Shown here one piece after another: positions 1 through 64,000 of a DNA stretch of 64,000 nt. The notes under the pieces are model-generated. The model worked only from the letters and a program-made list of their open reading frames with translations, did not search any database and was not told the origin of the DNA. The DNA is from Siphonodentalium dalli (taxonomy: Eukaryota; Mollusca; Scaphopoda; Gadilida; Siphonodentaliidae). A program made the translations under genes and the position numbers. Numbering within the stretch: the stretch's first letter is position 1; every line of letters begins with the position of its first letter. The stretch is from NCBI GenBank assembly GCA_032622095.1, contig CP136063.1, positions 29,638,987 through 29,702,986 of the forward strand, in the 5' to 3' direction.

Positions 1-3000
1 TCCAGATTCTGTAATTTTTCTTTTACTCTTCTGCGAATGGTATCGTAGAGTGAGCAGTTGGCAATAACATGCTGGCGGTCTTCAGTCTCTGCTCCACAGA
101 TGGGACAGGATTTCTTGATACTGTGCTTGTTGAATGTTGCCCTATTAGACTGCAGTATGTATGTTCCGGTGATAAACCTCGCCTTTATTTCAGCCCGGTG
201 TACCTCATGGCGATTGTTTCTTATGTGACGAAATATATGATGGATCTTGTTGACTTCTAATGACTTTGCATTTATATAGCTCAAGGTAGACTTTGTAGCG
301 ATCTCAGAGGACCAGTCTTTCTGAGTCTTGTCGGTGATTGCTTTACACAGTCGGTTCTTCCAGTCCTCAGGTGTTGGTGGAGTTTCCAGCAGATTATAGG
401 CATTCGGTAGGTCATAAAGTAGAAGGAGACATCTGATCATGGAGAACCATATGTTTGCTTCTTTACTGTGAACAGCGAGTTGTCTGTAGGCGACCTCCCA
501 TTCTATGGTGTTCTTGTCAGAGATTATACGATGGAACAAGTTCAAGGCATTTCGGTGGATGACAGTCATGATCGGTAGGGTTCCGACAAGGGCAGTTATG
601 GCTACCGACGCAGTCCTTGTAGGTAGATGGAGTATCTGTCGGAGGATTTTGTTCTGGTGCGCTTCTAATTTTTTGCTCTCTGTGTCGTTGATGTTAAGAA
701 TCTCTAGGCCGTAAGTGAGGCGAGGTGTAACATAGAGATTCCAGAGTTTTATTTTCACTCTTTGTGTGGCACCTGTTTTCCCATGTAGTCCAGCACCCAT
801 CAGAGAGTATGCTGTCTTCCTGGATAACGCAAGTTTTTTCTCGATGTCTGGCTTGTTGTTATTCTGTCGTATAATCCCGAGATGTTCTACTGCAGATGGT
901 GTGATTATTTTATTGTCATATATGATGAAATCTTTGCTAATCGAGGAGCCATTGTAGACTAGTAAGTTACTTTTGGTTGGGTTGATGGTGTATCTCTCCA
1001 TCCTTGAGTACTGGTCAACTTCTTTGATCATCAGCGTCATAGTTGTTTCCGAGTGTGCCAGGAGGCCAATGTCATCTGCGCAGGTGACATGCGGTATCGT
1101 AACAGTACCAATTTCAGCACCTCGGTAGCTGGTCTCTAATGTCCTCAAGAGGGGGTTATTGAAGCGTTTGTAGTGTCCTGTTGAAAGAATTTCACCTTGC
1201 CGTACTCCCTGGAGTATCTTAAATGTTTGTGACAGAGAGCCTTGCCATTTGACTTTACTTGTCATGCTCGTGTATATTTCCTTTAGTGGGAGCCAGTCGT
1301 GTCCAGTTATGCCATCTAAAAACAGCTTATGTAGGAGGATATCATGGTCGACTATATCGAAGGCCTTTTGTGCATCAAGGGTGGTGAAAAGTAGCTTCTT
1401 TTTTCCTATCTTCGCCTCGTTAATACATTCTGATACTAGAAGTGCAGCATTAAGGGATGAGGTTCCTTTTGTGAAGCCTTTTTGAAGTTTTGACTGCGTT
1501 GATAGTAGGAGTTTTTCATGTCTAGTATTCAGAATATGTTCCAAAATTTTGAGGATAGTTGACGTGACGGTTATTCCTCTGTAATTCGCTGGATTGTGAG
1601 GGCATCCTTTTTTGTACGCGGGTGTCAAGTGGCCTTCCTTCATTACTTCAGGAATACAGCGTGTGTGTACAATCGCATTCAGCAGTTTCGTCAGGTATGG
1701 TAAGATAACTGTTTGACAGAGTTTTAGATGCTCACTGGTGATGCCTAGGGAGTCAGCTGCTTTGTTGTTACTGAGCTTCTTCATTGCATGCTTTACCTCT
1801 TCGTCTGTTATGTTATTCATACTAGTAATGCTGGTCTGCTTGTGACAGGTATATTCTATCGTTTGTAGGTCATTCCTGCTACGATCAATATGTGGGTCAT
1901 CGAATAGTTCATTTTCGGTCGGAGTGGCGAGCTTTTGAAAGTGCTCCTTCCATCTACTCATTATACCTTCTGTAGTTGTGAGTGTTTCTCCATTCACGTT
2001 GAGTTCAGATATTGCATGTGAGGAAGTAGATCGTTGTTGTTTGACTAGTTGAGAGAAGGTCTTTGGATTCGGTTGAGCTTCCACAAGTTTCTCAATGGCC
2101 TCTGATCGTCTTCTGGCACTCTCTTGTCGTTGTAATTTCTGCAGAGTGGATTTCGATTGTTTCATTTCTCTGTATTCACTACTCGTTCTGTCAGGTGTTC
2201 CTGCGGTTTTCCACTTCCACCAGACTGCCTTCTCATGCTTAATAGATGCCTTAATGCCTTCATTCCAGACTTTTGGTTTAGTTTTTAGCTTTATCTGCTC
2301 TGTATGTCCTGGAATGCTGGTCTGAGTTGCTTCGATCAGTACTGTTGTCAGATGTTTACAGAGAGATGTAGTTGGTACTCGGTTGTAGGTTCCTCTAGAA
2401 AGTGTTGTAACTTTGAGGATACATTCTCGTTGTATAAAGCTTTGTTACAGCGATCCCATTTAGGTTTAGGTGTGATTTTGATGTCGTTTTCAACCTTCTT
2501 CGTGGATATTTGGATAGACGCACGAACTGGGATATGATCAGACGTATTCAGTGGTTCCTTGTTGTCCACTAGCCAGGCGAAAGTCAGCTTTCTGGCAGAG
2601 GGATTGCAGAATATGTAGTCAATTTCTGCTGTATCTCTTTCATTTGTGTGAAAAAATGCGGGCGTTCCTCCTTGTTGTGTAAACAGGTCCTTTTTCTTAT
2701 AGAACTTTATTAAGTTTGAATCCCTGTCATTTTTTGGGTCTCTTGTTAATGAGGCATTGAAATCTGCGCATAAGATCACTGCATGGGAGCTGAATTTTTC
2801 CAGAATTTCTTCTATTTCCACAAGTACTGCTCTGAAGTCATCAATTTTCGAGTTCCCTCGAGCAGACATGTACACACATACTATGCAGGTTGGTGGTTGA
2901 GTGAGGAGCTCCAGCACTACTATGCGATTGCTTCCATCCGGGTGTAATCTATATTGTAGGTCAAGATTCGTATTGAAGAATATTGCTGTTCCACCGTAGC

Positions 3001-3236
3001 CTCTGGGGACTTGATACGGCGAGATGGGGTCGTGTTCATCCACAGACTTCGCATGCACAGCTCTCTTGCTTGATAACTTTGCCATTATGGGTTTTTGAAA
3101 TGCAAACAACCAGTGTTCCTGGACACATAATATCTGTTTCCTCCAGGAGTTTGTCTAGATAGGGTTCATTGCTTTGGACGTTTCTTATATTTATTGTCGC
3201 TAGAATGAGTTGTTTCTTCTCTCCGTCTCCTTCCAC
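1..3236 (-). pseudogene. LINE ORF2: endonuclease-reverse transcriptase, two frameshifts, partial at left edge
   Basis: The first ~35 codons from 3236 (ILATINIRN, EETDI) begin an exonuclease-endonuclease-phosphatase fold. Near 3125-3130 the frame shifts; the rest of the endonuclease (LCADFNASL with the D-x-N site, SDHIPV with the catalytic His) reads in another frame to a stop at 2348. Near 2365 a second shift restores the first frame, which I read without a stop to base 1. This part contains LTPAYKKG and NYRGIT, the metal-binding DAQKAFD motif, QGVRQGEILST, and the catalytic box CADDIGLL at about 1085-1060 (C in place of the usual Y/F before ADD), then thumb-like sequence and a C-terminal CPICGAETED..H zinc motif at about 110-70. 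It would nick target DNA and copy the element RNA. The paired shifts make this copy inactive unless recoded. Confidence 0.85.
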
Positions 3237-5539
3237 CTTGAGGTCTTCGCCCGGTCCTGGTACAAAAAAGACTGAGACTCGTGCTCAGCCGATTCCGGTA
3301 TGTGGGAGCTAACAGACCTGACGTTTGTTATCTCGGGTGATGGCAGCTGTTTCTGCTGGTAGTTTTCATCCGTAAATGTCACCACTTTTTTTGGTGTTGA
3401 GTGTCTACGATCGTGTCCATGAGGGTTTTTGTTCTTTAGCCTTGGTGGAATAAACGCTGGCCAGCTTGGATTTGATTTGACTTGTTTGTTTTTTCCACCA
3501 TCAGTTTTCATATTTTCACGGCCAGTGCTGGTATGCATAGACGGAGTTTGTATATCTTGCGGAGTCGTCGATGGAGTTTGATACGTGGAGCTCTCCGTGG
3601 GCCTGCGCAGGAGTCTGTGAGGTAGGTTTTGTTTTGGTTGACTCACTGGAAGCTGTGTCGGTGGTGGTCCGCCATGTCCAGAGAAATTTTTGACCAGATA
3701 TTCAGGTCTGTGCCAGAGGTCAGGTCCCATCGGTGGGGGTCGTGATACATTTGGGGCTTGATATGGCACATGTGTTGGAAAGGACTGCGGTATCTGCATG
3801 TTGTACGGTGGCGGTGTAGCATAAGGGCAATGTTGAGCCGGTTGCCTTTGCAGTTCGTTGTTTTGCCGTTGCAGTTGGATTTGTAACTCTATGTTCGAGA
3901 GACGGTTGTGGATAGACTGGATCTCAAGTCGATTGACCTGCTGGGCCAGGTATGCATTTTCTGGATTATTTGCTGCATAAGTATAGGGATGGTGTTGAGT
4001 ACTCTCTGGAATCTGGGAGTTTAAGCCGTTTGATTGCTGTGGCATTTGAAGTGAGGCTTGCGCTCTGAGTACACGGTTTGTGTTTTCTAGATCTTTTATT
4101 CTAGCTTCCATTTTTAGCATATAGCTATTGGCCAGCTTCATCTGATCCACGTGGTCAGTGTTCTCGTCAATTTTCTTAGGTTTCACTTTAGGACGGTCCT
4201 TTTTCTTCTCTCCAGGATCCTTTTCAGGAGGAGTAAGCTGTTCAGTGTGCTTGAAGAACTTGTGTTTCGCTTTCTCGGTTGGGTTCAGTTGCTTTTTATT
4301 ACCATTTGTCATGATTTGTATTTCATCAGATTTTCCAGCATTGTCTTCTCCTGGAGTAGTGTGGTTTTCATCAGGTTTTCTTGCTGATATTTCCCAGATT
4401 TGTTGGTATTTACTTAGTTGGTTAGGAGTTTCCATCTTCTCAGTTGGTTGATTTGGTGCTTCTACCTTTTTTGAGTTGTCAGTTATACGCACTGGACTGG
4501 AGGTACTGAGGTTTGATAAGGTGCTCATTTCGTTTGACTGGTTTTGACGATCCTCTACACCAGTTGCTATGCCGATACTAGTAGAGACGCCAAGTTGTGT
4601 CGAATCGAATTTATGTGGACTTTCTTCATCGTCCAAGCGAATTGTCAGGTGGCGACAGGATATACAGCTGTATTCAGGCCCTTTCTCACTGTAAAATTTC
4701 CAAAGGGCGTCATCCAGGTTTTCACATTCTTTATGGAACCAGTTCAGGCATAGATCACAGCTGAGCCCCTCGTCGCTGACATACATCTTACAGTGGGGGC
4801 AGATCCCGAATTTGCTGTTTTCTTCTGGAGACATTTCCTGTACATCTAGTATTGTGCCGTTATTATCGATGCAAACCATACTCATTCCACAGTCCGGATG
4901 TTCAACACTCTTGGAAACGCACCGGTCTATGAGGGCAGCAATACGTCTGTCAAGCTGCGTCATTGATGGCTTCTTCATAACTTGCTGCATGATTTCTGGT
5001 AGGACTTCATCGTGGAAGGTGTTAGTGTTTCTCCCATTGATGAGGATTGATGACTGGGTATTATATAGGTTGATGGTGAATTTGGCTTGTTTACCTGCTT
5101 TGCCACTTACTAGCTTCCGGAAAGCTCTGATACTTAGCTCAGGTTGGTTCTTCTTCTGATCGACAGAGATGATGTGTTCAGCAACGAATTGATGTCGCTG
5201 AGAGAATGCTGGATCAAAAAAGGAGCGCAGGATTTCTTGTTTCAGCAATAGGTAGCACCCAGCGCTGCATTCAATTTTTAGTTGACGTCCCATGTCCTTT
5301 GGTATTATATTTATGAAGGGTCGATCACAGGCTTGTCGCATTTTTTCAAGCGTCTTCTTTTCATTCAGGGTATAATTTTTGTTTCGGACACTGGTGCGAG
5401 GTGCATTTACGGTGTCGTTTTTGCTCCGGATGATGCCTGGGGACAGTCCATTACTGGCATTAGGTGTAGCGTTGGGCACGATTGCCGAGACTTGGATGTC
5501 TGGGACCGGGTTGACGGTTGCTGTTATGGCACGGCGCAT
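3200..5539 (-). CDS. LINE ORF1 protein with PHD-type zinc finger and coiled coil
   Basis: Uninterrupted 779-residue frame. Residues about 75-190 form a compact region (FINIIPKD... FTINLYNT... ILINGR) of the kind seen in other invertebrate LINE ORF1 proteins. A PHD finger follows: C247-x2-C250, C261-x2-C264, H269-x2-C272 and C292-x2-C295, with the W-F-H core. After a Lys/Glu/Pro-rich linker there is a short predicted coiled coil near residues 465-500 (MKLANSYMLKMEARIKDLE), then a Gln/Pro-rich tail. By analogy with other LINEs it should bind element RNA and help form the RNP; the PHD finger may contact histone tails, which is inference. The first Met at 5539 gives the longest frame. It overlaps the ORF2 start by 37 bases, suggesting reinitiation or coupled translation. 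No disabling change was seen. Confidence 0.85.
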   Translation of the reverse strand: MRRAITATVNPVPDIQVSAIVPNATPNASNGLSPGIIRSKNDTVNAPRTSVRNKNYTLNEKKTLEKMRQACDRPFINIIPKDMGRQLKIECSAGCYLLLKQEILRSFFDPAFSQRHQFVAEHIISVDQKKNQPELSIRAFRKLVSGKAGKQAKFTINLYNTQSSILINGRNTNTFHDEVLPEIMQQVMKKPSMTQLDRRIAALIDRCVSKSVEHPDCGMSMVCIDNNGTILDVQEMSPEENSKFGICPHCKMYVSDEGLSCDLCLNWFHKECENLDDALWKFYSEKGPEYSCISCRHLTIRLDDEESPHKFDSTQLGVSTSIGIATGVEDRQNQSNEMSTLSNLSTSSPVRITDNSKKVEAPNQPTEKMETPNQLSKYQQIWEISARKPDENHTTPGEDNAGKSDEIQIMTNGNKKQLNPTEKAKHKFFKHTEQLTPPEKDPGEKKKDRPKVKPKKIDENTDHVDQMKLANSYMLKMEARIKDLENTNRVLRAQASLQMPQQSNGLNSQIPESTQHHPYTYAANNPENAYLAQQVNRLEIQSIHNRLSNIELQIQLQRQNNELQRQPAQHCPYATPPPYNMQIPQSFPTHVPYQAPNVSRPPPMGPDLWHRPEYLVKNFSGHGGPPPTQLPVSQPKQNLPHRLLRRPTESSTYQTPSTTPQDIQTPSMHTSTGRENMKTDGGKNKQVKSNPSWPAFIPPRLKNKNPHGHDRRHSTPKKVVTFTDENYQQKQLPSPEITNVRSVSSHIPESAEHESQSFLYQDRAKTSRWKETERRNNSF

Positions 5540-5560
5540 CGTTGGTATCGGATTGTTTGA

Positions 5561-6405
5561 ACCTGGTCGTCAGTGTGGGCCTCTTGGAGGAAAAATAAGT
5601 AGGCTGGGCCTCGAATTATATCAAATTCGAAGAGCACAAAACAGTTTCTGATTGTCAGTAGGTCAATGAGACCTGCGGCTGTTGTTGTTTTGGAATAAAA
5701 AATTTCCAGGAAAGTTTAAAAAGTTTTAAACAATCATAAAAGTTTTAAAAGTTTTTGAACAATCATAAAAGATAACACTAAAATATAATGATGATACCAT
5801 TTCAACCACCGGCAGAGTTCATCAAGCACTATTTGCAGGTTCTCTCGTCAACAACATCGGAATTTTTCAGAATTCAAGATGGCGGCCTGGTGATCGCGGA
5901 ATAAAATACGAATAAAACAACACAATTTGATTTAAAATACGCAAATTTGCGTTAAAAAGAGTTCGGAGGAAATACAGTCTCTATTCGGACACAAATTCGC
6001 ACAGCTCGCGTTTTAAAATACACTAAAAGCGATTAAAAACACAAAATTTGGTCAGAGTATAGAATTTTCCACGTCCTCTTCAGGGTGCACCTTTAAAACA
6101 GCACCTTTAAAACAGTTGAAATTATGTCAATGAAAAACAAAATGCAAAAAAAAGTGGTCACAAACTGTTTCCGGCCTCGGGTACCTCCCACCTCATGTCT
6201 CGTAAAAAAAATCCCCCCCCTGATGTTCTTGCTAATCAATTATATTCTAAATTCTATTCTATTCATGTAGGCTGTATATTCATCTATCGTTTCTCGAATG
6301 GTGATTCTAATCACAACCACATATTTAGACGCACGTTTATTGCGCACAATACGATATTTCCTTTGTTCGATTGATACCGAGATCCTTCTTCTCTTTAACT
6401 TTCCA
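5561..6405. other. Likely LINE 5' leader plus unassigned AT-rich spacer
   Basis: No coding frame. The first ~330 bases upstream of ORF1 are likely the LINE 5' UTR, with boundary unknown. There are short direct repeats: two copies of an AACAATCATAAAAG-like block at 5735-5770, and CACCTTTAAAACAG twice at 6090-6116. A C-run lies at about 6209-6222. No splice-site pattern was seen. Confidence 0.5.
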
Positions 6406-6684
6406 CCCATTTAGGGTAAACCAATCTGGTATGTGCATATCTACAGCAGATAGATTGATAACAACAGTTGGATAAAAATATGCAGGTCTGACTGTCAGTC
6501 TATGCAAAATTTCACGTGTGAACAGTTCACGAATATCTTTAGCCAAGAGACAGAGATCGGTATTCTATCTTGGACGGTGTCGCTGCCACGGACGAGGATA
6601 AGTCGTTGAACATCGATGGACCAAGACTGAACGGCAGCTTATCTATAATGATTGCCACTTCACGAGATAAACAGCGCATATATA
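6406..6684. repeat. Duplicated locus, 5' flank block, copy 1
   Basis: About 280 bases closely match 38979-39244 in the same orientation, including the shared stretches GTGTGAACAGTTCACGAATA and GAACATCGATGGACCAAGA. In copy 2 this block lies ~0.85 kb upstream of a zinc-finger gene; here the paralogous gene lies ~14 kb away, beyond the Academ-like transposon. A short antisense frame exists but is not conserved as protein between copies, so I do not call a gene. Confidence 0.8.
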
Positions 6685-6746
6685 CATGTAGTCGAAAATC
6701 TACGGGATACTAAAGATATCCCGTCGAAATTTCCCCCATGCCTCGC

Positions 6747-7505
6747 AACGGAGCTTTTTCTTCAAGTCCGGAAAGGAAGAATGTGACGCAAGATACGACC
6801 AAACCGCGATGTTTTCCGGGTAATACATGTGCTACTGCATCACCCTGACATACCTTTCATATTCCTTTTCCAAAAATGAGAGATTTATTGAGAATATTCG
6901 GCTGGAGCCGACGGATTTTTAAACATTTTTAAACATTGGGTTGTGCTCGATCGAACTCCGGTCACACCGCACTCGCTGTCGTGGGAGCAAGTATTTTCGT
7001 ACCCTGACCAGCTCGTACCCTCCGAAAAAGTAAATTCGTACTCTAGCGCGAAACTATTTAGATATTTCAATAAGGTTTCTCATCTAATAACTTTGCTTAT
7101 CTCATTTTTTTCACCGGGATTGAACGTATACTATGGAACCCACAGTGATCTCTTGGACGTAAAAGATACAGAAATAGAACAGAAACATGCCTGATCTCTT
7201 GGACGTAAAAGATACAGAAGTAGAACAGAAACCTGCCTATATATATATATATATACATACAAATTAAATTAAATAACCATACTTACCTGTTTTCAATCGT
7301 CGTATTCCATCACTATGCGCCGTGTCGTAATCCAGTTTCTCATCTAATAACATAAATTTGTCCAACCTGTTTTAGGGAATGGGTCCTGGGTCTTTGCCAT
7401 TGGGAAACAAATTGCGTCATAGAGGTTTACACTTAGTAAGGCCTATGACCGATAACGATTATAGTATGGAGAGTTGTCAGTGTGAAAATAGTGTAATCAA
7501 ATACT
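6747..7505 (+). repeat. Left terminal inverted repeat of the 14 kb transposon
   Basis: About 760 bases are the near-exact reverse complement of 20012-20769. It contains a tandem duplication of a ~45-base block (GATCTCTTGGACGTAAAAGA at about 7148 and 7194), a short TA microsatellite (about 7236-7253) and, read toward the element end, an AG/GTAAGT splice-donor-like site followed by an AATAAA-like signal. The helicase gene points into this repeat, ending ~95 bases from it. Confidence 0.9.
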
Positions 7506-7599
7506 TTGATGTATATTATATTTGCCAATAAAAAACATCAAAACAATAATACATATTACAAATAAAAAAAAACAAGAATATGTGCATAGATAATATCAT

Positions 7600-10500
7600 T
7601 CACCACAGGCTCACGCGTTTGCCATCGCACATACACTCCCGTGAACAGAAACTGCAGCAGTTGCAGCGAGCGCAATTACATTTTAGTTTATTGCACATCA
7701 AGTTACACTTGATGTCCGAGACAACTAACGGGCTCATTCCTTCAACAATCAATTGTTTGAGAACCGCCGCTCGATAACAATGACTTCCTGAAATTATATC
7801 AGAAACCTCTTCAGGACAACAGCCGTGCCTCAGCACAACTGCAGAACTTTGCCTGCCATCACGGCCTGCACGGCCCACCTCCTGCCAATAAGAAATAGAA
7901 CTTGCTGGTGCACCCCAGTGTACAACAATGTCGATATCAGGGATGTCCATCCCCATGCCAAATGCTATCGTAGCGACAAGAACTCTCGTATTCCCATGTC
8001 TGAAATTCTGAAATGAACATAGAATAAATTAACACGTATAAATGATGTTTGTTGCCACAATTGTTTTTTGAATGACTTTATTGTAAATGTATTTATAAAC
8101 TATTATAAGATAAAGCATTTGAGAACAAGTTGTTTTCTTAATAGTGAATTTAACTGATTGCCAATGCATGATTGAATGATGAAAAGTGAATTACTAATAT
8201 ACAGACCTAGTATATATTGGGTTCACATAGTATCATTATCATATTATATAGATTTGAGACTCTAAAGAATTTATTTCACAGTTGGCGCGAAGTAAAGAAT
8301 TTCACAATTTTACTGTTTCACTATTACCTCTGCTATTGTCCCCCGATCGTTCAACAAAATACCCGCATGGTATTCCTCCACTGGCGGATCATCCAAACCT
8401 GCGCTCAAGAGAGCGTCACACAGATCCAGACAGACGCCAGAAACCGCATTTATAGTGCTGGAGAAAGAATGAATTGAAGCAAGTTAACCTACATTTAGAA
8501 GATGAAACGGCTAAAAAATATATTCCAATGCTATTAACGTCATAAACGTTTATATAGTTCCCATTTGTCATGATAGCTGACACGCTATTGGTATAGTTAT
8601 ATATAGTTTTAATAACATAACTTATTAAAAAGATGTTGGTGTATCTTTGTTTCCTACCTCCCATATATCAAAACTTTCTTCCCTTTGCTTCCGTTTGTTG
8701 ATAAATCATCAATGAGCCATTGGAAGTTTTGGACGATGGCTGTTGTTGTTTTCTGTACATGTAGAAATATGTTTGGTCTGCATGAAATTAAAAGAAAATA
8801 TTATAATAATAATTTTTTGCTAATGATTAAACTACAACAAAATGATGCATGAACAGAGTATAAAGTAGCTGGATAACACACTGTACAAGATTTTAACAAA
8901 AGAATGCGACAGCAATGTAATTCATCACCAACCTGTCAGGTAACGCCGCAATGCAAGATGTATCCGACGCTAATGCCAGATAATGCATTATATCGCTCTT
9001 GATCGCACTGGTTACCGTTGCTGTGGTTGCCAACATAGGTACCTGGAATATGCTTCGTAGGTAGGACAGCCTCCTGTAATCTTTGCGAAAATCCTCACCC
9101 CTGTTAAAATGTACTGTGATAAGTCATTACTAAAGGCTACATACTACATGTATACCACAAATCGCCAATATCGCATGACAATAAGGCAACAATATTATAC
9201 CAGTCATTGTCCAATTAAAAATATACATAACATAAGGCCATTAAGCTCTCACGATTCGCCATCCTCGCGGTCATGATAATGAACATAAAAAGATATGCAT
9301 TGGATTGCTTAAAAATGAACGTGAAATAATGATCTTCCAATTGAAGAAGTATGTAACAACAAACAACATACATGGTAGACATAAATGCACAGCATGAAAC
9401 ATTGTATTGAAGTAAATGTTTTAAAAGGTTCGTAGACGTACCATTCGGAAACACAATGGCACTCATCTACTGCAATTAAACATATGCGCTCCAGCCACTT
9501 ACGACTCCTGAAAGCATTCTTCCACTTCTTCTTCAACGCATTCTCCGGTGATGTATACACGAAGGTTAATTCGGCATTCTCAATAGCTAAAAAAAAACAC
9601 ACAAAAAATAGTCTTTGGCATACATTGCATAATATGTAATTGGTCAAAATTGGTTAAATATTATGTAACAAGTTTTATACGTTCCATATAATTTCTCACC
9701 TAATATGCGTTCATTCCCGGGAATACATATAACCCTCTAAAGTTCTGTGAAACACTTCACATTATAAATGACCTAAAACTGCTCAAGTACATCTAAAATG
9801 AACACAAACTTTATAAACAAACACTTGTAAATCACGAACGACTTTAGTCAATCACAGCAAACTCTGGTTAACTTAATTCAGTTCATGTGTATTGCAAGCT
9901 CATATCTCTGATACATGTATTGAAATAAGATACAACAGGCATTTTATTACATGCAATTTATAATACAATAATTTGTATGCAGATACCCACAGAGAGTGGT
10001 TTTTACAAAGTGATATTAATAAACAGAAAATATACCATCACTTGTTGTAATTCTGTCGTCGCCGATACGACCGGCTGTAATACCTTTGGACCGCAACAAC
10101 TGTATATGTTCTTCCATGAGGCCAATCAATGAAGAAATCACCAATACAACATTGTTCTTGTCAGGATGAATCTGAATTACGGTAATAGCATTTATGTATT
10201 ACAGGCCCAAACTCGCTGAATCATCATATGTCGCAAAAAAATAAAAATAACAAAGTGCTACATTAAGAAATTTGAGTTCAACCAAACCTATCTAATAACA
10301 CTCACCGGGTCAGAGTATACATGAGCACGAATTTCCATGCCACATATGTTTCAAGCGTTCAGTCGCCAAGCCAGATTAATAAATTGAATTAATTGTTAGT
10401 GCCCCTTTAACAATTCTGAGGTCCACTCTAGCGTTTTTCCACCAGCTTGACGTATCAATGGCAATGTACATGAACTTTCGTAGAGCAATGTTTTCTCCAA

Positions 10501-11004
10501 GAACCCCATGTGGGGCGCCCCCAGCTCGTGTCTCGGATCATATATTAATAGTGCCCAATTGTCCATAAATGCCCACGACACCCCTACTTTCACATATACA
10601 CACACACACACATACCAACTTCAACAATCGTGGCCATAAGCCGTTCCATTTACACCTATATATAATACACATAAGCATGCAACCACTCCTTAATTATCCA
10701 TACACCCCACCCAAGATCATACATGCAGCAAAAACATGTATACAAACGAATACACCCATCCATGACAATAAAGCCACCCAATTCCGCGGAATCGACGGAA
10801 GGTACTGAGGTGCCCAATTGGATAACTCATACCAACCTTATTCAAAATTAATGGCGGCAAAATATAACACATTGATTTCCCGTAACCAGTTGGCAAGAAT
10901 GACATCACATCTTCTCCACTTAACAACGCATTTATGACATCTAGCTGTTTGTCCTTCAAACAGAAATCAAACCCAAACTCGTAGCAAACAGTCTGTGCGT
11001 CCAT
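7600..11004 (-). CDS. RecQ-like ATP-dependent DNA helicase, 7 exons, transposon-encoded
   Basis: Exon model (minus): 11004-10837, 10171-10036, 9586-9442, 9100-8933, 8777-8658, 8457-8328, 8007-7600. All introns are GT...AG, all phases fit, and the sum is 1275 bases (424 residues plus stop) with no internal stop. Motifs in order: KDKQ near 20 (RecQ motif 0 region), Walker A PTGYGKS at 38-44, [12 protein letters not shown] (motif Ia-like), the Walker B-type box DECH at 142-145, LATTAT at about 173-178 (motif III), [15 protein letters not shown] (motif V) and [10 protein letters not shown] (motif VI). A Cys-rich tail ([18 protein letters not shown]) could bind zinc. It is shorter than cellular RecQ proteins and lacks any HRDC domain. 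The role in transposition (unwinding ends or repairing gaps) is inference. The start lies 152 bases from the divergent transposase start. Confidence 0.88.
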
Positions 11005-11156
11005 TTCGAAGCAATGTGGGTCATGACAGAATCTGGTGGCGCCCTTGGTTAGCGGATCTGCTTATCAGTGCGCATGAGAACAGGAAAAACCCATAGTTCC
11101 TGGTTTCTGTTGATTTGTTTTGATGGAAGGGACCATTGTTATTTGTTCTCAGTTGA
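11005..11156. promoter_or_regulatory. Short divergent intergenic region, presumed bidirectional promoter
   Basis: Only 152 bases separate the start codon of the helicase (11004, minus) from that of the transposase (11157, plus). No TATA box is evident. The tight head-to-head layout suggests co-expression of the two transposon proteins; promoter activity is inferred from position only. Confidence 0.5.
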
Positions 11157-14100
11157 ATGATGGCGACGTGTGCAAATTGCGATGCAGAGTTCGTTAAAAA
11201 ACCCAATAACAAGGGTTACGAAAGACACGCTTTCACAGCAAAATTGTACAAAAACCAGGAAATTACAATCGAAAGTGCGTTGCAGACATGTTTGGGTGGC
11301 GGCATCACCCCGAAAACTGGACGGGCAACCCGTTTTTTATGCATTAAATGTACTAATTTACTAAGGGATAGCCACCGATCCGGCGGTGATAAACTTTACG
11401 CAGCCACTGCCAACGACAGCTATCTCTGTAAGAAGACACATGTACCTTCAACTCCAGGGAGGACTCCCAAGAAAGCCAAACGGTTAAAGTTTTCAACACC
11501 TGCGAAGACATTTAACAAGCCTACTCCAAAAAAGGTAATGGTTGTTTATATTGAAAAAAGAATTAATTGATAGCTGTTATAATTCATATATACTACAATG
11601 GGTTCTTCATATCACCAAATGCACTGTACTATTACAATGAAATACAATGGACAAATCTAGAGACAGTTCTGGTTAAAACATTGAGACATTGGGGGATATC
11701 TATTAATATTACCACCAGAAGCAATTAGCTCTGTGTCGCATCAGATGACTTCTATGTCGATTACATGGAGTCTGACACCACAGCGCACACAATATATATC
11801 ACAGACAATGTTTACAAGAAAACTATAGTCAGAAATGGTAACGCCACCAAGATCATATTATTAGCCATAAATATAAATTATAATATAAAATATATTGGTT
11901 ACATGAATGCACCGCCTCAGAATTCCGTTAAAACAACTAATCCTTCAAATTATAAAAAAAAACTATGGCTTATTACTGCAGGTTTCTCGTTCACCACACC
12001 AGAAAGCTTCTAAATGCGGATAAAAAATCGGAGGTATTGTGTTCCCGCCAAGAGTGCATGGCCCAGCCATTGTTCATACCTAAACGTCGAAAGCAAATAA
12101 CGCGGTCATAATGGTTACATACTGCAACTATAAGACATCCAGCGAATACACACCCCACGAAAACCCGAAATGTGTTGTCCTGCGAGATATCCCATCGCTA
12201 TAGCTCAATTTGACACGGCCTGATTAGTCTTTCTACAATATCCTAAAACAATAAAGCTTCTCATATCATCGGCATAGTCAATAGAATTTTCACGAACTTG
12301 GACATTCCAACTACAGCTTTTACCGGACTCGGGTTCGCAGTACAATTTAAACGCGTCCCAAAATAACCGCATTCGGGTTAGCACTACAGTTTTTAAAGCG
12401 ACCCAATCTATTTATAAAACCTACATCGGCCCATGTCTTTCTAATATTTGGCCAACAGTATACACCGGTGGCGTTAATGACTGCATGTATATGGATTCCG
12501 ACAAACACACGGATGGCTGTATCGCTTTGCTGATAAGATTTTATAATTGGTTGACATTGACGTAATGGGGGACCCCGATAGGTCTCCAGACTCAATACAG
12601 CATACCTATTGAGTGTGTTTTAACCAGAACTTATCTGGAGACGTGGACTGGTTATGTACTTACGTGGAATGGGTGGGTGTTACAAGTATAGTCGTGCACT
12701 ATACTAATGTGTAACAATCCTCGTCTTGCAAGTCCGCATCAGCAACGTTTCTCACAAACAACCAGGTGGGAGCATTAATGTGGCGATACGGTTTCTACAG
12801 AAAAAACAGTACCACAGAGCCGTGCAGGCCCTTCTAAAATGTTCGTCGCCGTTGCAGAGGGCCTTTAGAGTTGTGTTTGCCCAGGAGTTGAGGAATGAAA
12901 TGATATGCCTGCTGAAGGACAAATCATTTACTGATATATTAAAATGGGGTGATGTGAACCATTTTAAATGGGACAGCCTAATTGGTCAACTGGCCAACAA
13001 AGCACCAGCGGTATATGGCTCATTGGTTGCACTATTGCCGAAGAAAAAGAGAAGGTATAATTCTCCACCTTACACGCACACGATTGGATAGCGATCGGGT
13101 TCACTATTATATAGCGATTTGAAAGCACTTCTTCAAAGATCTCAATCATAACCGTGTGTGATACGCGAGATTGTGATTTAATATCAGTCGCTATCTATAT
13201 ATAATCGTGAACCCAGATTAGGTATATTTCGCTATCCAATCGTGTGGTGATTGGTCAGATCAGATCAAGAACATCATAACTATCTATTAATGTCTCATAT
13301 TATAATTGCCTGAAATAACTGAATACATGTCACTTACGATTGTATAGTTCACGCACTCGGAGTTGGACGATATGGCAATCGTAAAAAGGTGTGCATATAT
13401 ACTCTGTATATATTCTAGATCACAGTCGTTTGGGAAGTAATGTCAAAATATAACCCCGTACATGCAAAGATACCTATATTTACAAATTTGTAAAATCTAT
13501 ATCTCATCACTCTGAGCTTTGATGGGTGGGTTCCTTGACTCGAATAACATATCTTTTTACCCCAGAAGCCAAAGAAATAGTAATTGGGAGGCGTTAAATA
13601 AGATTATGTAGCTTTAAAATTGAAATGTCGCTTTATTAAGCAAGTTTTACTAATTTATTCAGCACGGCGGGTGGCAGCTTTTCGCAAGACTTGACGAAAT
13701 ATGTCGGCTCAATAATTTGCCAAGTGCTGTTTGTATGGAGGAAGCAGCTGAACCTTCTCCAATTCATGAACTCTTTGGAAATGTGGATCGGCGGGTGTAA
13801 GATGTCTGTATGTATTTTATATATAAGAAAAAGTAAGATGCAAGCAACCCATCAACAGATATTATGACAAATTTTAAAAGTAAAATGTGTGTAGGCTAGC
13901 TATTTTCATCAGGTGGAAACTGCCGACGTATACACGTGTACTGAAGATGCATTTTACATACGATATATATGAAGTATTTATTTGATAACTACTAAACCTT
14001 CATCCATGTATTCTAATTTTACCAAATTTCAAATTGAAAAAAAAAACCGTTGACATGAATTTTCATCTTTGTTTTTTTTATTTTATACTGCATATTACTT

Positions 14101-17100
14101 GATATGTTAAGTTTATACATGATATACGCACATATTCTAAACACGTTAATATATTTTAAATGCATAACTAAAAAGGAAGCGATGTGACCATGCATGACTC
14201 GTGTTTATTAAACACTGAAGTCGCCAAGATGTGACATACTAAAAATATCCCCTCGTAAATATGTGTTGTCAAAGGTATTTACCCTTTTCTCGCGCATAGG
14301 TCATACATCAATTCAACCATATGGGATGGTGCATGAGTCCCACAACAACACTGGCGTGTGTGGACAAGTTCCGGCAGAGGTACGATAAGAAGATCTTGGT
14401 CGAAAAAGAAACAATTGAGGTAAGTGTAAGGGATGTGGGTAAAGGGGCGGGGAAACATTCATTCAATTGCTGAAGATGTTGAACTATATCTTAATAAACT
14501 AATCGTGTTTTATGGCAATATACCATACATGTTGTGGCCTGGATTATATATTGACAGGATTTATAAAATTATGTGTTACCTTTGATACACGACAGGTAAT
14601 ATTACTAGACGATAATGTTAGCATTGTAACCATGTGCATTATATATCGTTACAGAAAGCATTGCTCCAGAAACCCGTTGATGTCCCCCATCAGGATGACA
14701 AACCATCGACGAGTACTGGACGAGGGACAAAACGACGACTGTTCGCGGTCGAGAAACAGCTTGGTTTGTACACCATAAAAGACGAAAAATTAATATATGA
14801 AAACACAATTAATTCAAAACTATATGGAGTATATCCATAAACGATATAGCTCGCAATGATTTCGCAATAACAATGTAGATCGTGGGTATGAACTGGTTGC
14901 AGGAACCAAGTCTGTCTTTTCTGAACTAAACTTGATTTTGGTATGTTGGCATGTGCATGTGGGAATACCCAACTCACTGGACTATAGTAATGGAGCCGAT
15001 CCATGAGATGTTATAGAATCCTACTCATACATGAGCACCATGTAGTTGTTAACACATCAGAGAGACAGGGCTCCAGCTATATATATCAACTTGAACCATT
15101 CGTCAGTGTATTTAAATGTTGGCCATGTCATGTATACCGGTATATTCAATATAAATGCTGATATTAATGTATTTATTCATTATATAGAACAGCCAGCTCA
15201 ACCACCAGGCTACACACTCTGCTGGGACAACATAGGACGGCATACGAAGGCCAGACACCAGACACTGAAATCAACAAATAAGCAACATCTTTGGGCCCTC
15301 AGCTATGCGGCCATCAACCGGGTCCCGACAACCCACCTGAATTCGACGGATGGTCAGCTAGCGGAAACCATTCCTCTCACGAAACTGATTCCTTCTCCAG
15401 ATGATGTTAGCTGGCTGAGGGGTCGGCTCGAGTTTACTATTAAATATATTGTGTGCAACAATCTGCCTTTCTTTACCAGACTGAAAAATCGCACTAAGAG
15501 GTATCCATATTTTGAGAATAGTGGTGCCATGTCTCAAAAGAGCGAAATTGTAAGTATTTTGATATTGGCAATTGCATAGTTGTGCTGACGTGCCTAGTTT
15601 ATATTGCAATATATCACATTTTCAAATAAACTGGAAAATAACAATATGGAGTCTATAGACCTGTAGTGGACTAGTACGCATGGGAGCGGACTGACAGACG
15701 GACGCACGGACTAATGAATAGCAATATGGCCAAATTAAAAAAGAGGAGTATGATGAGTCATAATTTATTTATATACATATTAATTTGAAAATATAATATG
15801 TGTGATGTGTGAACACGAGTTGCGGATACCCACTGGTGCGAATTCATTCAGGTTTATGTAGTTATTTGTCTTTGTTTGCGGTCGTCAACGGTCACACGCG
15901 TGCCAGTGTGTATGTGTTTTCCCCACCTTTTGATTAATATCGGTCTTAGGTCTATATGTTATCGTTAATTTATTGACTTTCAGGTAAATTTGGGAGTTAT
16001 ACGGGAAAATCCGTCTACATCAGCGGGAACGATTAAAATCGTTGAAACTCTACAGAAGTATGTCCCCAAAGTTAATGGTCAGTTACAGCCAGCAATCCTG
16101 TTTGGAGATGGTCTCTCGTGCGAACGCCATAACGATGCACACAAGGCCCGTGCCAAAATGACGACCCCAGAGCTGAGGCTAGAAGGACTCGAACCAGGAA
16201 TGCAGGATTTTCACAAACGGATGATCAGCATGCAGGTAACCTTATAATTATGTTGTGATAATTATATCTGAAGCAATGAACTCTCATACTGAATACGTGC
16301 CTCCACAACTCTGATATATTTATATATGCTAGTCGTATGTACATCTTACCACGAACAACATATATACGCAGCACACACGGCATGCATGGGTTGAACTCAG
16401 TTTCCGCGTGCATATAGACACCAGACTCTCAGTTTACGATATTATATAATTATCTAACAGATTATTTTCTGAGAATTAAAGCCTACTTTATTAAGTATAG
16501 CATTATTATATTACAGTAACCACAATTAATGCCGAATGATAATTTCACAAGTCTTAATAACCATATGCCAACATCTTATTATACTTTTGGTGTGTTACAT
16601 TGAAGATAATTCTGTTATCCAACCTACAACATGGCGATCTTGAACAACATTCCATACTTGTTAAGTGTTAAATTTTGTGTCTACATTACAACTAATCCGT
16701 CCTAATAGAAACTTATTTATACTCCCAGGACACGATGGATTTGCTTTTTAGCGGATCGAGCGTTGGAGAGAGGGGGACTTTGGCTCATATCAAAAACTTA
16801 TATGGCCATCGCTCCGTTGCGAAAGATGTATCAAAGTGCTTTAACCATGCTGCGGACTTACTTGAACACGCCACCGACAGTATGATAATAACCATGGCTA
16901 TGGATCATTTGGGTATTGTCACTTGTGGTGACCATCCATGTGATGTAAACGAGACAAGCATGAAGGACATGGAGGAACTCTTGAATGGAACCGCGGAGCA
17001 TATAGGTACGTATAAATAATTCCCTTCAATGAGGAAATTGTGTCCTCATTTTATACATTCGTGTTTACTGCTTTATCTAATTAAATCAGTATTATTTGTA

Positions 17101-19769
17101 CAGTCCTGAATAAAGTCCATTGTATCTTGTTGCATCCGTGATTATATTCGCTATGTTAACACATGTTTATGTTATATAGCCATCCATGCAATAATATTCA
17201 AGCTATACGCATTTATTCTAATTTATAAACAGAGTAACCTATCAACTCAGTTACCTAATCACTCCATACCCAAATGATTCATCTCATTTATCCAAAAGCC
17301 TACCAGATATAACACTTTACTGCACATAATTAATTTGCCACCCAGCTTCATTAATGAATATTGCACAATGTCCTCTCATTTGCCTGTAAGCCCACTTTCC
17401 ATGACCACTAGCTTGCATCTCTGTCTACATACAATTTGATGCGACTCGTTGTCACGTTCTCTCAGTGTGTCAATATACAGTATACATTTCTATGCATGTT
17501 CGCCAATAGTCTCTGAGATATGGGCAGATCCGGGTTATGAAGATTTGTGGCGTGAGGCGCAGATACAGGAGAAACAGAGAGAATCTTTGTTGGGTGGATC
17601 AGTTGAAGAAGGTGAGCGTTCTATATGTTTTTATTGAGGTGATTGCGGATGCTATTGAATGTATTCGTGTGTGATTATAGGTAATGAATCGCAGTTCGAT
17701 TGTGTCATACTCATATGTTTTGATCGACAGCAATTAAAGTTATTACACAGAGTTTACTCTGCGGGTCAACATCAAATGTCCCCAATCGAACTTTGAGTCA
17801 TTAATTATAGTTAAGAAGTGAGATTGATATTAAAACTCACATGTTATCGATTGCAGATGACGAACCCGCTACTGTTGAAGCCACCGAATACCTGTTCTGC
17901 ATTTGTAAGGACAAAGGTGACGATGCTCCGATGGTGTGTTGTGATAACGATCTGTGCCCAAATGGCGAATGGTTTCACTACGAGTGTATGGGACTTACGG
18001 TGGAAGATATTCCAGGTAGACTTATAACTATGACATTTTAGATTTAGCTCAATAGGATAACACAAGTTATTTTATATATAACGTCTATTAAATACAAAAT
18101 ATGATGATGGTCTTCAATGTCGATTCTAAAAAAATATACATTATTGTGTTCTTAATAGGTGGAAAACGACGGTGGTAGTGTGGTGGTGATTGCAAGAAGG
18201 CCGGTGGCAAGAAGAAGGGGAAAGTCAAAGAAGACTGTAGCAGAAGACAATATGCAAAAACTCTTGTGTGGAGGGGAGTGGGTGACAGAATTAGGAAGGA
18301 GGCGACCAGAGCCGGGGACGGATTGTCAATAGTACGGTTGTATTTATTCGACGCCATCGACTTCTATACCAACAAGCACCCGAAGTACCTGATTCTCGCC
18401 CATCGGCTGATTGTTGGTATGTTTATTAAGTATATCAGTAAAGTTTATGAATGAATACACGTGTGTTGTTTTAGACAACATAATTCTATCAATATTTTGC
18501 CTAACTGAATTCTCTTTATAAATTTTTTGAAATTGTTATATAAATACGAGTAAGGAAAAACACTATACAGATGATTGTGAAAATTCAACAGACATTTCAA
18601 CATTCATTCGTGGCCTATTGCTCGGTATCGTATAATTTGCCACAATGAAGCATGTCTATGAATCATGTTCCACGATGAAAAGTCTACCTAGATGACGATA
18701 ACAACAACTGGAATCGCTCCTAATATCAACATGTCATTGTTAACTTTGTCACACAGGAATAAATGGTTGGCTTTCAGAAAAGCTAAAGGAAGACCTCGTC
18801 AACAACAGGACGGTAAACTATTATGGTGGGCTGATGCGGAATATTCCAATGGACCAAGCTAACGAATATTTGAACAAGGTACCAATTTCATTTAGCATTT
18901 CCCTTAAGTTAGGAATATCATAACTTTTTGTCCAGTAAGATTCATGTGTTGACAAGGAGCGAAAAAGGCCAATTCGTATTACTAATATCAGCCATTGTGA
19001 TATCCCTCAAAAGTTCATTTAATTTTGTTTCCATCAACGTGTAATAGTATATGTAACATGTGTGGCCGTATCTGTTTGCAGTGAGCATACAAATTAATAC
19101 AATATGAATTATATATAACATTCAACACTTATTTTTGTTAGGAACTAATAGAGAGTTTGTCAAGGACGGGTCAGCTAACTGACAAAACAGTGGACCGCCA
19201 TGGGACCATGGTTGGCGGGATTACGAGAGAGGTACAGGAAAGTTACCACGATCTGTGTGGATTGAAGAATCGGGGTCCAGGACGAGGTATTCTAAGAAGT
19301 TCACCAGTTCAATAATATTGTTAATAATATGCTATTCAATCTGACATCAACCTATTTTTTGTCTCTGCCGAACGAAAATATTCACAAATTATGATGCTGA
19401 ATCGATCATGTGTTGTGGTCGTATCACACATTGCATAAATTTAAAATTTACGCAGTCCTAATTTATGTCTCATTTATTAGATATTAGATCATACTGTGTA
19501 TATACCACATTTAAAACGCATGTTCTTTTATTTTCTTTGCAGCCAAACATTTCGACAGATCAAACGACATTCAGAAGTTGGCAGAGGAGTGTTTGCGGGA
19601 GGGCGTATTTAATAAGTCGGCAACACCACTCAAATCATTCAAGAACGTCAAACTCCCGACCGTCACAGATCCCCATAAATTTGTATCCAAATTGGCACAT
19701 CTGTCTGAGAGGCTTGATTTGAGGAGGCGGGTGGTGGCTCGCAAACCACGCGGAAAGAAGAAGAAATAA
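11157..19769 (+). pseudogene. Academ/DUF6589-like transposase with PHD finger, ~15 exons, disabled
   Basis: Exon model: 11157-11534, 11982-12033, 12733-13054, 13663-13796, 14300-14419, 14655-14763, 15188-15549, 15984-16235, 16729-17005, 17510-17611, 17857-18015, 18159-18416, 18757-18878, 19142-19286, 19543-19769; about 1005 codons. N-terminus has CxxC pairs (CANC, CIKC), then a basic linker. LCWDNIGRH (exon 15188) and ILFGDGLSCER (exon 15984) hold the acidic residues I would nominate for catalysis. A PHD finger spans the 17857 and 18159 exons (CICK, CCDNDLC, WFHYEC). NRTVNYYGG and NIPMDQANEYLNK match my memory of DUF6589 proteins. The tail is Arg/Lys-rich. Damage: in-frame TAA at 12021-12023 (if the small exon is real), a one-base phase mismatch between the 13663 and 14300 exons, and TAG at 18176-18178 replacing the Tyr of the PHD W-Y-C. 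Hence inactive as it stands. Confidence 0.78.
13076..13246. mobile_element. Small MITE in a transposase intron
   Basis: About 170 bases have inverted ends: ACACGATTGGATAGCGA near 13077 and its reverse complement near 13244. Inner parts (GGGTTCACTATTATATA and its partner) also pair. It lies inside the intron 13055-13662. Superfamily and target duplication are undetermined. Confidence 0.6.
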
Positions 19770-20011
19770 ACCCACTTTCGACACATGTTTTTGTCTTTTT
19801 CTGATTTTGTTTGTATTATACACTTGATGACTACACTTTGTGTCGAACGATTACAGTCCATCTGAGCGAATAGGGAAAGCATACAACAATTGTCAGCAAA
19901 CTGTCCATTCCCATTTCCCAAATTCATGGAAAATCTTCTGGTTTTCTAAAGAAAAAAAATAGAAATTTCCCTTCCATTTACAAGATTTTCTTCATACTTA
20001 ATTTGCATAAC

Positions 20012-20769
20012 AGTATTTGATTACGTTATCTTCACACTGACAGCTCTAGTATTATAATCGTTATCGGTCATAGGCCTTACTAAGTGTAAACCTCTATGAC
20101 GCAATTTGTTTCCCAATGGCAAAGACCCAGGACCCATTCCCTAAAACAGGTTGGACAAATTTATGTTATTAGATGAGAAACTGCATTACGACACGGCGCA
20201 TAGCGATGGAATACGACGATTGAAAACAGGTAAGTATGGTTATTTAATTTAATTTGTATGTATATATATATATATATAGGCAGGTTTCTGTTCTACTTCT
20301 GTATCTTTTACGTCCAAGAGATCAGGCATGTTTCTGTTCTATTTCTGTATCTTTTACGTCCAAGAGATCACTGTGGGTTCCATAGTATACGTTCAATCCC
20401 GGTGAAAAAAATGAGATAAGCAAAGTTATTAGATGAGAAACCTTATTGAAATATCTAAATAGTTTCGCGCTAGAGTACGAATTTACTTTTTCGGAGGGTA
20501 CGAGCTGGTCAGGGTACGAAAATACTTGCTCCCACGACAGCGAGTGCGGTGTGACCGGAGTTCGATCGAGCACAACCCAATGTTTAAAAATGTTTAAAAA
20601 TCCGTCGGCTCCAGCCGAATATTCTCAATAAATCTCTCATTTTTGGAAAAGGAATATGAAAGGTATGTCAGGGTGATGCAGTAGCACATGTATTACCCGA
20701 AAAACATCGCAGTTTGGTTGTATCTTGCGTCACATTCTTCCTTTCCGGACTTGAAGAAAAAGCTCCGTT
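20012..20769 (-). repeat. Right terminal inverted repeat of the 14 kb transposon
   Basis: Reverse complement of the left repeat. On the plus strand it holds AAACAG/GTAAGTATGG (donor-like) at about 20224 and CTCAATAAATC (polyadenylation-like) at about 20624, both downstream of and in the same direction as the transposase gene. The outer end reads GCTCCGTTACC. Immediately outside is an 11-bp-arm palindrome (GACTATACATT/AATGTATAGTC, about 20792-20814). Confidence 0.9.
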
Positions 20770-20858
20770 ACCAGCGATGGGGAAAGTTGGACTATACATT
20801 CAATGTATAGTCAATTTTGGACTAATATACATGTAGGACTATCTGACTATTCCACACA

Positions 20859-22256
<1,398 letters not shown>

Positions 22257-22259
22257 TAA

Positions 22260-23415
22260 AATTCCTTAAATCGACATGTAGTTTGCAATCAAATCGAAAA
22301 AATAAATTTTCGATATGCCTTTTTATCATCATCATAATATGAAAATATAGTATATGTGGAATGTGTCACGTTAAAATGAGCACCGGAGTATCATGTTCCT
22401 ATTTTTCAGCTGCCATGGAAACGGTAGGCACTTTTATGCATGTTTTCTCCGTTACCAACCCGAAAAGTTAGCATATGGGCACATACAGTCTATTTAAACA
22501 TGTGGCAACAGTTTTATATTGTCACAATCAATACACAATGGTGGCTATAGTCACATGCATGCAATTTTATAAAATACTCATGATTCGAGATGTTACTAGC
22601 CAGATGTTTAGGGTCAATGGCTACCCGTATATCTTAGGATTACCGTGCAATTAAAAATTCATTCCGAATCCAACACTCTTTATCACTCTATATGGTGTAT
22701 AGACAGACGAAATGGGTCAATTTCTTATGTGGGGATATATACGTTTTCAAAAACAAAACATGTGGAAAATATTGATGTGGCGTTTGTGATATGCGACACA
22801 CATACTTTACAGTGGGTGTGGTAACGGAGAAGACACATTTTGGGTCTTTATGTTCCTAAATATTGCGAATCGTTGATGCACACTAAATTTTGAATACTAT
22901 GTGACACAAACGTGTTCGGTTGAATTTCTAATTTCGCTGGAAACATATTAACTATTATTTGAAACTACATGCAGTCCCATGTACTTTGAAGAATGTGTAT
23001 ATGTTTCCAGTAAACCCATATCATTGATCTATGCTGGTGCACACAATTCTGTGCATCTAGAAATAAGACCTGCGTAATCATGCCATTCAATTGTATTTGA
23101 TTACATAAATATAAAAATGTGTTAATATTTGTCGAACAAGGAATACCTGACAATTCAAACGCCCGATGTAATATTAGCATGGACATGATGGTAACGGAGA
23201 AAACACCTATATATAGTTATATACGACATGTATGCAAGTTTATGAATGAGGAATATTTTGCTATATTCAAACCGGTTTTGGACAAGTTTCCAAAAAAAAA
23301 CTGCCAAAACAAAATGCATTGTTTTATTCATGGATTGGTACTAGTATGCAATATGATTAAAATTCGAAATTAATTTTAAATAGCTAGTAGCCTTCAATTA
23401 ATTTCCTGCCTATTT
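22260..23415. other. Left part of the GGCC element, non-coding
   Basis: No frame with recognisable protein. Holds three GGTAACGGAG motifs: one inverted (about 22442-22458) and two direct (about 22820 and 23190). Confidence 0.55.
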
Positions 23416-23895
23416 TTAAATCAATTGAATATCTGAGCACAACAACCATTCGTCGCGTTTACTGGGATCGAGTGGATCACCATAAACCCAGCCACACTTC
23501 CCACAAGGATACGCATCTTGACAGTTATTTTCCGCACTCTTTTTTGAAGCTCGCTTGCCTTTGATGACCGTTGACCGAGAACCATTAGACTCGCGAACAT
23601 GTGGTGCATCGTTGTGAACTTCCAATTGCATTTCAGGTCGGATTCACCATTTGAAGTTAGGAACGGGTAGCACATAGGGTAAAACCAATTTCAGGGCGCT
23701 TTCGTTGAGGTGAATAAATGCGACATTAACATTGGCGTGATTGCCCCAATCACAAAATGCGGCGGCGTTCTGTATCACAAATTTACCGGTCTTCACTGCA
23801 ACGTCAGCCAACCTCTTGGAGGTCCCTCCAATTCTATCACACGGCCCTTTTCCATGACCTGCTTCCAAATATTGCCAGGTAGCTTTCACGACCAT
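23416..23895 (-). pseudogene. Transposase 3' fragment inside the GGCC element
   Basis: One frame of ~160 codons is interrupted by a TGA at 23644-23646. It begins KATWQYLEAGHGKGPCD..IGGTSKRLAD, which matches a motif (GHGKG-x-DGIGG-x-KR) I recall from uncharacterised, transposon-derived invertebrate proteins. It ends with a partial zinc motif, YPCGKCGWVYGDP...EWLLCS, resembling the C-terminal CxxC...WIQC module of many transposases; the last Cys/His residues are missing. No catalytic core is present, so this is a relic of a once autonomous element. No name can be assigned with confidence. Confidence 0.6.
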
Positions 23896-23969
23896 CTTAG
23901 AATGATTACTGACAAGGTTGAAGATATGTCTGTTTCGATATTGGCTGTTGGGTGAATCCTAAATGTGGT

Positions 23970-24540
23970 GGATGTATTTGACACCAGGAACAATATATAA
24001 CACCATTTGTTTGACATAAATCGGCCAAGGGGCTGAAAAATAGCATATGCATGGGTGTCCTATTTTGAACCCCTCTGGACAGCGACAATTTTGGATCAGG
24101 TTGAGGTATGCGAGGTGTTTGGAAAGAGTACCTGTGGAGGGACACCCTACAACACCTTTTGTTTGACCTAAATCGGTCAACGGGACGAAAAATGGCATGT
24201 CATATTTGAACCCTTCTGGTCGGCGGGCATTTTGGATCGGGTGGGGGGGATATTTAGATTATCTTGGGGCACCCTTTGTTTTACCTAAATCGACCAAGGG
24301 GTGCCCTATTTGTACATCTCTGGATGGTGTCCATTTTAGATCGTGGTGTGGTGAAGGGGGTGGGGTATTTAGATTGCCCCCCTACACACACCTTTTGTTT
24401 GACCTAAATCGGCTGAGAAAAGGCACGGTGCCCTATTTGAACCCTTCTGGACGGCGGCCACTTTGGATCTGGATGGGTGCGTGGATAGAATATGTGTGTG
24501 GGGGGGGGGGGGGCAGCACACAAAACCCTTTGTTTGACAT
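23970..24540. repeat. Degenerate ~115-bp tandem repeat
   Basis: About four and a half divergent units share CCTTTTGTTTGACCTAAATC and TTTGAACCCTTCTGGACGGC motifs (units near 23990, 24150, 24265, 24385 and a partial near 24525). G-rich runs follow some units. Short frames here are by-products of the repeat. Confidence 0.75.
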
Positions 24541-25836
24541 AATTATAACAAATTCGAATAAGGAATGGAAGTCACCTTCGTTTTAAACGGTACTGTAACG
24601 GGGTGAATATATCGTTAAGATAGATAACTCTGGTCGCCAGACAAGAAATCCATCCTACATAACCCAACAGACACTCATCTGCCACTCAGAGCCCGTCTGT
24701 CTGAGCAATGGCAACCCGCACTGTCTCTTTGGTTTTGCTGTCCCATTTTGCCCGGATAGCCTGGCACATTGTCCCGCTTTGCCCAAAGGCACGGGCAAAG
24801 TGGGACAAAACGAGAGGTTCCAAAAGGGACATACCGAGATGTTGTTTGATATCAATGATTACCCGATTATATGCGCCGATGAATTATATACCAACGGCTT
24901 TCCAGTTTTTTTTCGGCGAAAATCCTATCTAAAATTCCTTGAACACATTTGGTGTCCCGATTTGCCCGGGTCTCCCCTATTTGTAATTAACCTGATTAGT
25001 TTTTTTGTGTTGATCTGAGTCAAACAAACCCAGACTGTTGATATAGTATCGTAACGGGGTTCATATGTGCCTAAATAATGACGTTCTGGTGTTCGCTGGT
25101 AACGGAGAAAACCGCATATTGTTTACAACATATACAAAAGTCTTGTGATATTAATTAACATGCTCATGTGATATTCTGGGCTTGATAGACGTTCCGTCAG
25201 ATGAGATTAGCAGTTGGAGTTAACTCGTCGATTTGCTATGTTTTATGGTGGTAACGGAGAAAACATCCTTAAATAAACTGTTTGGGGAGTGGCAACTCAT
25301 CTCTCGTTATTTCTACATATGATTCATTTAGAGCTATATGTTCCCCAGGTTACACGTGATACTGCGTTTCTTTGTATAAAATTACAGGCACGTATAGCAA
25401 GTTGTATCCGTCAGTTATGACGGTTTAAATTGATGGTAACGGAGAAAACACCGTTTTCACGGACAATATACCATGGTGGACTGCTTCCAAATATAGTAAC
25501 GTTATAGAATAATCGGTTTTTAATGCGAGAATCGGTCATACAAGTGAGATAATTACATAGGACTTGTATAATATAGTAACGGATTACTCAAGTTTCTGAG
25601 CTCATAAAATCGGATACCCAATAACGGACATCCCAAAACAGTCAATTTTGTCACTCAAACCTCTCATTTGTGAAATACAAGGAAGCCAACCGGATTTTTC
25701 TATGTGATATATATTCGCCATGAGACCCCTGTTTAATGATGTGTTGCCATCGAGATGGCGGTCGAGACATGCGTGAGATACATGTACACCCTCGGACACG
25801 TATTTGCCATTTTTCCGCTTTAAGGAATTTTGGGCC
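24541..25836. other. Right part of the GGCC element, non-coding
   Basis: No convincing gene. Contains a 14-bp-arm hairpin (GTCCCGCTTTGCCC/GGGCAAAGTGGGAC, about 24772-24806, one mismatch) and three direct GGTAACGGAGAAAAC motifs near 25098, 25250 and 25435. Confidence 0.6.
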
Positions 25837-26033
25837 ATAAGCCTTACCATTGTGATATATGCGGGAAATCATCCAATCAATCGTGCAGCTTGATTACACA
25901 TATGCGAATCCACACCGGAGATGAGCCTTACAGTTGTGATATATGCGGGAAATCATTTAATCAATCGTGCCACTTGACGAAACATCTAAGAATTCACACC
26001 GGATATAGCCCCAAATACATCTCCACAAATTGA
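25837..26033 (+). pseudogene. 3' end of zinc-finger gene copy 1, last two fingers
   Basis: Continues the interrupted gene: fingers [16 protein letters not shown] and [16 protein letters not shown], linker HTGDEP, then ending [12 protein letters not shown] and a stop at 26033. The tail resembles the 3' end of copy 2 (AGCTCCACATACATCTC at ~41853), so this was the original terminus. Upstream bases GGGCC belong to the inserted element. Confidence 0.85.
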
Positions 26034-26039
26034 GTTCAT

Positions 26040-26397
26040 GACATTTAATATGTTCGTCGCGGGAGGATTGGAAACAATCTTAGATTCCGATGACAGAGCA
26101 GAAAAGGAGGGCAGAATGAATCTTCTTCGTAAATTAGCGCTGCAATATGAACTTTATGATATTAAATACTACGTGGCATGCAGTGGATTCCGCACATAGA
26201 GTTTGGTCAAAGCTCATGTGATGATAACCCCAAGTGAAGATCTATTTATAATTACTATTAGAACGGTATACCGATACATGAGGCCCTATGTATCAGTAGC
26301 TCCGTTCTTGTAACAACGCCTCGTTGATAGAGAGTAACTAACGATTCATATCAACATGTGTTATTTCATGAGATATGTATCCGAAATGGTTAACTGG
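26040..26397. repeat. Duplicated locus, 3' flank block, copy 1
   Basis: Matches 42395-42480 and 42620-43190 (ATGTTCGTCG, AGGATTGGAAACAATCTTAG, GTGGATTCCGCACATAGAG, CCTCGTTGATAGAG). It has only one copy of the ~50-bp unit that is tandemly expanded in copy 2. It ends at a TTAA (26398-26401) where a MITE is inserted; copy 2 has the uninterrupted TTAA at about 43185. Confidence 0.85.
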
Positions 26398-26452
26398 TTA
26401 AAGATGGATCATCTCTTTAAAGGTGGATTATCTCTTTGTAAACATGTGTTAT

Positions 26453-28034
26453 TATGGAGCCTCGGAGGTGACACCCGAATGTTTTTTAAGTCGTGGCCAC
26501 GAGAATAAAGTCGTGGCCACGAGAATATGAAGTCGTGGCCACGAGAATATGAAGTCGTGGCCACGAGCATATGAAGTCGTGGCTACGAGAATAAAGTCGT
26601 GGCCACGAGAATAATGTCGTGGCCACGAGAATATTCTGGTGGCCACGAGAATATGGTCGTGGCCACGAGAATATAGTCGTGGCCACGAGACTATGAAGTC
26701 GTGGCCACGAGAATTTATGTCGTGGCCACGAGACTATGAAGTCGTGGCCACGAGAATATGGTCGTGGCCACGAGAATAAAGTCGTGGGCACGAGAATAAA
26801 GTCGTGGGCACGAGCATATTAAGTCGTGGCCACGAGAATAATGTCGTGGCCACGACCATATTCTCGTGGCCACGACTTCATAGTCTCGTGGCCACGACTT
26901 CATATTCTCGTGGCCACGACATTATTCTCGTGGCAACGACTTTATTCTCGTGGCCACGACTTCATAGTCTCGTGCCCACGACTCAGGGGTGGCGCCAAGG
27001 GGGGGTCAGGGGGGGCTACAGCCCCCCGTCGGGGATGGTCAGCCCCCCCGTCGGGGATATCTGCCAAATTCGTCGGGGAGATAAAATTATGCAAAGACGA
27101 TAAACATTGGAAAATCCGCGACTCGAAACACGTGCACTGGTGATTAACAAATCGACGTGGGCGTGCAGAGTTAATGAATCACATTACCAGAGTTCTATTT
27201 TTAGTCCGACAGACTCGACACGAGTCACTCGTGAGACTACCGTGAGTCATATCGTATACTTATTAAATTCGTGCATGGAACTATAGGGTTAGGGTGTCAT
27301 AGATGCCGTCACCATCCTCGTGTGTGTCGTGTTACATGTATTACAAATTCCACACAGACTCACACTGCCGAATCTTCCCTTTCCCGTTCCCTATGCGTCG
27401 CCGAAAAAACAGCCCTGTAATGGGTGTCAAACAAGAAGACCAAATATTATTTGACAATGACGTCATAAAATTCAGAAATGCTCGAAATGATCAAAGGTTA
27501 ACTTAAGATCAATTTCATATTGTCATTACTATTGTATATGCTGATTTTTATTTTCAAATACTCAAGTAAAAGTGACAATTATGATCCCCTAGAACAGTGT
27601 GTATGTTGACACCAGAACACTCCAGAATCGATCTCAGGCTATGTATTTTCAAAATTTTCGTGGGGGAGGTCCACGAGAGGGGACACCCCTCTCGCGCTCT
27701 CCCCGGGGCTGCTTCGGCAGCCGTCGATGACCTTCGGTCACCGGTCTAGCCCCCCTGTCGGGGACCATAGCCCCTCCGTCGGGGAAATCCTGGTGCCACC
27801 CCTGCCACTTCTTCATATTCTCGTGGCCACGACATTATTCTCGTGGCCACGACTTTATGCTCGTGGCCACGACTTTATTCTCGTGGCAACGACTTTATTC
27901 TTGTGGCCACAACTTCGTAGTCTCGTGGCCACGACCTCATATTCTCGTGGCCACGACTTCATATGCTCGTGGCCACGACTTCATAATCTCGTGGCCACGA
28001 CTTTATTCTCGGATGTCACCTCCGGGGCTCCATA
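26453..28034. mobile_element. Element built of the 12-bp palindrome TCGTGGCCACGA
   Basis: Inverted ends TATGGAGCCTCGGAGGTGAC (26453) and the matching TCACCTCCGGGGCTCCATA (to 28034). Candidate target duplication of 6 bases (TGTTAT/TATTAT). Inside are ~33 copies of the self-complementary TCGTGGCCACGA spaced by 6-10 bases such as GAATAAAG or GAATATGAAG; spacers reverse polarity near 26850, so the left array can fold against the right. A hAT-like element (26984-27804) sits in the arm. Long repetitive reading frames (WPRLHSLVATT) are by-products. Confidence 0.8.
26984..27804. mobile_element. Non-autonomous hAT-like element, 821 bp
   Basis: Ends CAGGGGTGGCGCCA and TGGTGCCACCCCTG are inverted. They are flanked by 8-base duplications CCACGACT (26976-26983) and CCACTTCT (27805-27812), 6 of 8 identical, within the palindrome array whose unit sequence supplies the empty site. 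CAGGGGT-type ends and 8-bp duplications are hallmarks of hAT. Subterminal CCCCCCGTCGGGGA motifs occur near both ends. No transposase frame. Confidence 0.8.
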
Positions 28035-28419
28035 TATTATATAGTTACCGGGGTATAAAATATTAGATTTGAATCGAAGACTCCTGTCCGGAAATGCTTC
28101 TATCGATTAATATTAATTTTATTTCGAATATTTTCTGGTCTAAACAGACGTGTTTTTCCGCTAACGAACAATAGTGGTTACTATTAACAGAGACCAGAAA
28201 TTTTATTTAACAATTTTGTCACAAATAAACGTTAATTATACTTATTAGCGCTTATATCTGTGAAACAAAACAATACAAACAACCAATCTGTGACATTTGA
28301 CTTTCGTTGCGTAGCCGTAGGAACAGCTCAGTGCTCTAAATCGCAATATGGTATCATCCGAATGGTCTACATTCTAAACATAGTAACATAAACGGTCCCG
28401 ATTTAATATTCGAAATAAA

Positions 28420-29740
28420 ATCAATAATATGACCATACGTAAACGTAATAAAGCCCACGTAGATTAAATCTGGCAGTTTGCAATACAAAATACATTTATA
28501 ATAATTACCTCTTTTGAATTATACTGGTATCGAAATTAGTCGACGAAATTGCTGTGACAATGATAAAGGGAAATAATGACATTTCTTCCTGTGCTCAAAT
28601 AGAACTTTCGAACAAGTGTTCTTTTGTGCGACACTGTTCACATTTTCACAACATGGTATCTACTCGATGTGTTTACTGGTAACGCCGAAGATCTGGTCTG
28701 TCTGACAGCGTGGAGATATAATACAATTACATTACACTATGCTCCAAGTTGTGTGTTGAAATTCGGCACTACATGTGGAGTGTTTGCAGAGTGTGCTGAA
28801 TAACTCACGGTATGTTGCTACACAGCTAAGTCATGTTGTCCAAAAATATCCGATGTCAAATCAAATCTGAGATGGAAATGCTTATTTGCATACCGTTAGG
28901 TTGGAGGGTATTGTGTTAGCACATGGTGACGTCATATAGTATAAAACAGTTCACAATCTGAAGGAACAAGGCCTGTTACAGTCATGTCGCAAGCATAGGG
29001 GTGCTCGTTCCATATCACAACTAAAGAATACATGGGTGACATTAAGAACTAACCACGATTGAACATAGTGACATTAACGGATTGACAGACCCATGTCATG
29101 CAGTGTATTCCGCCAGCATATGAACGCATGCATTTGACACTATATATCAATTGTACCCAATTACAGGTTATGTCATACCGTTATCAGGTGTTATTTGGTC
29201 ATGTGCATAGCGTTCCTACATCAATAATGTGTACACTGCTACTACGTCAATAACTCAATTTTCAATATATACGAGGATATGATGATCAACCTGGGAACGC
29301 AATGTGAAATTAAGAAATACAATGAACCACTACCGGTTGGACAGACTATTGCCATAACTAGTGTATGTCGCAAGCATATGGATGCACTTATGACACGATA
29401 TCAATATGCACGCTTGGTATAGAATATATACACAAAACTGCGCGTGTGGGTTACTGTTGTCAGTATATCGGACGAGTTCAATGGCGTAGGGTGGCACAAT
29501 CAGCCAAAAAACAGTATTGTTTTCCTTAAGAGACGCGTGCATGAGTATCATACATCGGTCAGTAACAAACATGCAGTTGGGTCTGTTTACCACACGCTCG
29601 ATCGATATATTCTAACCGACTCTTCCCCACCGATGTCTCTGTATCCACTGTTTCTTGGCTGAAAGTGCTCAATTTCAGGTAAAAAACGCATATATTTAAC
29701 CATAAAACCTGCTTTTTAGTGACTTCATTTGTCACAGATT
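28420..29740. other. Unique centre of the inner TTAA element, no gene recognised
   Basis: No long frame with family resemblance on either strand and no tandem repeats. It may be the eroded internal region of a once longer element. Confidence 0.5.
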
Positions 29741-29848
29741 GGTTGTTTGTATTGTTTTGTTCCACAGATATAAGCGATAATGAGTATAATTAACGTTTAT
29801 TTGTGACAAAATTGCACAATATAATTTCTGGTGTCTGTTAACAGTAAC

Positions 29849-31277
29849 CACTATTATTACCACTTTATAGGGCGTTCTCTAGGCCATTGATAATGTTTTT
29901 CGGGGCGTTCCAAATAGCGTATTGTTACCAAAACAGCGGGCCGCGGGCCGATAATGAGAAGCCTAGTTCAATATCGGCCCGCCGCCCGGAAACTATAGAT
30001 CTCGTTTATTATCGCGAGAGTTACGTCCCTTCAACTTCCGATCTGGCGTGGTTATTTCTAGAAAATAATGGGAAGATGTATCCGATTTCCTCGACACTAT
30101 ATAATGGTTTTATGATTGGAATTCACGCTATATGATTGAATTATTGTATCAAGCGTAAGTATGCATTGATAATTTTAGCTGTCAACCTCTCATTGGTTGT
30201 TACTCGTCTCCAATGAGCACTGGGTTTTCCCCTGTCCTATTTTCGAGACTCCGTCAGTCCGTGTCAGCTGACAAGTCAAATGGTATCAAATTTAAATGTT
30301 CTTGAAAATATTTCTCTCTTAATCTACTTCATTATTCCACTAAATCCTCAAATGGGTCAAATGTCCAAAAACTGTGGTAATAATAGTAATAACATGATTT
30401 CATCGGGCATTATGGTTTATTAACGGCCCTCTGGAATGATTAACAGCCCTCGGGCCTATTAGCGTCCCTCGACTTCGTCTCGGGCCGCTAATAGGCGCTT
30501 GGGCTGTTAATCATTCCAGCGGGCCGTTAATAAACCATAACGCCCTCAAAAATCATGTTATTGTTATATTATTACCACTTTAGAGGGCGTTCTCTAGTAG
30601 ATTAACAGTATTTTACCCGAACGGTAAAAAACCATAACGCCCGGCATCAAACCGGATGCGGGCCGTTAACGATATTAACGGCCCGCATCCGGTTTGCGAT
30701 TTGCTAGAAATCCAATCGAACGCAACCTTATTTCGGATTTCGGAATTTCTGTTAAAACAAGTTTATAGTATATTATTACGAATAAAACTGAAATTTTACT
30801 GTAGTAGATGTAAATGATGTAATAACAGACCAACAACAAGTAAGTGTTACCTAACAAGTGGAATAAATTAGATTTCTGACTGAATTTTCGTTAGATATGT
30901 CCTTATTTTCGTGGTAAATAATATAATTAGTCACGTGACAATTTGTTTGACAACGAACAGACGACACATGGTTTGAATTGTGATCGTTTTGAAAAAAAGA
31001 GTTATTACATGTATTTCATTTGACATATTGTTGCCTACTCACTCATCTATGTTCTAGTTGGGTTTCATTTCAGAAAGTGGTAATAATAGTAATAACTTGA
31101 TTTTGTCGGGCGTTATGGTTTATTAACGGCCCTCCAGAAATGATTAACAGCCCTCGGGCCATTAAAGGCCCTCGACTTCGTCTCGGGCCTTTAATGAACC
31201 CTCGGGCTGTTAAACATTTCTGGAGGGCCGTTAATAAACCATAACGCCCTCCAAAATCAAGTTATTGGTATATTGTT
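29849..31277. repeat. Foldback complex with GGGCCGTTAA hairpins
   Basis: Inserted in a copy of the TTAA MITE between CCACTATT and GTTCGTTAGC, which are adjacent at 32280-32300. It holds near-perfect palindromes at 30374-30583 (~210 bp) and 31078-31270, plus a perfect 22-bp-arm hairpin at 30648-30696. Period between the two large palindromes is ~704 bp; segments between them end in CTATTATTACCAC / GTGGTAATAATAG. Arms repeat GGGC-C/T-GTTAAT motifs. No coding. Confidence 0.75.
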
Positions 31278-31730
31278 CGTTAGCTGAACAAACACACATT
31301 TTTAGACCAGAACATATTCTAAATAAAATTAATATTAATCGATAGAAGCATTTCCGGACAGGAGTCTTCGATTCAAATCTAATATTTTATACCCTGGTAA
31401 CTATATAATACATGTTTACAAATATATAATCCACCTTTAAATAGTTGCGTTGGTATACAATAATGGATATGAACTGAAGACCCATGTCCAGAAAAGCTTC
31501 TATCAATTAACATTGATTTTATTTCGAATATTAAATCGGGACCGTTCATGTTACTATTTTTAGAACAGACCATTCGGATGATACCATATTGCGATATACT
31601 ACTAGAGCACTGGGCTGTTCCTACGGCTACGCACCGAAAGTCAAATGTCATAGATATGTTGATTGTATTGTTTTGTTCCACAGATATAAGCGCTAATAAG
31701 TATAACAATTTTGTCACAAATAAACGTTAA

Positions 31731-32250
31731 AGGTGGATTATCTCTTTGTAAACATGTATTATATAGTTACCGGGGTATAAAATATTATATTTGAATCGAA
31801 GACTCCTGTCCGGAAATGCTTCTATCGATTAATATGAATTTTATTTCGAATATTTTCTGGTATAAAAAGGTGTGTTTGTTCAGCTAACGAACAATAGTGG
31901 TTACTGTTAACAGAGTCCAGAAATTATATTGTGCAATTTTGTCACAAATAAACGTTAATTATACTCATTATCGCTTATATCTGTGGAACAAAACAATACA
32001 AACAACCAAAATGTGACATTTGACATTCGTTGCGTAGCCGTAGGAACAGCCCAGTGCTCTATATCGCAATACGGTCTCATCCAAATGGTCGGTTCTAAAA
32101 ATAGTAACATAAACGGGCCCGATTTAATATTCGAAATAAAATCAATATTAATTGATAGAAGCTTTTCCGGACATAGGTCTTCTGTTCATATCTATTATTT
32201 TATACCCACGCAACTATTTAAAATTTGTTATTTAAAGAGATAATCCATCT
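31731..32250. mobile_element. Complete 520-bp TTAA MITE (Kolobok/T2-like)
   Basis: TTAA at 31727-31730 and 32251-32254; ends AGGTGGATTATCTCTTTGTA and TTTAAAGAGATAATCCATCT, with imperfect inverted similarity over ~130 bases. Same length and order as 55784-56303. Confidence 0.85.
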
Positions 32251-32264
32251 TTAATTAAATAAAA

Positions 32265-32702
32265 TTTCTGGTCTCTGTTAACGGTAACAACTATTGTTCG
32301 TTAGCTGAACAAACACACCTTTTAGACCAGAAACTATTCGAAATAAAATTAATATTAATTGATAGAAGCATTTCCGGACAGGAGTCTTCGATTAAAATCT
32401 AATATTTTATACCCCGGTATTGGCCGGTAACTATATAATAAATGTTTACAAAGAGATAATCCACCTTTAACGATGGGAACTATTTTATACGGAATACAAC
32501 ACTTTACGAAGGTACTTGGTACGCGTGGAAATGACGATAAATAAAAAATATTTAGGTGATGGGCGATTAACGAAAATTAGTTTTCGACGCCACCGATGAA
32601 GAGTTAAAGGTGGATTATCTCTTTGTAAACATGTAGTATATAGTTACCGGGGAATAAAATATTATATTTGAATCGAAGACTCCTGTCCGGAAATGCTTCT
32701 AT
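32265..32702. repeat. Two partial TTAA MITE copies around a 130-bp spacer
   Basis: Inverted partial copy 32265-32472 ending AATCCACCT + TTAA, and a left-end fragment 32609-32702 starting TTAA + AGGTGG. The spacer carries GTTTTCGACGCCACCGATGA, also found at 55417-55440. Confidence 0.75.
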
Positions 32703-32805
32703 AGTCCAGACGCCAGGAATTTGTTTTTAGATTCTGTTCAACCGGCCACCAAGAAAATTTCCGCCTATTGCCTGTTGTGGGGAACTACATTGCGGTTCAT
32801 GTAAG

Positions 32806-33657
32806 GGTGGATGTAATTTCTGAAAGTGTTGCAAAAAATTTGTATTCATGGTTTTTGATTGAATAAAGCTTAAAATAACCATAAACTGATATTTCAAACT
32901 ACAGATGACACTTTATGTCATATTGGCATTATTTCCCTTTAAAATGTTAGGAATAGAGATATTATTTCACATCGCCACACAAGATTTTGGAAAGTAAATA
33001 CTATTTTCGAAAATAAATTATTTAAGTGCGTTTTTTGGGCAAATATTTGCTTTCGTTTCAATTTATTTATGAAACTGATTGCACACAGCTTGTAATTTCC
33101 CTAGTTAAATCCGAATGTTAAAGCGTAATAATTTTCTACGACAAACTGGGAAGTCAAATTGCCAGAAAAAAAACTCTGGATAATACCTTGAATGACTATT
33201 TTTTGTAAAAAATATAAACCTCCCCCCTAAAATTAGAAAATTGTCATTTTTGGCAGTTTTGATCATAAGACGCTTGTTATGTAATATCACAATGGAAATA
33301 CACCAGTACCAGATCTTACCGTTGTCACAATGTCAACGGAGGGTCACATTAGTACCGAGTTGTAGCTTTAAGCTAAACCTAGTGATTGCATATAAATATC
33401 CAAGACGGCCTCTATCATTCAATAAGTGAAATCAGACCATACGGATGTGATTATATTATATTTAGTTGCAGGACATAAAGCTCAAGTTTGAACAACTTCT
33501 GAATGCCTAAAAGTTCATACAGCAACTGAAAAAGTTAACTTCCATAGTTTTGTAAGGTGATATAATCCTGAGTTGTAAGAATTTACATTCACAACAAGCA
33601 CTGAAATGGCAATATAATCATTTTGTTTTTTGGGAAAAATTTAATTTTTCGCCACTA
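32806..33657 (+). repeat. Left TIR of the 4.9 kb element
   Basis: Starts GGTGGATGTAATTTCTGAAA; AT-rich, non-coding. Pairs with 36912-37738. Confidence 0.8.
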
Positions 33658-33959
33658 AGTAAAATAACATGTGCAAATTGTAATTGGTACGAAATAAAAC
33701 TAGTTGGGTATGCTATAAACTTTTCTCATCGCTCACTTCTCCGTCACTCGTACAGTAATTGTCACACAGTTATCGATCGCAGCCACATGCATCGGTGCAT
33801 TGAACATCCTCTTTCCTACAACGGCAACGTCATGTACTGCAATCGGACTTGCACTTGCATATGGTGAGTTCGATAACGGCAGTCGGAGCTGGAGCGAGTG
33901 ACATCATTTCCGGAACAGGGTGCCCATTATAATTATTAAGTATCCAGCCATTTGGGTTG

Positions 33960-36623
33960 TGGTAATGGCAGCAACAACATTGGGAAAAGAGCATGAGTCC
34001 ATATATTCGTTCGATAGTTAACGCGTTTTGGGTGCGAATTGAATGAGTCCATGGTCGGTGGCAGTTTGTCCCTTCTCACGTTCTTCGTAGCGCAAGTCAT
34101 CCAGGGATGTCGAATCACGGTTGGAATAAACCAAAGAAACAAGAGACACAAATGTTTCCCTCATATGGTTCGGAATGCGAGTCGGGTCCTCCCCCATCTG
34201 CGTAAACGCCGGGATCAGTTCTGGGTGATCTTTCAATGTTCTGAACCATTGCAATTTCCTAATATAACTGAATGCGTTTGTCGAATCGCATCCGCTCTAT
34301 TAATGAATTGCTGGAATAATCAGTGACATGTCCTTGCCCACAACATTTGCACAATCATGCACTGGGATATATCGACGTCGTTTGCCATTACCAGTTAGGA
34401 AGAATAACTCGTATACCCAGTAGTACACAAAACATTGGGCACATCGCCAGAATGTCTGAGTCACCACTCCAAATCATGAATATTTCAACTTGCAGTTCAC
34501 TTGCTGCATGCCCCATGTGTACGAACATTCTTGAGTCAAGTTTTTTCGCGGTCGGACTCAAGATACCCAGACCAACCGCAACCATCCTTTGATAAAAGCA
34601 TTACTTTCTTTGAATCTGGAAATCCACCCGCAAGAAACACTTGCTGGTCATGCGGCAACAACAATGGTATCTTTAGGGACCAATTATTGAATAAGAAGTT
34701 GACCATGTTTATTTTGTGAAGTTCTGTTCGAGTAATGCATTCCACTCATTTCCAAAGTTTGCAACGCAACTGAGGATTTTGAATGGGGCGTGATATAGAA
34801 TCGGTTTAGAGCTGCAGACTGGCAACACAAATTCCGATATTTACCACAGTCCATATTTATGGATTGTTGTATGGCCATAACATGCCAAACTTCAGAGAAA
34901 GGCTGGCATGTGTCTTTCGGAAAAACGACAAATGCTATATGCAGTTTCTTCTCGAACATTAGTCTCGACTCCGCTACATTGACTATGGCCCCACCGGGCG
35001 TAGTTTACATGTTTACACATGAAATCCAGAGGAATCATTTCTGCTGGTGTCCCAATTTCATGCAACACATTATCATGGTCAATTAGATGCGGCGGTTCAA
35101 TGTGTTCTTCGTAGCAACTAAGCCAGTCTAAAACGACTTCCAACTCAACTGTCCAAATGCTTTGTTCATCAAACGAACTCCACGGTTATACGACTTTCCA
35201 CATACAATCCGGTTTACAGTGGCGCCACCATGCACCCAGCTTCTATAACAATGTCCTCGAAGCCACTTCATAGCTATGTACATCCCTACCATCGTCGTTA
35301 TCAAATTCATCAGGGTTCCTCCATTCAATCATATGAGCCTTGCAGTATGTTGCTTCGTCGTATGCTACATAATACCAATTCTGTCCTAGAGTCCTGAACA
35401 AATTCTGAAATCGTTTCGTCGTTGTATCTACTGTTTCAAAATCAGTCGCTGAACCAGGAACCATCGGACAACATCCAATGTTAGTCTTCGTCACGTTGAT
35501 TCGATTAGTGACACTAGCATGATATACACTCCAGCCAGGAACGTATTCCGATTTACCTCTCTCAAAATGTACATCGAATAACTTAGTCGGTATTGTGTAA
35601 GAGAACATAGCTTTTGTCTCATGTATGCATGTTCTTTGGAACACACGTTGAACCAACGGATGCGCATTTTCCAGTTAGATGCACTGGGCCCGGTTGCTTC
35701 CCTCTGAGATTAGGACACACACGAATATTATTATTAAATGAAATATGGTTTCTGGTTGGCGTTCATCCTTCTTTGGAATCACACCGAAGCAACCCTACTG
35801 AGATCAGCTGCCTGATATAACACCATATTCACCAAGTCGTGGTTATATCCACCTACATATGCTGTCACTGCCCCATATGTCATATTGGTTGGCACTGTCA
35901 ATCCGTCTCTCTCAATTTGTTAAAAACATGTGTAATACTGGACGATAACTGCAGTTCCTTAAGCATAGCCCTGGTGTTTGATGCGACATTGATGGCATTC
36001 TGTATTTTAAGGGATTTACTGATCGCGAGTTCAGGTTTAGTCCGTGATTTATCAATCACAACCTGTGATGTCTTGCCTCAAGTGCTATCAACTTCAAAAA
36101 GTCAAACCCAACACGCCGTTGCATTATGTCATCCTCCTTTTCCTTCGCACATCGTTCGGTAGTTTCGCAAGATGTAAATGTACTGACCCGAACTAATGTC
36201 TTTACTCCCAAGTGAGACAACTGTTAGCATATAAGACATCTAGTTTTGAAGTCGAAATATTCTCTTGTAACTTGTGGATTTGTCTGATCAACAGTCGTGG
36301 ATGTGGGCTGTTTGACTAATCTGAGATCCGAAGAACTTGTGAAACTGGAGATTGGAGAAACAATTCTTATGCAAACTTATGTTGAGATCTTTAAGGTAAA
36401 TTCCATATTCTTCATATGATGATCGACGAACATCCAGAGCAACTGAAAACGATTCCAAACAAGAATCAGAAGCTTTCCGCAGATTCTCGTCTTTTAATTT
36501 CTGACATACTAAACACCGTTTGAAATTCAACGAAAGTTTACACTTTTTGGCAACGGGTATTAATTTGAGAGGACTCGTCTCCATTTCAATTGAATCACTG
36601 TAATCTCCAGTTAAATGCAGCAA
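33960..36623 (-). pseudogene. Decayed multi-part gene of an unnamed transposon-associated family
   Basis: Many frame breaks, but protein-like segments follow each other on the minus strand. Near 36520-36320: CLVCQKLKDENLR ... LHKNCFS, a CxxC ... HxxxC zinc module. Near 36030-35920: KIQNAINVASNTRAMLKELQ. Near 35650-35270: WYYVAYDEATYCKAHMIEW followed by an acidic stretch. Near 35260-34890: RGHCYRSWVHGG, RGVRLMNKAFGQLSW and FMCKHVNYARWG. Near 34250: MQWFRTLKDHPELIPAF. I recall similar segment order in large uncharacterised invertebrate proteins that are expanded in copy number, but cannot give a family name. Position between long TIRs suggests it was the element's own protein. At least four stops or shifts disable it. 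Confidence 0.6.
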
Positions 36624-36911
36624 ATTATTAAGGTTTGATACCAGGAATTTTCCGGAAAATTACAAAGCGGGCAGTATCAGTTAGAAAACATTAATGAATC
36701 GAACGCTGATTTTAGCCCTAAAAATGCACTTCATTGAGTATTTTTCGAAATCAGTATAACTATTAGAGCTTGTGTTGTAGCTACGACATATGAAAACTTT
36801 ATTTTAACATAATGATGATTAGTAATGCCATAACGCCATAACTTGTCATAGCTAATTCGAGTTTTCGGTTTATGGTTATTTTAAGCGGATAACGATGAAT
36901 GCGGATAACGA

Positions 36912-37738
36912 TGAATGATGGCGAAAAATAACTTTTTCACACAACAAAATAATATTGCCAGTTAAGTGCTTGTTGTACATGTAAATTCCTATAACTCAGG
37001 ATTATATTACTTTACGAAACTATGAAAGTTAACTTTTTTCAGTTGTTGTATGAACTTCTAGACATACACAAGTTGTTCAAACTTGGGTTTTAAGTCCTGC
37101 AACTAAATATAAATTGATCACATTCGTATGGTCTGATTTCGCTTATTGGATGTAGAAGCCGTCTTTAATATTTATATGCAATCCAAGGGTTTGGTTTAAA
37201 GCTACAGCCCGGTACTAACTTGACCCTCCGGTGACATTGTGAACACGGTGAGATCGGGTACGGGTGTATTTCCATTATAATATTACAGAACAAGCGTCTT
37301 TTTAACGAAACTGCAAAAAATGACAATTTTCTAATTTTAAGGGGGAGGGTTATATTTTTTACAAACAATAATCATTAGAGGCACTATCTGAAGTTTGTAT
37401 CTGGCAATTTGACTTCCCAGTTTATTGTAGAAATTTATTACGCTTTGAAACAAGGAATTCATTAGGGACATTACAAGCTGTGTGCCATCAGTTTCAGAAA
37501 TAAATTGAAACGAAAGCAAATATTTTCCCAAAAAAAACCCTTAAATATTTTTTCCAAAATCTTGTGTGGCGATGTGGAATACAATATCTATTACTAAGAT
37601 TTTGAAAACAAATAATGCCAAAATGACATAAACTGTCATCTGTAATTTGAGTTTTCAGTTTATGGTAATTTTAGGCTTAATTCAATTAAAAACCATGAAT
37701 AGACAAACATTGCAACACTTTCAGAAATTACATCCACC
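36912..37738 (-). repeat. Right TIR of the 4.9 kb element
   Basis: Reverse complement of the left arm with indels; outer end is AAATTACATCCACC. Non-coding. Confidence 0.8.
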
Positions 37739-38978
37739 TACCCTGCCTGTGAAAATAGTACTGTCATCCTGAATAATGGCAAAATGTCCTCCATTTGCAT
37801 TGTTTACATTCTTAGGAACAATTTTTCTTGGTATGGGAGACCATAATATCCTAACATTATTTTGCGATAGCCGATACACATACCATGGGGGCGGGGCGGC
37901 CATGATTACAAACAAACCTATCCGTCAATACTAGATTACGATTACGAATGGAACTCGATCAGTATAGACAATCGCGCATGGGATCAAGCTTTTGATTGTG
38001 CCCATCAATATATATGGGTTATAAGCTATATGATTGTACCTGATAACCGACAATTTCTCGATTAATTTACATTCAAATGTTATTAAACGTATTTTTCTCC
38101 ACAATGTTTTTCTCCCAGTGCACCAAAATAGAATTGACCGGAAGTGAACTCGCACAAGGAGTCCGTCGTAAAATATGACATATTTCGTCGGAATACGGTA
38201 CTTTCCTATTCATAAATATGTTTTATATAGGCTATTTGATTTTAGAATAATACAATATTCTGAAACATGTAAGTTTTCTATTTATGTGATTTGCGTAATA
38301 ATACGACATCTTGTAATCTCGCTTTCGACTATATACTGGTAATTCTAAAAATAAAATATTAACATTTCCATCTGTAAACAGCACAAAACTTCATAAATCG
38401 TGGGTAATCAAGCAACTAAATTAATTCCAACAACTTAAATAAACTGAAGGCATCGATTTCATATCATAAACTTGCCCGATTGCAGGATCGAATTGCTTTT
38501 CTGGTCGATTTTCATGTACCTGCCGCGAATTAAAAAATGACAACAACATCATGAACATGTGTTTACAATAGAAATATGGCGACTGGCTCCCAAGAAAAAC
38601 TGACACGTTTTAGCGGACGTTTTTCAAACGATACAGTGAACATTAATCTAAAGCATAGCTCCTTGGCTCTTAACGGTATGTCACTTATCATAATGGGCTG
38701 CCTAATGATACTGTTGAAGTTATAGTTTTTCACATTTGAATGCCAAAACAATGCCATAATGTTGCAGATATACTCTGTTTCAAAGTCATTTTTCTGGTAC
38801 AAAAAGCTTTTTAGCTTACATCTATTCACGGCACCTCCTTTAACGATATATGCTCTATATATTATCTCTATGTTGTTATATCTATTTCTGTCTGCTTTTA
38901 TGTGAAAAATACCAATTTTGTCAGCCCGTTTCCAGACATTTTTTATGAAACAGACTTTGCCATCCCCTTAACTACCAA
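37739..38978. other. AT-rich spacer, no gene recognised
   Basis: No frame resembling a known protein, no repeat unit and no clear mobile-element ends. Confidence 0.5.
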
Positions 38979-39244
38979 GCCATCTAGGGTAAAGCATTCT
39001 GGTATGTACATATGTACAGTATCTAGATTGATCAAACAACAATTGGATACAGGTCTGACTATCAGTCTGTGCAAAATTTTACGTGTGAACAGTTCACGAA
39101 TATCTTTAGTCAAGAGACGGAGATCGGTATCTTGAACGGTCTCGCTGCCACGGACGAGGAGAAATCGTTGAACATCGATGGACCAAGAATGAACTGCAGC
39201 TTATCTATAAATATTGCCACTACAAGAGATGAACAGCGGATATA
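38979..39244. repeat. Duplicated locus, 5' flank block, copy 2
   Basis: Counterpart of 6406-6684. After about 39245 similarity stops; in copy 1 the 14 kb transposon's left boundary lies ~60 bases further on. Confidence 0.8.
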
Positions 39245-40062
39245 TAGAACTATCATGCAAGGGCGTAATTCTGGGTATGGCTGGACGGTTTTGGCCGTAC
39301 CAATATTTTGCTGGCAAAGGTGAATAATATACTTATAACAGGACCAATGTTAATAATCCTGTCATTCCCACCACTATGCCCAATTAACTTATTAGTAAGT
39401 TATTACGAGTATTGGAACAACGAATTGATCATAATGTTTGATCAGTACACGTAGTTATGAATGATAATTTGCATCATGTTCCGTGTATACGTGTAGGCAT
39501 GTGCGTGGTATAGATCTGGCGTTATATATAAACATCACGACCAATGGCCCTTTCAGTCATAACACAAACTCCTTTCCATATTATATAGGGCTGTATGGGC
39601 CTATTCCTAAGTTATGCCCCATGGCTAAGCACTGCCAGGAAAGTGCATCGGCCAAATGTGTACGTGGTATTGACGTATGGATTTTGGTAAATTTAGTTGT
39701 TACGATACATGTATCGCCAATCGTAGGCGTGTTACTATCATGTGCCAAATTCAGTCAATCGCGTATAGGCTATATAATTTTTGTTCAACCAGTTAGCACT
39801 AAATATTACTTATTTCCATTTTTGTAACCACTTCTATATGCATGTATATATATCAGGAAACCAAGTAAAACGCGTCATTTTGAATGCAATATTAAAAGAT
39901 TTCATCAGGCAGGCCTCCGAACCCCCTCTTCTTGTGTTCTCTCCCACTCTTGTGTTCTCTCCCACTTGCTGCTTTGCAGCTCGGATAATGCTTCACAACA
40001 TATGTAAATTGTGCCCATATTATTCGGCCGTACGAATACTGGTATGACCGCTACGCCCCTGG
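39245..40062. other. Copy-2-specific sequence between flank block and zinc-finger gene
   Basis: No coding frame of note. A tandem TTGTGTTCTCTCCCACT pair lies at about 39932-39966. Either lost from copy 1 or inserted here. Confidence 0.5.
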
Positions 40063-40084
40063 GACTATCTGACTATTCTACACA

Positions 40085-41834
<1,750 letters not shown>

Positions 41835-41894
41835 AAGAGTCCACACCGGAGATAGCTCCACATACATCTCTCCAAATTGAATTCGTGACGTTAA

Positions 41895-42390
41895 AGGCAC
41901 GTGAGGCCTTAGTGGTCGAAAATATTCATATTTGTTCCAATCACCGTAAACATAAAAACATTAAAACGCATACAGTTTCGTTCATATTTTTACCATGATC
42001 ATCGCGTAAACAGCATGTTATCATAGAGATTTACTATATTGTACATAATCAAGAGCCTGATTGTGTTACAGAAGACAACACAATGCTGCTGGCTAATCAC
42101 ACACAAATGGCATAAACGCTCTTTATTCATTCCATATCAGGAATTATCCCACAAAGATCGCTCTTTATGTTTACCATCATAATATAAACAAACACCAGAA
42201 AAGTAACTTTTTATTCTTTTGTTTACATAACAATGGTCAAAAATATAACAATAACATACTGTTTATGCGATATTTCTTATTTTTATACGGACAAAGTATA
42301 TCTACATTTTGTTGTTCTTTCTGTTTGTGGCGGTTTTTGACGGGTGGAAATATTTTCACAGGATACCCACCGCCAAGGCCAACCGTACCT
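41895..42390. mobile_element. TTAA-flanked MITE, 496 bp, absent from copy 1
   Basis: TTAA at 41891-41894 and 42391-42394; ends AGGCACGTGAGGCC and GGCCAACCGTACCT are imperfectly inverted. Paralogous copy 1 shows the single TTAA at about 26045 between the same neighbours (TTCATGACAT / TATGTTCGTCG). A related right end lies near 55320-55350. Confidence 0.8.
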
Positions 42391-42394
42391 TTAA

Positions 42395-43190
42395 ATATGT
42401 TCGTCGACGGAGGATTGGAAACAATCTTAGATTCCAATGACAGAGCGGAAAAGGGGGGCAGAATGAATCTTATCCCTAAATTACTATTTCTTTGGCTTCA
42501 AGGGTGAAAGATATTTTATTCGAGTCAAGGAACCTATCTATCAGAATGAATCTTCTTCGCAAATTAGCTTTGCACTATGAACTATGATTGGGAGGCCTTG
42601 CTCAAATTATATGCAGTACTAGTATGCAGTGGATTCCGCACATAGAGTTTGGTGAAAGCTCATGGGAAAATAACCCCAGTGAAGATCCATTTATACTTAC
42701 TATTAGAACGGTATACATGAGACCCTATGTATCAGTAGCCCCGTTCTTACTATTATAACGGTATACATGAGACCCTATGTATCAGTAGCTCCGTTCTTAC
42801 TATTATAACGGTATACATGAGACCCTATGTATCAGTAGCCCCATTCTTAATATTATAACGGTATACATGAGACCCAATGTATCAGTAGCCCCGTTCTTAC
42901 TATTATAACGGTATACATGAGACCCTATGTATCAGTAGCTCCGTTCTTACTATTATAACGGTATACATGAGATCCTATGTATCAGTAGCCCCATTCTTAA
43001 TATTATAACGGTATACATGAGACCCTATGTATCAGTAGCTCCATTCTTACTATTATAACGGTATACATGAGTCCCAATGTATCAGTAGCTCCATTCCTGT
43101 AACCACGCCTCGTTGATAGAGGGTAACTAACGATTCGTATCAATATGAGTTATTTCATTAGATATGTATCCGAAATGGTTAATTGGTTAA
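42395..43190. repeat. Duplicated locus, 3' flank block, copy 2
   Basis: Counterpart of 26040-26397, lengthened by the 50-bp minisatellite and by an extra block near 42470-42560. Confidence 0.85.
42699..43095. repeat. 50-bp minisatellite, ~8 copies
   Basis: Unit contains AACGGTATACATGAGACCC and TATGTATCAGTAGCTCCGTT. Each unit has short inverted parts (GAACGG/CCGTTC-type, TACAT/ATGTA). Copy 1 (26262-26313) has a single unit. Confidence 0.9.
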
Positions 43191-44344
43191 TTCTGTTATT
43201 CGTGGTCGCATTTTGTTACAAATGTATGCTTAAATGTCGTGTTAGATTTAATGTAACATACACAATTCCCGTATTCTTTTCCCAAAGATGATAGTAATAC
43301 AGTCATCTGACTTAAATCAATCATGTTTATTGTGAAATAATTTGCACGACATCCCACCGATTTCGAAGAACAAATCTTACTTGAACGCGAATAAATGTAA
43401 AATGTGTCCGACGGCGATCCTCTCACTCGTGGGTACCCATCTTGTTGTCATTTTAATAGAAATGACCAATGTCGGGTCCTAGTATTGCAAATATATACTT
43501 ACTGATAGAACGGTATACATGAGACCCAATGTACCAAATATGGTATGTTAGTTTACAACACCAAAATACAGATCTTTCCTGTCCGAGCAGATATATCAAC
43601 CATACTTTGTCGGTTCGAATTTGTCATGGTGGTGGTATGCCAGCACCGCCGGTTCAATCTCTTGTTTGCAATTGATTTTGATACATCAAAGTTGTTGGCA
43701 GGATATTTTCTAACCAGTGGAATAAGATACATACCAATGACCCATTAAAGCACCACCCTCATATGCATATTACTTGGTGTATTTAAGACTTACGAATAAA
43801 TCACTGATTTGACTCGGAAAATTGTTATATGTATCATTTTACCATCATCTCTTAAAGGTACTCAATCCGATTAAGCACCCCTAACTTACTTTTTCTTTGG
43901 CTCTATGGGTAATAATATTTGATTCGAGTCGATGAACCTATACATCAAAGCTCAGAGTGGTCAGATATTTATTTTTTACGTTTGTAATTTTCTCGAGATA
44001 ATTGCCACAGAAACACTTATTCAGACGGACGAAGATGGATAACTCTGAACTCAAGTGGTAATAATAACGCAATTTTTACCGAGAACATTCTTTTGATGGC
44101 GTGTTCTGGGCCACAAACAATAGAAATAACAAAACTTCAAAAATTGATATCTGATCACTGAGCGTTGATGGGTAGGTTCCTCGACTCGAATTAATTATTC
44201 GAAATAAAATTAATATTAAATCGATAGAAGCATTTCTGGACAAGAGTATTCGATTCAGATCTAATATTTTATACCCCAGTAATTATATAAAACATGCTTA
44301 CAAAGAGATAATCATCCTTTAACATGAACTGGTAAAGTACGGCA
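43191..44344. other. Repeat-fragment spacer before the satellite
   Basis: No gene. Contains a TTAA-MITE left end in reverse (44195-44322, ending CATCCT + TTAA) and copies of a ~45-base motif (ATCTGATCACTGAGCGTTGA at 44151; inverted relative near 43925-43965, others near 13505 and 42480). A lone GGTATGTTAGTTTACAACAC at 43538 resembles the 54-kb tandem repeat. Confidence 0.6.
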
Positions 44345-44444
44345 ATTTTCTAACGTTGCTATTTTTTTCGACTCCGAGCTGAGGTACCTACTGAAATATG
44401 CCAAAATTTGGTATAAAACACAGAAATCAGTATGAAGCTCACAC
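44345..44444. repeat. Left direct repeat flanking the satellite
   Basis: About 100 bases (TTTTTTTCGACTCCGAGCTG, GAGGTACCTACTGAAATATG) matching 53745-53845 at roughly 85-90% by eye, same orientation. Confidence 0.85.
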
Positions 44445-44458
44445 AAAAATTCCATGTT

Positions 44459-47400
44459 GATTAATATATACTATAGAGGGGCCCTAGATGATACATGGGG
44501 ATAACGACACCCTAAAAGACATGTGCTTACTGTCGTTCTTCATTAATATATACTATACAGGGGCCCTAGATGATACATGGGGAGAACGACACCCGAAAAG
44601 ACATGTGCTTACTGTCGTTCTTCATTAATATATACTATACAGGGGCCCTAGATGATACATGGGGAGAACGACACCCTAAAAGACATGTGCTTACTGTCGT
44701 TCTTCATTAATATATACTATAGAGGGGCTCTAGATGATACATGGGGATAACGACACCCTAAAAGACATGTGCTTACTGTCGTTCTTCATTAATATATACT
44801 ATACAGGGGCCCTAGATGATACACGGGGAGAACGACACCCTAAAAGACATGTGCTTACTGTCGTTCTTCATTAATATATACTATACAGGGGCCCTAGATG
44901 ATACATGGGGATAACGACACCCAAAAAGACATGTGCTTACTGTCGTTCTTCATTAATATATACTATACAGGGGCCCTAGATGATACATGGGGAGAACGAC
45001 ACCCTAAAAGACATGTGCTTACTGTCGTTCTTCATTAATATATACTATACAGGGGCCCTAGATGATACATGGGGATAACGACACCCAAAAAGACATGTGC
45101 TTACTGTCGTTCTTCATTAATATATACTATACAGGGGCCCTAGATGATACATGGGGAGAACGACACCCTAAAAGACATGTGCTTACTGTCGTTCTTCATT
45201 AATATATACTATACAGGGGCCCTAGATGATACATGGGGAGAACGACACCCTAAAAGACATGTGCTTACTGTCGTTCTTCATTAATATATACTATACAGGG
45301 GCCCTAGATGATACATGGGGAGAACGACACCCTAAACGACATGTGCTTACTGTCGTTCTTCATTAATATATACTATACAGGGGCCCTAGATGATACATGG
45401 GGATAACGACACCCTAAAAGACATGTGCTTACTGTCGTTCTTCATTAATATATACTATATAGGGGCCCTAGATGATACATGGGGATAACGACACCCTAAA
45501 AGACATGTGCTTACTGTCGTTCTTCATTAATATATACTATACAGGGGCTCTAGATGATACATGGGGAGAACGACACCCGAAAAGACATGTGCTTACTGTC
45601 GTTCTTCATTAATATATACTATACAGGGGCCCTAGATGATACATGGGGAGAACGACACCCTAAACGACATGTGCTTACTGTCGTTCTTCATTAATATATA
45701 CTATACAGGGGCTCTAGATGATACATGGGGAGAACGACACCCTAAAAGACATGTGCTTACTGTCGTTCTTCATTAATATATACTATACAGGGGCTCTAGA
45801 TGATACATGGGGAGAACGACACCCGTAAAGACATGTGCTTACTGTCGTTCTTCATTAATATATACAGGGGCCCTAGATGATACATGGGGAGAACGACACC
45901 CGAAAAGACATGTGCTTACTGTCGTTCTTCATTAATATATACTATAGAGGGGCCCTAGATGATACATGGGGAGAACGACACCCGAAAAGACATGTGCTTA
46001 CTGTCGTTCTTCATTAATATATAAAGGGGCCCTAGATGGTACATGGGGAGAACGACACCCGAAAAGACATGTGCTTACTGTCGTTCTTCATTAATATATA
46101 AAGGGGCCCTAGATGGTACATGGGGAGAACGACACCCGAAAAGACATGTGCTTACTGTCGTTCTTCATTAATATATAAAGGGGCCCTAGATGGTACATGG
46201 GGAGAACGACACCCGAAAAGACATGTGCTTACTGTCGTTCTTCATTAATATATAAAGGGGCCCTAGATGGTACATGGGGAGAACGACACCCGAAAAGACA
46301 TGTGCTTACTGTCGTTCTTCATTAATATATAAAGGGGCCCTAGATGGTACATGGGGAGAACGACACCCGAAAAGACATGTGCTTACTGTCGTTCTTCATT
46401 AATATATACTATACAGGGGCCCTAGATGATACATGGGGAGAACGACACCCGAAAAGACATGTGCTTACTGTCGTTCTTCATTAATATATACTATAGAGGG
46501 GCCCTAGATGATACATGGGGAGAACGACACCCAAAAAGACATGGGCTTACTGTCGTTCTTCATTAATATATACTATACAGGGGCCCTAGATGATACATGG
46601 GGAGAACGACACCCGAAAAGACATGTGCTTACTGTCGTTCTTCATTAATATATAAAGGGGCCCTAGATGATACATGGGGAGAACGACACCCTAAAAGACA
46701 TGTGCTTACTGTCGTTCTTCATTAATATATACTATAGAGGGGCCCTAGATGATACATGGGGAGAACGACACCCAAAAAGACATGTGCTTACTGTCGTTCT
46801 TCATTAATATATACTATACAGGGGCCCTAGATGATACATGGAGAGAACGACACCCGAAAAGACATGTGCTTACTGTCGTTCTTCATTAATATATAAAGGG
46901 GCCCTAGATGATACATGGGGAGAACGACACCCAAAAAGACATGTGCTTACTGTCGTTCTTCATTAATATATACTATACAGGGGCCCTAGATGATACATGG
47001 AGAGAACGACACCCTAAAAGACATGTGCTTACTGTCGTTCTTCATTAATATATACTATAGAGGGGCCCTAGATGATACATGGGGAGAACGACACCCAAAA
47101 AGACATGTGCTTACTGTCGTTCTTCATTAATATATACTATAGAGGGGCCCTAGATGATACATGGGGATAACGACACCCGAAAAGACATGTGCTTACTGTC
47201 GTTCTTCATTAATATATACTATAGAGGGGCCCTAGATGATACATGGGGAGAACGACACCCAAAAAGACATGGGCTTACTGTCGTTCTTCATTAATATATA
47301 CTATACAGGGGCCCTAGATGATACATGGGGAGAACGACACCCGAAAAGACATGTGCTTACTGTCGTTCTTCATTAATATATAAAGGGGCCCTAGATGATA

Positions 47401-50400
47401 CATGGGGAGAACGACACCCTAAAAGACATGTGCTTACTGTCGTTCTTCATTAATATATACTATACAGGGGCCCTAGATGATACATGGGGAGAACGACACC
47501 CGAAAAGACATGTGCTTACTGTCGTTCTTCATTAATATATACTATACAGGGGCCCTAGATGATACATGGAGAGAACGACACCCGAAAAGACATGTGCTTA
47601 CTCTCGTTCTTCATTAATATATAAAGGGGCCCTAGATGATACATCGGGAGAACGACACCCGAAAAGACATGTGCTTACTGTCGTTCTTCATTAATATATA
47701 CTATACAGGGGCCCTAGATGATACATGGGGAGAACGACACCCGAAAAGACATGTGCTTACTGTCGTTCTTCATTAATATATACTATACAGGGGCCCTAGA
47801 TGATACATGGGGAGAACGACACCCTAAAACACATGTGCTTACTGTCGTTCTTCATTAATATACACTATACAGGGGCCCTAGATGATACATGGGGAGAACG
47901 ACACCCAAAAAGACATGTGCTTACTGTCGTTCTTCATTAATATATACTATAGAGGGGCCCTAGATGATACATGGGGAGAACGACACCCGAAAAGACATGT
48001 GCTTACTGTCGTTCTTCATTAATATATACTATACAGGGGCCCTAGATGATACATGGGGATAACGACACCCTAAAAGACATGTGCTTACTGTCGTTCTTCA
48101 TTAATATATACTATATAGGGGCCCTAGATGATACATGGGGATAACGACACCCTAAAAGACATGTGCTTACTGTCGTTCTTCATTAATATATACTATACAG
48201 GGGCTCTAGATGATACATGGGGAGAACGACACCCTAAAAGACATGTGCTTACTGTCGTTCTTCATTAATATATACTATACAGGGGCCCTAGATGATACAT
48301 GGGGAGAACGACACCCGTAAAGACATGTGCTTACTGTCGTTCTTCATTAATATATAAAGGGGCCCTAGATGATACATGGGGAGAACGACACCCGAAAAGA
48401 CATGTGCTTACTGTCGTTCTTCATTAATATATACTATAGAGGGGCCCTAGATGATACATGGGGAGAACGACACCCGTAAAGACATGTGCTTACTGTCGTT
48501 CTTCATTAATATATAAAGGGGCCCTAGATGATACATGGGGAGAACGACACCCGAAAAGACATGTGCTTACTGTCGTTCTTCATTAATATATACTATACAG
48601 GTGCCCTAGATGATACATGGGGAGAACGACACCCGAAAAGACATGTGCTTACTGTCGTTCTTCATTAATATATAAAGGGGCCCTAGATGGTACATGGGGA
48701 GAACGACACCCGAAAAGACATGTGCTTACTGTCGTTCTTCATTAATATATAAAGGGGCCCTAGATGGTACATGGGGAGAACGACACCCGAAAAGACATGT
48801 GCTTACTGTCGTTCTTCATTAATATATAAAGGGGCCCTAGATGGTACATGGGGAGAACGACACCCGAAAAGACATGTGCTTACTGTCGTTCTTCATTAAT
48901 ATATAAAGGGGCCCTAGATGGTACATGGGGAGAACGACACCCTAACAGACATGTGCTTACTGTCGTTCTTCATTAATATATACTATACAGGGGCCCTAGA
49001 TGGTACATGGGGAGAACGACACCCGAAAAGACATGTGCTTACTGTCGTTCTTCATTAATATATAAAGGGGCCCTAGATGGTACATGGGGAGAACGACACC
49101 CGAAAAGACATGTGCTTACTGTCGTTCTTCATTAATATATAAAGGGGCCCTAGATGGTACATGGGGAGAACGACACCCTAACAGACATGTGCTTACTGTC
49201 GTTCTTCATTAATATATACTATAGAGGGGCCCTAGATGATACATGGGGAGAACGACACCCTAACAGACATGTGCTTACTGTCGTTCTTCATTAATATATA
49301 CTATAGAGGGGCCCTAGATGATACATGGGGAGAACGACACCCTAAAAGACATGTGCTTACTGTCGTTCTTCATTAATATATACTATACAGGGGCCCTAGA
49401 TGATACATGGGGAGAACGACACCCGAAAAGACATGTGCTTACTGTCGTTCTTCATTAATATATACTATAGAGGGGCCCTAGATGATACATGGGGAGAACG
49501 ACACCCTAACAGACATGTGCTTACTGTCGTTCTTCATTAATATATACTATAGAGGGGCCCTAGATGATACATGGGGAGAACGACACCCTAAAAGACATGT
49601 GCTTACTGTCGTTCTTCATTAATATATACTATATAGGGGCCCTAGATGATACATGGGGAGAACGACACCCTAAAAGACATGTGCTTACTGTCGTTCTTCA
49701 TTAATATATACTATATAGGGGCCCTAGATGATACATGGGGAGAACGACACCCGAAAAGACATGTGCTTAATGTCGTTCTTCATTAATATATAAAGGGGCC
49801 CTAGATGATACATGGGGAGAACGACACCCTAAAAGACATGTGCTTACTGTCGTTCTTCATTAATATATACTATAGAGGGGCCCTAGATGGTACATGGGGA
49901 GAACGACACCCGAAAAGACATGTGCTTACTGTCGTTCTTCATTAATATATAAAGGGGCCCTAGATGGTACATGGGGAGAACGACACCCTAACAGACATGT
50001 GCTTACTGTCGTTCTTCATTAATATATACTATAGAGGGGCCCTAGATGATACATGGGGAGAACGACACCCGAAAAGACATGTGCTTACTGTCGTTCTTCA
50101 TTAATATATACTATAGAGGGGCCCTAGATGATACATGGGGAGAACGACACCCGAAAAGACATGTGCTTACTGTCGTTCTTCATTAATATATAAAGGGGCC
50201 CTAGATGGTACATGGGGAGAACGACACCCGAAAAGACATGTGCTTACTGTCGTTCTTCATTAATATATAAAGGGGCCCTAGATGGTACATGGGGAGAACG
50301 ACACCCTAACAGACATGTGCTTACTGTCGTTCTTCATTAATATATACTATACAGGGGCCCTAGATGATACATGGGGAGAACGACACCCGAAAAGACATGT

Positions 50401-53400
50401 GCTTACTGTCGTTCTTCATTAATATATACTATAGAGGAGCCCTAGATGATACATGGGGAGAACGACACCCTAAAACGCATGTGCTTACTGTCGTTCTTCA
50501 TTAATATATACTATACAGGTGCCCTAGATGATACATGGGGAGAACGACACCCTAAAAGACATGTGCTTACTGTCGTTCTTCATTAATATATAAAGGGGCC
50601 CTAGATGATACATGGGGAGAACGACACCCTAAAAGACATGTGCTTACTGTCGTTCTTCATTAATATATACTATAGAGGGGCTCTAGATGATACATGGGGA
50701 TAACGACACCCTAAAAGACATGTGCTTACTGTCGTTCTTCATTAATATATACTATACAGGGGCCCTAGATGATACACGGGGAGAACGACACCCTAAAAGA
50801 CATGTGCTTACTGTCGTTCTTCATTAATATATACTATAGAGGGGCCCTAGATGATACATGGGGAGAACGACACCCATAAAGACATGTGCTTACTGTCGTT
50901 CTTCATTAATATATACTATAGAGGGGCTCTAGATGATACATGGGGAGAACGACACCCGTAAAGACATGTGCTTAATGTCGTTCTTCATTAATATATACTA
51001 TAGAGGGGCTCTAGATGATACATGGGGAGAACGACACCCATAAAGACATGTGCTTACTGTCGTTCTTCATTAATATATACTATAGAGGGGCTCTAGATGA
51101 TACATGGGGAGAACGACACCCAAAAAGACATGTGCTTACTGTCGTTCTTCATTAATATATAAAGGGGCCCTAGATGATACATGGGGAGAACGACACCCGA
51201 AAAGACATGTGCTTACTGTCGTTCTTCATTAATATATACTATAGAGGGGCCCTAGATGATACATGGGGAGAACGACACCCGAAAAGACATGTGCTTACTG
51301 TCGTTCTTCATTAATATATAAAGGGGCCCTAGATGGTACATGGGGAGAACGACACCCGAAAAGACATGTGCTTACTGTCGTTCTTCATTAATATATAAAG
51401 GGGCCCTAGATGGTACATGGGGAGAACGACACCCGAAAAGACATGTGCTTACTGTCGTTCTTCATTAATATATACTATAGAGGGGCCCTAGATGATACAT
51501 GGGGAGAACGACACCCTAAACGACATGTGCTTACTGTCGTTCTTCATTAATATATACTATAGAGGGGCCCTAGATGGTACATGGGGAGAACGACACCCTA
51601 AAAGACATGTGCTTACTGTCGTTCTTCATTAATATATAAAGGGGCCCTAGCTGATACATGGGGAGAACGACACCCGAAAAGACATGTGCTTAATGTCGTT
51701 CTTCATTAATATATAAAGGGGCCCTAGATGATACATGGGGAGAACGACACCCGAAAAGACATGTGCTTACTGTCGTTCTTCATTAATATATAAAGGGGCC
51801 CTAGATGATACATGGGGAGAACGACACCCTAAAAGACATGTGCTTACTGTCGTTCTTCATTAATATATACTATAGAGGGGCTCTAGATGATACATGGGGA
51901 GAACGACACCCGAAAAGACATGTGCTTACTGTCGTTCTTCATTAATATATACTATAGAGGGGCCCTAGATGATACATGGGGAGAACGACACCCGAAAAGA
52001 CATGTGCTTACTGTCGTTCTTCATTAATATATAAAGGGGCCCTAGATGGTACATGGGGAGAACGACACCCGAAAAGACATGTGCTTACTGTCGTTCTTCA
52101 TTAATATATAAAGGGGCCCTAGATGGTACATGGGGAGAACGACACCCGAAAAGACATGTGCTTACTGTCGTTCTTCATTAATATATAAAGGGGCCCTAGA
52201 TGGTACATGGGGAGAACGACACCCGAAAAGGCATGTGCTTACTGTCGTTCTTCATTAATATATAAAGGGGCCCTAGATGGTACATGGGGAGAACGACACC
52301 CGAAAAGACATGTGCTTACTGTCGTTCTTCATTAATATATAAAGGGGCCCTAGATGGTACATGGGGAGAACGACACCCGAAAAGACATGTGCTTACTGTC
52401 GTTCTTCATTAATATATACTATACAGGGGCCCTAGATGATACATGGGGAGAACGACACCCGAAAAGACATGTGCTTACTGTCGTTCTTCATTAATATATA
52501 CTATAGAGGGGCCCTAGATGATACATGGGGAGAACGACACCCAAAAAGACATGGGCTTACTGTCGTTCTTCATTAATATATACTATACAGGGGCCCTAGA
52601 TGATACATGGGGAGAACGACACCCGAAAAGACATGTGCTTACTGTCGTTCTTCATTAATATATAAAGGGGCCCTAGATGATACATGGGGAGAACGACACC
52701 CTAAAAGACATGTGCTTACTGTCGTTCTTCATTAATATATACTATAGAGGGGCCCTAGATGATACATGGGGAGAACGACACCCAAAAAGACATGTGCTTA
52801 CTGTCGTTCTTCATTAATATATACTATACAGGGGCCCTAGATGATACATGGGGAGAACGACACCCGAAAAGACATGTGCTTACTGTCGTTCTTCATTAAT
52901 ATATACTATAGAGGGGCCCTAGATGATACATGGGGAGAACGACACCCAAAAAGACATGGGCTTACTGTCGTTCTTCATTAATATATACTATACAGGGGCC
53001 CTAGATGATACATCGGGAGAACGACACCCGAAAAGACATGTGCTTACTGTCGTTCTTCATTAATATATACTATACAGGGGCCCTAGATGATACATGGGGA
53101 GAACGACACCCGAAAAGACATGTGCTTACTGTCGTTCTTCATTAATATATACTATACAGGGGCCCTAGATGATACATGGGGAGAACGACACCCTAAAACA
53201 CATGTGCTTACTGTCGTTCTTCATTAATATACACTATACAGGGGCCCTAGATGATACATGGGGAGAACGACACCCGAAAAGACATGTGCTTACTGTCGTT
53301 CTTCATTAATATATAAAGGGGCCCTAGATGATACATGGGGAGAACGACACCCTAAAAGACATGTGCTTACTGTCGTTCTTCATTAATATATACTATACAG

Positions 53401-53667
53401 GGGCCCTAGATGATACATGGGGAGAACGACACCCGAAAAGACATGTGCTTACTGTCGTTCTTCATTAATATATACTATACAGGGGCCCTAGATGATACAT
53501 GGGGAGAACGACACCCGAAAAGACATGTGCCTACTGTCGTTATTCATTAATATACACTATACAGGGGCCCTAGATGATACATGGGGAGAACGACACCCGA
53601 AAAGACATGTGCTTACTGTCGTTCTTCCTTGTGGCACGTGACATGTGCTTACTGTCGTTCTTCCTTG
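44459..53667. repeat. 9.2 kb satellite array of 77/82-bp units
   Basis: Roughly 114 units. Long form (82 bp) reads ATTAATATATACTATACAGG...; the short form (77 bp) has ATTAATATATAAAGGGG. Every unit carries GGGGCCCTAGATG, ACATGGGGAGAACGACACCC, ACATGTGCTTAC and TGTCGTTCTTC. AGAACGACA and TGTCGTTCT form a 9-bp perfect stem with a ~21-base loop. Unit variants (GATAACG, CATGGGCTTAC, CTCTAG) are shared by distant units, showing block duplications. The last units degenerate with CTTGTG spacers. Non-coding. Confidence 0.97.
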
Positions 53668-54354
53668 TGTATTCCCTTGTTCAATTTATATTATGTATAA
53701 TATATATTTTGTGGGTAAATAAACTATGCTTAAACCAAGTACCACAATTTGCTAACGTTGCGATTTTTTTCGACTCCTAGCTGAGGTACCTACTGAAATG
53801 TGCCAATATTTGGTATAAAACACAAAAATCAGTATGAGGCTCTTGGGTTGCGAGAAAAATAATCCACCATGACCCGGGAAGTGGGCGAGGAAAAATCTCA
53901 CCTTCGAGTTCAGACTATGGACGAGCCTCGTGTTCGGCAGAAATATCTCACTTTATTTCACCAATCAACTTCAATCAATACTTTCTCATATGTTCTGTCT
54001 ATCTATTTGTTTACTTATTGTTTGTCTGTTGTATCTAAATTACTCTACCTGTGAAGGTGACTTGATTGTCAATAAACTTATCTTATCTGAAGTAACGTGC
54101 ATTAGCTGAATTTAGAACTGACAACGCGTGTAGAATGGGTCGATTAAAATACAAATTGGCGCGACTTGAATGCGCCAATAATAGTTATCTTGGCCTTCCA
54201 TAATACATTTTATTGGACGATCCACCTGGTAATTCCGAGTGTTTGTCTATAAACCAAATGGTTTTGTAAAGTTTGTATACGTTAGAGAGGAACGGTTGTA
54301 TAGTGTAAATGGGTTGTCCGGCCGTCTGTCGCCGGTCCGTCCGATTTTGTTTTC
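53668..54354. other. Post-satellite spacer
   Basis: Includes the right direct repeat (53745-53845). A short frame at 53869-54054 has no recognisable features. Near 54310-54350 GTCCGGCCGTCTGTCGCCGG begins the following repeat region. Confidence 0.5.
53745..53845. repeat. Right direct repeat flanking the satellite
   Basis: Counterpart of 44345-44444 (TTTTTTTCGACTCCTAGCTG, GAGGTACCTACTGAAATGTG). Confidence 0.85.
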
Positions 54355-55030
54355 CGTATGGTAACTTTAGATTAAATCGAGTGAACAGAACCTAATTTGG
54401 TATCTAGTGTTTACCACATCAAAATACAGATCGAGTTCGAATATATAGGTTTCGTCCGCACGATTGTTACTGAGTTATACCCCTTTTGCGACTTAGATTT
54501 TACCTGATTTTCGGTTGCCGGATGATAACATTAGATTGAATCGAGAGAACAGAACAAAATTTGGTATGTTAGTTTACCACATCAAAATATAGATCAGGTT
54601 CGAATATGGGTTACGTCCGCGTGATTGTTAATGAGTTATGTCCCATTTTAGACTTACATTTTACCTGATTTGCGGTTTCCGGGTGATAACTTTTTAGACT
54701 GAATCAAGTGAACTGAACCACATTTGGTATATTAGTTTACTACCCCAAAATACATATCAAGTCCGAATGGGTTTCGTCCGCATGATTTTGACTGAGTTAT
54801 ATCCCTTTTTCGACTTAGACTTTACCTTATGTGTGGTTTCCGGATAATAACTTTAGATTGAATCGAGGGAACAGAACCAAATTTGGCATGTTAGTTTATC
54901 ATATCAAAATACAGATCAAATTCGAATATGGGTTTCGGCCGCATGATTTAACTGAGTTATGCCCCTTTTCGACTTAGATTTTACCCGATATGCGGTTTCC
55001 AGATGTAACTTCAGATTGAGTCGAGAGAAT
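54355..55030. repeat. ~161-bp tandem repeat, ~4 copies
   Basis: Units start near 54355, 54516, 54679, 54840 and 55000 (partial), sharing AGATTGAATCGAG, TTTGGTATGTTAGTTTACCA, CATCAAAATACAGATC and ACTGAGTTATGCCCC. Divergence between units is moderate. No coding. Confidence 0.85.
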
Positions 55031-55195
55031 TTCTCAGTCAAAAATACCACACTTGAAATTATTGTGTTTTATTTTTGTTATTATTCCGTCTTAAGTCAAA
55101 GGTTTCAAACAAATTAAACTAAACCTTGCCTCACTCTACTCCAGAAACGGCGTAGTATGCCCCGCCCATGGTGCGCTAATGTGGATGTTTAATAC

Positions 55196-55445
55196 ATGGA
55201 AAAGGGCACAAACGTGACAATAACATGCAATCTACGCAATATTTATGATTTGTATAAGAACAACATATATCTGTTATATACTATTCTTTCGTTTATAGCG
55301 GATGTGACTATTTTACCAGCTATTCCCACGACAAAGGTCGCCCGTATCTTTAACGTTTATTTGCGACAAAATTACACAATAATATTTTTGGTCTATGCAG
55401 GGCGATAAACGAAATTTAGTTTTCGACGCCACCGATGAAGAGTTA
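55196..55445. repeat. Fragments of TTAA elements
   Basis: The right-end-like sequence ending CCCGTATCTTTAA (to ~55352) resembles the right end of 41895-42390; then CGTTTATTTGCGACAAAATT from the 520-bp MITE; then TTTTCGACGCCACCGATGAA as at 32575-32600. Confidence 0.6.
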
Positions 55446-55613
55446 ACGTGTATATAGAATGATAGATTAATACATGCACAATAAAATAAAGTTGATACTC
55501 ACCAAATATACATGTATATGTAGGAAATGTGATGATTGTATAAAATATTAATGAAAATAACAATAGCAATAGTTTATTTACATCGCATGCTGCTGACCAT
55601 AAACATCATTGAC

Positions 55614-56486
55614 GATATCTATGGGAAGCCAAATTCAAATTTACATTTAAAAGATAATTGCGGTTAAACGCACTAATGAATCTCTAATATCCACATGTAT
55701 CCTATATTTGTTCCACCCATTGTACCGTGGACTACATCATTTGAATTATATGGAGTTTATGTAATGTGGCTAATTGAGCTTAAAGGTGGATTATCTCTTT
55801 GTAAACATGTATTATATAGTTACCGGGGTATAAAATATTAGATTTGAATCGAAGACTCCTGTCCGGAAATGCTTCTATCGATTAATATTAATTTTATTTC
55901 GAATATTTTCTGGTCTAAAAAGGTGTGTTTGTTCAGCTAACGAACAATAGTGGTTACTGTTAACATAGACCAGATATTATATTGTGCAATTTTGTCACAA
56001 ATAAACGTTAATTATACTCATTATCGCTTATATCTGTGGAACAAAACAATACAAACAATCAATCTGTGACATTTGACATTCGTTGCGTAGCCGTAGGAAC
56101 AGCCCAGTGCTCTATATCGCAATACGGTCTCATCCGAATTGTCGGTTCTAAAAATAGTAACATAAATGGGCCCGATTTAATATTCGAAATAAAATCAATA
56201 TTAATTGATAGAAGCTTTTCCGGACATAGGTCTTCAGTTGATATCTATTATTTTATACCCACGCAACTATTTAAAATTTGTTATTTAAAGAGATAATCCA
56301 TCTTTAAGCGCAATATGAATACTTATTTTATGTGCTTAAAAGCGCAATATTTAAGAGATTCCTGAATTCCTCAAGCACAATTAAATATTTCCTTATGGCG
56401 CTTAAGCCCTAATAGGAGCTTTCATTATTGCGTTTTTAAAAGCTCAATTATTTATTAAATGTCAATTTGGCTTCCCATAGATATCA
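55614..56486. mobile_element. Outer inverted-repeat element hosting a MITE
   Basis: GATATCTATGGGAAGCCAAATT-type sequence at 55614 (22 bases) and its inverse at ~56465-56486; weaker inverted similarity may extend outward (CTATTGCTATTG / CTATTGTTATTG). The 520-bp TTAA MITE is nested inside. Confidence 0.6.
55784..56303. mobile_element. Complete 520-bp TTAA MITE (Kolobok/T2-like), reference copy
   Basis: TTAA at 55780-55783 and 56304-56307. TIRs of ~130 bases: AGGTGGATTATCTCTTTGTA versus the inverse of AAAGAGATAATCCATCT, then TTACCGGGGTATAAAATATT versus the inverse of ATTTTATACCCACGCAACTA. A short frame inside (MEQNNTNNQSVTFDIRC) recurs in other copies only because the MITE recurs. Confidence 0.88.
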
Positions 56487-56658
56487 CGCAGTCAATCATT
56501 CAATGTTATTTTTTTAACATTTTGAATTACATGTACAATTTAAAATATTTGTTATACTAAATTATATTGTAACTATTGTTATTGTCCTTATTCCCCTTAC
56601 ATCATGTGCAGTTGTGCACATATTTTATGATAGACTAGTAAGTACTATTAGTACTGAC

Positions 56659-56958
56659 GAAGGGGTCACTCTCACCAAAAAAGTGAAGGGTACACAGGGT
56701 TTGAAAAAGTGCTGAAGGGAACACAGGGTTTGTGATCGACACAAACATCATTACTTAAATTGTGTTTATGGAAGTCTGGATCCCATTAGCAGTTTGTTTT
56801 CAGTACATTTTAATATTCATTGGAATGTAAACAATTATTCTCTAACAGAAATCATGGTGGATACGAAAACTGAATGTGCAACCTTTATAACGTCATAATA
56901 ACGACATTTCAAATCCTGTGTACCCTTCAGCACTTTTTTTGGTGAGAGTGACACCTTC
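56659..56958. mobile_element. ~300-bp MITE with GTCACTCTCACC ends
   Basis: Left GAAGGGGTCACTCTCACC, AAAAAAGTGAAGGGTACACA; right TGTGTACCCTTCAGCACTTT, GGTGAGAGTGACACCTTC. A partial second copy of the inner motif (AAGTGCTGAAGGGAACACAG) follows the left end. Target duplication unresolved. Confidence 0.75.
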
Positions 56959-57225
56959 AGCATTATTACTCGTACTAGTAGTAGTTCATACTGCACTACT
57001 GTCAATATTCTAACAACACTTTACATCAATCATCAATTCAAAAACTGATCGTTTTATGTGTTGAATTTAGTTTAAACTTTAAAAAAACCTGGTTGAATAT
57101 CTACCATATGGTGGTCGTTCCCACCCTCAAGCTGCTGTCATTGAGACATTCAACGTTATTTTGCTATTTTGCATGCGAAGATGTAGACTGCTTGAGACCT
57201 CGTGGTAGATACATTCACTCCAGGG

Positions 57226-59141
57226 CAGGCGCGTAGCTACGGGGGGGGGGGGGGGGGCTGGGGGGGCATGTGCCTCCCCCCAAATTTCCAGTGCCCCCCA
57301 ACAAAATTCCAAAAAATAGTATTTCATATCTAATTATCATAGCCATCGACTGACCAATATAAATGTATATTTAAACGCCATCATCTGCTATTTATACAAG
57401 CGCGAATATACAATATTTCAATATAGTAAATTTTGTGTTTGACATCGGCAGGTATGTCGGAACTTGATCTACGTTCCAGTGTGCACGGCGCGGCCGGAAT
57501 TTGGTTTATGACGTCGACCGGAATTTTGTTTACGTCGTATCCGTTGCCTTTTCCGTAAATTGCAAATACTGTTATTTTTAGAAGGTCAAGGGTAAACAAG
57601 TATTTAGCACGGTTTGTTTGAAATTGAATAGTAAAGTCATGAGCACAAAACCTCCTCCGAAGAAGAAGCCGCGGCCTGCTGGGCAACCAACCATAAACAA
57701 TTTTCTTTCAAAGGTCACGAACCACAATTCCGACACATCAACTGAGCGCGATGCCAATAACGTTGTAGCCAGTATCAATGGATCGATTACCAACGATGAT
57801 ATTATTGATAATATTGATATTGAGAGAAGTGAGAGCCCCGAAGCCGATAGGCCTACTCCAACTACTAACATTGATATCGATATCCATGATATTTCTACTT
57901 CGCCAACCGAACCCCCACGCCAACCAGTACTGGGTTCATTTCCAACATCGCGGTTAACAGACAAATACAGATGTTTCACAAAATCATGGTACACCAAGTA
58001 TTCGTGGATTGAGTACAGCATCAGCAAAGATGCTGTCTTTTGTCAACCGTGTCGCTTCTTTGCCCCACAAGAGAAAGAGAAGGCATTTGTAGACGTTGGT
58101 TTTCGAAATTGGAAAAAGATTGGCGATAAATTAGAAAAACACAACTCTTCCAATGCACACAAGGACGCAGCTGTGGTCCTCAGAGAGATGCGGTCCAGTA
58201 TTCACTCCGGTCGCGGCACGATTGTCAATCAGATAGATCCTGTTGGTTCCCATTCGATGTTCGTCGAGAGAAACAGAGAGGTCCTAAAATGCATACTGGA
58301 CTTAGTAATATTCTGTGCCTAACAGGATATACCTTTAAGAGGCCACCGCGAGAGCGCTGATAGTGCCAATCAGGGGAGTTTTCTTGAGCTACTGCAACTA
58401 ATCTTCAAATTCTCACCTGAACTAAAGCTTTAAGTCTATTTCAACCTCGACTAAATGATCACGACTAACCATGATCATGTTTCCGTCAATAGACCAGAAT
58501 AACTTAATGTGTTCTGGCTGAGATCATTCCACATATCTAAGACGTATAAAGCATCATATGGTGACTATGGTATTCCTCGTTCATACTAGTATGTCCGCCT
58601 CAACAAATATGGTAAGAAGTCACTTCGACAAGTGAATTCATACCATAGTTGTTGCGAGGGACTCGCCCGTAAACCGAGCACCATGAGAGGGTAGACTCGT
58701 AAAACGATTAGCCGGCTTCATCCATGAATAAATCCGATGATTCGGGGGGGGGGGGGATGATGTATGTAAGAAATTCTTTGATATAGTATCCTTATTGTAG
58801 TGGTAACACGCCTGGAGTTTGGATTGAAACTACCGTGGATTATATGATCTAGCAGAATTAGATACCCTGAATTCGTTATTGGGGTGTCATATGGATGTTG
58901 AAAAGTTCTTTTGATTCCTCTGATAGAAAAGACACCAGCAATGCATAAAGAGGCGCCAAATTCGCTCTCAGAGCAATTAACATTTAAAAAAAAATCCATT
59001 CTCTAGGAGGGGGACACCCCCTCCCGGACCCTCCCCCATCTCAGGCCTGCGGCCTTCGGGATATGCCTTCGGCATATCGTGCTTGGACCCCCCATATAAT
59101 GATTAGGCCCCCCCTATTTGGGGATCCTAGCTACGCGCCTG
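57226..59141. mobile_element. hAT element, 1916 bp, internally deleted
   Basis: Ends CAGGCGCGTAGCTACG and CTAGCTACGCGCCTG are inverted; flanking 8-base duplications CTCCAGGG (57218-57225) and CTCCAGGC (59142-59149) match at 7 of 8. G-rich left and C-rich right subterminal tracts (57240-57268, 59010-59120) also pair roughly. Contains the N-terminal part of a hAT transposase only. Confidence 0.9.
57618..58431 (+). pseudogene. hAT transposase N-terminus (TTF-type zinc finger, ZMYM1/DUF4371-like)
   Basis: Met at 57640 or an upstream codon begins STKPPPKKKPRPAGQ, then a low-complexity acidic region rich in Ile-Asp. A TTF-type zinc-finger region follows near residues 125-200: YSISKDAVFCQPCRFF ... 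GFRNWKKIGDKLEKHNSSNAHKDA, the typical CxxC ... H-x4/5-H pattern of ZMYM1-like hAT transposases. After LDLVIFCA a TAA (58320-58322) interrupts; the same frame continues with QDIPLRGHRE and GSFLELLQLIFK, the start of a DUF4371-like catalytic domain, to about 58431. The DDE catalytic residues and the C-terminal dimerisation region are absent. Predicted original role: cut-and-paste transposase of this element; inactive here. Confidence 0.85.
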
Positions 59142-59276
59142 CTCCAGGCATTCAACTTTTTGGATTTAAACTTTGACAATTTAGCCAAACACACTATTTT
59201 CATATCAGTGATGATTGATGACACACCAATGATATTTCTTACTGTAGTGTATGATGACCGGATACAGGTAGCTTAA

Positions 59277-59868
59277 AGGGGTACTGTACGCCATTTTCAT
59301 TAAATTGCCGGTGACAACAACGATCTAATATCGATAATATATAGAAACATAAGTAATTTGAGTCGAAGATGTATTCTGTAAACGCTCAGGTTAATAGGCT
59401 ATCTTAAAATTTAATAATTTAAAAGTTAAAAATTTGATATAAATTGAATTTATGACTGGAGCCATAAAATGGCGTCAATTAAATTACGAATTTCAGCAGA
59501 TTTCCGTAATCAAACAAAGTAATTGAGGGATACTGGATTGTTAAACCGATGGCACACACGATCGCTTAAAATATTATGATGATACGGGGGGAACACTCAA
59601 GCCACTCACTGACTAGCGACGATACAATAACTTAAATGATTATATGGGACTAGTATGTCTATAATATAACTTTTATTTGATTTATTTGGTTGAAAACTGT
59701 ACAAAAATTACTCGACAACGACAATTTGTATTTTTGCATTCCGGTAAATTTGTCATCGTAACACTACCTCGTACTCAACAGACTTTCAAATAATGAAAAA
59801 CTTGTTACCTTATTCTCCGACTCGGAGACTATAGAAACCAACAACAACATTTGGCGTACAGTACCCCT
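59277..59868. mobile_element. TTAA-flanked MITE, 592 bp
   Basis: TTAA at 59273-59276 and 59869-59872; perfect inverted ends AGGGGTACTGTACGCCA and TGGCGTACAGTACCCCT. TTAAAGGGG start fits T2/Kolobok-type MITEs. Unrelated internally to the 520-bp family. Confidence 0.88.
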
Positions 59869-59872
59869 TTAA

Positions 59873-60340
59873 ATTAAAGACTATAAAAAGCCTGACGAAG
59901 ATCGTTTGTGATTATATAAATATAAATTTATTTAACTTTTAGGGAAATATGTTAGCTACTCAGAGAAATAATGTGAAGGTGGTAAAATATGTAATATTAT
60001 CAATATTTTATTAGATCAGAATTATTAGGAATATTTATTATTAACAATCTTTTTAACAATAATTACTAAACCATCATTTGTTAATCTACACTGCACGCAA
60101 ATCTTTGCGCCCCTCTTCCACTTAATTTATATCTGCTGCCTTACCTCTTTTAACTTTAGCCCAATCCCACCGTGAGTACTTATTCACGTTTGCCGCCATT
60201 GATATAGTTAGTTTTCTCATAAAAACACAATAGAACGTTTTTTTTTGTTATCGCAGTGCTGTAAATAGTTATAATTGTTGGAAGTCTCCATGTTGGAGCA
60301 TTAATGGTATTTCTACTTTTTTTTAGCTATGGAGCTATAG
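59873..60340. other. AT-rich spacer
   Basis: No coding frame or clear repeat, except AT-rich runs at 59985-60060. Confidence 0.5.
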
Positions 60341-60348
60341 TCATCACT

Positions 60349-60411
60349 CCTCGTCCGTCGTCCGTCCGTCCGTCTGCCCGTCCGTCCGTCCGTTTGTTCG
60401 TCCGTCAACTT
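60349..60411. repeat. CCGT-type microsatellite
   Basis: Imperfect (CCGT)n run, e.g. CGTCCGTCCGTCCGTCTG, preceded by GAGCTATAGTCATCACTCC. Confidence 0.85.
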
Positions 60412-60419
60412 TTTTAAAA

Positions 60420-62010
60420 ACATTTTCTCCTCTGAAACCATTATACCGAATTGGTTCATATTTGGTGTGGATGTTTCCTAGGTGACTCTCATTCAGATTT
60501 GTTCAAATGAGGTCACTGGGTCAAATAGTTGCGAAACTAGGGCCATAACTCTATTTCTCCACAGTAATTGAGTTTCACCAATTTCAACTGGGGAACTTCA
60601 ATTTTATTCTAGGTCTTCCATAGCAGTTGAGGGCCTTATCAGAATGAGGTCCCCAGAGGGTAAATTTTGTGATACTAACCCGCTGTGCGGGATAGCGTCA
60701 CTAAATTCACCCTCTGTGGACCTCATTCTGCAAATAACAGACAGACTATTTCAAGGCTTGATTGTATAATACAGTGTGTTGCTTGAGGCCAGACATGCAC
60801 AATGTTGGAACAGACATGCTTTTAATGATGCTATCCCACACAGCGGGCTAGCATCACCATATTCACCATTTGGAAACCTCATTCTGCTTAGGCCTCATCT
60901 TCTGGGAAGTATCTATAGTATCAAATTTACATTGTTGTTAGTTAAATTTCCCTTCTAGGAAGTTTCTATATCCCCTAATTTGCAGAGGATAAAATTCATA
61001 ATTCAGGGGCCCAATGGGTGAACATCACCAACTTCAACTGGGGAAATTCAATTTTATTCTAGGTCTTCCATAGCAGTTGAGGGCCTTATCAGAATGAGGT
61101 CCCCAGAGGGTGAATTTAGCGTCACTAAATTCACCCTCTGGGGACCTCATTCTGCAAATGACAGACACACTATCACACTATTTCAAGGCTTGTTGTATAA
61201 TACATTGTGTTGCTTGAGGCCAGGCATGCACAATGTAGGAACAGACACGCTTTTTGTGATGCTATCCCGCACAGCAGGCTAGCATCGCCAAATTTACCCT
61301 CTGGCGACCTCATTCTGCTTAGGCCTCATCTTCTGGGAAGTATCTATAGTATCAAATTTACATGGTTGTTAGTTAAATTTTCCTTCTAGGAATTTTCTAT
61401 ATCCCCTAATTTGTAGAAGATAAAATTCATAAATGAGATGCCCAATGGGTGAATATCACCAACTTCAACTGGGGAACTTAATTTTTATCCTTATCAGAAT
61501 TGTGAGAATGGTATCACAAAGTCAAATAAGGGCAGAGCAAGAGACTTAACTACATAGTAATTCTTAAAATATGTTTGCAAGAACTAGTTGGCTTATATAG
61601 AATCGAATGTTCTTCTTGACTGCAATTCAGATTTTTTTAATGGGGTCACCTGTTCAAATAGGGGCCAAGCGAAGGACAGTTTCCCTCTTAATATGCTTCC
61701 TTCACAGGGACCATCAGGTCTATTTGACTGATATTTATGATATGTATGAAGGGTTCTTTGGTGCCTGGGATTCAAATTTATTCAGATGGGGTCACCAGGT
61801 TAAATAGGGTGGGACCAGGGACATAACTATATGTCTCTATAGTAATTCTTAAAATGTCTTCTCAAGATAGTTTGGACTATTTAGCTTACATATAGTATGG
61901 AGGAATTAGGAGGATCCTTTAGTGACTGAGATTCAGATTTGTTAAAATGAGGTCAACCTGTCAAGAAATGGCAGGCTATGGGGAGTTAACACTTTTGTGT
62001 CTAATAAAAT
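60420..62010. repeat. Degenerate tandem repeats including a ~440-bp duplication
   Basis: Divergent units share TTCAGATTTGTTCAAATGAG, GGTCACCTGGTCAAATA and AGGGACATAACT-type motifs. Within it, 60575-61010 is duplicated at about 61020-61455 (both start near CAACTTCAACTGGGGAA and end near GATAAAATTCATAA). No gene. Confidence 0.75.
61090..61154. repeat. Perfect 30-bp hairpin
   Basis: CAGAATGAGGTCCCCAGAGG ... arm and exact inverse separated by CGTCA. In the other duplicate (about 60640-60733) the same arms flank a longer loop. Confidence 0.9.
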
Positions 62011-64000
62011 CATCGAAATACCAAATTCATTAAAACATCTACCTTGGAACCACCTGACTGATTGGTCTGACATACATGTAATGTGTTTAGGTCCATGGAT
62101 AATTGGGCTTCAAACATGTTTAAATGGTTTTAGAAAAAGGCGCTTGTGAGATTGGAAATTTCCAACAATTGAGAAAGTTTGAGGTGTCGGTTGTGAAATT
62201 CCAACCTAAGACTTGGGAGTCTGGATCCCGGTCGGGAGGGGACTTGTTGAGCTGGAGGAGGGGGGTGATCAGTAGTGTACAGTTGGCAATTTCAAGGTGG
62301 ATTTTTACCAAGCTACATACTTGAAGTCTCTCTAGCCACATATCCTGTTTAAATCTACTTCTTTTAAAGTGATTATGAAAAGTTCTGACTGTTTTGGTCT
62401 CCAGAGTTCCAGTCTTATCAGTCTTTGCAGTCCGGTGAGCGACCCCACAGTCATTGACTGTCTTGTATATATTCATACCCTAGTTCTATATTATATAGTA
62501 TATACATATTCTAGATTAGGTATCATCTATCTTTCTAGGGTCTAGTTTCCAGACTTCACATGTAGGTTATTCAACATGATATTCGTCGGATCCATAGACG
62601 TTATCCTATATTACATGTCGCAATGTGATTCATCACCATCGATGTATTGTATCGTGCTGTATGTTATTTTGAGAGAGAAGAGAACATTGTAATGAAAACA
62701 ACTTTTCTTATTCTGCACCCCAACCAGCCCACCTGCAACTTTCAGGAGTAAAGTGAAATATATGGCCTTAAGTCTTATAGTCTATATGTAGACTGCTAGC
62801 TGGAAATATAATAGACACAGGGCTATAATGAGCTACGTAAAAGTTAAAGGGCATATGTCGACATTACCGACATTCATATGGCATTAGCAGATTGCTGCAT
62901 CCAGTAGAATGGTACTATTATAGTATCCCACTGTGTTCATGAGTGAGCCACTTAAAGGTGCAGCACCTACTGCATGCTAAAACTATAGTTTAAACAGTTT
63001 ATATTTTGGCATATATCTACACGTACATGTACATCCAAGTTATAAATTTATCTATCCCTATTTAAAAAAAACAATAAGCTAGATGTATAACACCAGCTAC
63101 ATGTACCTATCGCATTAATTTTCAGTTGTCCATGTCATGTAACAAATAAGCATATTTTAAACAGGTAGGGCCTACATGGATATATCATTTCATCATTCAT
63201 TTGTAAGACAGTTTCTCTAACTGGGACCCACTTATAATTCCATGCAAGACTATAAATATTTTAGCAAATAATTTAATATTAAGAAGTCCATATCCATGGT
63301 ACCACATTCTGACATTAATTATACAGTACTATAGTAAGTGTTGGCAGTGGGTTAAGAAGGGGCAACTTGATGCACTGGAGAATATTTTTATATTCCATAT
63401 ACTCTTGACAAATATTTCAAGAAACTGGATTTGAATTCATAATTTGATGACACTCTGTTGAGAAACTTCTGACAGATGGAAGCAGGCGCCGGTAATTTCT
63501 CAACAGATGCCCGAACAAAGATGTTAATTTCCGTCGCACGTCTTCTTTCATACATTTAGTTTTGTTCAACTTAAACATCGTGATTTGTCTGTCAAGCAGG
63601 CAAAACACACGGCCTTTGATTTATTTCTAGGAGTTGAAAAGCCCGGGGGGATTCCCCAGTCTAAAAATAGATGTATCCGTCCGCACAGTTAAAAAGTTAC
63701 CATCCTTATGGCAGTGGTATCTTAGCGTAGCGATGAGAGATAACTCTGCCTGGAGTTTGCGTCTGTTGGTCTCAAGACGAGAGGTCCGGTTCATTTTCCG
63801 GCACGAAATTATCGCCGTCTCTGATTCCGGTTACTTAGATTGAATTGATCAGAAACCTAATTTCACTAACATCTTGTCTCTATTTGGTGAAATACCCATC
63901 AGTTGAACGACATATATTCTTTATTGCCTCTTTTTGGGGAGAGAATGTTGTGACTTTAAACCGCCCGGTAGCACACTTACTCACATGTAGACTGTGTATT
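62011..64000. other. Right end of window, no gene recognised
   Basis: Short frames (for example minus 62476-62120 and minus 63608-63417) show no family resemblance, and I see no splice pattern joining them. TTAAAGGTGCAGCACCT at 62954 and TTAAAGGGCATATG at 62845 look like ends of TTAA elements, but no partner ends were found. Confidence 0.5.

Follow-up and report, generated by a model that had tools for sequence, protein, structure and literature searches.

Introduction

AcademH is said to be the helicase lineage of the Academ superfamily of DNA transposons, reportedly described by Kojima in 2020. Many RecQ helicases, the type of helicase considered below, commonly contain an RQC or HRDC domain, and ING-type PHD fingers are readers of H3K4me3. 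For AcademH, the passages of one study that deal with these elements give target site duplications (TSDs) of 9 or 10 bp and link the presence of a helicase to TSD length in Academ (PMC10045372). In a bivalve library, Academ elements have a mean length of 5,565 bp according to the part of that report that covers them (PMC10294476). The TSD of Kolobok elements is given as TTAA, 4 bp long, in the section that describes them (PMC9587614), and Rehavkus elements, in the corresponding section of another report, have TSDs of 9 bp and a transposase that contains a PHD finger (PMC6446971).

We analyzed a 64,000-nt stretch of Siphonodentalium dalli DNA (the window) that contains a transposon with both a helicase gene and a transposase gene. 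We read this element, with a probability of roughly 0.8, as a young copy from an AcademH-like family of DNA transposons present at low copy number, in which a DUF6589 transposase and a RecQ helicase are encoded head to head, with AcademH known by description. An earlier note, made from the letters of this DNA, had called the element Academ-H-like, and this identity is supported by the helicase and the TSDs of 9 to 10 bp in a comparison made by description. The less expected feature of the element family is a genome-wide split of gene layout, and the window element belongs to a sub-lineage with its two genes pointing apart.

Results

Termini and target site duplications. The whole element is 14,136 bp long, with its ends set by alignment with the termini of other copies (Table 1). 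Both termini start with TAGTC and continue into a palindrome, the sequence of which is specific to each end and recurs in other copies. Because these palindromic termini cap the inverted repeats and a 9-bp duplication flanks them, the limits of the element move outward from the earlier 6747..20769 to 6689-20824. The terminal inverted repeats described in the earlier note were confirmed, with arms of 739 nt that are 98% complementary, and we observed a two-copy 46-nt repeat within each arm. A perfect 9-bp TSD, ATATACATG, is present on each side of the element. Searching the 2.23-Gb assembly (9 contigs) with the inverted repeat gave at least 49 matches, 30 of which were retrieved, including the two arms of the window element. 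Seven of these 30 loci had one end only and were excluded from the TSD count. Both ends were read in 17 copies, of which 14 had a perfect 9-bp TSD, two had a perfect 10-bp TSD, and one had none, so that perfect TSDs of 9 or 10 bp occurred in 16 of 17 copies, which is more than expected by chance.

Table 1. Positions in the window of the element, its termini, and the predicted exons of its two genes
Feature	Position	Strand	Basis
Left TSD, ATATACATG	6680..6688	.	TSD comparison across copies
Whole element, 14,136 bp	6689..20824	.	termini common to other copies
L-type terminus TAGTCGAAAAT and palindrome; DNA fold -7 kcal/mol, z -2.5	6689..6727	+	
Left inverted repeat arm, 739 nt	6728..7466	+	
Helicase exon 7, motifs V and VI, Cys-rich C terminus; retained in many short derivatives	7600..8007	-	
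Helicase exon 6	8328..8457	-	GT-AG exon model
Helicase exon 5	8658..8777	-	GT-AG exon model
Helicase exon 4	8933..9100	-	GT-AG exon model
Helicase exon 3, DECH box	9442..9586	-	GT-AG exon model
Helicase exon 2	10036..10171	-	GT-AG exon model
Helicase exon 1, start ATG, Walker A GYGKS	10837..11004	-	GT-AG exon model
Transposase exon T1, N-terminal CxxC motifs by eye, donor GTAAGA	11157..11427	+	
Transposase exon T2, acceptor 12733 or 12766	12733..13054	+	GT-AG exon model
Transposase exon T3	13663..13807	+	GT-AG exon model
Transposase exon T4	14300..14419	+	GT-AG exon model
Transposase exon T5	14655..14763	+	GT-AG exon model
Transposase exon T6, first conserved D, WDNIG	15188..15549	+	exon model, Pfam, alignment
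Transposase exon T7, second conserved D, FGDGLSCER	15984..16235	+	exon model, Pfam, alignment
Transposase exon T8	16729..17005	+	GT-AG exon model
Transposase exon T9	17510..17611	+	GT-AG exon model
Transposase exon T10, first part of ING-like PHD finger, 3-bp loss at 17909	17857..18015	+	
Transposase exon T11, PHD finger end, private nonsense codon 18176-18178	18159..18416	+	
Transposase exon T12, conserved D/E, IPMDQANEYL	18757..18878	+	exon model, alignment
Transposase exon T13	19142..19286	+	GT-AG exon model
Transposase exon T14 with stop	19543..19769	+	GT-AG exon model
Right inverted repeat arm, 739 nt	20050..20788	-	
R-type terminus TAGTCCAAAAT and palindrome; DNA fold -7.2 kcal/mol, z -5.2	20789..20824	-	
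Right TSD, ATATACATG	20825..20833	.	TSD comparison across copies

Helicase gene. Seven predicted exons on the minus strand, all with GT-AG borders, join in phase to encode a 424-residue protein. This gene model, which the earlier note had also proposed, is corroborated by the GT-AG joins, by Pfam matches to DEAD (4.6e-21) and Helicase_C (1.4e-18), and by a best PDB match to WRN (4.8e-50), with other RecQ helicases next. The match to WRN ends at residue 348, and neither RQC nor HRDC gave a Pfam match in the helicase up to E 0.1. The predicted protein is a minimal RecQ-type core with a Cys-rich tail.

Transposase gene and its lesions. On the plus strand, GT-AG borders allow 14 predicted exons to be spliced together in phase. 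Exon T1 joins in phase from its GTAAGA donor at 11427 to an acceptor at either 12733 or 12766, and a longer form of T1 (donor 11534) gave no in-phase join. Across T2-T14, we detected a single nonsense codon (18176-18178) together with a single in-frame loss of 3 bp (at 17909). The earlier note had claimed two nonsense codons and a phase break. The damage itself stands and the second nonsense codon does not, and we rejected the phase break because GT-AG joins are in phase for the T2-T14 junctions and for one T1-T2 choice. The nonsense codon falls inside the PHD finger, and the lost codon is in the exon for the first part of the finger. Both lesions are private to the window copy, being absent from all three of the other long copies.

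A Pfam scan of six exon proteins, considering matches up to E 0.1, identified PF20231 (DUF6589) as two separate matches (4.4e-15 and 7.1e-07) on either side of a PHD finger, and no MULE domain was among these matches. Alignment with DUF6589 open frames from the same genome revealed conserved acidic positions at D242, D391, D666, and D731/E735 in window numbering, with the PHD finger located between the second and the last of the conserved acidic residues. The PF20231 match includes conserved D, D, and D/E columns, and assignment of the transposase to the Academ type is putative. The relation of the transposase to DUF6589 consists of the Pfam profile and weak direct matches (32%, 8.3e-7), and a tblastn search of the element with DUF6589 frames of at least 250 residues from the genome gave no match at E 0.01. 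The element also suggests a role as a transposase core for DUF6589, a Pfam domain with no assigned function. Our literature search found no paper using the word DUF6589.

PHD fingers in related elements. The PHD finger of the transposase is ING-like, with ING2 as the best PDB match (6.6e-10), and it probably reads chromatin. A search with this finger yielded 13 matches, 10 of which adjoin transposase pieces and three of which do not, as assigned by eye. Of the 10 adjoining matches, four belong to the family of the window element and three lie close to C1:212.0M; C9:22.27M, C3:202.2M, and C7:206.33M contribute one each. The locus at C7:206.33M is a distant head-to-head relative with a transposase 46-61% identical to that of the window. 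Here, a PHD finger is clearly present at the corresponding position (52% identical, 1.9e-7), immediately preceded by what is probably a second finger (39%, 0.003). We did not find a PHD pattern in 30 DUF6589 loci (L009-L038) with a strict pattern that also missed the intron-split fingers of C7:206.33M. The idea that the PHD finger is exclusive to head-to-head elements was rejected, as the convergent pair at C3:202.2M has a PHD match.

Sister copies and short derivatives. The genome contains at least four long copies: the window element, C3:40.2M, C3:62.83M, and C2:52.9M. In aligned blocks longer than 1.8 kb, identity to the window element is 99.0-99.6% for the long copies. C3:62.83M has an open helicase gene and a transposase gene that is open across T2-T14. 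C3:40.2M is the reverse of the window copy, as its helicase is interrupted by a stop in exon 1 and its transposase is open over the part retrieved, and C2:52.9M carries a 56-bp frameshifting deletion in T7. C3:40.2M and C3:62.83M have in common an 867-bp intronic insert with a 9-bp duplication. The interiors of these two copies are flipped relative to the end-specific termini, an arrangement that recombination between the long repeats could produce.

Short derivatives of about 2.2 kb retain helicase exon 7 with its frame open. Relative to the window copy, exon 7 of five short derivatives (L048, L050, L055, L057, and L062) showed two synonymous and seven or eight nonsynonymous changes, a near neutral ratio. 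Comparison of L048 with the long copy at C3:62.83M (L044) gave five synonymous and six nonsynonymous changes, part of which arose on the side of the long copy. Because the changes are near the neutral ratio, we rejected exon 7 as a selected gene in the short derivatives, where it is best read as a passenger.

An intact helicase beside a broken transposase. The earlier note had raised the possibility that the helicase was retained by selection. Over the 8.6-kb transposase region, we counted 11 private substitutions of the window copy and entered two indels by hand. At this private mutation rate, which was drawn from the transposase region itself, the probability of an intact helicase is 0.74 and that of at least one lesion in T2-T14 is 0.46, giving a product of about 0.34. 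Selection on the helicase is therefore not needed to account for the pattern of one intact and one broken gene, and its retention by selection was not borne out, as such a pattern would arise about once in three times by this estimate and is reversed in C3:40.2M.

If the helicase were selected in the window copy during decay of the transposase, either as a trans-acting helper for sister copies or for use by the host, an excess of synonymous changes would be in keeping with it. Such an excess was observed between the window copy and C3:62.83M, with five synonymous and two nonsynonymous changes among the seven coding changes in the helicase, and exons 4-6 gave a dN/dS of 0.42 against a relative that is 7-9% diverged. 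However, an intact helicase has a chance of about 0.34 of standing beside a damaged transposase in a copy this young, C3:62.83M is open in both genes, C3:40.2M has its stop in the helicase, and exon 7 of the five short derivatives compared differs from the window copy at a near neutral ratio. We thus consider ongoing selection in the window copy highly unlikely. The 5:2 excess points to purifying selection, which may have acted while the element was still autonomous. The damage to the window copy appears to be a commonplace mishap of a single copy, and its helicase would be intact because the copy is young.

Two gene layouts across the genome. We merged all 90 DUF6589 matches and all 85 matches to the window transposase into 107 transposase loci. 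Three sets of helicase matches (all 53, all 100, and 69 of 118 with the remainder taken as repeats) were merged into 174 helicase loci, and these lists are lower bounds. A helicase was located within 12 kb of at least 47 of the 107 transposase loci versus about 0.2 expected by chance. This recurrent pairing contradicts the alternative, named in the earlier note, of a captured host helicase gene unrelated to the inverted repeats. Counting against our reading of the element, the remaining 60 loci had no helicase within 12 kb among the best matches listed, a count in which decayed exons are easily missed.

In the clade of the window element, a helicase was found within 12 kb at 10 of 31 transposase loci, and all 10 pairs are divergent (head-to-head). 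Among the other 76 loci, 37 have a helicase within this distance, with 35 pairs convergent (tail-to-tail) and two on the same strand. Fisher's test gave a p of 3e-10 for the split in layout (run with fewer helicase rows that produced the same table), with family copies not being independent. Judged by eye from spacing and identity, the ten divergent pairs represent perhaps four or five families. With the loosest cut of the clade (all 85 matches), six convergent pairs move to the clade side, all of which are weak matches.

Discussion

Our analysis supports the window element as one young copy of an AcademH-like family. In the mechanism that we propose, the transposase would bind the element ends, cut them, and join them to the target with a stagger of 9-10 nt in a DDD/E-type reaction. 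The helicase, by homology, may melt ends or gaps and thereby aid excision, joining, or gap repair, and the PHD finger, again by homology, may read histone H3 tails and bias the choice of landing sites. The single stop of the window copy would end the transposase ahead of the final conserved acidic positions. The copy should therefore move only with proteins supplied from other copies.

The head-to-head elements might have taken their RecQ helicase from a host genome separately from the tail-to-tail elements, which would fit two observations: the N-terminal half of the window helicase scores 115 bits with human WRN versus 103 and 102 bits with two tail-to-tail helicases, and a tree splits the window helicase from these two. 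However, this tree has five rows and long branches, and the alignment between the window and tail-to-tail helicases continues past motif VI as far as about residue 407, whereas the WRN match stops at 348. Furthermore, a relative with 42-53% helicase identity shares the head-to-head layout, and any capture must therefore be old. Considering these findings, we regard a separate capture as unlikely. A broader proposal, which we offer as tentative and less likely than not, is that the window element represents a distinct helicase-transposon lineage in which the genes were rearranged head to head with a shared promoter region, RecQ was possibly acquired separately, and single or tandem ING-type PHD fingers steer insertion to H3K4me3-marked promoters.

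The contributions of RecQ and the PHD finger to transposition become directly addressable in this one genome, which contains two layouts, an open sister copy, and many short derivatives and distant relatives. What had been a single-copy curiosity thus becomes a family-level comparison.

Several known systems share individual features with the window element. Rehavkus, which is MuDR-related, resembles it in the 9-bp TSD and the PHD finger within the transposase, as given in the section of PMC6446971 on these elements, and these likenesses would suit a MuDR/Rehavkus-type element that gained a helicase. In contrast to Rehavkus, the core of the window transposase is DUF6589, with no MULE domain found up to E 0.1; TSDs of 10 bp also occur, and other DUF6589 transposases of the genome likewise adjoin helicases. 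A further trait of Rehavkus is a minisatellite ahead of the 3' inverted repeat, and the repeat observed in the window element was the two-copy 46-nt unit within each arm. We consider such an origin highly unlikely. A literature search showed no paper with both Academ and a PHD finger among the matches listed, and one scan for viral relatives gave two pattern matches, none of which was confirmed. AcademX elements have an XPG nuclease and a TSD of 3-4 bp, in contrast to the 9-10 bp of the window family. None of the five XPG_N and seven XPG_I matches listed for the genome is within the window. By eye, none of them is at a listed transposase locus, a result that is uninformative on a link to AcademX.

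KolobokH, the RecQ-encoding Kolobok of fungi, also carries a RecQ helicase. Kolobok elements differ in their TSD, which is the 4-bp TTAA in the section of PMC9587614 that describes them, whereas the TSDs of the window family are 9-10 bp with varied sequence. The tail-to-tail elements of the same genome similarly combine a DUF6589 transposase with a RecQ-like helicase within 12 kb, but their genes are convergent and those of the window element are divergent. At 14 kb, the window element is long compared to the Academ mean of 5,565 bp in the bivalve library, as given in the part of PMC10294476 on Academ. AcademH is like the window element in having a helicase beside the transposase, inverted repeats, and TSDs of 9 or 10 bp, the last as given in the AcademH passages of PMC10045372.

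Insertion site of the AcademH-like transposon

The DNA flanking the insertion point of the element on both sides was matched at a paralogous zinc-finger array located at window position 40085, with the matching segments at 38968-39246 and from 40062. This array lacks the element between the matching flanks and contains a different 815-bp insert there instead. We also observed that 34 bp separate the end of the element from the start of an intact C2H2 zinc-finger ORF.

Variation among copies

Two of the other long copies, C3:62.83M (L069/L070) and C3:40.2M (L071), have in common an 867-bp insert in a transposase intron, which is accompanied by a 9-bp duplication; by blastn, we found no relation between this insert and the window. 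Match coordinates indicated internal duplications in two copies: at C3:40.20M, helicase exons 2-7 occur as a second set, and at C2:52.90-52.92M, helicase exons 1-2 lie in a repeat of ~9.5 kb. A 658-bp segment (window 11815-12472) was present in the window element and two sister copies and was not found in either duplicated part of C2:52.9M. Derivatives of ~2.2 kb (L048, L050, L055, L062, and others) retained an open frame of ~144 aa corresponding to helicase exon 7, and both inverted repeats were present.

Other ORFs in the window

Within an adjacent ORF pair, the smaller ORF resembles an endonuclease/exonuclease domain and the larger contains a PHD-like motif; by eye, the pair looks LINE-like. 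A further ORF, also judged by eye, resembles the N terminus of a TTF-type zinc-finger transposase.

Open reading frames outside the element (window positions)
Feature	Position	Strand	Length (aa)
C2H2 zinc-finger ORF	20859-21995		378
Adjacent ORF pair	2348-5539	-	253 + 779
ORF resembling a transposase N terminus	57618-58322		234
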